From Desulfosarcinaceae bacterium (GTDB taxonomy: Bacteria > Desulfobacterota > Desulfobacteria > Desulfobacterales > Desulfosarcinaceae): a stretch of 64,000 nucleotides of DNA. The position numbers were made by a program, and so were the translations under genes. Below are positions 1 to 64,000 of this stretch, piece after piece. Each line of letters starts with the position of its first letter. The first letter of the stretch is position 1. Under the pieces are notes generated by a model. It saw only the letters and a list, made by a program, of their open reading frames with translations, was not told the DNA's origin and searched no databases. The stretch is taken from assembly GCA_030066015.1 (NCBI GenBank), contig JASJCL010000016.1, positions 24,578 to 88,577 on the forward strand. The letters run 5' to 3'.

Positions 1-291
1 TATCTCCATCCTGGGAACCTGATGCGCCGTACTGACGATCACCGGCCGATCTCCATCACCGTGGCGCCATCACCTGCGGCACGCCGTTTTTCCCGGCCAA
101 AGCTCAGTGGGCGTGGGCACAGCAGCCGTTGAAGGTGGGATCCAGGTGGGGTCACCGATTCGCTCGCCAGATCGCCTCAAGGGGCAATTGCCACCCGCCT
201 CGCGAACCATCTCGCCCATCGCGCACCACGGCTGGGGGACATGTTGTCAATACAGATGTTCAGAGGTCGCAGGCATCCTTATCGCCTTTCA
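1..291. other. left edge, no gene seen
   Basis: This stretch lies downstream of the leftward MttB-family gene. Short overlapping open frames exist on the plus strand but have no recognisable motif and no good ribosome binding site. I see no terminator with a T run. Confidence 0.4.
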
Positions 292-1749
292 TCAGGGCGC
301 AAGGAGGATCTCGAAGCGTTCTCGCATCTGTTGGTCCACTTCGCTGGGGATATGACCGTCACCAGCCTCCGCGAGTAGCCGCTTGGCGATGGCCGTTGCA
401 CGGGTGCGGGCATCCGCGGCGCCCTCCTGGGCCCATTTCTCCCGATGCTTGCGATCGGTAACACCGTTGCCCTGAAAGTATTCGCTGCGCATATGACGCA
501 GGGTGTGGGGCGACACCATGAAGTTGCCCCCCGGTCCCACCTGATCGATCACCTCCACCGCCAGGTGCTCCGCGTCCACCGTGATGCCACGCAGCACCTT
601 ACACGCCATGCCGATGATCTCGTCGTCGATCACGTACTGCTCGGGCGCCACGGTGAGCATCGACTCGAGCATGCCGGCGCTGTGGTGCATGTAGTTGGAG
701 CCCCCCATGGCGCCCAGGAGAATGGTCATGGCCTTCTCCCAGCCGGCCTGGGCGTCGGGCAGCTTGGTGTCCGTAAGGCCGGCCGAATTGTAATTGGGCA
801 CTGCGATGTGGGCGGCCAGCTGATGAATGGCGGCGTTCATCATCCCGCACTCCACCCCGCCGCCGGTGTAGCCCATGGTGTTCATGTTGGCCATTCCCGG
901 TATGCCCCCGTAGAGCAGGGGAGCGCCCGCCCGGGTCAACTGGCAGATGGTGATGCCGGCCAATTGTTCGGCGTGGACCTGGGCCAGGGTGCCGGCCATG
1001 GTCATGGGGCTGGTGGAGCCCGACATGGGAGCCGCCGACAGGGCCACGGGGATCCCCTCGCGGTTGCAGGCCTGCAGGATGCGGGTGCTCTGGGTGCACA
1101 GCTTCAATGGGCTGATGGCGAAGCTGGTGATCACCGAGATGAAGGGTTTGGCCCGCAGGGCCTCCCGCCCGCCGGCGAGGAGGCTGGCCAGATCGATGAC
1201 GGCCGCCAGGCCGGCCTCGTCGTTGACCCCGGACATCACATGCTTGGCCGTGGCCCGCAAACAGGCGTAGAACATGTTGACATCGTAAGCCGACTCCGGG
1301 ATGTCGGTGGGGATGCAGGGCCGCAGGTAGAAGTGAATGTGGTCGAGCCGGTCCACCAGGCGTCCGAGATTATAAATATCCCGCAGCGTCGTGGGACGGA
1401 TCTCGCCGGTGTCCAGGTCGAGGATCTTGATGGCCGCGCCCCCCGTTCCGATGTGGACCTTGTCTTCGGTGAGATCCAGATCGTGGGCCCTCTTCCGTCC
1501 ATGGAGCACCACTCGTTTGGGTGCCTTGGCCAGTTGCGCCACAATCAGGTCGCGGGGAAAGGTGACGCGCGCTTTGCTGGCGTCCACGTGGGCGCCCGCT
1601 GCGGAAAGCATGTCGAGGGTCTCCTCGAGGCCCTCCTCATAGGTCATGCCGGTGCCTTCAAGTATGGACAGGGCGGCGTCGTGGATGGCGACGATCCCCG
1701 CCGGCGATAGGGGTTTGTAGATGCCGCCATTAAGGCCTTTGGAATCCAT
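292..1749 (-). CDS. MttB-superfamily (non-pyrrolysine) methyltransferase
   Basis: A 485-residue member of the trimethylamine methyltransferase (MttB) superfamily, which moves a methyl group from a tertiary or quaternary amine to a cognate corrinoid protein. The whole length aligns by eye with the amber-containing MttB at 41407-42888. At the pyrrolysine position (about residue 325, in AGLTDTK) this protein has Leu, so it belongs to the pyrrolysine-free branch that includes the glycine betaine methyltransferase MtgB. The open frame runs a further 109 codons upstream, but the extension has no family similarity. I chose the ATG at 1749, which has GGAG just upstream. It diverges from an RpiR regulator. 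With the dimethylglycine-dehydrogenase-like gene at 8569, a role in glycine betaine demethylation is plausible, but the substrate is inferred. Confidence 0.9.
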   Translation of the reverse strand: MDSKGLNGGIYKPLSPAGIVAIHDAALSILEGTGMTYEEGLEETLDMLSAAGAHVDASKARVTFPRDLIVAQLAKAPKRVVLHGRKRAHDLDLTEDKVHIGTGGAAIKILDLDTGEIRPTTLRDIYNLGRLVDRLDHIHFYLRPCIPTDIPESAYDVNMFYACLRATAKHVMSGVNDEAGLAAVIDLASLLAGGREALRAKPFISVITSFAISPLKLCTQSTRILQACNREGIPVALSAAPMSGSTSPMTMAGTLAQVHAEQLAGITICQLTRAGAPLLYGGIPGMANMNTMGYTGGGVECGMMNAAIHQLAAHIAVPNYNSAGLTDTKLPDAQAGWEKAMTILLGAMGGSNYMHHSAGMLESMLTVAPEQYVIDDEIIGMACKVLRGITVDAEHLAVEVIDQVGPGGNFMVSPHTLRHMRSEYFQGNGVTDRKHREKWAQEGAADARTRATAIAKRLLAEAGDGHIPSEVDQQMRERFEILLAP

Positions 1750-2093
1750 GCGGGCGCTCCAGAACGAGTGGTCGAGGGGGGTGTCTCCGTTGAATAAATC
1801 AAATTCATTCAATTTGAATGTTTCTGTTTCACTCTTCAGCAGTGGTGTCAACAGAAAAATCGCGTCGTGCCGTCCGAACGCGCCATTCGTCCGGTTGCCA
1901 TCAAACACGGTATGCACGACTAACCTACCTAAAAGATTCAAAACCATGCTCAATAGAAAATCCCGCCACTTGACAGCCGGGGTACAAACGGGCACACTGG
2001 AGCGTAGAAAAACAGGCCCATGGCCACTGGCAGCCGTTGGCGTCACGGGCAGGAGTGGCAGCTTAATCCCAACCAAATGATAGTTTTGATTTC
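1750..2093. promoter_or_regulatory. divergent control region, MttB homologue / RpiR
   Basis: A 344-base intergenic region between two divergent genes. It is locally AT-rich around 1790-1860, unlike its GC-rich flanks, which suggests promoters here. It holds the perfect palindrome at 1806-1820 listed separately. I did not find a convincing sigma-54 -24/-12 pair. Confidence 0.5.
1806..1820. promoter_or_regulatory. 15-bp palindrome, candidate RpiR operator
   Basis: CATTCAA-T-TTGAATG is a perfect inverted repeat with 7-base arms around one central base. It lies 57 bases upstream of the MttB-family start and within the shared control region with rpiR. RpiR/SIS regulators bind inverted repeats, often rich in TGAA/TTCA; assignment to this regulator is inferred from position only. 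Confidence 0.5.
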
Positions 2094-2954
2094 ATGTCAC
2101 AGCGAGAAAAATCCAGTTTCATCGCGGCCATCGCCGCCGCCACCGCCGATTTGACCCCCAAGGCCCGCATCATCAGCGTTTTTATCCAGGAGCAGCCGCA
2201 CAAAGCGGTCTTTATGACGGCCAAAGAGCTGGCCGAAGCGTGCCGGGTGAGCGAGGCCACCGTGGTACGGTTTGTCACTCAGCTGGGCTACGGACGCTAC
2301 AGCGAATTTCAGAACGCTTTGCGACACTATATGGACAGCGAGCTGACCCTGCTGGATCGCATGGATCTCACTGCCGGCGCGACGACCGGCAATGGGCGGT
2401 TGATGCAAGTGATGCGCGAGGAGATCGACAACATCAAGGCGTTCTTCAGCAGCATCGACACCACGGCTGTGGAGCAAGCCGTGGAAGCAATGCGCACGGC
2501 GGATCCCATCCTGGTGATCGGTGCGCGTCTCTCCTACAGCATGTCCTACTACATGGGTTGGGCCCTCACCAAGATCAAGCCCGACATCCGAATACTTCGG
2601 GGCAGCGACCGCACGACCATCGACTGGCTGACCTTGGCCGCTCCGGAGAGTCTCGTGATCATCGTGGCCATGGCGCGCTATCCCAACGAATTGATCCGAG
2701 TCGGCAAATACGCCCGCCGGCTGAAGCACACAGTGCTGCTCATTGCCGACAGCGAAACATGCCCCCTGATTCGATTCGCCGACATCGCCCTCATCGCACC
2801 CTCGCGCCACATCCCCGTTCTGGGCAGCCCTACCCACATCTCCTGTCTGATCAACTACCTGGTTCACGAAGTCGCCCGTCGCATGGGGAACCGGGTCAAG
2901 ACGCACCAGGCGCGCCTGGAGCAGGCCTACCTGGAAAACGACCTTCTCTTCTGA
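2094..2954 (+). CDS. RpiR-family transcriptional regulator (HTH + SIS)
   Basis: A 286-residue regulator with an N-terminal HTH_6 domain (about residues 5-80, containing ELAEACRVSEATVVRF) and a C-terminal SIS domain (about 110-250) of the kind that binds phosphosugars or related metabolites. Length is typical for RpiR proteins. It diverges from the MttB-family methyltransferase gene and probably regulates it, perhaps with itself, through the shared 344-base intergenic region. The ligand is not predictable: RpiR proteins mostly sense sugar phosphates, and use next to an MttB-family gene would be a departure from that. The coding frame ends just before an array of 15-base repeats. Confidence 0.9.
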   Translation: MSQREKSSFIAAIAAATADLTPKARIISVFIQEQPHKAVFMTAKELAEACRVSEATVVRFVTQLGYGRYSEFQNALRHYMDSELTLLDRMDLTAGATTGNGRLMQVMREEIDNIKAFFSSIDTTAVEQAVEAMRTADPILVIGARLSYSMSYYMGWALTKIKPDIRILRGSDRTTIDWLTLAAPESLVIIVAMARYPNELIRVGKYARRLKHTVLLIADSETCPLIRFADIALIAPSRHIPVLGSPTHISCLINYLVHEVARRMGNRVKTHQARLEQAYLENDLLF

Positions 2955-2960
2955 GGCCAT

Positions 2961-3050
2961 CTCATTTGAGACCCTCTCATTTGAGACCCTCTCAATTGAG
3001 ACCTTCTCTATTGAGACCTTCTCATTTGAGACCTTCTCTATTGAGACCTT
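2961..3050. repeat. six 15-bp tandem repeats, each with a small palindrome
   Basis: Six back-to-back 15-base units begin at 2961, 2976, 2991, 3006, 3021 and 3036, with a partial seventh at 3051. The unit reads CTCATTTGAGACCYT with variants. Copies carry CTCA-TT-TGAG or CTCAATTGAG, small inverted repeats with 4-5 base arms; two copies read CTCTATTGAG and break the symmetry. The array starts 6 bases after the rpiR stop and sits 138 bases before crcB. Period 15 keeps reading frame, so the antisense frame shows a 5-residue repeat, but nothing suggests that frame is translated. Confidence 0.85.
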
Positions 3051-3188
3051 CTCTTCGAGATGGCGGCCGTCTCCGCGCACGGAAAGCCGTTGCAATGAGG
3101 GCCGCCCTCGGTTAGAAAGACAGGCAGCACGGTGGTTGGCGCGACAACGCGTCCGCCCAGCAACCCCCCCATCGCCAAGAGGTAGCAG

Positions 3189-3566
3189 GTGCTGAAATTT
3201 GTCATTATTGCCGTTGGCGGCGCCATCGGCGCGCTGGCCCGCTACGGTCTGGGCGGGCTGGTACAACAGCTCACCCAAACAGCCAGCTTTCCCGCCGGAA
3301 CCCTGGTTGTGAACCTGACCGGTTGCCTCCTCATCGGGATCGGGGGCGGCCTCATGGAGGCCCGTCAGTTTTTCAATCCCGAGATGCGGGCCTTTCTCTT
3401 CATAGGTTTCCTGGGCAGTTTCACCACCTTTTCCACCTTTGGTCTGGAGAGCTTCAACCTGGCCCGCGACGGCCAGTGGCTGCTGGCGGCGCTCAACATC
3501 GGCCTCAGCGTGATGGTGGGCCTTGCCGCGGTGCTGGCGGGCAGCATGTTGGCCAAGCTGTTGTAA
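3189..3566 (+). CDS. crcB: fluoride exporter CrcB/FluC
   Basis: A 125-residue membrane protein with four predicted helices and the family hallmarks GAIGALARYG near the N-terminus, VNLTG (about residues 39-43) and GFLGSFTTFSTF (about 75-86), the segment lining the fluoride pore. Fluc channels are dual-topology dimers that export toxic fluoride. Length is normal for the family. It starts at GTG with GAGG upstream. It is followed 14 bases later by a DUF190 gene, a common partner of crcB. I looked for a fluoride riboswitch between the repeats and the start and could not recognise its conserved blocks. Confidence 0.93.
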   Translation: MLKFVIIAVGGAIGALARYGLGGLVQQLTQTASFPAGTLVVNLTGCLLIGIGGGLMEARQFFNPEMRAFLFIGFLGSFTTFSTFGLESFNLARDGQWLLAALNIGLSVMVGLAAVLAGSMLAKLL

Positions 3567-3580
3567 GGAGAGCGGTCGCA

Positions 3581-3928
3581 ATGGAAAAGTATAAGGAGGA
3601 GGGCAAGCTGCTGCGGATCTTCATCGGCGAGACGGACAAGTACGACCGTCGGCCGCTCTACGAGTGGATCGTTCAGCAGGCCAGAGCCGAAGGAATGGCC
3701 GGCGCCACGGTGCTGCGGGGGATCGTCGGCTACGGCGCCGGGAGCCTCATCCACACCACCAAAATCCTGCGACTCTCCGAAGACCTACCCGTCATCGTTG
3801 AGATTGTCGACAGCGAGGAGAAGATCGACCAATTTCTACCCCAGATCGAGCCCGCCATCACCGAAGGGCTGGTCACCGTGGAAAGGGCCCATATCCGGCT
3901 CTATCGCAACAAAAAAGGGGGCGCGTGA
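3581..3928 (+). CDS. DUF190 family protein
   Basis: A 115-residue cytosolic protein of the DUF190 family. Diagnostic pieces are the N-terminal LLRIFIGETDKYDRRPLYEWIV, the glycine-rich GATVLRGIVGYGAGS and the C-terminal IVDSEEKIDQFLP. The fold is PII-like (ferredoxin-like) and the gene very often follows crcB, so a regulatory role in fluoride export is plausible but unproven. The ATG at 3581 has TAAGGAG overlapping the crcB stop codon, so the pair is translationally close. A longer frame opens at 3323 inside crcB; it is an overlap artefact, because only the part from 3581 resembles the family. Confidence 0.9.
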   Translation: MEKYKEEGKLLRIFIGETDKYDRRPLYEWIVQQARAEGMAGATVLRGIVGYGAGSLIHTTKILRLSEDLPVIVEIVDSEEKIDQFLPQIEPAITEGLVTVERAHIRLYRNKKGGA

Positions 3929-4143
3929 CAGGACATGGCGCCTGCGGCGGGCCGGACGGATGGTGGTCATCCCTGCAGCAGGCGGCGGCGTTTCGCGGGT
4001 GCGTCCAATTGGCGGCCCCCGCAACGGCCCCCATTCGATGATCGCAGCGACCAAGCTGCGACGTGACCCGGTCCGGAGATGACAACCGCTGGGGCTACCC
4101 TTATATTTCGGTAAATCCACCTTTAACTTCCTGGAGTGAAGCC

Positions 4144-4416
4144 ATGATCGCCTACTACGTGCATGATGACAAGGATGGGAACGACGTAATCCTGTTGCCC
4201 GATATGAGCTGCGCCGTCGAGGTGAATAAAGAGAAGTTGGAGATGTTTATTTCGCCGGCGCCGGCCTTCGCCAACTGGTCAGGGAACAGCTGTGTGGATG
4301 CAAACCCGGAAGCGTTCGGCACGGTGGTCGCTTCCCGCGAAGAGGGTGGCGATGTATGCGTCATCAAGCGGGAGATTTGGCAGGCGCGGATGGAGTACTA
4401 CCTGAAGCAGGATTGA
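4144..4416 (+). CDS. small hypothetical protein
   Basis: A 90-residue protein I do not recognise. It is acidic and aromatic-rich, begins MIAYYVHDDKDGNDVI and has three cysteines, no signal peptide and no membrane segment. The ATG at 4144 is preceded by GGAGTGAAGCC, a good ribosome binding site, and an AT-rich stretch just upstream (4095-4135) could hold its promoter. It stands alone between the crcB/DUF190 pair and the leftward reductase gene. It may be a genuine small cytosolic protein, but the function is unknown. Confidence 0.6.
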   Translation: MIAYYVHDDKDGNDVILLPDMSCAVEVNKEKLEMFISPAPAFANWSGNSCVDANPEAFGTVVASREEGGDVCVIKREIWQARMEYYLKQD

Positions 4417-4462
4417 AGCCGTCGCCCCCCACCCGGCCAGTTACCCTTCCGCTTTGCGGGCG

Positions 4463-5119
4463 CTAGTAGAAGCGTTCGGTGAAGACGGTAGCCCCCTCGA
4501 AGCGGTCATCGATGATGTTGAGCGCATCGCCGATCATAGCAGCGCTGCCGCAGAGATAGAAGTGACAATGCCTTGGCGGCATGGATCGCAACAGATCGGT
4601 GACCCGCCCCGTCGACGTCTCGCCCGGTTGAGTGGCATCCCCCGAAGACGATTTGCTAAGGCAGGTTTGGTAGTCTGCGGCGGCCGACCGCATCTCCTCC
4701 CCGAAGAGAAGCGCTGCCGCCGTGGCGGCGCCGTGCAAGAGCGTGAAGCCCCGCACACCCGCCCGTACATAGGCGACAAAGGGCGCAATCCCGGACCCTG
4801 TGGCCACGAAGACTGCCGTTGCCGGATCGCTCTGGAAGCGGAAATAGCCCAGAGGCCCCTCCACGTCGAAGGTTTGCCCCGCTGTGGCACCGACGAGGGC
4901 CGGGGTGAATCGCCCCTCGGGTAGATGGCGCAGACAGATCTCGAGGTGGGTGTCGTCGGGCGCATTGATGAGGGTGTAATCGCGGACCACACCCTGGTGG
5001 TGAAAACGGATATACTGGCCGGGTGTGAAGCTAAAGCGCGTTGGCCGCTTGAATCTCAGAAGATAGTAATCCGCCCGCAGGCGGCGACACGCTTCAAGGT
5101 GGAGGGTATAGAAAGGCAT
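4463..5119 (-). CDS. FNR-type FAD/NAD(P)H oxidoreductase
   Basis: A 218-residue ferredoxin-NADP reductase-fold protein. The FAD domain has GQYIRF and RDYTLINAP (the RxY(S/T) FAD motif) at about residues 37-63. The NAD(P) domain has ATGSGIAPF at about 110-118, a CGS turn near residue 190 and the terminal FTERFY aromatic end. It lacks the 2Fe-2S domain found in oxygenase reductases, so it must pass electrons to a separate carrier. It starts 30 bases after the cobalamin adenosyltransferase stop, in the same leftward operon, which also encodes a rubredoxin-like protein. A role in reducing cob(II)alamin for adenosylation is a reasonable inference from context, not shown by sequence. Confidence 0.85.
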   Translation of the reverse strand: MPFYTLHLEACRRLRADYYLLRFKRPTRFSFTPGQYIRFHHQGVVRDYTLINAPDDTHLEICLRHLPEGRFTPALVGATAGQTFDVEGPLGYFRFQSDPATAVFVATGSGIAPFVAYVRAGVRGFTLLHGAATAAALLFGEEMRSAAADYQTCLSKSSSGDATQPGETSTGRVTDLLRSMPPRHCHFYLCGSAAMIGDALNIIDDRFEGATVFTERFY

Positions 5120-5148
5120 TCCGGATGTAGATCTCCAGCGATCGCGGA

Positions 5149-5712
5149 TCAGGATCGTTGCCAGGGGATATCGGCCACCCCCGCCAAATGATTGCAATAG
5201 CGGGCGCAGACAAAAAGGTAGTCCGAAAGTCGGTTCAGGTAGACCAGGGCGCCGGGCGGAACCGCGTCGTCCGTTTCCGTTTCCGCCAGACGAAAAACGT
5301 GTCGTTCCGTGCGCCGGCAGACGGTGCGGGCCACGTGCGCCATGGCGGCGGCGGGATGCCCGCCGGGAAGAATGAAGGACTTCAACTCGGCCAATTCGCC
5401 ATCCATGGCATCCATGGCCCGCTCCAATCGGTCGGCCCGTTCAGCCGCGAATGGTGCCAGTTGTCCCGTTGCGCCGGAACCGGGAGTGGTGGCCAGCCAG
5501 GCGCCCAGATCGAAAAGGTCGGCCTGAATCCCCTGCAGGGTCTCCGCCACCGCCACGGATTGGGGCGGTAGAAAGGCGACCAGAGCGCCGATGGCGGCGT
5601 TGAGCTCATCCACATCTCCGTAGGCCTCGATCCGCACGTTGGCCTTGGCCACACGCTCGCCGCTGAAGAGGCTGGTCTTGCCCCGATCCCCAGTACCTGT
5701 GTATACCTTCAC
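5149..5712 (-). CDS. PduO-type ATP:cob(I)alamin adenosyltransferase
   Basis: A 187-residue enzyme that attaches adenosine from ATP to cob(I)alamin. The N-terminus has the ATP-binding TGTGDRGKTSLFSGERV motif (about residues 5-20), followed by YGDVDELNAAIG and, near the C-terminus, the conserved RRTER and YLNRLSDYLFV motifs. Length fits the PduO/CobO-type family (about 185). I chose GTG at 5712 because GGGGAGG lies 5-6 bases upstream and overlaps the preceding rubredoxin-like stop codon; the longer open frame to 5838 runs through that small gene in another frame. Placement near corrinoid methyltransferase genes suggests a supporting role in B12 metabolism. Confidence 0.93.
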   Translation of the reverse strand: MKVYTGTGDRGKTSLFSGERVAKANVRIEAYGDVDELNAAIGALVAFLPPQSVAVAETLQGIQADLFDLGAWLATTPGSGATGQLAPFAAERADRLERAMDAMDGELAELKSFILPGGHPAAAMAHVARTVCRRTERHVFRLAETETDDAVPPGALVYLNRLSDYLFVCARYCNHLAGVADIPWQRS

Positions 5713-5723
5713 AGCGACCTCCC

Positions 5724-5834
5724 CTACTCCACCAGTTCGAACATCTGGGACGGTGCGCCGCAGATGGGACAGGTATGCGGCGGCTCCTCTCCCTCGTGAA
5801 TATACCCGCAAATCACACAGCGCCAACGTTTCAT
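5724..5834 (-). CDS. rubredoxin-like mini-protein (36 residues)
   Basis: A 36-residue protein, too short for usual gene cut-offs. It reads MKRWRCVICGYIHEGEE, then TCPICGAP and ends FELVE: two CxxCG knuckles as in the C-terminal rubredoxin domain of rubrerythrin, expected to bind one Fe(Cys)4 centre and carry single electrons. ATG at 5834 has GGAG 6 bases upstream. The TAG stop merges with the ribosome binding site of the adenosyltransferase that follows 11 bases later. It is likely an electron carrier, possibly for the FNR-type reductase two genes downstream. It is hidden in the alternative frame of an over-extended adenosyltransferase ORF. Confidence 0.85.
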   Translation of the reverse strand: MKRWRCVICGYIHEGEEPPHTCPICGAPSQMFELVE

Positions 5835-5940
5835 GCAAACTCCTTTTTTCGATCAGGCCGGTCCAGGACAGGTGGGCCCGCCTTCGCCAGGAAGGTCAGT
5901 GACCCAGACGGCCCCGCATTGAAAAGGTCTGCCGTAACGA

Positions 5941-6504
5941 TCAGGACTGCCAGTACAGCACTGGCGCCTGGGGATCGACCCGCTCCAGATGGGCCAGTAG
6001 TTCATCCAGATTGGCGATAAAGGCAGCGCCCTCGCGGTTCGCACTCAGATGTTTGTGGGCTTTGGCAGCCAACTTCTCGGCGGCAGCTTGGTGACCCCAG
6101 ATGAGATGGATGTGCACCCCGGCGGCCTGAATCACCCCCTTGAGGGCACTGCGCAAGGGTTCCTCGGCCGGGTGCCAGATGGTTTCAAGGAGTTCGTGCA
6201 CCTCAAAATAGAGCCCCACGTTCCACAGCACCAAGGCCTGGCGAATGGGCGCGCGCACATCATCCGCCGCAAACTGCTCAAACGCCTGGCGATAGCGTCG
6301 CAGGCGACCGTTGAGGTAATCGCGATAGACACCCCCCATATCCACCGCTTCCCAGTGTTCGCAGAACAGATGAAAGGCCTGGACGTCGTTGCGCAGCGCC
6401 ACCTCGACGAATTGTTCCGACAAGGTGTTGCGCAGATCACGGCTTTGGCGGTCGTTGAAAGGGTCGAAGCCCCTCCCGGGGGTCAGTGGTTCGTCATCGG
6501 TCAT
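5941..6504 (-). CDS. DUF309 domain protein
   Basis: A 187-residue soluble, helical protein. The central part (about residues 88-140) matches DUF309: WNVGLYFEVHELLETIW followed by ALKGVIQAAG and a His/Trp-rich helix. The FxxHExLE pattern is the family signature and might bind metal, but no function is established. The ATG at 6504 has GGAGGACGGC upstream. It is the first leftward gene before the rubredoxin-like/adenosyltransferase/reductase set, with a gap of 106 bases, so it may be the first gene of that operon. Confidence 0.8.
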   Translation of the reverse strand: MTDDEPLTPGRGFDPFNDRQSRDLRNTLSEQFVEVALRNDVQAFHLFCEHWEAVDMGGVYRDYLNGRLRRYRQAFEQFAADDVRAPIRQALVLWNVGLYFEVHELLETIWHPAEEPLRSALKGVIQAAGVHIHLIWGHQAAAEKLAAKAHKHLSANREGAAFIANLDELLAHLERVDPQAPVLYWQS

Positions 6505-6760
6505 GCCGTCCTCCAGAAGCGGTGCAAGCGGGTTGCGGCAAGGGTCGCTCGTCTGAACGGCGAACCCGTGGAAGGAAAGATTCTTGACCTGCTCTGCAGG
6601 CCGGTGCCATTATGAACTGCTCGATTGGACGAAAACCGGAACCAACCGCGTCGGTGATCGCAAGGTCCCCTAGTGTCCCAGGCAATCAAGCGGCTCAGCG
6701 GACCGCTGCGAACCAGCCGGCAGCCATCTGCGCGTATGGATCATTGATCGATATATTGCA
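6505..6760. other. divergent intergenic region
   Basis: A 256-base region between the DUF309 gene and the sigma-54 activator. A possible weak sigma-70 pair toward the activator is TTGACC with CATTAT 18 bases on (about 6587-6616). An AT-rich patch of about 20 bases precedes the activator start. Nothing else stands out. Confidence 0.3.
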
Positions 6761-8191
6761 ATGATAACAAGATCCAGCGAAACTTACCAGGGGTTGCGGC
6801 CCAAAGACGCCGAAATGATCTTTGGGGCCATCATGCAGCACTCCAAGGATGGTCTCTTCGTCACCGATCACCGTGGCGTGGTGGTCATGGTGAACCGGGC
6901 CACCGAAGAGATGTGCGCCATCGAGGCCAAGCAGATCCTCGGCCGCAATGTGCGCGATCTGGTTAGGGAAGGCTTCTGGGACCCTTCGGTCTCCCTGGAA
7001 GTGATTCGAAAGCGTCGCACCATCTCCTTGATTCAAACCACCCGCCGCCAGAAGCGCCTCCTTTCCACCGGCATCCCCATCTTTGACAACGAGGGCGAGC
7101 TGCGCTTCGTCATCGTCAACGATCGCGACATCAGCTTCATCAGCACGACACTGGAGATTCTTGAAGCGGAGGAGATCACCGGCGAAGGGGTGCGTTTTGA
7201 ACTGAGCGAGCTGGGGCTCGCAGCGGCCGAGATGGAGGGGCTGGTGGTGCGCAGCGACCGCATGGCCGAGGTGTTGCGAACCGCCGTGAGAGCAGCCCGC
7301 TTCGACATTCCCTTGGTGATCTCGGGAGAATCCGGGGTGGGCAAATCGATGCTGGCCCGCCTGGTGCACCACCTCTCCCAGCGGCGCAACGGCCCCTTTA
7401 TGGATCTCAACTGCGGTGCCATCGCTCCCAACCTGCTCGAATCGGAGCTCTTCGGTCACGAGAAGGGTGCCTTTACCGGCGCCGCCGCCAGCGGGAAGAA
7501 GGGCCTATTTGAGATGGCCCACCAAGGCACCCTCTTCCTCGATGAAATCGGCGATGTTCCCCTGGCGCTACAGGTGAAACTGCTCAAGTTTCTGGAAAGC
7601 AAAACCCTCATACGGGTCGGTGGCGTGGCGCCCATCGCCATCGACACGCGTATCGTCGCCGCCACCAACCACGACCTCGAGGCCTTGGTGGCAGACGGCG
7701 GATTCCGTGCCGATCTCTTCTTCCGTCTCAATGTGGTGCCCATCGAAATCCCCCCCCTGCGGGAACGTCCCGAGGAGATCGAGGATCTGACCCGGCACTT
7801 TCTGGAACGCTTCAACACCGAGTTCGGCACCCACAAGGTGATCACTAAGAGCGCCCGCCTGACCCTCTGTGACTACAGCTTCCCCGGGAACGTACGCGAA
7901 CTGGAGAATCTCATCAAGCGGCTGGTCACGATGACCGAAGGGGACTTCATCCGCATCAAACATCTCCCCGAGATGCTGCTCAAATCGCGCCCCTGCGATG
8001 ACGACGGCTCCGGGGAGGCGCTGGGCACCTACCAGGAGGAGGTGGCCGCCTTCGAACGCCGCATCATCCTGAAGGCCATCGAGAAGCATGGCAGTCAGCG
8101 TAAGGCCGCCCAGGCCTTGGGCCTGAGCCAGTCGACCCTCTCGCGCAAGCTCAAGGCCAGTGCGCCGGGACCAGGGGTGGTGCACGACTGA
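6761..8191 (+). CDS. PAS / sigma-54 enhancer-binding activator
   Basis: A 476-residue transcription activator. An N-terminal PAS domain (about residues 20-125, with DGLFVTDHRGVVVMVN) replaces a receiver, so the protein senses a small molecule or redox state directly. The AAA+ domain (about 165-395) has Walker A GESGVGKS near residue 188, GAFTGA near 236 for contact with sigma-54, and Walker B LFLDEIG. A Fis-type HTH closes the protein (about 428-465, KAAQALGLSQSTLSRKL). The gene lies directly upstream of a perfect sigma-54 promoter at 8431 that drives the dimethylglycine-dehydrogenase-like gene, its probable target. The ribosome binding site at 6761 is poor, so the start is uncertain. Confidence 0.92.
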   Translation: MITRSSETYQGLRPKDAEMIFGAIMQHSKDGLFVTDHRGVVVMVNRATEEMCAIEAKQILGRNVRDLVREGFWDPSVSLEVIRKRRTISLIQTTRRQKRLLSTGIPIFDNEGELRFVIVNDRDISFISTTLEILEAEEITGEGVRFELSELGLAAAEMEGLVVRSDRMAEVLRTAVRAARFDIPLVISGESGVGKSMLARLVHHLSQRRNGPFMDLNCGAIAPNLLESELFGHEKGAFTGAAASGKKGLFEMAHQGTLFLDEIGDVPLALQVKLLKFLESKTLIRVGGVAPIAIDTRIVAATNHDLEALVADGGFRADLFFRLNVVPIEIPPLRERPEEIEDLTRHFLERFNTEFGTHKVITKSARLTLCDYSFPGNVRELENLIKRLVTMTEGDFIRIKHLPEMLLKSRPCDDDGSGEALGTYQEEVAAFERRIILKAIEKHGSQRKAAQALGLSQSTLSRKLKASAPGPGVVHD

Positions 8192-8568
8192 ATTTCGTCC
8201 GTGAAGTTTCTCCAGCCGGGGCAACCAATACTGATTCATCTATGCATCACCCGCCCGGCTTCTGATGTCGGCCTGCATCACTCCGCGGCCCAGCCGCCGG
8301 CGCAAGCGCCCCCCACACCACCGAACCGCCGGTCTACGGTTCGTCGGAATGAGGTCAACGGCCTTATTTATTTGAAGATCCCCACGCGGTTGCGTTCCCG
8401 CCCCAGCTTCGCTTGAAACAGAGCGAACGCTGGCACATGCCTTGCTCAAAGGGGAAGCGAAGCCAGTTGTCAGGTTGCGAGGACAGCAGCTGCCTGGCGC
8501 GTGTCTCTAATTCTAATCAGGTCCCCACCCCAAGTATAAACAACTTCCCAGCAAGAAGGAGAACGCTT
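8192..8568 (+). promoter_or_regulatory. control region of the dehydrogenase-ETF operon
   Basis: A 377-base region after the activator gene. It contains a dyad CGAACCG-N8-CGGTTCG at 8322-8343, about 90 bases upstream of the sigma-54 promoter at 8431-8445: the usual distance for an activator binding site. The remaining 120 bases to the ATG would be leader RNA. The dyad's role is inferred from position. Confidence 0.55.
8431..8445 (+). promoter_or_regulatory. sigma-54 promoter (perfect -24/-12)
   Basis: TGGCAC-ATGCC-TTGC matches the sigma-54 consensus TGGCAC-N5-TTGC at every conserved base. It points toward the dimethylglycine-dehydrogenase-like gene at 8569 and lies just after a gene for a sigma-54 activator. 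Confidence 0.85.
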
Positions 8569-11016
8569 ATGTCATCGCCCATCCCCACTCAGGCCCAGGT
8601 CGTCGTCATCGGCGGCGGGATCGTCGGTTGCTCCACCGCCTATCACCTGACGAAAGTCGGCTTCACCGATGTCGTGCTGCTGGAGCGCAAGGAGATCGCC
8701 TCGGGCACCACCTGGGCGGCGGCCGGGCTCCTGGCCCAGCTGCGCCAAAATCAGGAGATGACCAACCTGGCCAAGTATGCCCTGGAATGCTACGGCCGAC
8801 TGGAGGAGGAGACTGGTGTGGCCACGGGCTTCAAGATGAACGGCGCCATCGGCGTCTGCCAGACCGAGGACCGCCGCCGTGAGTGGCTGCGCGGGGCCGC
8901 CATGGCGGCCAATTTCGGTGTGGAGATGGTCGAGATCAGCATGAAGGAAGCCGAGGAGATGGTTCCCGGCATGGCCACCGACGACCTGGTGGCGGCCTTC
9001 TATCTGCCCAATGACGGTATCACCGATCCGGTGGGCACAGCCCAGGCCCTGGCCAGGGGCGCCAAGATGGGTGGGGCCCAGATCATCGAAGGGGTCAAGG
9101 TCACCGGCATCCAGGTGGAGAAGGGAGTGATCACGGGTGTCAGCACCGACCAGGGCGATATCAAAGCCGAATATGTGGTGGCCTGCGCCGGCATGTGGAG
9201 CCGAGCCCTGGGCCAGAAGATCGGTGTCAGCCTGCCGCTGCTGGCCGCCGAGCACATGCACGCCATCACCCTGCCCATCGAGGGGCTCAAGAAAAGCTTC
9301 CCCACCGTGCGGGATTTCGACGGTTACTCCTACTTCAAAGAGGAGTCGGGCGGCATCCTGCTCGGTGGATTCGAACCCGTGGCCAAGCCCTGGGGCATGG
9401 ACGGCATTCCCGAAGAGTTCAAGTTCAGCGAACTGAGCGAGGACTGGGACCAGTTCGAGCTCTTCCTCGAGTGCGGCTTCAAACGCTTCCCCGTCCTGGA
9501 GACCGCCCAGATCCGCCACCTCTCGGTCGTGCCGGAAAGCTTCACGCCGGACAACGCTTTCATGATCGGTGAGGCCCCCGGGGTGAAGAACTTCTTCGTG
9601 GGCTGCGGCATGAACTCGGTGGGCATCGCCGGTGCGGCCGGTGTTGGCCGGGCTCTGTCCCAGTGGGTGGCCCAGGGTTATCCTGAAGAGCAGCTCTGGC
9701 CGGTGGATGTGCGCCGCTGGTTCCCCTGGCAGCAGAACATCCACTACCTGGAGAAACGCATCACCGAATCGGTCGGCATCCTGTATGAACACCACTATCC
9801 CAATCGCCAGCGCACCACCGCCCGCCCGGTGATCATGAGCCCCATCCACGACCGCCTCAGAGAGAACGGTGCCGCCTTCAGCATGATCGCCGGCTGGGAA
9901 CGGGCCGACTGGTTCGCCCCCACAGGAGTGGCGCCGGTTCACGAATACGACTGGCACCATCCCAACTGGTTCGAATACCAGGGGGTTGAACACATGGCCG
10001 TGCGCGACAGTGTCGGCATGTATGACCTGTCCAGCATGGGCAAGTACATCGTCCAGGGCAGGGACGCCGGCAAGCTCCTCCAGCAGCTCTGTTCCAACAA
10101 CATCGACGTCCCCGTGGGCACGGTGGTCTACACCCCCATCCTCAATGAAAAGGGCGGTTTTGAATCCGACCTGACCGTCACCCGCATCAGCGACGAGGAG
10201 TACTTCCTGGTCACCGCCGCCGGCACCACCGTGCGCGACTACGACTTCATCAAACGCCGCATCCCGGAAGACGCCGTCTGCACCATCACCGACGTCACCC
10301 ATGGCTACAGCATGCTGGCCGTCATGGGACCCAATTCCCGCAAGCTCCTGGCCACCCTCACCAAGGAGAACCTCAGCAACGAGGCCTTCCCCTACGCCAC
10401 GGGCAAGTTCATGGATGTGGCCATGGCGCGCCCCCTGGCGATCCGCATCTCTTATGTGGGCGAACTTGGCTGGGAGCTCTACATTCCCACCATGTTCACC
10501 CAGGCGGTCTTCGACGCCATCATGGAAGCCGGCAAGGCCTTTGACCTCAAGCTGGTGGGCATGCAGGCGGTCAACTCCCTGCGCCTGGAGACCGGCTACC
10601 GTCATTGGGAGACCGACATCACCCCCGAAGACACCCCCTACGAGGCCGGTCTGGGCTTCGGTGTCAAGCTCGATAAAGGGGTGTTTACCGGCCGCGATGC
10701 TCTGGTCGCCCAAAAGGCGGCCGGCCCTCTGACCAAACGGATGGCCATGTTCGTCCTCGAGGAGATCGAACCGCGGCTCTACGCCAACGAACCCGTCTAC
10801 CGCGACGGCCAGGTGGTGGGCCAGATCACTAGCGGCGCCTTTGGCTACAAGGTGGGCGCACCGGTGGGAATGGGCTATCTGCACAACGCCGACGGCGTGG
10901 ATGCCCAATGGATCGCTTCCGGAAAGTTCGAAATTATGGTAGAGGGAAAGCTTGTTCCAGCCAAGGCCTCTCTGCGTTCTCCCTACGATCCCCGGAACGA
11001 ACGCACCAAGATGTAG
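8569..11016 (+). CDS. dimethylglycine/sarcosine dehydrogenase-like FAD-GcvT fusion
   Basis: An 815-residue enzyme with an N-terminal DAO-type FAD domain (VVVIGGGIVGCSTAYHL at about residues 9-25) and a C-terminal folate-binding GcvT-like half (from about 430; it includes RLETGYRHWETDITP). This is the layout of dimethylglycine and sarcosine dehydrogenases, which oxidise an N-methyl group, pass the carbon to tetrahydrofolate and reduce ETF. In the mammalian enzymes the FAD-linked His sits in STWHAAG; here the motif is TTWAAAG with Ala50, so covalent FAD attachment by that residue is absent. The ATG at 8569 follows AGAAGGAG. etfB and etfA follow directly, and the sigma-54 promoter at 8431 precedes it. 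Whether dimethylglycine, sarcosine or another amine is the substrate is not decided by sequence. Confidence 0.88.
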   Translation: MSSPIPTQAQVVVIGGGIVGCSTAYHLTKVGFTDVVLLERKEIASGTTWAAAGLLAQLRQNQEMTNLAKYALECYGRLEEETGVATGFKMNGAIGVCQTEDRRREWLRGAAMAANFGVEMVEISMKEAEEMVPGMATDDLVAAFYLPNDGITDPVGTAQALARGAKMGGAQIIEGVKVTGIQVEKGVITGVSTDQGDIKAEYVVACAGMWSRALGQKIGVSLPLLAAEHMHAITLPIEGLKKSFPTVRDFDGYSYFKEESGGILLGGFEPVAKPWGMDGIPEEFKFSELSEDWDQFELFLECGFKRFPVLETAQIRHLSVVPESFTPDNAFMIGEAPGVKNFFVGCGMNSVGIAGAAGVGRALSQWVAQGYPEEQLWPVDVRRWFPWQQNIHYLEKRITESVGILYEHHYPNRQRTTARPVIMSPIHDRLRENGAAFSMIAGWERADWFAPTGVAPVHEYDWHHPNWFEYQGVEHMAVRDSVGMYDLSSMGKYIVQGRDAGKLLQQLCSNNIDVPVGTVVYTPILNEKGGFESDLTVTRISDEEYFLVTAAGTTVRDYDFIKRRIPEDAVCTITDVTHGYSMLAVMGPNSRKLLATLTKENLSNEAFPYATGKFMDVAMARPLAIRISYVGELGWELYIPTMFTQAVFDAIMEAGKAFDLKLVGMQAVNSLRLETGYRHWETDITPEDTPYEAGLGFGVKLDKGVFTGRDALVAQKAAGPLTKRMAMFVLEEIEPRLYANEPVYRDGQVVGQITSGAFGYKVGAPVGMGYLHNADGVDAQWIASGKFEIMVEGKLVPAKASLRSPYDPRNERTKM

Positions 11017-11063
11017 GCCGCTGAATCAATCCCTACCCGCGACACCAGCGGGGACGTGACCTG

Positions 11064-11100
11064 CGCCGGTGAGAGGCGAGCCTCCGCCGCGTCACCGGCG
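11064..11100 (+). promoter_or_regulatory. strong hairpin between dehydrogenase and etfB
   Basis: CGCCGGTGA (11064-11072) pairs perfectly with TCACCGGCG (11092-11100), with an inner GAGG/CCTC pairing. No T run follows, and etfB starts 24 bases on, so this looks like an mRNA-stability or partial attenuation element rather than a terminator. Confidence 0.5.
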
Positions 11101-11123
11101 GCCAACCTTACAGGAGATCGACC

Positions 11124-11915
11124 GTGAATATCATTGTACTCGTCAAGCAGGTACCGGACACCGAGTCACTGCTGGAGGTGGACACCGCCAACGCCACCGT
11201 GAATACCCAGAACGTCAAGTGGATCATCAACCCCTATGATGAATACGCCATTGAAGAGGCGCTCCAGATAAAGGAGGCCAAGGGAGCGGGCAGCGTTACG
11301 GTCGTGGCTGTGGGCCCGGATCGCAGCGAACAGGCCCTGCGCACTGCCCTGGCCATGGGCGCAGACACCGCCGTCCTGGTGAACGATGCGGCCGCCGAGG
11401 GCAGCGACGCCCTGGGCATCGCCAAGGTGCTGGCCGGCGTCATTAAAGAGATGCCGTACGACCTGGTCATCGCCGGCGTGCGGGCGGTGGACGACGATGG
11501 CTACCAGGTCCCCGCCGCCGTGGCCGAATACCTGGAGCTGCCGCTGGTGACCGCCGTCATAAAACAGGAGCTGGGAGAGGGCAAAATCACCTGCCACCAG
11601 CTGGTGGAGGGCGGCAGCCTCGTGGTGGAAGCGCCCCTGCCCATGCTCTTCACTGCCCAAAAGGGGCTCAACGAACCGCGCTACGCCTCCTTGCCCAACA
11701 TCATGAAGGCCAAGAAAAAGCCCCTTGAGAAGAAGCGCCTGGCCGACATCGGTCTGGATGCCGCTTTGGTCGGCACCGGCAGCGCCAAAGTCGCCATCTC
11801 CGCCCTGGCCCTGCCCCCCGAGCGTAAAGGGGGCAAGATGGTGACCGGCGACACGCCCGAGGCCCTGGCCGCCGAGTTGGTGCGGCTGCTAAAGGAAGAG
11901 GCCGAAGTTTTATAG
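11124..11915 (+). CDS. etfB: electron transfer flavoprotein beta subunit
   Basis: A 263-residue ETF beta subunit (normal length 250-265). It begins with MNIIVLVKQVPDT, has INPYDEYAIEEAL, and carries the AMP-site pattern AGVRAVDDDGYQVPAAVAEYL at about residues 116-136. It forms the heterodimer with EtfA and accepts electrons from the upstream dehydrogenase for transfer to ETF:quinone oxidoreductase or another membrane acceptor. It has a good ribosome binding site (CAGGAG) before the ATG. It sits 107 bases after the dehydrogenase and 103 bases before etfA, consistent with one operon. Confidence 0.95.
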   Translation: MNIIVLVKQVPDTESLLEVDTANATVNTQNVKWIINPYDEYAIEEALQIKEAKGAGSVTVVAVGPDRSEQALRTALAMGADTAVLVNDAAAEGSDALGIAKVLAGVIKEMPYDLVIAGVRAVDDDGYQVPAAVAEYLELPLVTAVIKQELGEGKITCHQLVEGGSLVVEAPLPMLFTAQKGLNEPRYASLPNIMKAKKKPLEKKRLADIGLDAALVGTGSAKVAISALALPPERKGGKMVTGDTPEALAAELVRLLKEEAEVL

Positions 11916-12018
11916 GCCGTGGGCCACTAAAACTTCGGCCCTTTCGAACCTGATGAAGACTTCTTCTGGCAAGACAAAAAGATTTCAACCGTTCCAAGTG
12001 CAACGATGGAGATAGATT

Positions 12019-12987
12019 ATGGCTTCAGGCGTATTTGTGTTTGCGGAACAAGTGGACAATGGTTTCAAGAAGAGTACCCTCGAGGCGGTGAGCGAAGGCC
12101 GCCGGCTGGCCGACGCCCTGGGTGAGCCCCTCTGCGCCATGGTGATGGGCGGCGGGATCGCTGAATTGGCGGGCGGGCTGGGCACTTACGGCGTGGACAA
12201 GGTGCTGGCGTCCGACGACACGGCCCTGATCGATTTTGCCGCGGATGCCTACACCCAGACCCTCCACCAGGCGATCCAGGAGATGGGCCCCCGGGTGGTC
12301 CTTGCCGCAGCCACGGTGACCGGCAAGGAGCTATTCGCCCGTCTGGCCGCCAAACTGGACACCGGCCTGGCCATGGAGTGCAGCGACTTGGCCATGGATG
12401 GCGATGCGCTCAGTGCCAAACGCAGCCTCTACGGTGGAAAGGTGATCGCCACCGTCACGGTCCAGGGAAGCCCCATGCTGGCCACCCTGCGGCCCAATGT
12501 TTCAGATGTGGTAGAAGCACCCAAGACGGCCGAGGTGGTCAGCATGGCGCCCGTCACCAGCGGGGGCCGCACCCAGGTGGTGGACAAGCAGTTGGAGAGC
12601 GGCGGGAAGGTCGAACTCACCGAGGCCAATTTCGTCGTCTCCGGCGGCCGCGGCATGGGCGGCCCGGATTATAGCCTCCTGGAAGAGCTGGCCAAATCTC
12701 TGGGTGGCGCCGTGGGGGCCTCGCGCAACGCCGTGGACGAAGGCTGGCGCCCGGTATCCGATCAGGTGGGCCAGACCGGCAAGGTGGTCTCGCCGAAAGT
12801 ATACTTCGCCTGTGGCATCAGCGGCGCCATCCAACATGTGGCCGGCATCCGTACCTCCGACGTCATTGTGGCGATCAATAAGGACGATGACGCTCCCATC
12901 TTCCGCATCGCCGACTACGGCGTCAAGGGGGACCTCAACGAGGTGGTCCCCGCCATCATCGCGGAGGTGAAGAAGTTGAAGGGATAG
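12019..12987 (+). CDS. etfA: electron transfer flavoprotein alpha subunit
   Basis: A 322-residue ETF alpha subunit with the C-terminal FAD domain: VSGGRGMGG (about residues 210-218), the SRNAVDEGW segment, [20 protein letters not shown] (about 253-272) and the [11 protein letters not shown] turn (about 290-300). It holds the FAD that takes electrons from the dehydrogenase. There is no N-terminal ferredoxin domain of the kind seen in some anaerobic EtfA proteins. The reading frame ends in TAG, 31 bases before a clear terminator, which marks the end of the dehydrogenase-ETF operon. Confidence 0.95.
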
Positions 12988-13020
12988 CGTCGTACCAGGC
13001 CATCACCAGCGAACATAAAG

Positions 13021-13057
13021 GGGAGGCCAGCCTTGCGTAAAGGCTGCCTCCCTTTTT
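13021..13057 (+). terminator. intrinsic terminator after etfA
   Basis: GGGAGGCCAGCCTT (13021-13034) pairs with AAGGCTGCCTCCC (13040-13052) with a single bulged C, followed by TTTTT. This is a strong rho-independent terminator closing the rightward operon. Confidence 0.9.
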
Positions 13058-13145
13058 ACGTCCGTGGTGGGCATTGATAACCGCGCTAGCGCAGGATAGT
13101 TCAGTGGCGCAAACAGGGTGCACCAGTGTTTCCGCTGAAGAGCCT

Positions 13146-14657
13146 TTATGGCAGCACCAATCGGCCTTCACCCGAGGCCGTTGGATCGGTCCGAATCTGC
13201 CAATGGTGCCGTGCCAAAGCAGCCAGAAATCGACGGTCATGGCTGACCAGCAGCAACCCGCAGGGGGCGTCGGCGAGCACCGCCTCCAGACAGGAGATCG
13301 ACGGCAGGTCGAGGTGATTGGTCGGTTCGTCCATGATGATGAGATGAGGGGTTCGTATGATCCCCATGGCAAGCAGCGTCTTGCGGATCTCTCCCGGGCT
13401 TGGGGTAGTGCTCTCCAAAAGCCGCCTGGGCCGAGATCCCAGCCGGCTGACGATGGTCATCAGCTGCCCCAGTCTTTCGCCGGAAAGTGCTCTTGCGCTG
13501 GCCAGGATATCCCGTGCGGTCTGCTTGTCGATCTCCTGGGGCAGGAAGATAAGACGATCCGCATCCACGTTGAGGGAGCGGACGATACGGTCGATCAGGC
13601 GACTCTTCCCACTTCCATTGGGGCCTGAAAGTGCGATGCGGTCATCGGGCCGCATCGACAGCTCGGGATAGTGAAGCCAGCGATCGCTGCCGAGGTGCAG
13701 TGATCCCGCCGGTAGCTGAAAAAGAGTATTGCGTCGGGAAGTGGCCCCTGGCAACCAGACCCCCAGCGTATGCCGTTTCTTTACCCGAAGATCGTTAAGG
13801 GTCGCTTGCGCCTGCTTGAGACGACCGCCGATCTGGCGCAGGCGTCTACCGGCCGCGCCGTCCTTGCCGCTGAGGCGCGCCAGATGGATCTTGCTGCGCG
13901 TGTCATGGTCGCGTCTTGTCACGCCTCGCTTGGAGCGTTTTCGATCTGCCTGCGAGGCCGCTTCCCGGCGTTTGGTTGCCTCCCGCTTCAGCTTGGCGAG
14001 CTTCTGCTTGGCATGACGTTGGCGGCGATGGGCAGCCAATCGCTCCCTTTCTGCCTGCTGCAAGGCTTGGGTGTACCCGCCAGGTCGCAGGATGGCATCG
14101 GGTGGCTCCAGCATTAGACACTGGCGGCACAGGCCGTCGAGCAGGCGGCGGTCATGACTCACCAGGATGCCGACCCCCTGAAAATGTAACAGCGCCGAAT
14201 AGATCTGGTCTTGCGCTTCGAGATCGAGGTGGTTGGTGGGTTCATCCAGAGCCAGAGCCTGGGGTCCCCGCCACAGGGCGACGGCAATCTGGGCCCTTTT
14301 GCGCTCGCCGTGGCTGAGTGAATCCCAGCGCCGGTGCCAGTCATCCTGGATGCCGAGCCGGCCTCGGATTTCAAGTGCATCTCCCGTTGCGGCCACCATC
14401 AAGGCGGTTAGATGGGCAGGGGCGGAATCGGTCCGCTGCCGGCAGTAGAGTGCCGTGGCAGGCCTCACCACCCGTCCCTGCTGGGGATGCAGCCGTCCGG
14501 TGGCGAGTTTCAGCAAGGTGCTCTTGCCGGTGCCATTGGCACCGACGACACCTGTCCAACCAGACGGGAAGTGGACCGACAGATGGGAGAAAAGCGGGCG
14601 GGTGGCCCCATCAAAGGTAAAGGAGAGATTCTGGATCTGAATGGATGGTATGCGCAT
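13146..14657 (-). CDS. ABC-F family ATPase
   Basis: A 503-residue soluble protein with two ABC ATPase domains and no membrane segment. Domain 1 has GANGTGKST, an LSHGE signature and LALDEPTNHLDLEA. Domain 2 has GPNGSGKS, a weakened signature (TPSPGEIRK) and IIMDEPTNHLDLPS. Between them lies a basic, coiled linker (about residues 215-300) rich in Arg and Lys, as expected for a ribosome-binding ABC-F protein. Members act in translation or antibiotic protection; which applies here is unknown. The ATG at 14657 follows GGGGG; an upstream in-frame extension to 14723 is less likely. It converges with the etf operon. Confidence 0.9.
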   Translation of the reverse strand: MRIPSIQIQNLSFTFDGATRPLFSHLSVHFPSGWTGVVGANGTGKSTLLKLATGRLHPQQGRVVRPATALYCRQRTDSAPAHLTALMVAATGDALEIRGRLGIQDDWHRRWDSLSHGERKRAQIAVALWRGPQALALDEPTNHLDLEAQDQIYSALLHFQGVGILVSHDRRLLDGLCRQCLMLEPPDAILRPGGYTQALQQAERERLAAHRRQRHAKQKLAKLKREATKRREAASQADRKRSKRGVTRRDHDTRSKIHLARLSGKDGAAGRRLRQIGGRLKQAQATLNDLRVKKRHTLGVWLPGATSRRNTLFQLPAGSLHLGSDRWLHYPELSMRPDDRIALSGPNGSGKSRLIDRIVRSLNVDADRLIFLPQEIDKQTARDILASARALSGERLGQLMTIVSRLGSRPRRLLESTTPSPGEIRKTLLAMGIIRTPHLIIMDEPTNHLDLPSISCLEAVLADAPCGLLLVSHDRRFLAALARHHWQIRTDPTASGEGRLVLP

Positions 14658-15133
14658 GGAAACCCCCAATAAAGCAACGCCGCGGTCGCCCGCGGCGGTT
14701 CCGGTTGAGGCGAGGTCGTTCAAGCATCAAAGGGCGACGGACAGTGACGGGCACCCACCTAGAGATCGGGAAGCAACCGGTCTAGGGCTGCCAAGTAAAT
14801 CTCGCGGTGGGTGATCGGTGCACCTATGGCGATCCTATCGCTTCAACGTGTCTCTCCCGCTTCTTAGGGGGTGGTTGGTGTTGTCTTAAAGGGCGCAGAT
14901 CCCCAAGGTTGCCTACCAATTGCGGGCGTTGCTGTCAATCCGGGTGCCGCCCGATCACCGCGCGCTGCCCAGCGCGGCGCTGCAGGGAAGCGGGTGCAAG
15001 GGCGGCGTCCCTTCGCTGGACAGGCGGCGGCCTGTCTTGAAGTCAACCCGGCGGATTGTTATGATCTAGCGAGTTATGCATCGCTGAAACACCCCGTCCG
15101 TCAATGGTATCACCGCAAGAAAGCGAGGTCGCC
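14658..15133. other. gene-poor region with one promoter
   Basis: A 476-base stretch between the ABC-F gene and the desulfhydrase-like gene. I find no coding frame with recognisable motifs. Its right end holds the sigma-70 promoter listed at 15037-15065. Confidence 0.4.
15037..15065 (+). promoter_or_regulatory. sigma-70 promoter candidate
   Basis: TTGAAG (15037-15042) and TATGAT (15060-15065) are separated by exactly 17 bases, a good match to TTGACA/TATAAT. It lies about 70 bases upstream of the desulfhydrase-like start. Confidence 0.6.
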
Positions 15134-16141
15134 ATGTCGCCTGACCATTCCCTTTCACAGGCCCGCAGGTTTTCTTTGGGATTTTTCCCGACCCCCCTGG
15201 TGGAGATGAAACGCCTCAGTGCCGAACTGGGCGGCCCCCGACTGTTCATCAAACGCGACGATCAGACCGGCCTGGCCTTCGGCGGCAACAAAACCCGCAA
15301 GCTGGAGTATTTGGTGGGAGAGGCCCTCGCCAAAGGCTGTGACACCTTGGTCAGCGGCGGAGCAGCCCAAAGCAACCATTGCCGCCAGACGGCCGCGGCG
15401 GCCTGTGCCGCCGGGTTGGGCTGCCATCTGGCATTGGGGGGCGAGGCACCCGATGTCCCCGAGGGCAATCTGCTCCTGGACACCCTTTTGGGCGCCGAGA
15501 TCCACTGGGGGGGCCCCCATCGCAAAGGTGAACAGATCCCCGACATCGTCAACCAGCTGGTGTCCGAGGGCAAGCACCCCTACCGCGTGCCCTACGGCGG
15601 CTCCAACACCACCGGCGCCGTCGGCTTTGTGGCCGCCATGGGCGAGCTCAAGGCGCAATTGACCCAGTTGCAGCAGAGCCTCACCCACATTCTCTTCGCC
15701 TCCAGCAGCGGCGGCACCCAGGCCGGTTTGCTGGTGGGGGCTCGCCTCTTCGGTATGGGGGCCAAAGTGATCGGCATCGGCATCGACAAGGGCGAAGCGG
15801 GTGACGACCCCTTTGAAACCCATGTGCAGGCCCTGGCCAACGCCACCGTGCGACATCTGGGGATCGCGCACCACTTCTCCGCAACGGATGTCATCGTCGA
15901 GAACGACTTCCTGGGCGACGGCTACGGGAAGGTGGGCGAACTGGAGCGCCGGGCGGTCACGCTTACCGCCCGGACCGAAGGAATCCTGCTCGACCCGGTT
16001 TACACCGGGCGGGCCATGGGGGCCCTGATGGCCATGATCGAATCGCAGCAATTGACCCGTGCCGACACAGTGCTCTTTTGGCACACCGGCGGGGCCCCCG
16101 CCCTCTTCCCCTATGCCGCAGACCTGATCGCGCCGGGGTAG
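15134..16141 (+). CDS. D-cysteine desulfhydrase / ACC deaminase family
   Basis: A 335-residue PLP enzyme of the tryptophan-synthase-beta fold. FIKRDDQTGLAFGGNKTRKLEYL at about residues 40-62 contains the PLP lysine in GGNKTRK, followed by SGGAAQSNHCRQTAAAA (about 73-89) and SSSGGTQAG as the phosphate cup. Family members break down D-cysteine to pyruvate, sulfide and ammonia, or deaminate 1-aminocyclopropane-1-carboxylate; the sequence alone does not separate these. I prefer ATG at 15134, with GAGG 7 bases upstream, to the in-frame ATG at 15104. It appears monocistronic with its own sigma-70-like promoter. Confidence 0.88.
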   Translation: MSPDHSLSQARRFSLGFFPTPLVEMKRLSAELGGPRLFIKRDDQTGLAFGGNKTRKLEYLVGEALAKGCDTLVSGGAAQSNHCRQTAAAACAAGLGCHLALGGEAPDVPEGNLLLDTLLGAEIHWGGPHRKGEQIPDIVNQLVSEGKHPYRVPYGGSNTTGAVGFVAAMGELKAQLTQLQQSLTHILFASSSGGTQAGLLVGARLFGMGAKVIGIGIDKGEAGDDPFETHVQALANATVRHLGIAHHFSATDVIVENDFLGDGYGKVGELERRAVTLTARTEGILLDPVYTGRAMGALMAMIESQQLTRADTVLFWHTGGAPALFPYAADLIAPG

Positions 16142-16914
16142 CTGACAACTCTGCGCATCTTGGCATCACGCCGGGCCCTGAAGAAGATCCGAGTGCCATC
16201 GCCGACCGGAAATTCGATCGATCGTCCATTTTCTCCGGCAGGATGCCGAAAGAATGCAGCGGACCCGCTCACCCTCAAGCGACATCGCTCTGCGAGGGTC
16301 AACCCTCTTCACAAAAGGGATCTCTTCTCGCGTTGCAGATGCACTGAGATGCCCCACATGCGCATCCTCCACCGATTCTCATGGTGGGCTCGACGTCTTC
16401 TTTCTCATCCAGGAACGATGATCCCGCCTTGGTTGCATCCACCGCAGCAGATCGGCGAGGAAGTACTGCTGCGTCCCGCAGATACCGCCCAGCGCACAGC
16501 GGTTCGCCTCCCCTGAGTGCGCTTCACGAGCGCGCTTCTAAGGACAACGTCCCCCGTACAGGACTGCCGTTGGATCCGACTCGGAGACCCCATCCGGCTT
16601 GGCTGGTGCCTGATAGGGTCGGCGGGCGCTCTGGGCGATTTGATTCATGTGGATTTGTGCTTACCATCTCTGGACTGAGCGTAAAGTCGCAAACCGGTGG
16701 ATAGCGTTGCAAGCATGCTGAGACGCCGCAGCGATCCTCACGGGCGCCCAGAGTGAAAGTATTTAGCGCCAATGCGAGTAGCATATGGCCTCTACGAAAC
16801 CGATACCCGGGATGGGTACGAGACCCCGCGACCCACGAAGTCACGGGAAACGGGCGAAGGGGCATGACCGCTGCTCAGCGATTGGCGTTCAACGCGGTCG
16901 TTTAGGATGGTACC
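16142..16914. other. 773-bp region without a recognisable gene
   Basis: Several short overlapping frames of about 60-118 codons occur on both strands, but none has family motifs, a consistent ribosome binding site or sensible composition. I see no IS ends or tRNA. It may be decayed sequence. Confidence 0.4.
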
Positions 16915-18597
16915 ATGCAACTGACAAGAATGCGGTTGAAACTCACACCGGAGGAGCTGCCGGAGGCGTATGCCAAGCTTTCAGAGAGCGACATGGAGCG
17001 GCTCTGCCGGTTCGGCAAGAAAAGGTCGTATCAGGCCGGTGAGGCGCTGTTCAGCGAGGGGCAGAAACAGGCCTCGATGCATGCCCTTATCTCCGGCAGG
17101 ATCGGCATATACCAGCATATCGGCCGCGGAGATGCAGAGCAGATCGCCGAGATCACCCCGGGCATGTTTACCGGTGATGTGTCCATGATGTCGGGCAGGG
17201 CGACGGTTGCGGAAGGCAGATGCCTGGAGCCCTCCGAGGTGATCGAGGTTCCCTTTGGTCAGCTCAAGCGGCTCCTGGTTGAGGACTCGTATTTAAGCGA
17301 TATTATCGTTTCCGCCTACATCAAACGCAGAGCGGCATTGTCCTCCAAAGGGCTGTCATCGATTCAGCTCCTCGGATCACGCTATGCCAAGGACACAGCC
17401 CGCATACGTGAGTTTCTGACGCGCAATGCACTGCCGTATAACTTCATCGATCTCGAATCTGGCGCGGATTACCGATCTCTCCTGCAGGCAATTGAGGTAC
17501 CGGAAGCCGAGACACCGGTCATGGTGTATAAGGGCAGCGAAATCCTGAAGAACCCTTCGAACGAGACCATCGCCAACAAGCTTGGCGTCAGCTGCCTAGA
17601 GGAAGAGGAGCTGCTCTATGATGTAGCGGTGGTTGGCTCGGGACCGGCCGGTCTGGCGGCGTCCGTAAACGCCGCCTCGGACGGGCTCTCCGTCATCAAC
17701 ATCGATGCGGCGGGGCCCGGGGGGCAGGCGGGCAGCAGTTCGAAGATTGAGAACTATCTCGGGTTTCCCATGGGCATCTCCGGTCAGGAACTGGCCAACC
17801 GGGCGATGGTGCAGGCCCAGAAATTCGGCGTGCTCATGGTCGCACCGCAGATGGTGAACCGGCTGGAAAAAGCGGGCGATACCTATCATTTGGCCCTGGC
17901 CAATCGTAAAACCGTGCAAGCCCGTTCTGTGGTCCTCGCACTGGGTGCCAAATACCATCGTCTGGCCATCGACAACATCGGTGATTTCGAAGGGTCCAGC
18001 ATCCACTTCAACGCCACCGGTATGGAGGCGCAGCTCTGTCGTGACGAGGATGTGGCGATTGTCGGCGCCGGCAACTCAGCCGGACAGGCAGCCGTGTTCC
18101 TGTCGGAAAGCTGCCGCCATGTCTACCTTGTCGTCCGCAAAGACAACCTGGTCTATAAAATGTCCAATTATCTGATCCGTCGTATTGAAGACCGGGAAAA
18201 CATCACCGTGCTGACCCAAAGCGAAGTCACCGCCCTTTCCGGCCGGGACGGGATGCTCGACAGCATCGACATCTCCGATAACCGGAGCGGGCAGACAACG
18301 ACCAGAGGGATTCATCATCTCTTTCTCTTCTTGGGCGCCAAGCCGTTGACCGATTGGCTGGAGGGCACCCTGTCACTCGATACCAAGGGATTTATCAAAA
18401 CCGGGCTCGATCTCGAACCGATAGACCTTGTGCGGGCGCAGTGGAATCTCAACCGCATGCCGAGCGTGTTTGAAACGACCTGGCCACGGGTCTATGCCGT
18501 GGGGGATGTGCGCAGCGGTTCGTCCAAGCGGGTCGCCGCAGCCGTCGGCGAGGGCTCCATGACCATCGGCCTCGCCTTTCGCGCGCTCAATGAATAG
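16915..18597 (+). CDS. cNMP-binding / thioredoxin-reductase-like fusion lacking CxxC
   Basis: A 560-residue fusion. Residues about 1-125 form a cyclic-nucleotide-binding fold, 150-220 resemble a glutaredoxin/thioredoxin fold (LLGSRYAKDTARIREFL) without its active cysteines, and 235-555 are a thioredoxin-reductase-type flavoprotein with GSGPAGLAASVNA for FAD, GAGNSAGQAAVF for NAD(P)H and AVGDVRSGS at the C-terminal FAD site. Where thioredoxin reductase has its redox CxxC (about residue 368) this protein has FNATGMEAQLC, so it cannot reduce thioredoxin in the usual way. This is a known but poorly studied subfamily. It stands alone, flanked by gene-poor DNA. The acceptor is unknown. Confidence 0.88.
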   Translation: MQLTRMRLKLTPEELPEAYAKLSESDMERLCRFGKKRSYQAGEALFSEGQKQASMHALISGRIGIYQHIGRGDAEQIAEITPGMFTGDVSMMSGRATVAEGRCLEPSEVIEVPFGQLKRLLVEDSYLSDIIVSAYIKRRAALSSKGLSSIQLLGSRYAKDTARIREFLTRNALPYNFIDLESGADYRSLLQAIEVPEAETPVMVYKGSEILKNPSNETIANKLGVSCLEEEELLYDVAVVGSGPAGLAASVNAASDGLSVINIDAAGPGGQAGSSSKIENYLGFPMGISGQELANRAMVQAQKFGVLMVAPQMVNRLEKAGDTYHLALANRKTVQARSVVLALGAKYHRLAIDNIGDFEGSSIHFNATGMEAQLCRDEDVAIVGAGNSAGQAAVFLSESCRHVYLVVRKDNLVYKMSNYLIRRIEDRENITVLTQSEVTALSGRDGMLDSIDISDNRSGQTTTRGIHHLFLFLGAKPLTDWLEGTLSLDTKGFIKTGLDLEPIDLVRAQWNLNRMPSVFETTWPRVYAVGDVRSGSSKRVAAAVGEGSMTIGLAFRALNE

Positions 18598-19048
18598 GCG
18601 CACAATACCTCGGGGGTGTCCTGCCATTGAAAGAGAGGATGCCGCCGTTAATGGCGCACCCGCCGCCCCCACAATCGCGGACTGCGGCGATTCGTGGATG
18701 CGATTGTGCTTCCCTTTAAGTCGGCGGCGAAGCGTATCAAGTCGTCTTCGCCGATGGAGTGCTTCTCCAGGTGGATCTGGCCCCCGGTGGGCACCACTTG
18801 AGATACCGTAACACTGCAATCTTCGCGAAAAAGCACTATCTTACTGTTTTCGACACGAAACAACCCGCAATGGATGTGACGAACAGCTTCTCGAGGGCCC
18901 AAAATCGCCCGGATCGACCAGCGTGGCCATGCGTTGAAGCATCACCGATATGCGGTGCGATCCATACGGCCGGCGCTGACGGCAGCCGGAAAGGCGACAG
19001 ATACTGCCAGCATCATGACGCCGATGAATGCTTTCATCTAGACCGCCG
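18598..19048. other. 451-bp gap with one possible gene fragment
   Basis: The minus-strand frame 18648-18902 (84 codons) has protein-like composition, with a stretch reading HLEKHSIGEDDLIRFAADLK, but I recognise no family and the last third is Arg-rich and out of character. I treat it as a possible remnant, not a gene. Confidence 0.3.
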
Positions 19049-19999
19049 CTACTTCAGCGTGCTCTCGAAGTGTCGGACGACTTCCGTGACGGATCGCAAT
19101 ACAATTTCCGGCTTATCATAGAAGTCAAATTGGGTTGTATTCTCGAACCACACCGTTGAGACGCTGCGACCCATTCGTTGCGCATACTCCTTGGCACCCT
19201 GCGGAATGGCGGCAGCTTCGGAATGCACCAGCAGCGTTGGCTTTTCCAGCTTGTCCGCGGTCTTGATGGCATCGTAGGTCAACCAGCCTTCCCACGAGGC
19301 GGCATTGAATTTATTGTCATATTCGGGAATCATGCCGCGGTCGGTTTCCGTATAGTAGGGTGCCTGATACATGACTGCGTTCTCGTTGGTCATGCTGGCC
19401 GCTTCCAAAATGACGGGCTCGGAAGCCGTTTGCGCATCTCTGCTGATCTGAATCAGCTTTTTAACGCCTGCTTCACCACCATAGACCGCGTTGACGATCT
19501 CGGCATCATGCAGCCACGGCGCTACCAAGGCCACCGCTTTGATATGGTCGTTTTGCAGAGCGGCATCACTCATGTACCCGGCGGACGCGCAAATACCCAA
19601 GCCGGCGATGCGGTTCTGGTCGACTTCTGGTCGCGTGGCCAGGTAGTTCACGGCAGCATTGATGTCCTCCGTCTTCCGCTTGGGGTCTTCGAGATATTTA
19701 ACGGCGTCGTGCGACTGTCCCCACCCGCGAAAATCGAAGGTAAGCGCGACATAGCCTTGCGCGGCCAGCTTTCCGGCATAGGTTCCGGGCATTTGCTCTT
19801 TGACCGTGGTCCAGGCGCCGGTGACCACCACGCCAGGACGCTGTTGATCTTGCCCATCGCCATCCGGCAGGTGCAGATACCCCACCAAGGTTTGGCCATG
19901 GCTGTCAAAGGTAACTTTTTTAATCGTTGCGGCATTGGTCACCATCGGCAGAGCAACGAATGACACCAAAAGGACCACAAATTTGAAAATTTGAATCAT
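19049..19999 (-). CDS. secreted alpha/beta hydrolase (dienelactone-hydrolase-like)
   Basis: A 316-residue protein with a signal peptide (residues 1-23, hydrophobic core FVVLLVSFVALPMV, cut after TNA). The rest is an alpha/beta hydrolase: GVVVTGAW, LTFDFRGWGQS (about 96-106), and the nucleophile elbow in GLGICASAGY (about 155-164), which places both Cys and Ser near the elbow as in YcjY-like/dienelactone-hydrolase relatives. Late Asp and His candidates occur, but I cannot fix the triad by eye. It should act in the periplasm; the substrate is unknown. The decayed AraC gene directly upstream, in the same orientation, may once have regulated it. Confidence 0.82.
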   Translation of the reverse strand: MIQIFKFVVLLVSFVALPMVTNAATIKKVTFDSHGQTLVGYLHLPDGDGQDQQRPGVVVTGAWTTVKEQMPGTYAGKLAAQGYVALTFDFRGWGQSHDAVKYLEDPKRKTEDINAAVNYLATRPEVDQNRIAGLGICASAGYMSDAALQNDHIKAVALVAPWLHDAEIVNAVYGGEAGVKKLIQISRDAQTASEPVILEAASMTNENAVMYQAPYYTETDRGMIPEYDNKFNAASWEGWLTYDAIKTADKLEKPTLLVHSEAAAIPQGAKEYAQRMGRSVSTVWFENTTQFDFYDKPEIVLRSVTEVVRHFESTLK

Positions 20000-20072
20000 T
20001 TCTTACTCCTTTATGCGATGCGTAGTTGCTTCAAACCAACAATATGGCCTGCAAATGGATTCGTCTTGCAGA

Positions 20073-20666
20073 CTATTGCGAAGCTGTTGAAGAATCTTGC
20101 TGCTGCGCATTGCGCCATACGGTTGGGGTCGTTCCCACAATTTTGAGGCCCGCTTCGGCGGCCATTTTCTCCAACGTGACGCGTTTGCCAAAATTGGCGG
20201 CGATATCGTCCAACACCTGTGCGTAGCGCTATGGGGAAAAACATTGGGGAAGATCGGCCGCCGCAGCCGACACCCGCCCATACGCCTGGATAAGTTTGAT
20301 AAGGAAAAAGCGGGCCAACGATTCATAGATCACCGAAGGTGGCGGCGCCGCTGATTTGAGGGCCTCCAGCAGCAGTGTACCGGCATGGGTAATGTCTTCA
20401 TCGACGGACGGCAGAATGCTTCTCAGTCGCTCACCGACGAGCTGGAGGCTCAGTTCGCACTGCGCAACCCTTTCGAGTTGTACCGGGCGGATGGTTATCA
20501 CGATGACGTTAGACCGAGCATGCCAGCGCCAACCCGACATTACTCCCGCCGGCGTGAAGATGATCTCGTTTTTGCGATAGGTGAAATCGCGATAGTCGCC
20601 ATTTCGCCAGTTCTCAACCCGGTGAGGATCCGCTTTCAGATTTAGCAGGACGTGATGCTGACCGAA
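20073..20666 (-). pseudogene. decayed AraC-family regulator with in-frame TAG
   Basis: One minus-strand frame from about 20666 to the TAG at 20073 reads as an AraC-type regulator: an N-terminal sensor part (DYRDFTYRKNEIIFTPAGV, then SGWRWHARSNVIVITI) and, after an internal TAG at 20229-20231, the start of the HTH region (RYAQVLDDIAANFGKRVTLE, then KMAAEAGL). The HTH then jumps to VGTTPTVW, so about a dozen residues of the second helix pair are missing, and no start codon remains because TGA precedes the 5' end. Multiple lesions argue for a pseudogene. The TAG is notable in an organism that appears to read TAG as pyrrolysine elsewhere, but here the deletion makes decay the simpler reading. Confidence 0.7.
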
Positions 20667-20722
20667 TCATCTCTGCGTTCTTTATATCCATTGCGGGTAA
20701 TATGTTTCAGACCGCTGCCCTT

Positions 20723-21697
20723 TTATAGTTTGGTCCGGTCAAGTTCTCGGACCCTGAAATCCAGCCGGTCATAGAGTGGCAATTCTTCCAGAAATGCCTG
20801 CAGCTGGGTGCCATCGGCGGCACGGTATTCCAGGTAGATACGCACCTGCCGCCAATCCTCGTGAGAGTGACGAAAGAAGCAGAGCAATTTGCCATCGCGT
20901 TTGTGTTCCGCCAGCCTGGCGACTTCGGCCGGAATCTTTTCTCGAAACCCCTCATCAACGGGTCCCTTCAGCTGTACTTCGACCATATAGCGCTGCTTCG
21001 AATCGGGACCGAAATCGGGGAAATCGGCCAGGTAGGGCAGGCGCAGCGGCGCTTCGTCAAAGAGGCCCGTTATCCGACCGGATAACTTCTCAAGAACGAC
21101 GGCTCGTTCTGCCTCGGAAGCCTGAGCCGGCGCATAGGCGATAAACGGCTCCAATGGGGTAAAGCCGTTGAACCAGAAGACACCATATTGAATCGGTGTC
21201 ATGATCTTTTCCATCGGCGGATCAAATCCATGACCATTGTAGGCGTTTTCCGGAGCACCGGTGGTCATCAGAATCAGGCCGGGTTTGCTGTTTTTGCCGA
21301 TACCGTTTTCAAAAAGAAGGGGACCGCCATAGACACGTTTGTAGACCAGCACGCGGTCACACCAGCCTTTCAATATGGCCGGCATGCCGAACCACCAGAT
21401 GGGAAAGCTGAAAATCAACGCATCGGCGGCCTCTAGCTTTTGGATCTCCGTCTCGATATTCGGGGCAAAGCCATCATTATCCGAAGCATACGCTTCTTCC
21501 ACCTGCTGCTTGTAGTATTCCGGATCCTTGACCGTGGTGAAATTGGTACGGTCCGAAACAGGATTAAATCTCATGCGGTAAAGATCGGACATCACGACCT
21601 CGTGGCCCTCAGCGGTGAACGCATTTTTAGCAGTGTTCGCCAGAGCGGAGCTGAAGCTTTTGGCTTCGGGATGGGCGTGTACGATCAAAATCTTCAT
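20723..21697 (-). CDS. NAD(P)H quinone oxidoreductase fused to a muconolactone-isomerase-like domain
   Basis: A 324-residue protein. Residues 1-235 are a flavodoxin-fold NAD(P)H:quinone oxidoreductase (MKILIVHAHPEAKSFSSAL at the FMN loop; FSFPIWWFGMPAILKGW at about 96-112). The C-terminal 90 residues (from about YMVEVQLKGP) resemble a small ferredoxin-like muconolactone isomerase/YciI-type domain, an unusual addition. The ATG at 21697 follows GAAGGA; the longer frame to 21853 is unlikely. It is next to a stand-alone protein of the same small-domain type. It probably performs two-electron quinone reduction in the cytosol, and the fused domain may add specificity or oligomerise. Confidence 0.82.
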   Translation of the reverse strand: MKILIVHAHPEAKSFSSALANTAKNAFTAEGHEVVMSDLYRMRFNPVSDRTNFTTVKDPEYYKQQVEEAYASDNDGFAPNIETEIQKLEAADALIFSFPIWWFGMPAILKGWCDRVLVYKRVYGGPLLFENGIGKNSKPGLILMTTGAPENAYNGHGFDPPMEKIMTPIQYGVFWFNGFTPLEPFIAYAPAQASEAERAVVLEKLSGRITGLFDEAPLRLPYLADFPDFGPDSKQRYMVEVQLKGPVDEGFREKIPAEVARLAEHKRDGKLLCFFRHSHEDWRQVRIYLEYRAADGTQLQAFLEELPLYDRLDFRVRELDRTKL

Positions 21698-21824
21698 GAT
21701 GCGGATTCCTTCGGTGGCGATGACGTTTTGACTGCGTCTATTCTCTTGGAAAGATGCCACCCATTCAATGGCGGCCGCGCCGGCAGCGACCGTGGGCTGG
21801 CCATGACCACCGTTTTCAATATGG

Positions 21825-22139
21825 TTATTCTGCCAGGCCCTGCCGCTCCTCATTCTTGAACAATACCTCCCAGTTGCGGAACGGGCGCAGCTCGTGATAC
21901 TCGGCGGTGATCAGGCCGGCCTTGAGCAGCGGCAGATCCTGCATCAACGCCTGCGCCGCAGCAATGCTCTCCATCTCGAGAATGGAGATGGCCGGTGTCG
22001 GCAGGTCGCTTTCATAATGCTCGCGCAGGTCGCCCTTGAGGTAGATTCCCCAGGCCCAGCGCTCCTCCTCGACGAGATAGTCTTTCACCTCGGTCAGGTC
22101 AGCGTCGTCCTTGACTTTGAACAGAACCAATATCTTCAT
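21825..22139 (-). CDS. small YciI/muconolactone-isomerase-like protein
   Basis: A 104-residue protein that begins MKILVLFKVKDDADLTEVKDYLVEEER and has a LPLLKAGLITAEYHEL C-terminal segment. It looks like a ferredoxin-like alpha/beta dimeric domain of the YciI or muconolactone-isomerase type, as in the C-terminal part of the neighbouring quinone reductase. It precedes that gene on the same strand with a gap of 127 bases. The CTCC complement before the start gives a GGAGG ribosome binding site. No catalytic role can be assigned. Confidence 0.65.
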   Translation of the reverse strand: MKILVLFKVKDDADLTEVKDYLVEEERWAWGIYLKGDLREHYESDLPTPAISILEMESIAAAQALMQDLPLLKAGLITAEYHELRPFRNWEVLFKNEERQGLAE

Positions 22140-22173
22140 GCGTCCCTCCTGTCGGTTCTATCTCTGCTGCCAG

Positions 22174-22386
22174 CTAGGCCTGCGGGGCAGGCACCTTGTG
22201 CTCAAACGACCGCAGGATATCTGCTCGAACCTCCAGCGGCCATGCGTCGGCGATACCGATTTCAGCAGCAATACCGTGTGCTGTGGTCTTATCGCGTGAG
22301 CCCCAACAAACCTGATGCCCGGCTGCAGCCATGGCACCCCCTAAAACGGGTGACAACTTCCCCACACCGAAGAATTCTATTGTCAT
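22174..22386 (-). pseudogene. N-terminal fragment of an NAD(P)-binding reductase
   Basis: A 70-codon frame begins MTIEFFGVGKLSPVLGGAM and continues AAAGHQVCWGSRDK. This is the Rossmann start and GSRD loop of the F420-dependent NADP oxidoreductase-like family, with the usual GxGxxG altered to GVGKLS. Proteins of this family run to about 200 residues, so most of the gene is missing and the tail after residue 45 does not fit. It lies between two intact minus-strand genes. It is most likely a remnant. Confidence 0.5.
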
Positions 22387-22475
22387 GGTAGTTGCCGTCT
22401 CTTTCTTGCGATGGGGGTCCAATCTCTTCCAACCCGGTGCATATACTGTGGTTGGCGGTTCGATGGTGGATCCAA

Positions 22476-22970
22476 CTAGGCTGCAGGCACCTTCACCTCC
22501 GTCCCGTCGAACACCTGGACCCAATGGCCTTTCGTGCGGAATGCCGCAGCCACCGCATAGGTGTTTTCATAAAAGCTGTATTCGCTGAACTTGCCGTCCT
22601 TCAGCCGGATGCGGATCACATAGTCGCTGTCGAAACGTCTGCCGGTGGATACGGCCCGATAGGAGAAGGAACCGAAGACAGCGATCACGTCACCGTCGCC
22701 GATCACCTCCTGTGGACCGAAGCCGATCACTTCGATATTGCGCTGCAGGTGGGCGATGAATTCCCGTGCGCCGGCCGGACCATGGTAGGTGCCGATCCAG
22801 GGAATGGCCTGTTTCGACTCGGGATCGAGCGGCGGAGTGCCGTCCGGGTCGCCCACCACCGTATAGACAATGTCTTCGGCAAAAAAAGACGCGACCGCTT
22901 CGAGATCTCGCCGCCCGAAGGCCGCGAAAAATTCGGCGACAATTTCTTTATTTGGTTTTTGTTCCGTCAT
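22476..22970 (-). CDS. SnoaL-like / NTF2-fold protein
   Basis: A 164-residue NTF2-fold protein of the SnoaL-like group. The start MTEQKPNKEIVAEFFAAFGRRDLEAVASFF is typical for the first two helices, followed by a hydrophobic sheet that includes YVIRIRLKDGKFSEY. These small cone-shaped proteins act as isomerases, cyclases or unassigned binding proteins. The ATG at 22970 has AAAGGA upstream; a GTG one codon earlier is possible. Together with the quinone reductase and hydrolase it forms a run of small oxidoreductive or detoxification-type genes, possibly controlled by the divergent LysR regulator. Confidence 0.8.
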   Translation of the reverse strand: MTEQKPNKEIVAEFFAAFGRRDLEAVASFFAEDIVYTVVGDPDGTPPLDPESKQAIPWIGTYHGPAGAREFIAHLQRNIEVIGFGPQEVIGDGDVIAVFGSFSYRAVSTGRRFDSDYVIRIRLKDGKFSEYSFYENTYAVAAAFRTKGHWVQVFDGTEVKVPAA

Positions 22971-23493
22971 CACGGCTTCCTTTCGTTAATGGTGGTATTG
23001 ACTTAGCTAGATGCGGTATGCGTCAGCGCCGCCGTCTCCTCCTGGCCGCACGCCCATCTCTACCCGGACATTGTCACCGCGAGCACCGAATACTGCTTGC
23101 TGAGCTGCCCATAGGGCTCGTTTACATCCCCGGTAATGGCCGTCATGATCTCAATGGGTGGCTCCTCAGCGGCCAGATTGACGGCAGGTGGGGTTCTGCC
23201 GTCACGGCTGTCGCGCCGCGCCCTGCCTATTTATGGAGTGGCGGCCATTTTCGCGCCGTATGCCGCACCTCAGGTGCAAACGGTGTGAAGGTGGACACGG
23301 TGGCCATGATCTGGGTGATCGGCTGAAAAGGAGTGCAGCATCAACACGCCGAATCGTCGCTCAACGCATGCCGGAAAGGCGGTCAGATATGCCGTTGTCC
23401 GGATGTTCCCAGTGGAACAACGCTATCGTTCAATAGTTAGTCTTGCCGGGACAAAAATAATTACCTATTTTGTGTTCATAAAGGACACGAATC
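22971..23493. other. divergent intergenic region, partly decayed
   Basis: This lies between the SnoaL-like gene and the lysR gene. A minus-strand stretch at about 23060-23175 reads EIMTAITGDVNEPYGQLSK and may be the tail of a lost gene, but I cannot name it. Near the right end TTGCCG (about 23437) and TATTTT are 17 bases apart, a plausible promoter for lysR. Confidence 0.35.
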
Positions 23494-24402
23494 GTGAATA
23501 ATCTACCCCTCCTGGACGACCTCAAGCTCTTTTGCACCGTTGCCCGGAAGCGCAGCTTCGTGGCGACAGCCAATGAGCTCGGCTTTTCGCCGGCCTATGT
23601 ATCGAAACGAATCGCATTACTGGAAAAGAACCTGAACGTTCAGCTTCTCTATCGGACCACCCGGCAGGTAAGTGTCACGGAGGAGGGAGAATCGGTCTAT
23701 GAATGGAGCCAGCGGATCATTGAGGATGTCGAGCAGATGGCCGCATCGGTGGCCTCGGCAAGTCGACTCCCTAAAGGTACCCTGCGCGTCGCCACAAGTC
23801 CCGGTTTTGGCCTGAAAAGGCTGGCGCCGGCACTTTCCCAACTCGTCTCGCGCTATTCGGAGCTGCACGTGCAGATCGAACTGCTCGATCGGCCTGTGGA
23901 CCTGATCGCCGAGGGGTTCGATCTGGATATCCGGATCGGCGGCAGCGTTGAAGCCAACCTCATCGTCAAACGCATCGCCCGGAACCATCGGGTGCTCTGC
24001 GCCTCACCCGACTACCTGGCGCGGTTCGGGATTCCGGAAAATCTGGCCCAATTGCGCCACCATCGCTGCCTAATCATCCGCGAACGCGATCAAACCTTCG
24101 GTATCTGGCGCCTTGAAGGACCGAATGGCACGGAAACGGTTCGGGTAAATTATCCGATGAGCTGCAACAACGGCGCAATTGTCCACCAGTGGGCGCTTGA
24201 CGGGCACGGAATTGTTCTCCGATCGCTCTGGGATGTCAGGGAAAGCATCGCGAGCGGTAGCCTCGTCCATCTGTTGCCCGTGTACTATCAGGAAGCAGAC
24301 ATCACCGCCGTCTATCCCATTCGGCTCACGCAATCCGCTAAAATACGGGTTTGTGTCGAATTTCTCGAGCAGCAATTGGCAAAGCAGCCGATCAGCGGCT
24401 GA
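23494..24402 (+). CDS. LysR-family transcriptional regulator
   Basis: A 302-residue LysR regulator. The winged HTH (residues 1-65) includes LKLFCTVARKRSFVATANELGFSPAYVSKRIALLE, and the periplasmic-binding-like effector domain spans about 90-295. Start GTG at 23494 has AAAGGA 8 bases upstream. It diverges from the SnoaL-like gene and the quinone reductase genes, the normal arrangement for a LysR target. The co-inducer is unknown, though aromatic or quinone compounds would fit the neighbours. Confidence 0.92.
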   Translation: MNNLPLLDDLKLFCTVARKRSFVATANELGFSPAYVSKRIALLEKNLNVQLLYRTTRQVSVTEEGESVYEWSQRIIEDVEQMAASVASASRLPKGTLRVATSPGFGLKRLAPALSQLVSRYSELHVQIELLDRPVDLIAEGFDLDIRIGGSVEANLIVKRIARNHRVLCASPDYLARFGIPENLAQLRHHRCLIIRERDQTFGIWRLEGPNGTETVRVNYPMSCNNGAIVHQWALDGHGIVLRSLWDVRESIASGSLVHLLPVYYQEADITAVYPIRLTQSAKIRVCVEFLEQQLAKQPISG

Positions 24403-24459
24403 ATCGCTGGCCCATCGTCCAAGCAGGCACGGCCCCGAAGATTCGGTACACAGGGCGGG

Positions 24460-24810
24460 TTAGATCTCCAGAAAATAGCTCACCCCCCACAGGATCAATC
24501 CGGCGAAGATCCAACTCCACCCCGACTTCTCCCGCGAATCCAGATCAGCCACATCCTGCTGGGCCCTGCGGCGCGAGGCGGGTGTCATCACCGAACGGCC
24601 CAATTGATAGGAGGCGTCGCCGCGGCCGAAAAATTCGCCGAAACGCCCGATGGCGAAAAGGGCGATGGGACCGGCCCCGACGTAGAAAAGCATCTCCGCC
24701 AGTGGCATCTGGCGAGGCTTTAGCCAACGCCACGCGACGGCGGCAATGGCAAGGAGGATGGCCGCTCGAATAAGAACGGCCAAACTTCGCCGGAAGATCG
24801 TCATTGCCAT
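24460..24810 (-). CDS. small membrane protein, unknown
   Basis: A 116-residue protein with predicted transmembrane segments near residues 10-27 (LAVLIRAAILLAIAAVAW), 36-52 and 97-113 (WSWIFAGLILWGVSYFL). The intervening loop is charged and Arg-rich. The ATG at 24810 has GGAG 5 bases upstream. I recognise no family. It converges with lysR and appears single. Confidence 0.65.
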   Translation of the reverse strand: MAMTIFRRSLAVLIRAAILLAIAAVAWRWLKPRQMPLAEMLFYVGAGPIALFAIGRFGEFFGRGDASYQLGRSVMTPASRRRAQQDVADLDSREKSGWSWIFAGLILWGVSYFLEI

Positions 24811-25679
24811 AATTGCTCCATTTCTGCTGCGCTCCAAGGGCGCGCTCAACGAAAATGATCGGCGACTTGACGTCCGCCCCCCGCATGCTGAACCACATCG
24901 GCCACCTCGTGGAAGTGGCCCTCGGCCAGCGGCTTGTCGTCGACGCCCCCGGCGGAGACGAATCCGGCGTTAGGCGTGACGCTGATGGCCAAGCGCGCAC
25001 GCGCATGGCGGACCGCACCAAAAGCGGTGTTGGTGCGGGCCTCGTCGGTATCCGTGTCATCGGTCTCCGGCTGGCCCAAGAAGAGAATCGGTACACCGAC
25101 CGCGGTGAGCTTACCGGCAACCAAACAATCGCATCACATTCAGGTATCGGTCCCCAGTGGAAAGCGGGCGTCGCGCTATCCCCATCGACGATTGGGATAG
25201 AGATTGGACCAGCAGCCGCCGCCAATCTTCACGGTGGCAGGGTTTCGCGGAAGGTGTCGCCATAGCGGGCGTCGACGAGGACGCCAGGCCGATGGGGGTT
25301 ATAATCTGGCTGACGCCCCCTGTCAAACCGGACCACCAGAATGGCGCGAAATCCGCAGGATTGCGGCAGGATGATCTGCAGGCCGCCGCTTTGGACCCTT
25401 GACCTCGGCGCCCGTTAAAGGCAAAATGGCGCTGATCGATCGGCGGGGTAGCCGTAGACGGACCACGCCGCTCCACGGCCCGATGCCACACCGCCTTAGA
25501 CCGCCTCGCCCCGGACGCTTTCAAGAGCCGATCCGCAGCACCAAGCGTCCCATCTGACCGGATCCGAGCCGTGCTCAACCCCTGACCGGTCCGCTGGCGG
25601 TCCCCTTTGATCGGCAACTGCCCTGAGCCCCCTCCGCGAATGACGTTTCGGCGCTAAGTCCCCAATCTTTTTTGACACG
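24811..25679. other. 869-bp gene-poor region, probably decayed
   Basis: Only short frames are seen. Minus-strand pieces such as PDYNPHRPGVLVDARYGDTF (about 25260-25310) and a 92-codon frame at 24846-25124 look protein-like, but they lie in different frames and end abruptly, as in a broken gene. I cannot name the ancestor. I see no repeats or IS ends. Confidence 0.4.
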
Positions 25680-28600
25680 ATGAAACCGATGACCTTGGAA
25701 ACGCACCCTGAGGAAAGAAAAGAGATCAGCTGTCGGGTAACCCGCACGCTCCTGACCTTCGTCCGGGAGCAAAACGGCGGCTCACTGGGACCGCTGCTGG
25801 ACGACCTGCCGTTTGACGAAGGCTATCTCGCGGACACCAACAATTGGGTGTCGCACGCGCTCCTGCAGCGGCTTTACCATCGCATGATCGCGATTCTGGG
25901 AGATGACAATGCCGTATACCGTATGACGCTTGCGGCCGAAAAATTTCGTTCCCTGGGGATTTTGGACCGCATCGTACGCCTCCTCGGCAGTCCCAAGCGC
26001 ATCTACTCCCAAGCCCCCAAATACAACCGATACTTGAAGCTCAACGGTAGCGTGTTCATTCATGACATCGGCGATACTTGGGTCGTATTGGAGGACCGCT
26101 ATCACGACAGCGCCCAGAAGACGCGCTTCGACTGTGACTACACGCGGGGAGTGCTGGCCGGCATCCCGACGCTCTTCGGACTGCCCTTGGCGGAGGTGGA
26201 GGAGATCCAATGCCAGGTAGCGCCCGAAACCTACGGGCGCCGGATTTGGCCGGACAGCCCCTCCCAGGGATCGGCCAGCTGTCTCTACCGGGTTCGCTGG
26301 ACTCCTGAAGAGCGATCGCTCTGGAAGCGATGGCGCATCCGCAAGGAGGATCCCCAAAAAGCCATCGAAGAGCTGGCCCAGGCCAATCGGCTGATTCAGG
26401 CCAAATATGACGAGGTCAAAACCCTGATGCACGACCTCGAGCGGGCCAACCGCGAACTCAACGCCTCCAAGAAATCGCTCGAAGCACAAAAAGCGGCCCT
26501 GATGGAGTCGGAGCGCAAATACCGCCTGCTGGCGGAAAACATCTCCGACACGATCTGGGTCATCGACCTCGAAACGCTCAAATTCACCTATATCAGCCCT
26601 TCGGTGGAGAAGAACCGGGGGTTTTCGGTGGCAGAAGCGATGGCCTTGGATCTGGCGCAGACCCTCTCCGCCACTTCGTACACCATGGTGGCGGAGATCC
26701 TCGCAGAGGAGTTGGCCAAGGAGGCCGCACCGGAGGCCGATCCGCAGCGCTCCAGGACGGTCGAGATCGAGCACACCGTGAAAAGCGGCGGCTACCGGTG
26801 GGCGGAAGCCACGGTATCATTCGTGCGCGGCAGAGACGGCAAACCGACCGCCATCATGGGGGTGACGCGCGATATAACGGACCGCAAAGAGGCCCAGCGC
26901 CGCATCGCGGAAAGCGAACGCAAATACCGCAATCTCTTCGAGAACGGATCCGACCTGATCTGCATCCACGACCTGGAGGGCAACTTACTGGACACCAACC
27001 TGCCCTACAAAACGAGCTATGGCTGGCGTCGGGAAGATCTGGCGGGCGTCAATATCCGCACCCTGCTCCCGGAACGTCACCTACCCCGATTTGACGACTA
27101 TCTGACGCGCATTCGCGACCATGGCGAAGACGAGGGATACATGAAGGGCTTCACCAAGTCCGGGGAAGCGGTGGTGCTGGAGTACCGCAACAAGCTGATG
27201 CTGGATGACAATGGCGAGCCGGTCGCGGTTTACGGGGCCGCCAGGGACATCACCCGCCGTTTCCGCTATGAGAAGGCCCTGAAGGAGAGCGAGGAGAAGT
27301 ACAAGAACATCGTCCAACATGCCCCCGCCGGTATCTATGAAATCGACCTGCAGCGCATGCGGTTTGTCAGTGTCAACGATGTGATGTGCGGCTACACCGG
27401 TCACAGTCAAGCGGCGTTTCTCGCTCTGGATCCCGCCGTTATCTTCGACACCGAGAGCAGACCGACCTTCAGACGGCTCTTGGAGACGGTCATCACCGAT
27501 AAACCGCAGGCGCTGTCCACCGAATTCCGGATCAAACGGCAGTCCGGAGGCAGCATTGCGGTGATGATGAACACGCGCTTCTTTTACGAGGATGGGGCGC
27601 CCAAGCGCGCCATGGCCGTGGTGCATGATCTTACCGAGATCCGCCGGGCCGAGGAGGAGAAGCGCTTGCTCGAGGCCAAGCTGCACAATGCCAAAAAGCT
27701 CGAATCGCTGGGGACCTTGGCCGGCGGTGTGGCCCACGACCTCAACAACATCCTCAGTGGGATTGTCAGCTATCCGGATCTCCTGCTGCATACGATGGAA
27801 CCGGACAGTCCCCTTCGCAAACCCCTGACGACGATCAAAAAATCCGGTCAGAAAGCGGCCGAAATTGTGCAGGATCTGCTCACCCTGGCGCGCCGTAGCG
27901 TCTCCACCAAAAGGGTGGTCGACCTCAATCACATCGTGAAAGACTTTCTGGACTCGCCCGAATACGGGGAGATTCTTCGCGAGCGCAAGGACCTCACCGT
28001 CAGCACGAACTTCACGCAGGCGGTTTTAAAGCTGATGGGCTCCGAAACACATATTTCCAAAGCGGTGATGAATCTGGTCCAGAACGCCGCCGACGCCATG
28101 CCCACCAGCGGCAGGCTGAGGGTGGCGACCGGCAGTCGCTATATCGACACGGCACACGGCGGATTTGAAACCATCCCGATGGGTGAATACGTCCTGCTCG
28201 AAGTATCCGATACCGGGGTCGGTATCGCGCCTTCGGAATTGGAACGAATCTTCGAACCGTTTTACACCAAAAAAGTGCTGGGACGCAGCGGCACCGGTCT
28301 GGGAATGTCCGTGGTGTGGGGCACGATCAAAGATCATGAGGGGTACGTCGACATCACCACGGCCCAGGGCGAGGGGACGACCTTCACGCTCTATTTTCCA
28401 GCCGCCAGGGGCGAAATCGAAATCCAGCCCTCGGTGGATTTAGAGAACTACCGCGGCAACGGCGAGTCGATCCTGGTCATCGACGATGCCGAGGAGCAGC
28501 GCGACCTGGCCTCGCGGATGATGCGGCAGCTTGGATACGAGGTGGCCTCGGCAAGCAGCGGCGAGGAGGCGATTCGACGGGTCCGAGAGCGCGCTTTTGA

Positions 28601-28832
28601 TCTGCTGATTCTGGACATGATCATGCCGCCGGGCATCGACGGGCTGGAGACCTACAAACGCATCTGCGACATCGTCCCCGGCCAGAAAGCCGTCATCGCC
28701 AGCGGCTATTCCCAGACCGACAATGTGAAAGCGGCCCAGCGCCTGGGGGCCGGCAGTTATGTGAAAAAGCCCTACACGCTGGCCAATATCGGCCTCGCCG
28801 TGCGAAAGACATTACATCCAGATCACAAATGA
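25680..28832 (+). CDS. multi-PAS hybrid sensor histidine kinase
   Basis: A 1050-residue soluble hybrid kinase. Residues about 10-220 are an N-terminal sensor region I cannot name with confidence. A coiled coil follows (about 225-275), then three PAS domains (about 280-400, 405-535, 545-660), a HisKA domain with GGVAHDLNNILSG (phospho-His near 685), an HATPase_c domain with GVGIAPSELERIFEPF and GTGLGMSVVWG, and a C-terminal receiver (about 925-1045; phospho-Asp near 978 in LILDMIMPP). There is no membrane segment, so it senses a cytosolic signal. It has no partner response regulator beside it and converges with the liv operon. Confidence 0.92.
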   Translation: MKPMTLETHPEERKEISCRVTRTLLTFVREQNGGSLGPLLDDLPFDEGYLADTNNWVSHALLQRLYHRMIAILGDDNAVYRMTLAAEKFRSLGILDRIVRLLGSPKRIYSQAPKYNRYLKLNGSVFIHDIGDTWVVLEDRYHDSAQKTRFDCDYTRGVLAGIPTLFGLPLAEVEEIQCQVAPETYGRRIWPDSPSQGSASCLYRVRWTPEERSLWKRWRIRKEDPQKAIEELAQANRLIQAKYDEVKTLMHDLERANRELNASKKSLEAQKAALMESERKYRLLAENISDTIWVIDLETLKFTYISPSVEKNRGFSVAEAMALDLAQTLSATSYTMVAEILAEELAKEAAPEADPQRSRTVEIEHTVKSGGYRWAEATVSFVRGRDGKPTAIMGVTRDITDRKEAQRRIAESERKYRNLFENGSDLICIHDLEGNLLDTNLPYKTSYGWRREDLAGVNIRTLLPERHLPRFDDYLTRIRDHGEDEGYMKGFTKSGEAVVLEYRNKLMLDDNGEPVAVYGAARDITRRFRYEKALKESEEKYKNIVQHAPAGIYEIDLQRMRFVSVNDVMCGYTGHSQAAFLALDPAVIFDTESRPTFRRLLETVITDKPQALSTEFRIKRQSGGSIAVMMNTRFFYEDGAPKRAMAVVHDLTEIRRAEEEKRLLEAKLHNAKKLESLGTLAGGVAHDLNNILSGIVSYPDLLLHTMEPDSPLRKPLTTIKKSGQKAAEIVQDLLTLARRSVSTKRVVDLNHIVKDFLDSPEYGEILRERKDLTVSTNFTQAVLKLMGSETHISKAVMNLVQNAADAMPTSGRLRVATGSRYIDTAHGGFETIPMGEYVLLEVSDTGVGIAPSELERIFEPFYTKKVLGRSGTGLGMSVVWGTIKDHEGYVDITTAQGEGTTFTLYFPAARGEIEIQPSVDLENYRGNGESILVIDDAEEQRDLASRMMRQLGYEVASASSGEEAIRRVRERAFDLLILDMIMPPGIDGLETYKRICDIVPGQKAVIASGYSQTDNVKAAQRLGAGSYVKKPYTLANIGLAVRKTLHPDHK

Positions 28833-29041
28833 CATCGGTCTAAAGCATGGTGACGGCCATGGGGCTGGTGCGCTTTCAGACCGACGCCGATATGCTCTTT
28901 GACGACGGCAGTCCGATGGATCTGTGCGTCGCTGGGGATGTGGCGGTCGAGGGCGAGTCCCGCGAAGGGAGCAAGAGCGGTGACGGCAACGACGGAGGGG
29001 GTGCCGACGCTGCCGCGGGGGACGATTGGGCCCAACCATCG

Positions 29042-29780
<739 letters not shown>

Positions 29781-29794
<14 letters not shown>

Positions 29795-30545
29795 TGTCGG
29801 TCTCCTCTCCCAGATAGGCGGCCTGAACGGTCGGCATCAGCAGGACCTGCCTGGGATCTCCTTCGGCAATCTTGGCACCATTGTCCAGCACCACCAGCCG
29901 CTGGGCCACCCGCAGTACCTCGCTGAGATTGTGTTCAATCATGACCACGGTCATGCCGCCCTGATTGATCTCCGCCACGGTGTCGGCCAATCGGCCCGCC
30001 TCCACGTGGTTGAGGCCCGCCAGCGGCTCATCCAGCAGCAGCAGCCTGGGCGATAAGGCCAAGGCACGGGCCACCTCGAGCCGTTTCAGCACCCCCAAGG
30101 GCAGACCGGCCACCGGATGATCCATATAGTCTCCGATGCCGACCCGTTCCAGGAAAGCGGCCGCTTTGGCACGTTCGGAGCGGCGATCAAGGTGCACCAA
30201 AGCCCCCAGCACCCGCTGCAGGCGCTGGTGTCCGGCGGCCAGCGCCACGTTGTCCCGCACCGTCATACAGGTGAACGGCCGCACGATCTGATGGGTCAGG
30301 GCAAGTCCCAGGCGGATGCGGCGATGGGTGGGCAGATGGGTGATGGATCGACCCGCGAGCCGGATCTCGGCCTGCTGGGGTTGAACGATGCCGAGGATGC
30401 TTTTCAGCAAGGTGGTTTTGCCCGCGCCGTTGGGGCCGATGAGGCAGAGGAACTCCTTTTCACGGACCGCGAAGGAGACGTCGGTGAGCGCCTTCACCCC
30501 ACCGAAGTGCAGGGTCAGGTCGGCCACTTCCAGAAGCGGCTTCAA
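29781..30545 (-). CDS. livG: branched-chain amino acid-type ABC ATPase LivG
   Basis: A 254-residue ABC ATPase of LivG type: GPNGAGKTT (Walker A), LGLALTHQIVRPF at the Q-loop, LPLGVLKRLEVARAL in place of the LSGGQ signature, and LLLLDEPLAGL (Walker B). I place the start at TTG 30545: GAAGGAGG lies 7 bases upstream and TTGA overlaps the livM stop codon, a coupling arrangement, whereas ATG starts at 30569 or 30581 would lie inside livM without such a site. It works with LivF on the LivHM permease. Confidence 0.9.
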
Positions 30546-31405
30546 GGGGCCCTCCTTCCCAGGCGCCATCGGGCCAGCCACGAGCGCCCCACGCCTGCCA
30601 ACCCCTCCGGGGCGAACCGCATGACGGCAAAGAGCAGCACTCCGTAGACAAGAAGCTTGTAGTCACTGATGAAGCGGAAGAACTCGGGCATCAGGGTAAG
30701 CAGGCCCGCCCCGAGGATCACGCCAGTGGTGGAGCCGATGCCCCCGACGGCCACCATGGAGAGGATGCTGATGGAGGTGATGAAGCCAAAATCGTCGGGG
30801 ACGATGAAGCGGGTGAAATAGGCGTAAAGCCCCCCGGCCAGTCCAGCCAGCGCCGTCCCCAAGGAAAAAGCGGCCAGCTTGTAGGCGGCCACATCAACGC
30901 CGACCACCCGGGCGGTATCCTCGTCGTCGGCCACCGCCTCGAAGGCGAAGCCCATCCAAGAACGGTTGATGTATCCACTGAGCATGGCGGTCAAGAGTGC
31001 CAGGAGCAACACGAAGAGCAGATAGCCGGGTTTGCTCAAGCCAAATGCGGGGATGGCACTGATGCCCAATTCGCCCCCCAGCCAGCGGTCCTCTTGTCGC
31101 ACGATGCCGAGGAAGAGAAAGCCCACGCCCATGGTGGTGATGGCCAGGAAGTCGTGACGCACCCGCAGGCTGGCGAGCCCCACGACCACGCCGATGGCCG
31201 CGGCCGCGAACATGGCGGCCGCCAGGCTCACCAGCCCGGGCACCCCGCTCTGTGCGGCGAGGGCCGTCGTATAGGCGCCGATGCCATAGAAGGCGGCGTG
31301 CCCCAGGCTGATCTGACCGCAAAAGCCGGTGATGAGGTTCAACCCCAGGGCGAGGATGACGTTGATGCCGACCACCGTCGCCAGACTGATTTCATAGATG
31401 CCCAT
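30542..31405 (-). CDS. livM: branched-chain amino acid-type permease LivM
   Basis: A 287-residue inner-membrane permease with eight or so hydrophobic segments, beginning MGIYEISLATVVGINVILALGLNLITG. It has the LivM-type motif GQISLGHAAFYGIGAY (about 31-46) and the cytoplasmic coupling helix near 155-175. It pairs with LivH to form the translocation pore. The stop codon overlaps the proposed TTG start of livG. Confidence 0.93.
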   Translation of the reverse strand: MGIYEISLATVVGINVILALGLNLITGFCGQISLGHAAFYGIGAYTTALAAQSGVPGLVSLAAAMFAAAAIGVVVGLASLRVRHDFLAITTMGVGFLFLGIVRQEDRWLGGELGISAIPAFGLSKPGYLLFVLLLALLTAMLSGYINRSWMGFAFEAVADDEDTARVVGVDVAAYKLAAFSLGTALAGLAGGLYAYFTRFIVPDDFGFITSISILSMVAVGGIGSTTGVILGAGLLTLMPEFFRFISDYKLLVYGVLLFAVMRFAPEGLAGVGRSWLARWRLGRRAP

Positions 31406-31496
31406 GGTGATTCCCGTCTCTGGTGTGAGACTCTTGCAGCGGTTCGATGCCCTTTGCGCGCGCCTTCCGCCGGGCCGATGGTGAAGGCCCGGATCC

Positions 31497-32357
31497 CTAT
31501 CTTCCGCCGAAGAGTCCCTGGGGTCTGACCATCAGAACGACGATCATGAACGCGAAGGCGATGGCGTCCCGATCCATGAAGTTGCCGATATAGATCGTCC
31601 CGAAGGCCTCCGTCACCCCCAGCAGCAAGGAGGCGCAGAGGGTGCCGGTAACATTGCCCAATCCCCCCAGCACGATGATGGCCAGGGCCTTGTAACTGGG
31701 AACGCCGCCCATGGTGGGTTCCACCAGATTGGACAGCAGGGAGATGAAGACACCCGCCACCGCCGCCAGGGCCGAGCCGATGAAGAAATTGAGATAACGC
31801 ACTTTTAGGACACTGATGCCGAAGCTGGCCGCCATCTGGGGGTCATCCACGGTGGCCCGCCAGGCCACCCCTAATCGGGTATGGCGTGACAGCCAGCTGA
31901 GGATCCCCAAGATGAGCACACTGCCGACAACGATGACGATCTCCACCCGCCGAATGGTCATGCCGCCCATCGCGAACGTCTCCTGGAGTGGTGCCTGGGC
32001 GTAGGTAAGTCCGTATGGGCCGAAGATCAGCCGAAAGATCTCCTCCAAGGCGATGAAGAGGCCGATGGAGGCGATCAAGGCAACGTATGGCGGCCGGTGG
32101 AGGATGGGCTCGTAGCAAAAGCGGTAGATGGCCATCCCCACCACTCCCACGGCGGCCGCGGCCAGCGGCAGGGCCAGAATCAGACTGCCAGTGGCGTTGG
32201 TCAGTAGAAGCCCAAGATACCCGCCCAGGGCAAAGAGCCCCGCGTGGGCCACATGCAGAATGCGCAGCAGGCTGTATACCAGGGTAAGCCCCACGGCGAT
32301 GGTGGCGTACATGCAGCCGTAAATCAATCCCTGAGCGAAGAGTTCGAGAAACAGCAT
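31497..32357 (-). CDS. livH: branched-chain amino acid-type permease LivH
   Basis: A 286-residue permease with multiple membrane helices and the LivH signature around LRILHVAHAGLFALGGYLGL (about 27-46). The open frame extends upstream to 32498 over the end of livK; I chose the ATG at 32357 because LivH proteins begin close to this hydrophobic start (MLFLELFAQGLIYGCMYA). The ribosome binding site is weak. It stands 83 bases after livK and 91 bases before livM. Confidence 0.9.
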   Translation of the reverse strand: MLFLELFAQGLIYGCMYATIAVGLTLVYSLLRILHVAHAGLFALGGYLGLLLTNATGSLILALPLAAAAVGVVGMAIYRFCYEPILHRPPYVALIASIGLFIALEEIFRLIFGPYGLTYAQAPLQETFAMGGMTIRRVEIVIVVGSVLILGILSWLSRHTRLGVAWRATVDDPQMAASFGISVLKVRYLNFFIGSALAAVAGVFISLLSNLVEPTMGGVPSYKALAIIVLGGLGNVTGTLCASLLLGVTEAFGTIYIGNFMDRDAIAFAFMIVVLMVRPQGLFGGR

Positions 32358-32440
32358 GTGAAACGTCCGTTGGAGGGCGAAGTCTTCAAACTCCCGGCAG
32401 TGGGCAGACGTGCACGCCTGTCCACCGCCGGCGGAAAGGG

Positions 32441-33592
32441 TTAGTTTTCGGGCGGCGCGAGCAACTCGGGATCGTCGATCACCGCATAGTGGCGCCAATT
32501 TCCCGCCTTGACCACCTGGATCTGGACAGCCTTCATCACCTCGCCGAGAGCGTTGAAGCGGATCTCGCCGGTGGAAGCCTTGAGCTCGACGGCGGCGATG
32601 GCGTCGCGCAGGGCCTTGGGATCGGTGCCACCCGCTTTGGCCAGGGCAGCGGCGGCCACCTTGACGGCCGTGTGGCCACTGGCGGCCACCATATCGACCT
32701 TGAAGCCGGCCTGCTGCTCGAAGGCCTTCATAAAATCGACGGTTTCGGGCACCGTGGAGTCCCGATCGAGGCTGGTGGTGATGATCACCCCCTCGGCGGC
32801 ATCGCCGGCGATCTCGATAAATTTCTGGCTGTCGTAACCCTCCTGGCCGATGACGGAGGCCGTGACGCCGGCGGCGCGCAGCTGACTCACCAATGGACCG
32901 GCAGTGAAGTAATAGCCCGAAGCATAGATGGCATCGGGGGCATCGGCCTTGACCTTGGCCACCATGGCACCGAATTGGCGGTCTTTGATGGCATACTGAT
33001 ACTCGTTGAGTATGGCGAGACCATACCGCTCCGCCACCGATTTGAAACCGGCGGCCAACGATTGGCCAAAGTCGTTTTGGAGGGTGATCATGACCACCTT
33101 CCGCTTGCCCATGAGTTCGCCGATGAGTTTGGCCCCGGCCTTGCCCTGAATCTCCCCAAGAAAACTGGTGCGGAAGACGTAGTCGCCCGCCCGGGTGATG
33201 TCGGGATGGATGGCATACGCGCTGATGTAGGGAATCTTATTCTCCTGAAACACACCGGCGGCGCTGCGGGTGGCCCCCGAATAGGAGCCGCTGATGCCCA
33301 TGACGACCTTGTCTTTACCGATGAGCTTGTTGGCGATGGGAATCGCCTGGGCCGGTTTGGCCTGATCGTCGTATATCACCAGCTCCAACTGTCGACCCAG
33401 GACGCCGCCTTCGGCATTGATCTGGTCGACCGCCAATTTGGCACCTTCGCTGCATGATTTACCGTCGCTGGCGGCAAAGCCAGTCAGCGGTGTATTGAAA
33501 CCGATCTTGATGGTATCGGCACCCGTGGCGTTGGCGACGCCCAAAATGACCAACCCCAGCACGACGAGAACCACACGTTTACTTCTCAGCAT
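32441..33592 (-). CDS. livK: LivK-type periplasmic substrate-binding protein
   Basis: A 383-residue periplasmic binding protein with a signal peptide (residues 1-26, ending ANATGA) followed by the type-I binding fold: IKIGFNTPLTGFAASDGKS near the start and SGSYSGATRSAAGVF around residue 100. It captures the ligand for LivHMGF. LivK homologues bind branched-chain amino acids but also amides, urea and aromatic acids, so the ligand is open. ATG at 33592 follows GAGGAGG. It begins 14 bases after the stop of the methyltransferase gene and is probably co-transcribed with it. Confidence 0.92.
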   Translation of the reverse strand: MLRSKRVVLVVLGLVILGVANATGADTIKIGFNTPLTGFAASDGKSCSEGAKLAVDQINAEGGVLGRQLELVIYDDQAKPAQAIPIANKLIGKDKVVMGISGSYSGATRSAAGVFQENKIPYISAYAIHPDITRAGDYVFRTSFLGEIQGKAGAKLIGELMGKRKVVMITLQNDFGQSLAAGFKSVAERYGLAILNEYQYAIKDRQFGAMVAKVKADAPDAIYASGYYFTAGPLVSQLRAAGVTASVIGQEGYDSQKFIEIAGDAAEGVIITTSLDRDSTVPETVDFMKAFEQQAGFKVDMVAASGHTAVKVAAAALAKAGGTDPKALRDAIAAVELKASTGEIRFNALGEVMKAVQIQVVKAGNWRHYAVIDDPELLAPPEN

Positions 33593-33606
33593 AGCACACC
33601 TCCTCT

Positions 33607-34344
33607 TCATCGGGTCTTTTCGAAATCATCTGCAATGCGTCTGCGTTTCACCGTAGCGCAACGCGCCTCAGAGACGGCGTTCGGATGCGGTGCCACCACC
33701 TCGCAAAACAAACTGGAAGCATCCACCGCGTATACCCGATACCGGCAGCCGGCGGTCGCGGCGAGCCGGGCGAAATCGGCCCGGCCAAAACGGGTGGCTC
33801 GGAAGCCATCCCGCCCGACGATGACACCGTCGCGCGAGGCCTCTTCGTCAATGGCGCCGATGAGACCCGCTTCGGCTTGGCGGCGGAACCAGTCCAGCCG
33901 ATGCGACCAGAAACTGGCCGTATAGCTGGCCAGTACAATCCGCCCGTTTGGCCGGACAACGCGCAGGGCTTCCGTCAACACGTCTGCCGGTGACACCTGG
34001 CAGACACTGATAAAATTCTGCACCCCGAAGACCAGATCAAAACTCTGGTCGCCGAATCCCATGCGAGCGGCGTCCATCAGCGCGAAGGCCACTTCCGAGT
34101 GGGTTGCACGGCCCAGCTTCAGGCTTTCCCATGCCAGATCGACACCCACGCGACGTCCCCCCACCGCGGCCAGCACGCGGCCGTACCCACAACCCAGTTC
34201 CAGCACTCGGTCACCGGGTGCCACCATGGCAGCCAGACGGTCGATTTCCGCCTGAAGGTAACGCTGCACCCGCGGTCCGGCGAGAGCATAGACCGCCTGG
34301 AGCTTGGCGGCACTCAGCCGTTGGGCATAGTAGGTTTTGCGCAT
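33607..34344 (-). CDS. class I SAM-dependent methyltransferase
   Basis: A 245-residue Rossmann-fold methyltransferase: VLELGCGYGRVLAAVGGRRVGVD (motif I, about 50-72), FALMDAARMGF (motif II region) and LRVVRPNGRIVLASY (motif III). The substrate is unknown. It is the first gene upstream of livK on the same strand with only 14 bases between them, which is unusual for a liv operon and suggests a functional link, for example modification of the imported compound. The start is uncertain: ATG at 34344 best fits the family, ATG at 34371 is possible. Confidence 0.82.
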   Translation of the reverse strand: MRKTYYAQRLSAAKLQAVYALAGPRVQRYLQAEIDRLAAMVAPGDRVLELGCGYGRVLAAVGGRRVGVDLAWESLKLGRATHSEVAFALMDAARMGFGDQSFDLVFGVQNFISVCQVSPADVLTEALRVVRPNGRIVLASYTASFWSHRLDWFRRQAEAGLIGAIDEEASRDGVIVGRDGFRATRFGRADFARLAATAGCRYRVYAVDASSLFCEVVAPHPNAVSEARCATVKRRRIADDFEKTR

Positions 34345-34694
34345 TGGTAAGGGGCATCCTTGGCGGTGCAAATGGTCTCCGCTTCACCGGCCCGGGCGCC
34401 CAGTGGTAGATCGCCGTAGATGGCGGGCCAACACGTGTGGCGAAGTCGTGTTGGAAACCAGCTCAACGGAGGTCTGTGCGAATCGTCTGGATTCGGCAAT
34501 CTGGTATACAGGTCTTACGTTCCTCGATCCCGGAAGTCAATTCCGTGTCGACCTTGCCGGGATCGCGAGCGAACCGGTGTACGGATCCGTCTGGCCGATC
34601 TGATCGGAGGGTGCGCACAAGCAGACTGGTTTTGGTCGGCCAATGGATGGGATCCGGTCGTGCTGCCGTGAAACAGAGGGCTCGACAGTCACCC
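34345..34694. other. 350-bp intergenic region
   Basis: This lies between the stop of the sigma-54 response regulator and the start of the methyltransferase-liv operon, both leftward. It should hold the liv promoter. I see no convincing sigma-54 or sigma-70 pair, terminator or repeat. Confidence 0.35.
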
Positions 34695-36449
34695 TCAGGC
34701 GGTCGGCGTCAGTCCGTAGCGACGCAGCTTACGGTAGAGGGTCTGACGGCTGATGCCCAGCAATCGGGCGGCTTTGGCCTTGTTGCCGTCGGTACGCCGT
34801 AGAACGACGGCGATGCGACGGGCCTCATCATCAGCGGGCCGCTTGCCGGTCCGCTGGGCGGCCTTCTTGGTGATCTCCGGCGGCAAGTATTTCAGCGAGA
34901 TCGCTTTGGCGGGGCAGAGGACAAAGGCGCGTTCGATGGCGTGTTCCAGCTCGCGCACGTTGCCGGGCCAGTCGTAGGCCATGAAAGCGGCCATCACTTC
35001 GTCGGTGACGCCATAAATCCGTTTCTGATAATGGTCGCAGAACTGCTGACAGAAGTGGCGCGCCAGGAGGGGGATATCCGCGCGCCGCTGTCTGAGCGGC
35101 GGCACCTCGATCTCCACCACCTTCAGGCGGTAGTAGAGATCCTCACGAAAGCGTCCGGCAGCCACAGCAGCAGTGAGGTCCTGATTGGTGGCGGCGATGA
35201 TGCGCACATCCACCTTGATGGGGGTGGACGCACCCACCCGTTCAAACTCCATCTCCTGGAGGAAGCGCAGCAGCTTCACCTGGATATTGGGAGAGACCTC
35301 GGCAATCTCATCGAGAAAGAGGGTCCCCTGATGGCACGCTTCGAAGCGGCCGATCTTGTCGGCCACGGCGCCGGTGAAGGCGCCCTTGACATGACCGAAC
35401 AATTCGCTTTCGAGCAGTTCGGCCACCAACGCCGAACAGGAGACGGTGAGCATCGGTTTCCGGCGGCGCAGGCTGTTCTTTTGGATGGCGCGGGCCACCA
35501 GGCTCTTACCGGTGCCGCTCTCGCCGGTGATCAGAACGGTGGCGTCGGTGTCGCTGAGGGCCTGGATCAGCTCGTAGATGCGTTGCATGGGGGCGGAATT
35601 GCCGATGAGTTCGCGGATCCGATGCTGGGCGCGGAGCTGGTTCTCCAAATCATGCACCCGGGTGTTGTCCCGCACCACCAGTGTGGCCCCGATGAGCTGC
35701 CGGCGCCGGTTGCGCAAGGGGGAGCAGGCCGCTTCCAACACTCTTCGGCTGCCATCTTCCGAACGGCACTCGATCTGCCGCTGACGGATGCTGGCGCCGC
35801 CGGCCAGGATAGCGGCCACGCTCTCGAAGCAGCGCTGTAGACAGGCATTGTCCACCAGATCGATGGGCTGGTGGAGCAGCTCTGTGTCGGTCATGCCGCT
35901 GATACCGGCGACGGCCCGGTTGACGGCGATGATCCGTCCGTCGGTGTCGATGGTGATGATGGCGTCCTGAACGCTGCTGAAGATCGCTTCGAGGTGACGG
36001 CGGTAGCGCTCGTTCTCCGCCTGCACCCGACGGCGCTCCAATTCCAGCGCGCGCTGCGCCAAGGCCTTGCCGGTGATGCGGAGCAGATCGTCTTTGCGGA
36101 TCGGCTTGACCAGGTAGTCGTAGGCCCCCGAACGGACGGCGGCGGCGGCGGTGTCGATGGCCGGCTGGCCCGTGATCATCACCACCGGACAATCCCGCTC
36201 CGCTTGGTGCACCTTTTTGAGCAGGTCGATCCCCGAGCCTTCGGGAAGCAGAATATCGCAGAAGATCAAGTCGACCTCGTTTTCGGCCAGCTGGCGTTCG
36301 GCCACCGCCAATTTCGCTGCGCTGAGGACGGCGTAGCCCGCCTGGCTGAGAAAGGTGTCGAAGGTGAACCGTATGCTCTCCTCGTCATCCACCACCAGAA
36401 TGGTGGCCGGCGCCGGGGCTTGAACTTCACCCGTCACGGAAACATTCAT
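34695..36449 (-). CDS. NtrC-type sigma-54 response regulator with internal PAS
   Basis: A 584-residue activator: receiver (residues 15-130; phospho-Asp65 in FCDILLPEGSG), PAS domain (about 150-265), AAA+ domain with GESGTGKS at 309-316 and GAFTGA at 356-361, and a Fis-type HTH (KAARLLGISRQTLYRKLRRYG). It activates sigma-54 promoters when phosphorylated. Its start overlaps the stop of the upstream receiver-kinase by 4 bases (ATGA). Together with that kinase, the double-cache kinase and the OpuAC protein it forms a four-gene sensory operon. The sigma-54-type promoter at 48409, upstream of the adjacent methylamine operon, is the obvious candidate target, by inference. Confidence 0.92.
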   Translation of the reverse strand: MNVSVTGEVQAPAPATILVVDDEESIRFTFDTFLSQAGYAVLSAAKLAVAERQLAENEVDLIFCDILLPEGSGIDLLKKVHQAERDCPVVMITGQPAIDTAAAAVRSGAYDYLVKPIRKDDLLRITGKALAQRALELERRRVQAENERYRRHLEAIFSSVQDAIITIDTDGRIIAVNRAVAGISGMTDTELLHQPIDLVDNACLQRCFESVAAILAGGASIRQRQIECRSEDGSRRVLEAACSPLRNRRRQLIGATLVVRDNTRVHDLENQLRAQHRIRELIGNSAPMQRIYELIQALSDTDATVLITGESGTGKSLVARAIQKNSLRRRKPMLTVSCSALVAELLESELFGHVKGAFTGAVADKIGRFEACHQGTLFLDEIAEVSPNIQVKLLRFLQEMEFERVGASTPIKVDVRIIAATNQDLTAAVAAGRFREDLYYRLKVVEIEVPPLRQRRADIPLLARHFCQQFCDHYQKRIYGVTDEVMAAFMAYDWPGNVRELEHAIERAFVLCPAKAISLKYLPPEITKKAAQRTGKRPADDEARRIAVVLRRTDGNKAKAARLLGISRQTLYRKLRRYGLTPTA

Positions 36450-37942
36450 GGCGAGACCCCTTCCGTTTCGAGGTCAATGGTCACCCGCGTGAAGGACCCC
36501 TCTTCGCTGTCGATGCCCATTCGGCCGCCATGATTCTCCACGATGCCGAAACTGATACTCAACCCCAGGCCGGTGCCCTGATCGGAGGGCTTGGTGGAGA
36601 AGAAGGGATTGAACACGCTCGGGAGATGTTCCTCGGCGATCCCGCTGCCCTGGTCCGTAAAGGTGGCCCGCAGGACCGATCTGCCCGCCTCCTCTACCGG
36701 CGCGATTTGGATCTCCAAGCGTTTGTCGGGGTCCGCCCCTGGAAAGCGCTGATTGAGCGCATACCGCGCGTTGCTGATCACGTTGAGGAATACCTGCTGC
36801 AGTTGCTGGCCGTTAATCCGACAGGGCGGCAGGGCCGGCGCCAGGTCGATGACGAGATCGATGTGGTCCTTTTTTAGCAGGGTGCCGGTGAGGTCGAGGG
36901 CGTCCTGGAGGACATCACCGAGGTCCAAAAGCGAGGTTTCGTCCTTGCGCTCCCGGGCGAAGCTGAGAAGCTTGCTGACGATGGCGGCGATGCGGTCACC
37001 CTCCTTGATGATGCGCCGCGGAATACTCTTCTGCGGGTCGATATCCCTTTCCTGATCCACGAGAATTTGGGCGTAGTTGATGATGCCGTTGATGGGGTTG
37101 TTGATCTCGTGGGCCACGCCGGCGGCCAGCTCGCCCAATGCGGCAAGATGGGCATTGCGGGCGGCTTCGGCCTGCAGGCGTTTCTTCTCGGTGGTGTTGC
37201 GGCAGACCAAGATGACATGACGGGGGTGCCCCTTGGCGTCCATGAGCACCGGATTGGTGGTGCACCAGTAGTCTTGTCGTAGACCATCGTTACGGGATAT
37301 GGTCATCTCCATGTCATACTGGCCGCCGTCTTCGAAACAGCGTCTGACGATGCAATCGGGCGGGGCTTCGAAACCATCATAGAGGATGGTGAAATAGGCC
37401 TGCCCCTCCAGTTCCGGCCCGAAAACCTGACGGCCACGCTCATTGCACCAGGCGATTCGCCCCTGATCGTCGATCATCACCATGGCGTCTGCCACGGCAT
37501 TGATGATGCCGGCCAATTTATCCTGACTCTCCAGGAGGGCGCGCTCAGCGGCCTGCTTCTGCTCCCGCAGGCGGATCGCCTCGAAGATCCGCTTGAGCAG
37601 TCCCAGCAGCTCGTCCACCCGAAAGGGTTTGCGCAAGTAGTAGTAGGCACCCTGATCCAGGGCGGCCACTGCCGAATCGAGGTCGGCGTGCGCCGTGATG
37701 ATGATGCCGTAGCAGTCGGGCCAGCGCTGTTTGAATTCTGCCAGCAGAGCGGTTCCCGAGCCGTCGGGCAGCCGCTGATCGAGCAGAAACACCGGGGGTC
37801 TGTGGCGGGCTGCCGCCTGCCGGGCATCGCGCGCCGAGAGCGCCGATACGGCCGCATAGCCCTCGAGATCGAGAATATCGACCAGGTTGGCGCAGTGCCC
37901 GGCGTCGTCGTCAACGATCAAAATGGGCGTGGTCGTCATCAC
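36446..37942 (-). CDS. receiver-PAS-histidine kinase
   Basis: A 498-residue soluble kinase with the receiver at the N-terminus (phospho-Asp55 in FLLDQRLPDGSG), a PAS domain (about 140-250), a HisKA domain with phospho-His278 in AGVAHEINNPINGI, and HATPase_c with GSGIAEEHLPSVFNPFF and GTGLGLSI. A receiver-first kinase like this normally takes a phosphoryl signal from one kinase and passes it on, so it can act as the middle step between the membrane kinase upstream and the sigma-54 regulator downstream. It overlaps both neighbours by 4 bases (ATGA), showing tight coupling. Confidence 0.92.
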   Translation of the reverse strand: MMTTTPILIVDDDAGHCANLVDILDLEGYAAVSALSARDARQAAARHRPPVFLLDQRLPDGSGTALLAEFKQRWPDCYGIIITAHADLDSAVAALDQGAYYYLRKPFRVDELLGLLKRIFEAIRLREQKQAAERALLESQDKLAGIINAVADAMVMIDDQGRIAWCNERGRQVFGPELEGQAYFTILYDGFEAPPDCIVRRCFEDGGQYDMEMTISRNDGLRQDYWCTTNPVLMDAKGHPRHVILVCRNTTEKKRLQAEAARNAHLAALGELAAGVAHEINNPINGIINYAQILVDQERDIDPQKSIPRRIIKEGDRIAAIVSKLLSFARERKDETSLLDLGDVLQDALDLTGTLLKKDHIDLVIDLAPALPPCRINGQQLQQVFLNVISNARYALNQRFPGADPDKRLEIQIAPVEEAGRSVLRATFTDQGSGIAEEHLPSVFNPFFSTKPSDQGTGLGLSISFGIVENHGGRMGIDSEEGSFTRVTIDLETEGVSP

Positions 37943-39822
37943 CCGTCCTTCTCCTGCGTCACCGATGGGGTGGATGGATGTGACGCTGCGGCCGCGGCAT
38001 TGAAATGCCCCCAGCGGGCGATCTCCAATTCGATCACGGTGCCCTCTCCGGACCGGGAGTCGAGGGTCACGCCGCCGTGATGCTCTTCGGCAATCTTGCG
38101 CACGATAGCCAGCCCGAGCCCCACACCGCGGGCGCGGGTCGTGAACAGCGGTTCGAAGGCCTGTGCGGCCGTTTCCGGTGACATGCCCACGCCGTTGTCA
38201 CGGACCGTCAGACGCACCCCGCGGCGGCTGGCCCGCGCGGTGAAGGAGATTTCCGCCTGGTAGTCGGGCGGCGTCTCCTTTTCGGTCTGCTTGGCCTGAA
38301 CGGCGGTCACGGCATTCTCCACCAGGTTGGTGATGGCGCCCCGCAGCTTGATCCGATCGAAGGGTACAATGGGAATGTCGGCTTCAAAGTCACAGCGTAG
38401 GTGGATGTCGTCGGGCAGCGCGATCTCCTCCACAAGGCTCTCCAGGAAGGGGGTGATCTCGGTAAAGACCGGCTCGGGTTGACGGGTGCGGGCGTAGTCC
38501 AGCAGGTCGTTGACAATGGTATCGCAGAGCTCCACCTGGGCTTCGATGCGGGCCAGATGCTGGCGAATCTTGGGATCCGCATTGGGCTGTTTTCGCTCCA
38601 GGAAGTAGATGCTCGATCGGATCACGCCCAAGGGATTGCGCAGCTCGTGACTCACCGTGGCGGTCAGTTGGCCGAGCACCGAGAGTTTTTCGTGTTTGAT
38701 CAGCTCCTCTTGGGCGGCCTCCAGTTCACGCGTGCGCTTGGAAAAAGAGGCGCTCAGAGCCGAGGCCATGGCGTTGAACTGGCGGCCGAGGGCCTCGATT
38801 TCATCTCCGCTGGTGGGCACCGTAATGGGCGTAAAATTGCCATCGGCCACCTGGCGTGTCCCCCGGATCAGTGTATCGATGGGTTGTAGAATTCGGCGGA
38901 TGAAGAAGAAGACCAGTCCGGCAGAGATCAGCCCTCCCAACCAGAGCATTCCCCAAAAGAGTTTGAGATAGTCGAAGATCGGGGCGCTGACAACGGACCA
39001 CTCCTCCTGGGTGATGATGCCCCACGCGGTATCGGGCACCGGCGCGAACCCGGAGATCAGCCGCTCCCCGGATGGACGGCTGGTGAGGGTTGCGCCGGTC
39101 TCACCGCGGGTCACCCGGGCGACGGGTTCGCTGGCGTCCAGCAGGGTTGCCAGCAGGGAGGTGTGGCGGTGGTAGAGCACGCGCCCGTTGCCGTCCACCA
39201 GAAAGGCATAGCCCTTGCGGCCCGACTCGAACTCCAGGACCCGGGCATAGACGGTGCCGAGAAGGGAGAAGCGCACCGAACAAAACCCCGCCAGCGCCCC
39301 GACGAACTCGCCCGCAGCGTCGATGATGGGCACCCCGATGAGAATCACCTCTTCATTGACGGCGTCATGGGAGAAGATGTTGGAAAAAACCGGCCGCAGG
39401 CTGTTTTCGAGACGATCGAAGAGCTCCGGCAGGGGAAAGCGGCGCAGATGTTGGCGTGCGGCAAAGGGGGAAGCCCACACTTGGGTCCCGTCGCGGCTGT
39501 AGACGAAGACGCCGCCGTCGAAGAGATAGAGCCAACTTTTGGAGGCGGCGAACATGGCATCGATCTGCTGGGGCTCGAGGGATCGGCAGGCGTCGCTGGC
39601 CGACAGCGATTGAAGGGTGCGTACGTAGTGGTGTAGGTTCTCGCTAAGGCGCGAGGCGGCCAAACGGGCCAGCTCGGTGTCCCGGCGTTCGGCCACCTCG
39701 CGGGCGGAGTTGATGATGGCCGTGTAGGCGATCACCGACACCACCACCATCACCAGCGCGATGGGCAGCAAGGCCAGCAGGACCACCTTGACCCGCAGTG
39801 TCTTGATAATCGGCAGTTTCAT
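37939..39822 (-). CDS. double-cache membrane histidine kinase
   Basis: A 627-residue membrane kinase: membrane helix 1 (about 12-34), periplasmic double-Cache sensor (about 35-285, with VLIGVPIIDAAGEFVGAL-like and GRKGYAFLVDGNGRVLYH segments), helix 2 (about 287-309), HAMP (310-362), HisKA with phospho-His392 in SHELRNPLGV, and HATPase_c with GVGMSPETAAQAFEPLF and GVGLGLAIV. Double-Cache domains bind amino acids, quaternary amines and carboxylates. It follows the OpuAC-type binding protein by 62 bases and overlaps the next kinase by 4 bases. The start at 39822 is chosen for the clean N-terminal helix; ATG at 39837 is possible. Confidence 0.9.
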   Translation of the reverse strand: MKLPIIKTLRVKVVLLALLPIALVMVVVSVIAYTAIINSAREVAERRDTELARLAASRLSENLHHYVRTLQSLSASDACRSLEPQQIDAMFAASKSWLYLFDGGVFVYSRDGTQVWASPFAARQHLRRFPLPELFDRLENSLRPVFSNIFSHDAVNEEVILIGVPIIDAAGEFVGALAGFCSVRFSLLGTVYARVLEFESGRKGYAFLVDGNGRVLYHRHTSLLATLLDASEPVARVTRGETGATLTSRPSGERLISGFAPVPDTAWGIITQEEWSVVSAPIFDYLKLFWGMLWLGGLISAGLVFFFIRRILQPIDTLIRGTRQVADGNFTPITVPTSGDEIEALGRQFNAMASALSASFSKRTRELEAAQEELIKHEKLSVLGQLTATVSHELRNPLGVIRSSIYFLERKQPNADPKIRQHLARIEAQVELCDTIVNDLLDYARTRQPEPVFTEITPFLESLVEEIALPDDIHLRCDFEADIPIVPFDRIKLRGAITNLVENAVTAVQAKQTEKETPPDYQAEISFTARASRRGVRLTVRDNGVGMSPETAAQAFEPLFTTRARGVGLGLAIVRKIAEEHHGGVTLDSRSGEGTVIELEIARWGHFNAAAAASHPSTPSVTQEKDG

Positions 39823-39884
39823 AGCAGGCAACCACACCGTCTTTAATCGAAGTGACCGCGCTTTTCGACGGGAAGCGCGATCCG

Positions 39885-40991
39885 CTATTTACCCAGCACC
39901 TGCTCCATCTTCTCTCTGGCGCTTGGCGTCACCCAAGCGTGCCAGATTTTCGGATACTCGCGGAAGAAATAGCGGGCGATATCGGTCCAAGATTCGGCAT
40001 TGGACAGTCGGCTGCGCAGCAGCAGCTCGTTGAGGATCTCGGTGTCGAGGTGTAAACGATCCAATACGGCGAGGATCGCCGGCGCCCGGTCGGCCAGTTT
40101 GTGGTGCACCAGTTTATGACCGCTGCCGGGCTCGTATTGGCAGGCCGCGCTCAGCGGCCGCAGCGTGGCATCCTCGGCAGCCGCCAGGACCTCCCCCCAC
40201 ACATCGGGCGAGTGGGGTGGCTCGGCCAAGATCTGCCACTGGTACAGAGCCATCATGGCGTTGGGGTTCCAATAGTAGCCAAAGACAGGAATCTGTTTCA
40301 ATTGTGCGTTCTCGAAGGCGGCCTCCAGCGCCTCGGGCGAGCTGGGACTGACGGCATTGTAGAACTTGTCCAGACCGTAGGCTTCGAGTTTGATGCGATT
40401 GATCTCGAGACAGGTCCAGCCAATGATGCAATTGAAGAAGACGCCTTTGGTGGGGTCCTCGGGATCCTGAAAGAGGCGCCAATGGTCTTTCATGTCGGCC
40501 ACGGAATCGATCTGGTAGCGCTGGGCCACCCAACTGGGGATCATCCAAAACTCCTGGCCCTCACCATACATGGGCCCCAGATCGATAATGGTGCCGCGGG
40601 CGGTTTCACGCTCCAGCCACGCGTGGTTGCTGGTGGTCCAGGCCTCCAGGGTGATGTCCAGCTCCCCACTGACCAGCATCCGCTGAACTTCCTTCGTGGT
40701 CAGATCGATGCGTTCCACCCGGTAGCCATACCCCGTTTCAAAGATAAAGGCAGCAATGGCATTGTTGATCTGGAGGGCGTCGATCTGGTCGTCGTGCAGT
40801 CGCAGTTCCGGGGGCGTTCGTTGGAGCCAGCCGGTGTCGCAGGCGATGAGCAGCGCCAGCGTCAGCAGCCAAATCAGGCGCGTTCGGCGGCGATGCCACG
40901 GGGGGACGGGTGGCACCGCTGGCCTGCACGCACAAGGGGCGTCTCGGCCGGGAAGGGCGCTATGGCGGGAAGCATTCTGCAGGATAGCCAC
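39885..40991 (-). CDS. OpuAC-type (glycine betaine-like) binding lipoprotein
   Basis: A protein of up to 368 residues whose body is an OpuAC/ProX-type substrate-binding domain (GYGYRVERIDLTTKEVQRML, LEAWTTSN and many Trp/Tyr residues typical of quaternary-amine cages). A hydrophobic segment ending LLIAC is a lipobox, so it is probably anchored to the membrane after cleavage. The long N-terminal tail is doubtful: GTG at 40916 would give a normal 25-residue lipoprotein signal, but no start has a strong ribosome binding site. No ABC permease or ATPase accompanies it; it heads an operon of kinases and a regulator, so it likely works as a ligand presenter for sensing rather than uptake. Confidence 0.85.
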   Translation of the reverse strand: MAILQNASRHSALPGRDAPCACRPAVPPVPPWHRRRTRLIWLLTLALLIACDTGWLQRTPPELRLHDDQIDALQINNAIAAFIFETGYGYRVERIDLTTKEVQRMLVSGELDITLEAWTTSNHAWLERETARGTIIDLGPMYGEGQEFWMIPSWVAQRYQIDSVADMKDHWRLFQDPEDPTKGVFFNCIIGWTCLEINRIKLEAYGLDKFYNAVSPSSPEALEAAFENAQLKQIPVFGYYWNPNAMMALYQWQILAEPPHSPDVWGEVLAAAEDATLRPLSAACQYEPGSGHKLVHHKLADRAPAILAVLDRLHLDTEILNELLLRSRLSNAESWTDIARYFFREYPKIWHAWVTPSAREKMEQVLGK

Positions 40992-41406
40992 CTTCGTTTC
41001 AACTTTGGGACCGCGCGGCTGTATCCGTCGCTAAATATGGCAGGGTATCTCGAAGACCTGCACGGGTCAAGGCGTCCCAGGGAGAGGGGTCCATTAATCG
41101 CGGACGGGAAACGATACCCGACGCTCCGACCGATGGGGGTCTCACGGCAGCGGCGCACCCCCACAGCGAGCGAGACGATCTCCCCAGATCAACCCTTGGG
41201 CGCATCGATGGGGGCAGCGGCTGCAGGCAGTGGCGCCCCCGCAGCCCTGGGTCCGGAGCGGCGGCCAACTGGGGAGGGGGCCGCCGCCCCGGCCAGGGGT
41301 GCTGGGAGCAGGGGGTCCCATCGCCACCAGGTGTGGTGGCGGATGGTCCGGTTACCTCGTCATTCACGCGTTTTCGTGAAACGAACGCAATGGTGACGGG
41401 CCTAGG
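40992..41406. other. 415-bp intergenic region between mttB and the sensory operon
   Basis: This very GC-rich stretch should hold the promoter of the sensory operon and the end of the methylamine operon. TTCACG-N6-CGTGAA at 41363-41380 is a small dyad just after the mttB stop and may be a weak terminator, but it lacks a clear T run on the minus strand. I saw no tRNA and in particular no tRNA with a CUA anticodon. Confidence 0.4.
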
Positions 41407-42888
41407 TCACCTCTCGGAGCGTGGCACCGCCATCTCGGCCTCCATCTGGTTTACGATGGACCGCATCTCGGCACGCACTTCGTCCGACAGCGGCGTCGGT
41501 TTATGGTTGCTGATAATGTCCTGGGCCTTTTCAAGCGCGCGCGTGTGCATCTCCTTGGCGCCGTCGCCCGCCCATTGGTCGCGCACACGGCGGTCGATAA
41601 TCTTGGGCTGGGAAGTTTCCCGCATATGGTTCAAGGTATGACGTTCGGTCAGGAACTGATTAAAGGGCCCTACCTTTGAAATCACGTCCACTGCCAGGGT
41701 CTCGTCGTTGACGGGAATCCCGCCCACCACATGCTTGATCATTGCGGCGAACTCATTGTCCATGACCAGCTGCCCGTAGTCGAAGGTGACGCCGGATTCG
41801 AGCATCCCCAGACCGTAGATCAGGTTGGCACCTGCCAACGCCGTCATAAGGCCTGAAAGCGTCTTCTCGTGGGCAGCTTGGCCGTCGGGGGCTTTGCTGT
41901 CCGCCTACCCACCGGCGACCCAGCTGGGCAGCCCGTAGTAGTTGGAGAGGTTGGCCACCCCGGCATTGATCATGCCCGTCTCAGGGGCCCCTACCGACGC
42001 GATGGTGGTCTTGAGATCCAGGGGGCAGGTGGAGCTGCCGTACATCATGGGCGTCCCCTTGCGGGTGAGCTGCCCCAGGGTGATGCCGGCGAGAACTTCG
42101 GCGTTGTGCACCACCAGGGTGCCGGCCAGGGTCACCGGTGCGGTGGCGCCGGCCAAGGCCTGGGTGAGAACATTGACCATCACTCCGGCGCGGGCGCCCT
42201 CAATGATCACCTCGGTACAGTCACGCACCAGCTTCAGCGGGCTGATGGGGCAGGTGTTGAACGAGATGATGGGCCGTTCACGGAGCTTGTCATGCCCACC
42301 GACAATGGCAGCGGCCATATCGATCGTCGCCCGCATGAGGCGCCCATTGCCGGCCCCGTGGAAGCAGTGCTTGGTGGTGTTGCTGAGAAATGCCTCGGCG
42401 TTGTGCAGGGGCTGGACCTCTTGGGGCACGTCGTGGGCACCCATGGCACGTTCGTAGACGTCGATGCCGTCCAGGGCGTCGACCATCACGGCGCTGTCGG
42501 CCACATCCTGCTTGATGGTTTCGCGTAGCTCCCCGGAGTTGAGATCAAACACCATGATCCCCTCTCCGAAGTTGGTGAATCCGACACGGTTTTTCTCCAC
42601 GACGAAGTCGTGTTTGGGATCCCTGCCGGCGAGCAGCACCTTTCCCGGGGCGGAGCGGATGGCGTCCTCCACGAGATAAGGAGGGATTTTCACCACCTTG
42701 GTTACCGGATCGACGCTGGCACCACCACCGGCCAGGATCTCCCGGGCCTCTTCATCTTCAAAGAATACCCCGGTTTTCTGCAGTACTTCCAGGGTAGCGC
42801 TGTGGATGGCGTCAAGCTCGTCGTCCGTAAACAGGTTCAGACGTAATCCCCCGCTCTGCAGGAATCCTGCATACAGGTTGCGTTTCAC
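41407..42888 (-). CDS. mttB: trimethylamine methyltransferase MttB with in-frame amber (pyrrolysine) codon
   Basis: Read through one TAG at 41905-41907 this is a 493-residue MttB, the usual length (about 495). MttB transfers a methyl group from trimethylamine to its corrinoid protein, using pyrrolysine in the active site. The TAG is codon 328, in the context VAGG-O-ADSKAPDGQ; M. barkeri MttB has pyrrolysine at residue 334 in the same setting, and the two paralogues in this window have Leu at the aligned position (GLTDTK, ALTDAK). Sequence similarity runs without a break in the same frame on both sides, and the final stop is TGA. The start is GTG at 42888 with GGAGG 7 bases upstream. It is the last gene of the six-gene transport and methyltransfer operon. 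A standard-code reading splits it into two false ORFs. Confidence 0.93.
41905..41907 (-). other. amber codon read as pyrrolysine (codon 328 of mttB)
   Basis: The single in-frame TAG of mttB. The downstream frame continues for 165 codons with full MttB similarity, including GMLESGVTFDYGQLVMDNE, with no ATG or ribosome binding site placed to restart translation immediately after the TAG. Confidence 0.88.
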
Positions 42889-43022
42889 GATTAAACCTCC
42901 GCTAATGAATGATGTTCTGCTTTCAAGGGTGTTGCCGGCAGCACGGCGGCCAGCGGCCTTGGCTGCCTCGGTGTCGTCGGTTGACCTCCTTTCGTGCTGA
43001 GGGGTTACGTGTCGACGCTGGG

Positions 43023-44456
43023 TCAGGTATGCGTCTGCACATAGCGGTCTAAATCGGCTTCCAAATCGGGCGAGAGCACCGTCTCGGGACAGGCGGCGAG
43101 TCGTTCTTGATATACCCTGTGCGCCTGCTCCACGGCCAGCAGGCGCCCCTCCGCCTCCCATTGGTCGTATGAGCCCCAGTGGGAGACCGTTGGCTGCCAG
43201 GCATCACGGCAGTGCTGGACGGTCTCGGGCAGCATCAGAAAAGATCCCCCGTGGCCCACCTGCTTGATGGCGTCGACGGAAAGCGCCGCCTCCGAGGTAT
43301 CCATCCCCTTCTCGATGGTCAGCAGGCGGGAGAGCATCTCCTCGTCGAGGATGAATTTCTCGAAGGAGACGGTCATGATGGAATCGAGGATCCCCAGACA
43401 CTCGTTGACCATGTTGACCCCCGAGGCCAGGAGCATGAAGAGGTTCTGCATGGTTTCAAGCCCGGCCTGGCAGTCCACTCGCTTGGCATCGGTCAGTGCG
43501 GCCATGGCGCGGGTGGGCAGATCGTAAAGTTCGTCAGCCAGTTGAATGCCGGCGATGTTGATCAGGTTGGACTCCGGCGATCCGCCGATGTAAGCAGCCC
43601 GGCGCATGTTGGGCACCGCCGAGGCGGGAGAGTAGATAAAGGGCGTGCCGGGATTGACCAGTTGGGTCAGGACCAAGCCCGCCAGGATCTCCACATTCTG
43701 GAGCAGCACCGTCCCCATGAGGCGCACCGGCGCGGTCACCCCGCTCATGGCGCAGGTAAGCACCTTGACGGGCTGGCGTCGGCGGGCGAAGGCGATGAGG
43801 GTCTCACAGGGCGACTGATCGTAGATCAGCGGGCTGAGCGGATTGACCGAGACCCCCAGGAGCGATTTGTGCTGAAAGATATCTTCGCCAGCCCCGTGGG
43901 CGATACGCACCATTTCGAACATGTGATCCAGCTCCGCCGGCGCGTCGACCCAGCCGAAGAGGGGCTTGTCCGTACTGCGCAGCAGGGCCTGCAGGATCTT
44001 GAGACTGAGGCCGGCCGAGGCCATGTCACTGGGGGCTATCGGGATCTGCCCCACAATGGTGCAGACCTCGCTGGAGTGGGCCAGGCGGTAGAGGTCGATC
44101 AGGTCCTCCCAGGTGCCCAAGCGACGCCCCTTGTCCTTATCCTCCATGTAGATGGGGCCGTTGTTGAAGGCCACATGGGTGCGCTGCTGACGGCGGCCCA
44201 GGCGAATGGTCCTGGCCGGATCGCGCCCATGCCAGCGGAAGCTCTTGGGGGCGGTTTCGAGGGCGCTTTCGAGCATCTCCTCCGGAATGTAGACAATCTT
44301 GTCGTCCGCCTTGGCCCCATGGGCCTTGAAGATCTCCACTGCTTCCGGGCACTCGAACTTGATCCCCAGGGTTTCCAGCAGATGGATGGTGTTGTTGTGG
44401 ATGTCGTGCAGGTCGTTGCGATCAAAAACTTTGAGCTTGGAAATGATGCCCGCCAT
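43023..44456 (-). CDS. MttB-superfamily (non-pyrrolysine) methyltransferase
   Basis: A 477-residue member of the MttB superfamily without an amber codon; Leu occupies the pyrrolysine position (AALTDAKRVDCQAG). It differs strongly from the other two copies, so the three likely serve different amines. The ATG at 44456 has AAGGAG upstream; the frame to 44483 is a short spurious extension. It is the fifth gene of the operon, 134 bases upstream of the amber-containing mttB and 125 bases after the ABC permease, so the compound brought in by the transporter is likely its substrate. The corrinoid protein it needs is not encoded in the window. Confidence 0.9.
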   Translation of the reverse strand: MAGIISKLKVFDRNDLHDIHNNTIHLLETLGIKFECPEAVEIFKAHGAKADDKIVYIPEEMLESALETAPKSFRWHGRDPARTIRLGRRQQRTHVAFNNGPIYMEDKDKGRRLGTWEDLIDLYRLAHSSEVCTIVGQIPIAPSDMASAGLSLKILQALLRSTDKPLFGWVDAPAELDHMFEMVRIAHGAGEDIFQHKSLLGVSVNPLSPLIYDQSPCETLIAFARRRQPVKVLTCAMSGVTAPVRLMGTVLLQNVEILAGLVLTQLVNPGTPFIYSPASAVPNMRRAAYIGGSPESNLINIAGIQLADELYDLPTRAMAALTDAKRVDCQAGLETMQNLFMLLASGVNMVNECLGILDSIMTVSFEKFILDEEMLSRLLTIEKGMDTSEAALSVDAIKQVGHGGSFLMLPETVQHCRDAWQPTVSHWGSYDQWEAEGRLLAVEQAHRVYQERLAACPETVLSPDLEADLDRYVQTHT

Positions 44457-44581
44457 ACTTGAATCTCCTTCTACCGAAAACACGGCAGCACGGGTGCGGA
44501 GGGAACAGCGCCGACGCCTGGCAGGTAAGAACGGAGGGCGTCGCAGCCCAGAGGGGCCGCACCCGGCAGCTCATCAGCGGG

Positions 44582-45445
44582 TTACGTTTTTCCCTTCCAG
44601 GGGATCAGCTTGTCTTCCAATAAGCGCATGATCATATCGAAGCCATACCCCACGATGCCCATGACGATGACGCCCATGATGACGATATCGGTGCGCAGGT
44701 ACCGCGCGGCGTTGAGCACCATCCAGCCCAGTCCGGCGGTGGCGGCCACCATCTCGGCGGCCACCAGGGTGGCCCAGCAGACCCCCATACTGACGCGCAT
44801 ACCGGTGAAGATCTCCGGCAGGGCATTTACCAAGATCACATGCCGCAGCACCTGCCAGCGGTTGGCGCCTAGGCTGTAGGCGGCGTGAATCTTCTCCACG
44901 GACACGCTCTTCACCCCCGAGCGGGCGTTGATCACCATGATGGCGAAGGTGGCCAAAAAGAGGAGCATGATCTTTCCGCCGTCGCCGATTCCCATCCAGA
45001 TGATGATGATGGGGATGTAGGCCAAGGGGGGCACCGGGCGGTAGAGCTCGATGATGGGGTCGAAGAGGCCGCGCACGACGCTGCTCAATCCCATGGCGAT
45101 GCCCAGCAGGACGCCGCAGATGGTACCCAGCAGAAAGCCGGCCATCACCCGGTAGAGGCTGATGAGAAAATGGCCCAGCAGGGTGTGTCCGCGGTAGCCC
45201 TCGGTGGCGATGGTCCAGAATTTCTCCAGCACCGCCAAGGGGGAGGGCCAGAAAAGGGGCGGCACGATCTCCAGCTCGCAGAGCACCACCCAGGCGGTCA
45301 GGATGATGATCAGGCTGAGGACACTCCATTTGCGCCCCTGACCGGCGGCGGAGGGGTCGCCGAACTTGACGGTCTTCTTCTTTTCGAAGTCGTCTTCGGC
45401 GGCGAATCCCAGAAAGTTTTTGAACTTGGTAAGGGCGGCCTCCAT
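44582..45445 (-). CDS. ABC permease, SsuC/TauC type
   Basis: A 287-residue inner-membrane permease with about six helices and the EAA-type cytoplasmic loop IHAAYSLGANRWQVLRHVILVNALPEIFTG (near 185-215) that contacts the ATPases. It belongs to the nitrate/sulfonate/taurine group. ATG at 45445 follows GGAGGTG. It is the only permease in the operon, so the channel is probably a homodimer; with two unlike ATPase genes nearby, it would sit above a mixed ATPase pair. Placement beside two MttB genes suggests that a methylated amine is the cargo. Confidence 0.92.
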   Translation of the reverse strand: MEAALTKFKNFLGFAAEDDFEKKKTVKFGDPSAAGQGRKWSVLSLIIILTAWVVLCELEIVPPLFWPSPLAVLEKFWTIATEGYRGHTLLGHFLISLYRVMAGFLLGTICGVLLGIAMGLSSVVRGLFDPIIELYRPVPPLAYIPIIIIWMGIGDGGKIMLLFLATFAIMVINARSGVKSVSVEKIHAAYSLGANRWQVLRHVILVNALPEIFTGMRVSMGVCWATLVAAEMVAATAGLGWMVLNAARYLRTDIVIMGVIVMGIVGYGFDMIMRLLEDKLIPWKGKT

Positions 45446-45481
45446 AATGTGTGCACCTCCGGTCGTTGGCGTTAATCGAAG

Positions 45482-46258
45482 TTAAATGATGTGTCGAATC
45501 AGTGTCTGCCGCATCTCCCGGAACGCCGGCAGGTGACGAACCGCCTCCATCCCCTCGGTGGCGGCCAGCTCGAAGAAAGGGACCGCAACCGATGTGCGCA
45601 GGCGCCCCGGCCGTCCGCCGAGGATGTACACCTGCGCCGCCATGGTGAGGGCCGCTTCGACGTCACTGGTGGCCGTGAGCAGCATCGGTTTCTTGTCCTG
45701 CCACAATTGGAGCAGTATTTTTTGGAGCTTGAGACGGAAGCGGTCGTTGATCTCGTTGAGCGGTTCGTCCCCGATGAGGACGATTTCCGGTTCGGTGACC
45801 AGGCAGCGGGCGAAGCTGATCAGGATCAGGTGGTGATAGTCTTCGATGCGATAAACCCGTTGGGTGGCCAGGCGCGTGAGATGGAATCGTTCCAGGTACT
45901 CCGCCACCCGCGCCTTGCGCTCTCTGCGCGGCACCTTGCGATTTTTCAACCCGAACTCGACATTCTCGGTGACCGACAGCCAGGGATACAGGCTGCTCTG
46001 GTGAAACACCATGCCGCGCTGGGTGGCGGGCCCGTCCACCGGAATACCCCGCCACAACACCCGGCCCGAGGTGGGGTGATCCACTCCAGCGACGAGGCGC
46101 AGCAGGGTCTGGATCCCGGAACCAGGTACCCCCAACACCGCCGCAGTGTCGCCAGCCGCCATGGTCAAGTCAATTTCGCTCAAGTCGCCCCGGCGGCGCA
46201 GGGGGGCCTTCTCTTCAGGATAGGTAAAACTGACCTGCTGCAGTTCGAGCATCTTCAT
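45482..46258 (-). CDS. ABC ATPase-like protein with degenerate nucleotide site
   Basis: A 258-residue ABC ATPase homologue of the SsuB/TauB type whose ATP site is ruined. At the Walker A position it has GVPGSGIQT (residues 43-51), so the invariant Lys is Ile49 and the next Ser/Thr is Gln50. The LSGGQ signature is replaced by YRIEDYHHL, and the switch His by Ser (TATSDVEAA). Walker B keeps GDEP. The frame is intact with normal codon use, so it is maintained, not decaying. A canonical ATPase is encoded two genes upstream; the pair may form a heterodimer with one working and one degenerate site, or this protein may regulate the transporter. Confidence 0.85.
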   Translation of the reverse strand: MKMLELQQVSFTYPEEKAPLRRRGDLSEIDLTMAAGDTAAVLGVPGSGIQTLLRLVAGVDHPTSGRVLWRGIPVDGPATQRGMVFHQSSLYPWLSVTENVEFGLKNRKVPRRERKARVAEYLERFHLTRLATQRVYRIEDYHHLILISFARCLVTEPEIVLIGDEPLNEINDRFRLKLQKILLQLWQDKKPMLLTATSDVEAALTMAAQVYILGGRPGRLRTSVAVPFFELAATEGMEAVRHLPAFREMRQTLIRHII

Positions 46259-46359
46259 CCGGAATGGCTCCTGAGATCTGAATTTCGGTAGCGGTCAGAG
46301 AAGCGCGGCGGTCCGATCGCCGTCACCGCCGCGCTCGGATACAGGACGCGTCGCTAACG

Positions 46360-47373
46360 TTAGTTCACCTTCTCCATGAAGCTGGCATCGATGAACTGGC
46401 CGTAATCATCCTTGGCCTTGTCCAAAGCGCCCTGCTTGACGAGAAAGTCGGCAATCTTCTTGAGGTTGCCCACGATGGCGCCGGGCTTGCCGCTGGTGCC
46501 CATCCAATCCATGCCGAGCTGAGTGTCCTTCTGGTAGAAGCCCATGGAGCTCATGATCTCCTTGGTCTTTTCGGGCGTGATACCGGCCATTTTGCCGATG
46601 TCGGCGTAGGTAACCTCCGGGGTCTCGTGGTAGACCTTGGTGGAATCGTTCATCACCTTGAGGAACTTGACCAGCAGGTCGGCATCGTTTGCGGCAAACT
46701 TTTCGGTGACCGCCACAATGCCGTAAGTGGAGTAGCCCCAGCGGATCTGGTCTTCCGAGGAGACCAGGATGCGCCCGCCCTTCTCCATCATCTGGGAGAC
46801 GGCCGGTTCCCAGGCGCAACCGGCGTCGATATCCTTACGGATGAAGGCTGGCAAAATATCGGGGTTGGAGAGATCGAGGATCTTGAGCTGATCTTCTTGG
46901 ATCCCGAAGGTTTCCAAAATGCCCATGAAGCGATAGTGGGCCGTGGTACCGAAGGGGACGCCAACGGTCTTGCCGATGAGGCCACGGGGGGAGAGAACGC
47001 CGATATCGCCGCGGGCCACGAGGTTTTCAGACTCGCTGTAGTTCTCGGAGATGGCCACCATCTTCAAGGGCAGCCCCTGGGTGACGGCGATGGTGAATGG
47101 CGTGGTGCCCAGCGCGTAGGCGATGGAGACATCGCCGGAGGCCATGGCGGTGGTCATCTCGGCACCCGAGCCAAACTCTCTGAAGTTGACCTTTATACCC
47201 ATCTCCTTTTCAAACATCCCCTTGGCCCAGCCATATTCGAAGGTCCCCGGCCAGCCCGGAAAATAGGCAACGGTGATCTTCTTGGTTTTGGCCAGGGCCG
47301 GAGCGGCCATCATCACCATTCCAACGGTAAACGCTACGACTGCCACAATCGCCATCAGTTTACGAACCTGCAT
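46360..47373 (-). CDS. ABC periplasmic binding protein, taurine/sulfonate type
   Basis: A 337-residue periplasmic binding protein (NMT1/TauA-like) with a signal peptide (residues 1-28, cut after ALA) and then ITVAYFPGWPGTFEYGWAKGMFEKEMG, FGSGAEMTTAMASGDVSIAYALG and NPDILPAFIRKDIDAGCAWEP. These are ligand-cleft segments of the TauA/SsuA group. Many aromatic residues (FPGWPGTF, YGW, CAWEP) would suit a quaternary amine as well as a sulfonate. ATG at 47373 has GAGGAGG upstream. It is the second gene of the operon. Confidence 0.9.
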   Translation of the reverse strand: MQVRKLMAIVAVVAFTVGMVMMAAPALAKTKKITVAYFPGWPGTFEYGWAKGMFEKEMGIKVNFREFGSGAEMTTAMASGDVSIAYALGTTPFTIAVTQGLPLKMVAISENYSESENLVARGDIGVLSPRGLIGKTVGVPFGTTAHYRFMGILETFGIQEDQLKILDLSNPDILPAFIRKDIDAGCAWEPAVSQMMEKGGRILVSSEDQIRWGYSTYGIVAVTEKFAANDADLLVKFLKVMNDSTKVYHETPEVTYADIGKMAGITPEKTKEIMSSMGFYQKDTQLGMDWMGTSGKPGAIVGNLKKIADFLVKQGALDKAKDDYGQFIDASFMEKVN

Positions 47374-47472
47374 GTGCTCCTCCTCAAGTTGGGTGCGTTT
47401 TACGGCTACCGTCCGTGCCCGCGATGCGGGGCGCCGTCGGCATTGGGTTTCGATAAAATGCGGCCACGGCCG

Positions 47473-48288
47473 TCATCCGGCGTGGGCCGCGGTTTCCTCC
47501 TCCATGCTCCAGATGAGGCTCAACACTTCCTCGCGGATCTTGATAAACTCCGGATCGGATTTGAGCTCACGGGGATCCTTTTCCAGACCCTTGTGGCAGA
47601 AATCCAGCTTGTAGCGCTTCATGATCTTGCCGGGGCGGGCCGACATGACGAAGAGGTCGGTGGCCAAGTAGATCGCCTCCTCCACACTGTGGGTGATGAA
47701 GAAAACCATTTTGCCGGTCTCCTTCCAGATCTTCAGAATCAGGGTCTGCATCTTCTCGCGGGTCAGTGCGTCCAGGGCGCCTAGGGGCTCGTCCATCAGC
47801 AAGATCGATGGGTTGTTGGCCAGACAGCGCACGATGGCCACACGCTGCTGCATGCCGCCCGAAAGGTTGTAGATGGGGGTGTCGACAAAATCGGTCAGGC
47901 CGACCAGGTCGAGGTAGTTCATCACGCGTTCGTGGCGTTTGGCCTCATCCACGCCCCGCATTTTGAGGCCGAAGACGGAATTTTCGTAGACGGTCAGCCA
48001 CTCGAATAGGGCCCCTTTTTGGAACACGACGCCGCGTTCGGCACCTGGTTTTTCGATCTCCTCGCCGTTGAGCAGAATTCGCCCGCTCGTGGGCGCCAGA
48101 AATCCCGCGATGGTGCTGAGCAGGGTGGTCTTGCCACAGCCCGATGGCCCCACCACCACGACGAGGTTGCCCTCATCCATGTTGAAGTTGATGTCCTCCA
48201 GTGCGTGGACATCCTGGCCATCCTCCGTGTGATAGGTCATGCAGAGGTTTTCGACGCGCAGTTCGCTGTGGCTGTTTGGGGTACTCAC
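47473..48288 (-). CDS. ABC ATPase, SsuB/TauB type (canonical)
   Basis: A 271-residue ATPase with all catalytic motifs: GPSGCGKTT (Walker A), NLSGGMQQRVAIVRCL (signature), ILLMDEPLGALD (Walker B) and FFITHSVEEA (switch His). I start it at GTG 48288, where AAGGAGG stands 5-6 bases upstream; the open frame to 48552 is an artefact crossing the promoter region. It is the first gene of the six-gene methylamine operon and sits behind the sigma-54-type promoter at 48409. It would energise the adjacent permease, perhaps paired with the degenerate ATPase-like protein. Confidence 0.92.
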   Translation of the reverse strand: MSTPNSHSELRVENLCMTYHTEDGQDVHALEDINFNMDEGNLVVVVGPSGCGKTTLLSTIAGFLAPTSGRILLNGEEIEKPGAERGVVFQKGALFEWLTVYENSVFGLKMRGVDEAKRHERVMNYLDLVGLTDFVDTPIYNLSGGMQQRVAIVRCLANNPSILLMDEPLGALDALTREKMQTLILKIWKETGKMVFFITHSVEEAIYLATDLFVMSARPGKIMKRYKLDFCHKGLEKDPRELKSDPEFIKIREEVLSLIWSMEEETAAHAG

Positions 48289-48408
48289 GGAAAGCCTCCT
48301 TGAGATGATGGGTGGGAAGGGAGGGTCGTCGCGGCGCTGCACCTGGGCAGAAGCGCCCCGTTTCCGGCTGGGCGATGGGCCGGGAACAACCTGTCCGGCA
48401 TAAAAATT

Positions 48409-48423
48409 ACAAGGTCTGTGCCA
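48409..48423 (-). promoter_or_regulatory. sigma-54-type promoter
   Basis: On the minus strand, TGGCAC-AGACC-TTGT matches the consensus TGGCAC-N5-TTGC except for the last base. It gives a leader of about 110 bases to the ABC ATPase start. The paired GTAAC dyads lie about 100-150 bases upstream, the normal distance for activator sites. Confidence 0.65.
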
Positions 48424-48520
48424 TCCTATTCCGATCAGGGAAGGGTGTCTGGATCGGTATAGATAACGAAGGGTAATCCGATAGAGAGATGGGGCGAGTG
48501 GCGATATGGGCGGCATTGAT

Positions 48521-48569
48521 GTGTAACACGTTACACCACCGTAACGTAACACAATTGTAACAGGTTACT
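48521..48569. promoter_or_regulatory. tandem GTAAC-N2-GTTAC dyads, candidate activator sites
   Basis: GTGTAAC-AC-GTTACAC (48521-48536) is a perfect dyad with 7-base arms. TGTAAC-AG-GTTACT (48556-48569) has the same layout with 5-base arms. Their centres are 34 bases apart. Two direct GTAAC copies (48541-48550) lie between them. The region is locally AT-rich. Confidence 0.7.
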
Positions 48570-48869
48570 GTGACAATCAGGCGGGCGGTTGGATCTGAAA
48601 ATAGGGGTACAGACGCAATCCGGGAGCATTGCGCAGGCGAGCATGCGGGACCGCATTTGGTCGGCGGGCCTTCGATCGAACCGGTGTCTTCCGGGGAAGA
48701 CGCGGTGAGCGGGTCAGCACCAGGGCGGTCACCAGGACCGGCCCTGGCAGCAGCCCGCCAGTGTCCCGCCGATCAGACTGAACGGCCGGGGTTTGCCAAG
48801 ACCAGTTCAGCGGCAAAAGAGCGCCAGGAGAGGGGCGCCAGTCCCGCGGCACCCTGCGACGCCCTAACC

Positions 48870-49376
48870 CTATCGCTTTTCCTTTTTTAGTGGCTTCTCC
48901 ATTGGCACCACCACCACCGGCACGCGGGCACGCCGCAGGACCTGTTTGGCCACCGTCCCCAGGAAGGTCTGCCGGGCCCCTTTTGCATTGGCGCCCATGA
49001 CGATCATGTCACAGGACCAGCGGGCCACCTGGCGAAGCACCATCTCCGCCGGGTAGCCGCTGCGGACCTCTTTTCGAAGCACCAAATCGGCGCCAATGGG
49101 ATCACCGGCCAACTCCGCCTGGCAGAATTTTTCCAGGCGGCCCTGGATGGTGCTCAGCGCCTGTTGAATCCGCTCCTGGTGTTTCTGGTCGCGGTACTCC
49201 CTATCGAAATAGGCCTGCATGGCGATCATGGCATCGGCCGAAGGGGGTTCCATCACGTGCAGGATGGAGATCTGGGCATCGCATTGTTTGGCCAGATAGG
49301 CCGCATAGCGAAATGCAAAAAGGGCATTGGCGGACAAATCGGTGGCAAAGAGAATCGATTTGACGTCGGGAAGCAT
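48870..49376 (-). CDS. universal stress protein (UspA family)
   Basis: A 168-residue UspA-fold protein: ILFATDLSANALFAFRYAAYLAK at the start, and the ATP-binding motif pattern MGANAKGARQTFLGTVAKQVLRRARVPVVVV (G-x2-G-x9-G[S/T]-like) near 130-160. ATG at 49376 follows GGAGGAGG. It is 69 bases downstream of the TRAP dctM gene. UspA genes close to TRAP operons, such as TeaD with the ectoine transporter TeaABC, encode ATP-binding regulators of the transporter, and that is the likely role here. Confidence 0.88.
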   Translation of the reverse strand: MLPDVKSILFATDLSANALFAFRYAAYLAKQCDAQISILHVMEPPSADAMIAMQAYFDREYRDQKHQERIQQALSTIQGRLEKFCQAELAGDPIGADLVLRKEVRSGYPAEMVLRQVARWSCDMIVMGANAKGARQTFLGTVAKQVLRRARVPVVVVPMEKPLKKEKR

Positions 49377-49445
49377 GGCACACCTCCTCCGCAGAAGCGC
49401 CTGTCTGCAGCGCACCACCGCAGACAGGCGAGCTCGGGCTTGGGG

Positions 49446-50729
49446 TTAATAGCCGAGCAGATTGGGGAGCCACAGGGAGATTTGGGGAACGTAGGCGATC
49501 AGAAAGACGGCCGATATCTCTACAATCGAGAAGGGGATCGCCTTGACCGAGATATCCTCGATGCTCGTGTTCGCTATTCCCGATGCTATGAAGAGGTTCT
49601 CTCCCAGCGGTGGCGTTTCGAAGCCAATCTCGCAACAGCACACCAAGATAATGCCGAAATGGATCGGATCGACACCCAGCTTGGTCATGACCGGCAGGAG
49701 TACCGGGGTAAGGATCATGATGGTTGCCAGGGTCTCCATGAACATGCCCACGAAGATCAGAAAGATGATGATGAGGGCCAGGATGATATACACATTGGTG
49801 GTCATGGCCAGAAGACCGTTGGCGATAATCTCCGGAATCCTATACTGAACCAGGAGCCGGCCGAAGGCCCGGGCCGTGAACATGATCAACAGCACGCGAC
49901 CGGTCAGCCAGGTGCACGCCTCGAGGGACTTGGCGCAGCCATTCCATTTCAGCTCTTTATGGATAAAGATGCCGACGAAAAGGGTGTAGAAGATCGCCAC
50001 CACCGCCGCTTCGGTGGGGGTGAAGAAGCCCGAATAGATGCCGCCCAGAATGATAAAGGGCGCCATCAGGGACCAGAAACCCTCCTTTAGAGACTTCATC
50101 ACTGTCTTGGTCGACCATGACTGACCGGTGCCCCGATACCCCTTTTTGCGGCACAGGAAGTAATTGACCGTCATGAGGCTGCCGGCGATAAGGATCCCCG
50201 GGATGAACCCCGCGATGAACAGCTTGGCGATGGACTGGTTGCCTGAAACACCGTAGATCACCATGGGAATGCTGGGGGGGATCACCACGCCCAAGCCACC
50301 CGAAGATGCGGTGATGGCCGATGCGTACCCCTTGTCGTAGTTTCTGCGAATCATGGCCGGAATCATCAGCATTCCCACCGCCGCCGTGGTGGCCGGTCCC
50401 GAGCCCGATATGGCGCCGAAGAAAAGACAGGCCAGGACGGTCGCACTGGCCAGTCCACCAGTGGCGGGGCCGGCAAGCGCCTCGGCCACATTGACCAACC
50501 GCTTGGAAATGCCGGAATACTCCATCAGCGCCCCGGCCAAGATGAACGCCGGCAGGGCCATGATCGGAAAGGAATCCACCGACGTGTAGGCCACCTGCAC
50601 CAGGTAGACCAGATCGTTGCCCAGGAAATAGAGCGCCGACATCGAGGCCACGCCGAGGGCGAGGGTGATGGGCGCCCCCATGACAAGCATTAACCCAAAC
50701 GACCCGAACAACAGCGTCACTACATTCAT
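49446..50729 (-). CDS. TRAP transporter large permease (DctM)
   Basis: A 427-residue membrane protein with about 12 helices, the DctM subunit of a tripartite ATP-independent periplasmic transporter. It shows LFGSFGLMLVMGAPITLALGVAS at the N-terminus and PPSIPMVIYG around residue 150, a conserved loop of the family. It moves substrate with a sodium gradient together with DctQ. The ATG at 50729 follows GAGGCG and lies 24 bases after dctQ. Confidence 0.93.
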   Translation of the reverse strand: MNVVTLLFGSFGLMLVMGAPITLALGVASMSALYFLGNDLVYLVQVAYTSVDSFPIMALPAFILAGALMEYSGISKRLVNVAEALAGPATGGLASATVLACLFFGAISGSGPATTAAVGMLMIPAMIRRNYDKGYASAITASSGGLGVVIPPSIPMVIYGVSGNQSIAKLFIAGFIPGILIAGSLMTVNYFLCRKKGYRGTGQSWSTKTVMKSLKEGFWSLMAPFIILGGIYSGFFTPTEAAVVAIFYTLFVGIFIHKELKWNGCAKSLEACTWLTGRVLLIMFTARAFGRLLVQYRIPEIIANGLLAMTTNVYIILALIIIFLIFVGMFMETLATIMILTPVLLPVMTKLGVDPIHFGIILVCCCEIGFETPPLGENLFIASGIANTSIEDISVKAIPFSIVEISAVFLIAYVPQISLWLPNLLGY

Positions 50730-50753
50730 TGTTTCGCCTCTTGAACTTGTGGA

Positions 50754-51308
50754 TTAACGCGCCTCGGCGCTGGTATCGACATCCTGCATCTCAGTTTCCA
50801 CATCGATTTTATCTGGATCCCGTATATCGACGCCCTTGACGATCTTGAGGTAGTTGACCTGAATGATGCGAATGGTCATGATGGAAAAGCTCAGCGGAAA
50901 GATCATGTAGACGTAGGCCATGGACCAGCCCAAGGTCGGCGAGATATAGGGAAACTGCAGCATCGATTTGATCAGAAAGATGCTCTTGTAGATAATGACG
51001 ATATTGAACACGATCCAGATCAGATCGGCAAAGGCCTCGATGTAATTCGCCGTCTGCTTGGAGAACCACCGGAATTGAAAGGTCACCCGATTGTGGGCGG
51101 CCAGGCGGGCGGCAAAGCTGGCGCCGAAGAAAACAAACCAAACAAAGGAAAAGCGCGCCAACTCTTCCCCCCAGGAGATGTTGACACTGAATATCTCCCG
51201 ACAGATGATCTGGATAAAAAGCAGGATAATGAAAAAACTGAGTAGAAACTGGCAGATATAACTTTCAAAATTATCCAGGATTTTTAAGACAATCTCTTTT
51301 GGATTCAT
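50754..51308 (-). CDS. TRAP transporter small permease (DctQ)
   Basis: A 184-residue, four-helix DctQ-type subunit (helices near 15-37, 48-68 with WGEELARFSFVWFVFFGAS, 90-110 and 130-150). The WGEE(L/V)AR motif is the family hallmark. The ATG at 51308 is better placed than the GTG two codons upstream. It sits between dctP and dctM in the standard order. Confidence 0.92.
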   Translation of the reverse strand: MNPKEIVLKILDNFESYICQFLLSFFIILLFIQIICREIFSVNISWGEELARFSFVWFVFFGASFAARLAAHNRVTFQFRWFSKQTANYIEAFADLIWIVFNIVIIYKSIFLIKSMLQFPYISPTLGWSMAYVYMIFPLSFSIMTIRIIQVNYLKIVKGVDIRDPDKIDVETEMQDVDTSAEAR

Positions 51309-51439
51309 GCGCACACCTGTAGTGAGAATGAATAGTACCGGAAAAATCTCCGCGCGGCGGAATCTCGCTCCGGACCAGCGCGGAGATCATCCGTTGGTCT
51401 CCCTGGATCGGGAAGCGCTCACTGCGTCATTCGGTATGG

Positions 51440-52447
51440 CTACATGCGTCCGACGGCCTTGAGCGCCGCATCGACCTTCTCCTTGCCACCGACGCTCTTG
51501 TAGTACTTGGGCCATACCTCTTTGGTGGCCTTTTCGATCCACTCCTTCTCGCCGTCGGCCGGATCGAGGAACTCCATTCCCTCGCCCTTCAGTTCGGTCT
51601 CGATGGAATCCTCAAAGAGAATCAGGAACTGGCGGCAAAACTCCTGGGCTTCCTTGCCCGCCCGCAAAAATACCTGCTGGACTTCGGGGGTTTGACGCTG
51701 GAACAATTGCTCGCTGATGACCAGGGGCTCCAGCAGGAAGACATAGCGGATCTTGGTGATATACTTCTGAACCTCGTAAAACTTCATCACATATTGGGTA
51801 ATCAGTGGCGTGTCCTGACCGTCGAGCACCTTCTGCTGCAGGGCGGTAAACACCTCATCCCATGCCATGGGGGTGGGACTGACGCCCCAGGACTTGTAGG
51901 AGTCGATCATGATGGCGTTCTTGGGCACCCGAATGGTGAGGCCTTTCAGATCCGCCGGTTTGGTAATGGGAAGCTTGGAGTTGCTCAGCCGCCGGAAGCC
52001 GCTGTAGGACCAGCCCAGAATTCGCACGCCGGCCGACTTGATGGTGTTCTGCACCAGCTCTTCACCGATGGAACCCTGTGTGAGGGTCACCGCTTCATCG
52101 ACGCTGAGGATCAGGTAGGGCAGTGTGAACAGGCCCACACTGGGCGAGAAGGGCGTGATATTGTTGATGGCGGCCACCGAAAAATCCAGCGTGCCGAGGC
52201 GACAATTTTGAATGGTCTCCTGCTCGGAGCCCAACTGGCCGTTGGGGAACAGGGCCAAGGTGATCTCTCCGCCGGTGTAAGCCTCCACGAGCTTGCCAAA
52301 GCGCTCGCCCAATGCCCATTGGGTTCCGCCGGACGCATCGCCCAGCGCCATCTTGTATTCGACGGCATGCGCGGACAGAGAGATGGAGAGACAGAGCGCC
52401 ACACTAAAGGTCAACAACAGACATTTCCTCTTCAGCATTCCTTTCAT
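51440..52447 (-). CDS. TRAP transporter substrate-binding protein (DctP)
   Basis: A 335-residue periplasmic DctP-type protein with a signal peptide (residues about 1-25, cut after AHA) and the family segments GGTQWALGERFGKLVEAYTGG, LKGLTIRVP (the conserved Arg that pairs with substrate carboxylate in many members) and DGQDTPL. I chose ATG 52447, 3 bases after an AGGAGG-rich ribosome binding site region; ATG 52438 is an alternative, and the longer frame to 52561 crosses a control region. A class III aminotransferase and glutamate dehydrogenase further upstream suggest an amino compound as cargo. Confidence 0.92.
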   Translation of the reverse strand: MKGMLKRKCLLLTFSVALCLSISLSAHAVEYKMALGDASGGTQWALGERFGKLVEAYTGGEITLALFPNGQLGSEQETIQNCRLGTLDFSVAAINNITPFSPSVGLFTLPYLILSVDEAVTLTQGSIGEELVQNTIKSAGVRILGWSYSGFRRLSNSKLPITKPADLKGLTIRVPKNAIMIDSYKSWGVSPTPMAWDEVFTALQQKVLDGQDTPLITQYVMKFYEVQKYITKIRYVFLLEPLVISEQLFQRQTPEVQQVFLRAGKEAQEFCRQFLILFEDSIETELKGEGMEFLDPADGEKEWIEKATKEVWPKYYKSVGGKEKVDAALKAVGRM

Positions 52448-52821
52448 ACGACCTCCTCCTTTTGGTGCGGTTGTGAGTGCCCAGCCCACCAGTACAGTGC
52501 CCCAATCCATGACGGCCGGGTGCCGGAACCGTCCAGCAGCGGGCGACCCGTATTGTGACATTAGTTACTAAAATAGTAACAAGTGTATTAATAAGGTATC
52601 GATAGACCACCTCCTTGCCCCTTGTCAATGAAAAAGGTGGGTGTCGGGCAGCCGAGGGCGTGCCATCGGCGCGCTAAATGCGATAAGGGCGTCTGTGGCG
52701 TAATGGTCGCCGCAACCGGTCGCATCACCAGTGACGGGTGGATTGGCGGCCGGGGGCGGTACGCTGTCCCAAGTAAACAGGGTGAGTAACAGAGGAGCGA
52801 GGGCGAATGGGGAGGTGCGGA
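52448..52821. promoter_or_regulatory. control region of the TRAP operon
   Basis: A 374-base region between the gntR stop and dctP. It has one AT-rich island (52555-52605), the only such patch here, which carries the operator-like dyad at 52564-52580 and is the likely promoter. Confidence 0.55.
52564..52580. promoter_or_regulatory. perfect dyad, candidate operator of the TRAP operon
   Basis: GTTACTA-AAA-TAGTAAC has 7-base perfect arms. It lies 117 bases upstream of dctP and just downstream of the gntR gene. FCD-type GntR regulators bind short dyads of this size. It shares GTTAC/GTAAC half-sites with the elements at 48521 but in the opposite order and with wider spacing. Confidence 0.6.
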
Positions 52822-53574
52822 TTATTTGCGCCAGGCCAACTCCGCCTCAATTCGCTCCTTGGAACCGAAATAGAATTGTCGAATAAACTTTTCGTACGCC
52901 GCGAAGGACCAGTGGCTATTTTTCATCAAGTCCGTAGCCTGGTCACGCTCACCTTGCTCAATGTGGGCGATGAAACGGTCATGTTCATCACAATTGATCA
53001 GCTCCCACTCCTCGATGTAAGAGCGTCGCGGAAAGTCGTAGAGACGCTGTTTGAAGGGCATCACGATTCGATGCAGGGTCGTGTTGTCTGAGAGGTTGAG
53101 AAAGACATCGTGAAAATCGATGTTGAGTTTGTAGTAATCGTCGTAGCGATCTTCGTCGATGGCGGACCGCATCTCCTGATTGAGCCGCTTCATATGATCG
53201 ATGTGGCGGGCCTCAAACCGCGCAAAGACACTGTAGACAACCGCACTTTCAAGCGCCCCGAGGATCTCCAGGACATTGCGAATATCGTCGATGGTCAATT
53301 TATTGACCAAGACCCCGCGCCGGGGCAGGATGGTGACGAAGCCTTCGCACTCGAGCTGAATCAGGGCATCTCTCAGCGGCGTTTTACTGATGCCCAGCCG
53401 TTCGCTGATCTCTTTGAGTTTGATGAAGGATCCCGGCAGCAGGTGACCGGCATGCATTTGGGCACGCAGATAATCGTAGACCTGCTGTCGCAGGGAGCGG
53501 ATCTCGATGGTGGGCTGGAATCCCGGGTGATCGTCGGGGGCAGAGGTCAACATTGCGGCTGGCATTCCTTTCAC
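52822..53574 (-). CDS. GntR-family regulator (FCD subgroup)
   Basis: A regulator of up to 250 residues: winged HTH (about 25-90, with LKEISERLGISKTPLRDALIQLECEGFV) and an all-helical FCD ligand domain (about 95-235) with metal-site type residues (NIDFHDVFL; the His near 195). FCD regulators sense carboxylic acids and amino compounds and often control the adjacent transporter. It lies upstream of the TRAP operon on the same strand and next to the aminotransferase. The start is uncertain between GTG 53574, ATG 53565 and ATG 53553. Confidence 0.9.
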   Translation of the reverse strand: MKGMPAAMLTSAPDDHPGFQPTIEIRSLRQQVYDYLRAQMHAGHLLPGSFIKLKEISERLGISKTPLRDALIQLECEGFVTILPRRGVLVNKLTIDDIRNVLEILGALESAVVYSVFARFEARHIDHMKRLNQEMRSAIDEDRYDDYYKLNIDFHDVFLNLSDNTTLHRIVMPFKQRLYDFPRRSYIEEWELINCDEHDRFIAHIEQGERDQATDLMKNSHWSFAAYEKFIRQFYFGSKERIEAELAWRK

Positions 53575-53729
53575 GGCTTCAGTCCCGCTGGCGTTTTCGG
53601 ATATCGGTTATCCACATGACGTTGATACCCGCTTCGCCCCTCACCGTCAATGTTCTGCATCTCGAGCGGTCCATGCCGGCCCTTTTTTGGTGGCTGCCGG
53701 CATGGACCGTTTGTCAATGGGCGTCGGCC

Positions 53730-55097
53730 TCAGGCGGTGAAGCGGTCACCGACTTTCAGCGCCTCGTCCATGATGGCGACGCCTTCATCGATTTCGTCTT
53801 TGCTGATGATCAGCGGGGGCGCCAGAGCGATCACATTCACGGGGTTGGCGGCCATCGCCATCATGCCCAGCTCGCCCAGCTTTTTGGCGATCTCGAGTTT
53901 GGGGTTCATTCCCGGCATGACTTTGGCGTTGGTGGGCGTCAACGGCTCTTTGGTTGCCTTGTTCTTGACCAGTTCGATCCCCACGAAGAGCCCCAGGCCG
54001 CGCACATCGCCCACACAGGGGTGCTTCTCCTTGAGTTCCTGCGCCTTGTCGAGAAGGTATTGCCCCAGCTTCTCCGACTTCTCGATGAGGTTGTCTTCCT
54101 GGTAGATGGGTATCAGCGCATTGGCCGTGGCGCATCCCAGAGCGTGACCGGCATAGGTGGCCCCGTGGGCGAAGAACTGCTCCTTGAAGCGATCACCGAT
54201 CTGCTTGCGGACAACGGTGGCCCCCATGGGCAGGTATCCGCAGGTCATTCCCTTGGCCATGGTCATGATATCGGGCACCACATTCCAGTGATCCATGGCG
54301 AACCACTTGCCGGTTCGGCCGAAACCGGTCATCACCTCGTCCGCGATCATCAGCACATCGTGCTTGTCGCAAACCTCGCGCAGCATGGGGAAGTACTCCT
54401 TGGGCGGTACGATGATGCCATTGGCCCCGGTGACAGGTTCGAATATGATGGCGGCGACCTTGTCGGCACCGCCCTCCAGATCGATGGCCTCGTCGATGTA
54501 CTTGACGCACTGCAGCTCGCAGCTGGGGTAGGTTTGACCGAAGCTGCAACGATAGCAATAGGGCTGCGGCACCGTGACGATCTCGGTGCCGCCGAGCACT
54601 TGCGCCCATCCCCGCGAATCGCCCGCCGAGAGGGACATTGCCGATGCGGTGCCCCCATGGTAGGTGCGATAGCGGGTGACGACCTTGCGCCGACCGGTGT
54701 ACTGGTGGGCGATCTTGACGGCGGCTTCGTTGGCCTCGGCGCCCCCGAGGGTGATAAAGGAGCGCTCCAGGTCACCCGGCGTGACCTCGGCCAACATCTT
54801 GGCGAGGATGGCGCGCGGCTTATTGGACAAGCTCGGTGCGAAAGAGGTCAGGGTTTTGGCCTGCTCACAAATGGCATCCACCACCCGCTCGTCCTGGTGG
54901 CCGATGTTGTGACTGACAAAGCAGGAGCTGAAATCCAGTCGCTCACGGCCGTCTTCGGTGGTGAAGCGGACCCCCTTGGCGGAAACCACCCGCGGCGGAC
55001 TGACGGCCGGTTGGAAAGACCAGGAGTGAAAATTGTTCTCAACCTCGTAGCGATCCAGATCTTCCTTGGCACTGGGGATTGACTTCAAATCGATCAT
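53730..55097 (-). CDS. class III (omega) aminotransferase
   Basis: A 455-residue PLP-dependent class III aminotransferase. It has TLGGAEANEAAVKIAHQYTGRRKVVT-type sequence for the cofactor phosphate loop, YRTYHGGT, IADEVMTGFGRTGKWF (PLP-ring Asp) and AKGMTCGYLPMGA with the catalytic Lys. A Cys-rich patch, YCYRCSFGQTYPSCELQC, is a feature of some taurine:pyruvate or related omega-amino acid enzymes, so taurine is one possible substrate; no sulfoacetaldehyde-handling gene is present to support that. The ATG at 55097 follows GAGGAGG. A GntR regulator and TRAP transporter downstream suggest an uptake-transamination module. Confidence 0.9.
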   Translation of the reverse strand: MIDLKSIPSAKEDLDRYEVENNFHSWSFQPAVSPPRVVSAKGVRFTTEDGRERLDFSSCFVSHNIGHQDERVVDAICEQAKTLTSFAPSLSNKPRAILAKMLAEVTPGDLERSFITLGGAEANEAAVKIAHQYTGRRKVVTRYRTYHGGTASAMSLSAGDSRGWAQVLGGTEIVTVPQPYCYRCSFGQTYPSCELQCVKYIDEAIDLEGGADKVAAIIFEPVTGANGIIVPPKEYFPMLREVCDKHDVLMIADEVMTGFGRTGKWFAMDHWNVVPDIMTMAKGMTCGYLPMGATVVRKQIGDRFKEQFFAHGATYAGHALGCATANALIPIYQEDNLIEKSEKLGQYLLDKAQELKEKHPCVGDVRGLGLFVGIELVKNKATKEPLTPTNAKVMPGMNPKLEIAKKLGELGMMAMAANPVNVIALAPPLIISKDEIDEGVAIMDEALKVGDRFTA

Positions 55098-55541
55098 GAT
55101 ATCCTCCTCATTGACTGTCTGATGGACAGTCGAATTGAATTCCGGCGGCAGCCATTGTGGGCTGCCCTTCTTGCCGATACAAAAGTGGATGGCAGTGGAA
55201 GCTGCCGAAGATACACTTGGTGCGTTGAGATCCACCACGCTTTCTGTGGCGGACACCGAAGATAGACGGCAGACCCTGCAACGGCGTCGAAGAGACGTCA
55301 CTGGGGCAGATGGTGCCCGCTTCTGGCAAGGCCATATCGCTGTTGTGTGTAACGACGGGTGTATGGGATCTAGAATCTGGTATATCAGACACCTTACACC
55401 TGTCAACCCTCACCCTGCAACGGATGTGTCGCTGGCGACACCCGTCGTTGGACCCGATCCTTCCCCAAACGGTCCTGGTCTCGCTGGCGTTGCGCCTGGG
55501 ATCCCCCAACGAATCCCGCCCCGGTCAGGACCTCCTTTTGG
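55098..55541. promoter_or_regulatory. control region of the aminotransferase gene
   Basis: A 444-base gap between glutamate dehydrogenase and the aminotransferase, both leftward. The open frames across it are shadows. It includes the GntR-type dyad at 55376-55389. Confidence 0.45.
55376..55389. promoter_or_regulatory. GntR/FCD-type dyad
   Basis: TCTGGTATATCAGA is a near-perfect inverted repeat (one mismatched pair) centred on TATA. Its core TGGTATATCA fits the short T-N-G-T...A-C-N-A type operators of FCD GntR regulators. The gntR gene lies 1.8 kb downstream. Confidence 0.45.
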
Positions 55542-56891
55542 TCACACCACGCCCTGGTCGATCATGGCGTCGACCACCTTGACGAAACCGGCGATGTTGG
55601 CGCCCGCCTCGTAGTTGCCCGGCATGCCGTACTGCTCGGCCGCGTCCAGCGCGGCCGTGTGGATGCTCTTCATGATGATCTGCAGCCGGTTGTCCACCTC
55701 CTCGCGGGTCCAGTTCAGCCGCTGGGAGTTCTGGGTCATCTCCAACCCGGACACGCTCACACCGCCGGCGTTGGCCGCCTTGCCCGGACCGTAGAGCACC
55801 TTGTGCTCGTGGTAGAGCTTGATACCGTTGGGCGTGGTGGGCATGTTGGCCCCCTCGCTCACCAGGAAGACACCGTTGTTCACCAGGTTCTGGGCATCCT
55901 TGGCGTTGATCTCGTTCTGGGTGGCCGAGGGAAAGGCGCAGTCGGCCGGATGGTCCCACAGGGGGTTGTGGTCGGCCGACGGGTCGGTCTCCGTGTAGAC
56001 CGCCTCGGGGTACTTGGTCACGTACTCCTTCACACGGCCGCGGCGCACGTTCTTCAGCGTCATCAGGTAGGCCAGCTTCTCGCGGTCGATGCCCGCCTCG
56101 TCATAGATCACCCCGGTGGAGTCGCTGAAGCTCACCGGCCTGGCCCCCAGGTCCAGCAGTTTCTCCATGGTGTACTGGGCCACGTTGCCGCTGCCGGACA
56201 CCAGGCTGGTCTTGCCCTCTAAGCTGTCGCCCTTGTGGTTCAGCATCTCGGCGGCGAAGTAAACCGCACCGTAGCCGGTGGCCTCGGGTCGGATTAGGCT
56301 GCCGCCCCAGTTCAGGCTCTTGCCGGTGAGCACACCGGTGAACTCGTTTCTGAGCTTCTTGTACATGCCGAACAGGTAGCCGATCTCCCGCGCCCCCACG
56401 CCGATGTCGCCGGCGGGCACGTCGGTGTTCGGGCCGATGTGGCGGAACAGCTCGGCCATGAAGCTCTGGCAAAACCGCATCACCTCGTTGTCGCTCTTGC
56501 CCTTGGGGTCGAAGTCGCTGCCCCCCTTGCCGCCGCCCATGGGCAGGGTGGTCAGCGCGTTTTTGAACACCTGCTCGAAGGCCAGAAACTTGAGGATCCC
56601 CAGGTTCACCGAGGGGTGAAAGCGCAGCCCGCCCTTGTAAGGCCCGATGGCCGAGTTCATCTCGACGCGAAAGCCCCGGTTGACCTGCACCTCGCCCCGG
56701 TCGTCGACCCACGGCACCCGGAACAGGATCACCCGCTCGGGCTCCACCAAACGCTCCATGATCTTGGCCGCCCGGTATTCCGGGTTCTGGTCCAGTACCG
56801 GCTTGATCGACGCCACCACTTCGTTCACCGCCTGATGGAACTCCGGCTGCGCCGGATCCTTCTCTTTCACCAGTTGCAGTATCTCTGTCAT
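55542..56891 (-). CDS. gdhA: NADP-type glutamate dehydrogenase
   Basis: A 449-residue hexameric glutamate dehydrogenase: GPYKGGLRFHPSVN at the glutamate site, PMGGGKGGSDFDPKGKSD with the catalytic Lys, PAGDIGVGAREIGYLFG, and the dinucleotide-binding SGSGNVAQY (about 240-248; GSGNV form). The length and sequence fit the GdhA branch that uses NADP(H). It interconverts glutamate with 2-oxoglutarate and ammonia. ATG at 56891 follows GAAGGAGGGG. Sitting upstream of the aminotransferase, it could recycle amino groups, but it may simply serve ammonium assimilation. Confidence 0.95.
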   Translation of the reverse strand: MTEILQLVKEKDPAQPEFHQAVNEVVASIKPVLDQNPEYRAAKIMERLVEPERVILFRVPWVDDRGEVQVNRGFRVEMNSAIGPYKGGLRFHPSVNLGILKFLAFEQVFKNALTTLPMGGGKGGSDFDPKGKSDNEVMRFCQSFMAELFRHIGPNTDVPAGDIGVGAREIGYLFGMYKKLRNEFTGVLTGKSLNWGGSLIRPEATGYGAVYFAAEMLNHKGDSLEGKTSLVSGSGNVAQYTMEKLLDLGARPVSFSDSTGVIYDEAGIDREKLAYLMTLKNVRRGRVKEYVTKYPEAVYTETDPSADHNPLWDHPADCAFPSATQNEINAKDAQNLVNNGVFLVSEGANMPTTPNGIKLYHEHKVLYGPGKAANAGGVSVSGLEMTQNSQRLNWTREEVDNRLQIIMKSIHTAALDAAEQYGMPGNYEAGANIAGFVKVVDAMIDQGVV

Positions 56892-56963
56892 GTTTTCCCC
56901 TCCTTCGGATAGTGAAGATGACACCCGCGGGTAACCAGCCCTCGGGTAGGTGATCGTCCTGCG

Positions 56964-59945
56964 TTAGACCGCTGTCTCTTTCGGCAAAAGAATCACACAC
57001 TGGGCGCTGCGGCCGTCCACCTTGAGCACCAGGTTGACGGGCAGGCGGATGTGGGTGACGTGTTCGCTCTGATCGGCGGCGGGCTGCGCCTGGAGCCAGT
57101 CCCAGTCCAGTTCGCCCTTGGCGCCGCCGCTGAGGGTGATGTAGTTGATCCCCATGGTGGTGATGTTGTGGAAGAAGTGGGACCCCTGGGACGGGTCGGC
57201 GGTGAGCTTGTCCGAAACGCTCTCCACGATGGCCCCCACGCCGGAGATGTCGGCCCAGGTCACCGGGATGCCCAACCAGCGATCGGCCGACCCCCAGCGC
57301 CCGGGTCCGATGAGCAGGTAATTGCGCTCCTCCTTGACCAGGCGAGCGTTGAAGCGGCCGATCTCCTTGGCGATCTGCACCGTCTGAGCCGCATCAAAGG
57401 TATCGGGGCGCACATAGAGAATGTCGGCCATGTCCTCCTTGATGGCGTTGCCCAGGGCCTTGTCGGAGTGACAAAAGGCCTGCGCACGCTCCTCGTCACG
57501 AATGGTCACCTGTCCACTCTCGGCCCGCGCCGTCATGGGGCGCAGCTGGAGAAAGGCGAATTGGGGATTCTCCGCCGTCCGCTTGCTCCAATTGACTGAA
57601 AATTCCAGCTCCACGGGACAGCCCATTCCTTTCTCGCCCAGCGCCAGGGCGTCGGACAGCATATCGGCGAGGGGCAGCTGGTTGAACTTGAGCACCGGTG
57701 CAAAGGTCAGCACCCGGTAGCCGGGGATGAGGGTCGTATCGCGAATGCGGTGTTCTTCGGGCAGGTAGGTGGAGGCCAGCATCTTGACGGCCGGCTCTTC
57801 TCCGGCATCGCTGACCTCCCGTTTGGCCAGGTGGGCGTCCTCGTCGGTACTGAGAGAGGCGCTGGAGCCGTCCATCTTGAGGGAGTAAAAGTAGCGCTGG
57901 TTGTTGTCCAGGATGTCGTCCACGGTGGAGCGTTGCGGCAGTAGCTGCGGGTATTTGGGTGAGAAGCGCAGGGTTCGCTCTCCCTCCACCACCGCCCGGC
58001 CGAGCCCCAGAGCGATGGTGACGATGCCGTCCTCCTGACGCTGGTGGCCAAAGGGGTAGTAGTTGTGGCTCTGCCCAACGCCGGAGATGGCCGGGTAGAA
58101 GTAGCCGTTGGCACGTTCGCCCACCAACTGCTGGATGATGACGGCCATCTTCTCCTCTTCGGTACGATGGCCCACGCGCTTGGAGAAGGCCTTTGGCGCT
58201 TGAAAATAGCTCGAGGCGTAAACGAGTTTGATCGCTTCCAGGAGGTGGGTCAGACGGGTTTCCAGCTCGGGAGAATCATTGGAGAGCATGTAGGTTTTGT
58301 AGAGCCCGGCGTAGGCGCGAAACTGGGCGTCCTCCAGCAGGCTGGAGCTGCGGATCGCCAGCGGGTAGTCGACCTTGGCCATGTAGCCGCGCAGGCTGTC
58401 GACGACCCACTCGGGAAAGTCGCTTTCGAGAAAGGCGGTGGCGATCTCTTCGTCGGGCAGGTCGGCCTCGGCCAGCGAGAGAAGTTGATTCTGATCGACA
58501 AAATCCTCGAACCCTTCGGTGGTGATCACCAGGGTCTGGGGAACGATGATCTCCAGATCCGGGTACTTCTTGTGCAGCTCGCCGTGGGCGCGCAGCAGGG
58601 AGGCCACAAAGGCCAGGCCGCGGGCCTTGCCCCCCAGGGAGCCTTTACCGAGCTTGAAGAATTCGGTCTCGGTGTCGAAATCCTGGGTGTCCAGATTCAC
58701 CACCACCCCCTTCTGACGCCGCCGACGGCGGGCCTGGATGGCCGTGGCGAGATATTCCCGCAGGCTCTCGACGTCGTCGAAATCGGCGTCGGTGAGGGGC
58801 CGCAGTTTGCTGGCGAGAACGGTTTCGGTGCGGGCAAAGAGCCAGCGCGAAAAATCGTTGTTGCGCGTGTGCATCAAAAAGGCATCGGCGGGCAGCTCGC
58901 GAATGCCGGTTTCGAGCAGGCGCATGTTCTTGGCCCGCGCCATCTCGGCGCCGCCGGCGTCCCGGAAGACAAACTCTCCGAAACCCAGATGGTCCCGGAA
59001 GAAGGCCTGCACCTCGGCATGCAGGGTGGGGGAGTTCTTGTCCACGAAGACGGCGTTGATGGCGGCCGCCTTGGCGGCGTTTTCGGTCTCCGAGCTGGTC
59101 AGCAGAACGGGTATATCGAAGCGTTCCCGGCGCACGTGAGAGACGAATTTGACCCCGGCGTCCCCCTGCTGGACCCCGCCGCAGGAGAAGCGCACGTCCG
59201 AGATCACGCCCAAGACGTAGGGTTCGTAGAAATCGAAGAGTTCCATGGCCTCCTCGTAGGTCTCCGCCACCAGGATCTTGGGTCGCGCCCGCATGGTGAG
59301 CAGGCGATGTTCCTCGTTGAGCCCCTCCTCCATGACGGCCTGGGTCTGGGTGACCAGCTCCCGGTATAAAATGGGCAAGAGGCTGCTGAGGTAGGCCGGG
59401 GAATCCTCCACGAAGATGATGACCCGGATACCGGCGGCCGCGGTATCCTGGACCACATTCATGCGGTCTTCGGCACTCTTGATGAGGGCCACGAGGATGT
59501 CGGTGTTGCCCGACCATACGAAGATACGGTCGATGCCGTCGGGGGTGGTCTTACCGCAGTAGTCGGCCTTGGAGAGCACTTCGCCGTGGGAGAGCATGAT
59601 CACCGGCAGGCTGGGGGCCTCGGATTTGATGGTGCGGCCCAGGGAGAAGGCGTCCATGTCGGCCAGGCGGGGCATGGTGATGACCAGATCGAACGGCCGT
59701 CGGTCCAGGGCCGACAGCGCTTCCTCGGCAGTGGCCACCCAGGTCAGTTGGGGGGGACGGCTCAGGTTGAGGCCGCGATACTCGTTGATGATCCGTTCGC
59801 TGAGGCGGCAGTCCTCCTCCATGATCCAGGCGTCGTAAAGGGTCGATACGAGGAGGATGTGGCGCACCTTGGACGCCATCAGCTCGTGGAAGAGTTTGAA
59901 CTGGGAGTCGAAATCGCTGGAGAAGGGGTCGATCTCAAGATCCAT
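56964..59945 (-). CDS. receiver-like / PEP-synthase-type ATP-grasp fusion
   Basis: A 993-residue protein. Residues about 1-340 contain two receiver-like (CheY-fold) segments, HILLVSTLYDAWIMEEDC with LVITMPRLADMDAF, and RVIIFVEDSPAYLSSLLP with VLGVISDVRFSCGG. A PPDK/PEP-synthase N-terminal ATP-grasp domain follows (about 430-830: GSLGGKARGLAFVASLL, YPLAIRSSSLLEDAQFRAYAG, LQLRPMT). The C-terminus (about 890-990) carries LLIGPGRWGSADRWLGIPV. There is no phospho-His swivelling domain and no PEP-binding barrel, so it cannot be a complete PEP synthase; it is more likely an ATP-dependent phosphotransfer protein under signal control. The ATG at 59945 follows GAGGATG. Confidence 0.85.
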   Translation of the reverse strand: MDLEIDPFSSDFDSQFKLFHELMASKVRHILLVSTLYDAWIMEEDCRLSERIINEYRGLNLSRPPQLTWVATAEEALSALDRRPFDLVITMPRLADMDAFSLGRTIKSEAPSLPVIMLSHGEVLSKADYCGKTTPDGIDRIFVWSGNTDILVALIKSAEDRMNVVQDTAAAGIRVIIFVEDSPAYLSSLLPILYRELVTQTQAVMEEGLNEEHRLLTMRARPKILVAETYEEAMELFDFYEPYVLGVISDVRFSCGGVQQGDAGVKFVSHVRRERFDIPVLLTSSETENAAKAAAINAVFVDKNSPTLHAEVQAFFRDHLGFGEFVFRDAGGAEMARAKNMRLLETGIRELPADAFLMHTRNNDFSRWLFARTETVLASKLRPLTDADFDDVESLREYLATAIQARRRRRQKGVVVNLDTQDFDTETEFFKLGKGSLGGKARGLAFVASLLRAHGELHKKYPDLEIIVPQTLVITTEGFEDFVDQNQLLSLAEADLPDEEIATAFLESDFPEWVVDSLRGYMAKVDYPLAIRSSSLLEDAQFRAYAGLYKTYMLSNDSPELETRLTHLLEAIKLVYASSYFQAPKAFSKRVGHRTEEEKMAVIIQQLVGERANGYFYPAISGVGQSHNYYPFGHQRQEDGIVTIALGLGRAVVEGERTLRFSPKYPQLLPQRSTVDDILDNNQRYFYSLKMDGSSASLSTDEDAHLAKREVSDAGEEPAVKMLASTYLPEEHRIRDTTLIPGYRVLTFAPVLKFNQLPLADMLSDALALGEKGMGCPVELEFSVNWSKRTAENPQFAFLQLRPMTARAESGQVTIRDEERAQAFCHSDKALGNAIKEDMADILYVRPDTFDAAQTVQIAKEIGRFNARLVKEERNYLLIGPGRWGSADRWLGIPVTWADISGVGAIVESVSDKLTADPSQGSHFFHNITTMGINYITLSGGAKGELDWDWLQAQPAADQSEHVTHIRLPVNLVLKVDGRSAQCVILLPKETAV

Positions 59946-60201
59946 GACGCATCCTCAGCCGCACCAGGGGAGCCGCTATGCGGCGTCCCCGGCCAGGCGG
60001 CCGGTGCCGCATCGCGGCCAAGCCGATGCGGGGTTATGGTCCGCAGCCAAGGGTGACGGCTGGCGGGACTCAACAGCGGTGTGGTCGTGCCGGACGGTTC
60101 GGTGCTGCGCCTTGTTATACAGCTTGGCGGGGCGCGTCAAGCCAGAATACACCGGCACTCGCTGCGGCGGCCGCGGGCCCCCGGATGAATCGGGAACCGC
60201 C

Positions 60202-61203
60202 TCAGGTGCCCAGGGTGGCCACCATGATGGCCTTGATGGTGTGCAGGCGGTTTTCGGTCTCGTCGAACACCACTGAGGCGGGCGATTCGAAAACGGCGTC
60301 GCTGACCTCCATCGATTCGAGGCCAAACTTCTGGTAGATCTGCTCGCCGATAAGGGTTTCGCGATTGTGAAAGGCCGGCAGGCAGTGAAGGAACTTGACC
60401 CGCGGATTGCCGCTCTTCGCCATCACCGCACGGTTCACCTGATAGGGAGACAGTAGGCGGATGCGTTCCTCCCAGACCGATTCCTCCTCCCCCATGGAGA
60501 CCCACACGTCGGTGACGATAAAGTCGCACGCCTTCACGCCCGCGTCGATCTCTTCGGTTAGGGTGATCGACGCGCCGCTCGCCTCGGCAATCTCCCTGGC
60601 CTGGGCCACCAGCCCCTCCTCAGGAAAGAGGGACTTGGGCGCTACGGCCCGAAAATCCATGCCCAACTTGGCCGCCCCGATCATGAGGCTGTTGCCCATG
60701 TTGTTGCGGGCGTCCCCCAGATAGGCGAAGACCACCTGGTGGAGGGGCTTGTCCGAATGCTCCTGCATGGTGAGCAGGTCGGCCAGTATCTGGGTGGGGT
60801 GGAACTGGTCGGTGAGGCCGTTGTAGACCGGTACGCCCGAATACGCGGCCAGCGTTTCCACCGCACTTTGGTCGAAGCCGCGGTATTCGATGGCATCATA
60901 CATGCGCCCCAACACCCGGGCGGTGTCCTTGAGACTCTCCTTCGATCCCATCTGGGAGCCGGAGGGTCCCAGGTAGGTGACCCGGGCCCCCTGGTCGTAG
61001 GCGGCGGTCTCGAAGGCGCAACGGGTGCGGGTGGAGGATTTCTCGAAGATCAGGGCGATATTCTTTCCGGTCAGGCGCGGTTGTTCCGTACCGGCGTACT
61101 TGGCCCGCTTGAGGTCGGCCGAAAGGGTCAGCAGAAAGTCGATCTCCTGGGCGGTGAAATCCAGCAGTTTCAGGAAACTCCGGTTTTTCAGATTGAAAGC
61201 CAT
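60202..61203 (-). CDS. argF: ornithine carbamoyltransferase
   Basis: A 333-residue carbamoyltransferase: [10 protein letters not shown] (about 56-65) binds carbamoyl phosphate, [14 protein letters not shown] (about 129-142) follows, and HCLPAFHN (about 270-277) has the ornithine-site Cys. It converts ornithine and carbamoyl phosphate to citrulline and can run in reverse in arginine breakdown. ATG at 61203 has GAGGAG upstream. It lies 76 bases downstream of an ornithine aminotransferase, so both draw on ornithine. Confidence 0.95.
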
Positions 61204-61279
61204 CTCACGTCTCCTCGCGCCTAGGCGCCCGATGCACCGGTGTCATGGGATCCCGCGGACATCGTCCCGGCTGATCGGA

Positions 61280-62482
61280 CTAACCAGCGCCAATGACGGC
61301 CGAGATCCGCTCGATTGCCCAGTCTACCTGTTCACGCGTAATTATCAAGGGGGGGGCGAAGCGAATGGTGTTTTCGTGGGTCTCCTTACAGAGCAGGCCC
61401 TGTTCCTTGAGCCGCTGACAATACTGCCGCGCGCCACCCGCCTCGGGGTGGAACTCGATGGCCAGCATCAGCCCGCGCCCGCGCACCTCTTTGACGGTGT
61501 CGGCCTGGATCGCCGCCAACCCCTGCTTGAAGTAGGCGCCCATTTCGGCGGCGTTCTCGATCATGCCCTCCTCCACCAGCACCTTGAGCGCGGTGCGCGC
61601 CACGGCGCAGGCCAGGGGGTTGCCGCCGAAGGTGGAGCCATGCTCGCCGGGTTGGAGGACACTCATCACTTCGGTGTTGGAGAGCACGGCCGAAACCGGG
61701 TAGAGCCCGCCCGAAAGGGCTTTGCCCACCAGAGTCAGGTCCGCCTCGATCCCTTCGTGTGCCTCGGCCAGAAGCTTGCCCGTGCGCCCAAGGCCCGTCT
61801 GGATCTCGTCCAGAATCAAGACCACGTTGTGCGCCGTACACAGCTCACGGGCCTTCTGCAGATAGCCCGCCGGCGGTATCACCACGCCGGCCTCCCCTTG
61901 AATGGGCTCCACCAGCAGGGCCACGGTGTGGGGCGTCATCGCCGCGGCGAGGGCGTCGGCGTCGCCGTAGGGGACCACCTTGAACCCCGGTGTAAAGGGG
62001 CCAAAGCCCTTGCGGGCCCCCTCGTCGGTGCTGAAGCTGACGATGGTGATGGTGCGGCCATGGAAGTTGCCGTCACAGACGATGATCTCGGCGTGACCTT
62101 CGGGTACCCCCTTCACCTGATACCCCCACTTGCGCACGGTCTTGATGGCCGTCTCCACCGCCTCGGCGCCGCTGTTCATGGGCAATACCTTGTGGGAGCG
62201 GGTCAGGTCGCAGAGCTCGCGGTAGAGCAGCGCCAGCTGATCGTTGCGAAACGCTCGCGAAGTGAGGGTCAGTCGCTGGGCCTGATCGATCATGGCCTGA
62301 ACGATCTTCGGATGACAATGGCCCTGGTTGACGGCCGAATAGGCCGACAGACAGTCCAAGTACCGGTTGTCCGCCACATCCCACACCCAGACGCCTTGTC
62401 CGCGGTTGAGAACCACATCCAGCGGTTTATAGTTGTGGGCGCCCAGTTGCTGTTCGATCTCGATATATTTTGCTGGCTCCAT
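61280..62482 (-). CDS. rocD: ornithine aminotransferase
   Basis: A 400-residue class III aminotransferase most like ornithine--oxo-acid transaminase: [20 protein letters not shown] near the start, [48 protein letters not shown] and [13 protein letters not shown] with the PLP Lys. It moves the delta-amino group of ornithine to 2-oxoglutarate, giving glutamate semialdehyde. ATG at 62482 follows GGAGGGATC. With ornithine carbamoyltransferase it forms a two-gene unit linking arginine, ornithine and proline/glutamate metabolism. Confidence 0.92.
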
Positions 62483-62698
62483 GATCCCTCCTTATGATGG
62501 GTCCAATCCCGGGACATAAAAAGTCTATTCATATGATGAATAGCCCGCGATTACGCTTTTCTCACCTGATTGTCAACCTTGGCGTCGGAATCGTGGCGCG
62601 AAATTTCCTGGCTGGCGCGTCATTGGCGGCGGGTCGATCGTCACAAATTCGGAATGGCCAATGCGGGCATCGATATCAGCGCAAGCAAAATGGATCGT

Positions 62699-63784
62699 CT
62701 AGTATTTACCGAACCACTTTGTGTGGATCCTATCGTAGACACCGTTTCGTCGTAATTTCAAGAGGGCTCGATTCACCGATTCGCGGAGTTCACTGCCTTG
62801 CGGGAACAGGAAACCATAGTATTGGATGTCAAATTGCGGCCCAACGACCGACACCTTTCCCACACCTTTGTGACGGGCATAGTAGAGAATGGTGGGCGAA
62901 TCGAAAACGACGGCATTCACTTCGTCGCTTAGGAGCAGATCGTAGGCTGCATCGATCGATTTCGCAGGCAAAACCACCGCACCAAGTTTGTCCAACGCTG
63001 GTACGCTCGTTGTGCCTTCTACCGTGGCGACCACTCTATCTCGAAGATCCCAATGGTCTGCGATATCTGAATGGAGCGTCCGTAGCGTGAATGCCGAGGA
63101 CAATTGGGCAACGGCCCATCCGAAAAAGCCGATGCCGATGAGCATTACCAGAAAGGCCATCAGCCGGCCGACCCAATTGCGCGGTACGATATCGCCATAG
63201 CCGACCGTCGTCATTGTCACCAGAACATACCAAAAGGCTTGAAAGATGCCCGGCAAGTATTGACTGCTGATATATTTATGGCCCTTTTCAACCCACCAAA
63301 ACACGTGCCCGCAGATGATGATGAACAACCCGATATAGGATAGAGATTTCAATACGATGGGGGCGGTGAAGGTTTTCATGGATTCGAGCAGACTGAATTT
63401 GGTTCGCTGCAGCACCATGATGCGCAAGCCGGAATCCAGATAGTGGTGGGAAAAGTCGACGATCTTCTCCCGCTCGTCCGTGATGGTAATGCATGAAAAA
63501 GCGATATCTGCTTTGCCGGCGACGACGGCGGAGAAAAGGCCTTTCAGGCTGGTTTCATGGTAAGCAAAGTCCAGGTTCAATTCTCGGGCGATCTCCTCCC
63601 AAAGATCAATGTCAAATCCGGTATAGATACCATTTTCATGCATGACACATGGCGCCGTTATCTCAACGGCTACGGTCAAAACCTTCTCTTCCGATGCCGT
63701 TGCCGTTGTCCGGCCAAGAAAGACAACACCCAAGGCGAGAAGTAGCAATACGGCTCGTTTAGTGGTTTTTGGTGCAGCGCCCAT
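62699..63784 (-). CDS. GluR0-type ligand-gated potassium channel
   Basis: A 361-residue prokaryotic ionotropic-glutamate-receptor homologue. Order: signal peptide (1-30), first half of an amino-acid-binding domain (33-125; GIYTGFDIDLWEEIA), membrane helix 1 (about 143-164), pore loop with the potassium filter TVGYGD at 193-198, helix 2 (about 206-232), second half of the binding domain (235-360; YYGFLFPQGSEL, LLKLRRNGVYDRIHTKWF). This split-ligand-domain layout matches GluR0 of Synechocystis. Four subunits should make a potassium channel opened by a periplasmic ligand, possibly an amino acid. It appears to be a single gene, 216 bases after ornithine aminotransferase. Confidence 0.9.
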   Translation of the reverse strand: MGAAPKTTKRAVLLLLALGVVFLGRTTATASEEKVLTVAVEITAPCVMHENGIYTGFDIDLWEEIARELNLDFAYHETSLKGLFSAVVAGKADIAFSCITITDEREKIVDFSHHYLDSGLRIMVLQRTKFSLLESMKTFTAPIVLKSLSYIGLFIIICGHVFWWVEKGHKYISSQYLPGIFQAFWYVLVTMTTVGYGDIVPRNWVGRLMAFLVMLIGIGFFGWAVAQLSSAFTLRTLHSDIADHWDLRDRVVATVEGTTSVPALDKLGAVVLPAKSIDAAYDLLLSDEVNAVVFDSPTILYYARHKGVGKVSVVGPQFDIQYYGFLFPQGSELRESVNRALLKLRRNGVYDRIHTKWFGKY

Positions 63785-64000
63785 GTCATCGTCTATAGCG
63801 GGTAGATCCTTGCCATCTGAAACGCAACACTCCGGGTTCCCAATGGCCGCCTTTCTGTCTGATAAGCATCTACATCTAGCGCCCGAATTCCATAACGATC
63901 CGTCAAGCGGCTCAAATCATTTGCTATCAGCAGTGAGCCCCCTGCGATGGGCAGGGGGCTCTCGGCAGATACGAGTTGCTCTCGGTAGCGGTCTCAGCAT
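63785..64000. other. right edge, upstream of the channel gene
   Basis: This stretch should hold the promoter of the leftward channel gene. It contains the strong hairpin listed at 63935-63961. No other feature is seen. Confidence 0.4.
63935..63961. terminator. strong GC hairpin, possible terminator
   Basis: GAGCCCCCTGC pairs perfectly with GCAGGGGGCTC around a 5-base loop (GATGG). No T run follows on either strand, so it may be a terminator of a gene beyond the window that relies on the stem, or an mRNA-end stabiliser. Confidence 0.5.

Follow-up and report, generated by a model that had tools for sequence, protein, structure and literature searches.

The closest described counterparts of the gene studied here are the pyrrolysine-containing (Pyl) MttB proteins of M. 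barkeri and marine Deltaproteobacteria, which share its family, the site of the residue and its context. The MttB of Deltaproteobacteria-bbl, for example, has its amber codon at position 327 of 485, and is accompanied by a split pylS and a pyl gene set (PMC8318568). Pyl decoding in MttB is of an already known kind, and the apparently new part is a hairpin within mttB, downstream of the UAG.

Cis elements have been discussed for related cases. The PYLIS of methanogen mtmB was likewise proposed to act in cis downstream of a Pyl UAG, but is a larger structure in another gene; its covariance is limited, and its replacement lowered readthrough without abolishing it, and it has been reported to be dispensable (PMC2933860). 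The bacterial SECIS is similar in being an in-frame hairpin past a recoded stop codon, within the coding sequence (PMC8211752). It differs in lying immediately 3' of the UGA and in being bound by SelB, whereas the mttB hairpin begins 65 nt away. We know of no dedicated Pyl decoding factor with a role like that of SelB. A 2013 survey, in its accessible text, did not find a structure shared by mttB genes (PMC3639795), and the accessible parts of a 2021 review state that no cis signal has been found and leave open how all stops escape recoding (PMC8211752). Published work cited in such articles found a cis element not to be required in E. coli or for MtmB (PMC8211752; PMC2933860). In the portions of the open-access literature that were available, no earlier description of a hairpin at nt 69–84 of mttB (numbering begins at the U of the UAG) was recognised.

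The mttB Gene and Its In-Frame TAG

The window, meaning the whole stretch of 64,000 nt that was analysed, comes from a draft genome of a Desulfosarcinaceae bacterium. Its Pyl-type mttB gene (41407..42888, minus strand) has a GTG start, 493 codons when the TAG is counted as sense, and a terminal TGA. The translation consists of 327 residues, the TAG, 165 residues and the TGA, just as in the preliminary description, which had seen a pair of minus-strand ORFs joined by one TAG and with MttB similarity on both sides. The in-frame TAG is codon 328 (41905..41907, minus strand), a predicted Pyl codon, and a single MTTB domain (PF06253, 312 bits, residues 16–486 of 493) runs across it unbroken. Residues 2–483 could be aligned to the solved trimethylamine methyltransferase chains 7xcm and 7xcl with 429 bits, compared to 261 bits for a chain named glycine betaine methyltransferase, and the TAG falls on residue x of the motif PSYVAG-x-SDAK in 7xcm/7xcl. 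Two non-Pyl MttB paralogues in the window, both on the minus strand, have Leu in this column, as had been claimed, specified by CTG in one (43023..44456) and CTT in the other (292..1917). Directly downstream of mttB is a TAG-ended gene for an OpuAC-type substrate-binding protein (39885..40916, minus strand), and upstream are ABC transporter genes specifying a permease, an ATPase, an NMT1-like binding protein and another ATPase (44582..48288, minus strand).

Among 120 listed homologues, 58 are N-terminal pieces truncated at the TAG site, 54 of them called at exactly 327 aa, which puts the position of the TAG beyond chance. Such calls would also be expected if the TAG were a genuine stop or had arisen by nonsense mutation or misassembly, leaving a 327-residue piece or a pseudogene. 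That reading is extremely improbable, given that 99 distinct mttB genes share a TAG at this position, that similarity and coding potential persist for 165 codons past it, and that all of the pyl genes are found in the genome (see below). The remaining 62 homologues run the full length. At the Pyl site they have Leu (17), Trp (14), His (12), some other residue (14) or a gap (5), and none of the 62 has Lys. Across 291 genomes of the same order, all matches of ≥48% identity, among those listed, have the internal TAG, and a separate listing includes one match at 51% identity that lacks the TAG, with one TGA instead (G312:C191:777-2177). In a group of full-length homologues with 56–63% identity (P0004–P0014), the residue at the Pyl site is Trp, or in one case Ala. 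If the Trp codon is TGG, it is one base away from TAG, possibly pointing to a loss of Pyl. An mttB-like frame in another genome (L279; G294/G135, C155:19648-21081; 38% identity) contains two in-frame TAGs.

Pyrrolysine Genes Elsewhere in the Genome

The preliminary description had proposed that TAG is decoded as Pyl, and had named pylT, a split pylS and pylBCD as the genes to look for in the rest of the genome. All are present, as a complete cassette in the order pylT-pylSc-pylB-pylC-pylD-pylSn on contig C86 of the same draft genome, within locus L028 (C86:1-20000), and the proposal is supported. The five proteins, PylSc (L028:6530-7366), PylB (L028:7495-8607), PylC (L028:8595-9791), PylD (L028:9788-10669) and PylSn (L028:10662-11009), score over their NCBIfam cut-offs, and pylT (L028:6422-6495) was identified by ARAGORN as tRNA-Pyl with the anticodon cta. 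Described hallmarks of tRNA-Pyl are the CUA anticodon, a lengthened anticodon stem and a single base between the acceptor and D stems (PMC8318568), and this pylT has all three: in its fold, the anticodon stem is 7 bp long and a single base is left unpaired behind the acceptor stem. It is near certain, from the gene and the cassette, that codon 328 would be decoded as pyrrolysine, with the products of the six cassette genes predicted to carry this out.

The genome has six Pyl genes, four TAG-bearing mttB and two TAG-bearing mtbB, and this number in one genome sets it apart from the described systems of M. barkeri and marine Deltaproteobacteria. Besides the window gene, two mttB and one mtbB are on C86, the fourth mttB is on C27, and the second mtbB is on C81, where it is followed by the sole corrinoid protein in the genome scoring over the TIGR02370 cut-off. 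MtmB was not found in the genome. No TIGR02370 match was detected on the window's contig, a further difference from the known systems, so the window MttB would need a corrinoid protein encoded elsewhere. It may be supposed that the enzyme demethylates trimethylamine and passes the methyl group to such a protein, and use of trimethylamine by the host is likewise suggested by its gene content. The MttB family has 26 matches in this genome; four have the TAG, 21 have a sense codon and one is truncated. That 22 lack the TAG suggests many methylated-amine substrates. The presence of dsrA (595 bits) makes sulfate reduction likely, and the host is likely to be a sulfate reducer. On contig C91, a 624-residue frame (L168, complement ~5960-7800) ends in a corrinoid domain scoring 182 bits, below the TIGR02370 cut-off; its first part is presumably a look-alike of MtaA/MtbA-type methyltransferases, and the whole is perhaps a second methyltransferase fused to a corrinoid protein.

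Within the order, a TAG-mttB match was found in at least 39 of 291 genomes (read by hand from at most five scored matches per genome) and PylSn in 34. The two occur together in 31 genomes, TAG-mttB alone in eight, PylSn alone in three and neither in 249 (Fisher p 6e-31). A counterpoint to the decoding explanation is offered by the eight TAG-only genomes, since PylSc is over the cut-off in one (G183) and not in the other seven; six of the latter are 65–91% complete, and G008, which is 96% complete, has a weak PylSc match. One of these six, which consists of a single contig (G151, 84% complete), has three TAG mttB and two matches to the hairpin pattern described below, but neither PylSn nor PylSc over the cut-off.

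TAG as an Ordinary Stop Codon

The preliminary description had also stated that TAG ends several genes near mttB, and had concluded that either the decoding is selective or readthrough of these genes is tolerated. The TAG ends are confirmed for a DAO/GCV_T gene (8569-11016), two genes with electron transfer flavoprotein domains (11124-11915 and 12037-12987) and a further gene (16930-18597). A rough coding-potential caller, run over 552,865 bases of the genome, predicted 361 genes, ending in TGA (169), TAG (98) or TAA (94), and with the six Pyl sites removed, ordinary TAG stops account for 92 of 355 (26%), which bears out the earlier inference. A comparable value, 21% UAG stops, has been described for an archaeal lineage, as in Pyl-using bacteria (PMC9723677), and in the accessible text of the articles concerned, the avoidance of misreading at UAG stops is described as unexplained (PMC9723677; PMC8211752).

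Back-up stops within ten codons show no excess after TAG (20/85) compared to TGA (39/160) or TAA (18/80), in counts from which 36 of the 361 calls had first been dropped as having a coding-like downstream frame. Terminal TAGs are found even on two of the six Pyl genes of this genome, and 28 Pyl mttB of relatives (L081–L109) show no avoidance of terminal TAG, ending in TGA (11), TAG (10) or TAA (7), with the window gene making 29 in all; the pattern used for this count passed over L098, L099, L101 and L103, where GQ precedes the TAG. Since TAG is common as a stop, back-ups are not enriched and two of the Pyl genes are themselves TAG-ended, TAG must function as both sense and stop in the same cell, which has either to discriminate between the two or to tolerate readthrough. 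An example is provided by a 3-kb region of C86 (L029:4899-7970), where the sense TAG of an mttB is followed by a terminal TAG, and the same frame continues into an mtbB 39 codons later that has its own sense TAG. Of the three TAGs in this open frame, presumably two are sense and one is a stop; if all of them were read as sense, MttB and MtbB would become a single fusion protein.

Some further ideas were considered and set aside. The pylSc and pylB genes of this genome end in TAG (L028:7364-7366 and L028:8605-8607), as pylB of methanogens has been reported to do (PMC2933860), which raised the idea of self-limitation; in raw counts, TAG ends 13/35 pylSc and 12/27 pylB loci versus 3/24 for pylC and 3/23 for pylD. 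Five other TAG-joined coding frames in the sampled bases were examined as additional Pyl genes, but are most simply taken as adjacent genes, since different families flank each TAG (FIST / histidine kinase, aconitase large / small domain, WYL / CN_hydrolase, PGM / MFS, and DUF4389 / cupin); the aconitase pair is probably of this kind too. Another TAG-joined pair (L028:18860-19987) proved to be two permease genes.

A Conserved Hairpin Downstream of the UAG

The hairpin of the window gene, GUUGGC-AGGU-GCCAAC, occupies nt 69–84 from the U of the UAG (41824..41839, minus strand; an exact pattern match at C23:66401-66416). It starts 65 nt past the UAG and has six pairs, 69–84 through 74–79, with a loop at nt 75–78. 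The consensus at these positions in most Pyl-type mttB is R-UUGGC-AGGN-GCCAA-Y. When 31 Pyl mttB are aligned starting at the TAG, TTGGCAGGNGCCAA is near-invariant at third codon positions, and on this alignment RNAalifold recovered the same hairpin unprompted, plus three weaker pairs closer to the UAG. When the pairing partners were slid against each other, 98% of cells were paired in the true register and 24–56% in the shifted ones.

A larger comparison used 169 mttB, or 161 (99 TAG and 62 non-TAG) after strict removal of duplicates. Synonymous codon choice was scanned over 251 columns, with the expectation taken from each gene's own codon usage. In the Pyl genes, synonymous choice deviates most from expectation at codons 351 and 352: TTG at codon 351 was observed in 85/94 cases against 14.0 expected (z 21.0), and GCA at codon 352 in 83/92 against 14.7 (z 20.2). 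The next column had a z of 10.3, codons 350 and 354 reached 8.1 each, and the 95th percentile was 6.2; among non-Pyl genes the highest z was 4.2. Third-position changes on the tree numbered four at codon 351 and eight at codon 352, compared to a median of 36 over 36 columns (both included).

The first base of the hairpin is the third base of the Ala350 codon and the last is the third base of the Asn355 codon, so the protein imposes no constraint on the closing pair, 69–84. Of the 94 genes that have Ala at codon 350 and Asn at codon 355, 79 are paired here, the states being GC 48, AT 27, GT 4, AC 1, TT 6, TC 4 and CC 4. Where the hairpin 8-mer (see below) is present they are GC 46, AT 24, GT 1, TT 5, TC 1 and AC 0, and the association of A/G with T/C is strong (Fisher p 5e-18); in non-Pyl genes, 9/25 are paired and the association is absent (p 0.52). 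Among 635 pairs of conserved third positions lying 3–12 codons apart, 69–84 ranked first by three measures: excess pairing, where its lead was slight (0.164 vs 0.158), mutual information, where the lead was wide (0.59, the next being 0.29), and changes on the same branch (10 vs 1.8 expected, 8 of which keep the pair). Joint-state parsimony, on a tree built without codons 345–360, gave eight GC to AT switches and one AT to GC. In the 31-sequence alignment, the closing pair is the only one of the six that varies on both sides, so the other five rest on conservation; the innermost pair, 74–79, is broken in 20 of the 99 Pyl mttB. These data provide good support for a conserved, covarying structure downstream of the Pyl UAG in most Pyl-type mttB.

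Covariation of this kind would fit a palindromic DNA site, e.g., an operator inside the gene, as well as it does an RNA stem, and the loop letters AGG are also conserved. The distance from the TAG is fixed across several phyla and the element is confined to TAG-bearing genes, and the closing pair is GT four times and AC once; a DNA site is very unlikely. The mtbB counterpart described below has G.U pairs in the sense strand, making it a poor DNA palindrome, and also speaks against this explanation.

The hairpin is not universal. The 8-mer TTGGCAGG occurs in 79/99 Pyl mttB, and is missing from 20, versus 0/62 non-Pyl genes, and the 14-mer in 69/99 versus 0/62. Before duplicate removal, and with phyla assigned as in the sequence records, the 8-mer was present in Desulfobacterota (24/27), further members of the order (30/31), Actinomycetota/Thermoleophilia (17/18), the single archaeon (1/1), Bacillota (4/18) and the host genome itself (5/6 rows, representing four genes, some twice). 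In this genome the 14-mer is present in three of the four Pyl mttB; the exception, on C27, has ATGGCAGGCACCAAC, in which pairs are broken. The idea that the share of TAG stops explains why some lineages lack the hairpin was unsupported by rough shares (Desulfobacterota 27/115, Bacillota 22/120, Actinomycetota/Thermoleophilia 15/83, archaea 4/65).

A genome-wide search of the order with the pattern RTTGGCAGGNGCCAAY gave 83 matches in 39 of 291 genomes, and the reversed control pattern one match in each of two genomes. The end states of the 83 matches were GC 43, AT 36, GT 4 and AC 0. The TAG-mttB list includes 34 of these 39 genomes, and a further five genomes on the list have no match to the pattern. 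In the host genome, both exact matches are inside mttB (the window gene and one C86 copy). The five matching genomes that are off the list (G067, G076, G089, G169 and G243) have one match each and no listed TAG mttB or PylSn.

A similar hairpin, GCCGG-AGAY-CUGGU, is present in mtbB. Among 24 distinct mtbB, GGA at nt 79–81 is found in all 24 (5.2 expected) and CTG at nt 85–87 in 22 (9.3 expected), and a pair formed by third codon positions is intact in 24/24 (C-G 20, A-U 2, U-G 2). The mttB and mtbB elements share a stem of 5–6 bp, an AGRN loop and a nearly equal distance from the UAG. The largest synonymous anomaly of mtbB is elsewhere: the Leu codon right before the sense TAG is TTG in 21/24 genes against 3.4 expected (e.g., L151:1152-1157), and may represent a second context signal.

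The mtbB hairpin is already known, being part of the Rfam model PYLIS_2 (RF02509), which has a hairpin with the loop AGAU at nt 81–84, the same place and loop type as in the mtbB of this genome. PYLIS_2 is a model of mtbB, and its counterpart in mttB is missing from PYLIS_3 (RF02510), the mttB model. PYLIS_3 matches the same 100 nt of the window gene (41808..41907, minus strand, 71.6 bits), and all four Pyl mttB of the genome are over its cut-off, but its consensus structure lacks the hairpin at nt 69–84. It also scores 45.5 bits, against a cut-off of 38, on a non-Pyl mttB of the window (675-777, minus strand), so a PYLIS_3 match alone is no proof of recoding.

Role of the Hairpin and Conclusions

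Given its position and conservation, the hairpin may promote decoding of the UAG. Taken together, the reading that we consider probable is that TAG 328 is read as pyrrolysine by means of the cassette, and that the 6-bp hairpin 65 nt downstream is likely to favour sense reading, in which case it would act in cis to tilt the UAG toward decoding over termination. The main points against a role for the hairpin are that many Bacillota mttB do not have it and that it lies far from the UAG. Its frequent absence in Bacillota would be expected if the outcome simply reflected tRNA-Pyl competing with release factor 1, timed by pyl expression, with the hairpin serving some other purpose in the mRNA, e.g., stability or pausing while the protein folds; terminal TAGs are also frequent and back-up stops give no protection. 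Reviews, in the parts that were available, see no need for a cis element and describe trimethylamine-dependent code expansion in Acetohalobium (PMC8211752; PMC2933860). Against this reading stand the restriction of the 8-mer to TAG-bearing mttB (79/99 vs 0/62) and a similar hairpin at a similar distance in mtbB, a second TAG-bearing family, and it is considered rather unlikely.

To return to the hairpin as an aid to sense reading, it could be proposed more broadly that a hairpin with an AGRN loop ~65–75 nt past the UAG, common to mttB and mtbB, marks sense UAGs among Desulfobacterota and Actinomycetota, as well as in at least one archaeon, in cells that end many of their genes in UAG, a generalisation for which the chances appear about even. 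The mttB hairpin is a defined element of 16 nt, with covariation at purely synonymous positions, and sense and terminal UAGs occur in one natural message, so that the question of how sense and stop UAGs are told apart becomes open to a simple reporter test. The hairpin could also inform the choice of amber-codon context in genetic code expansion.
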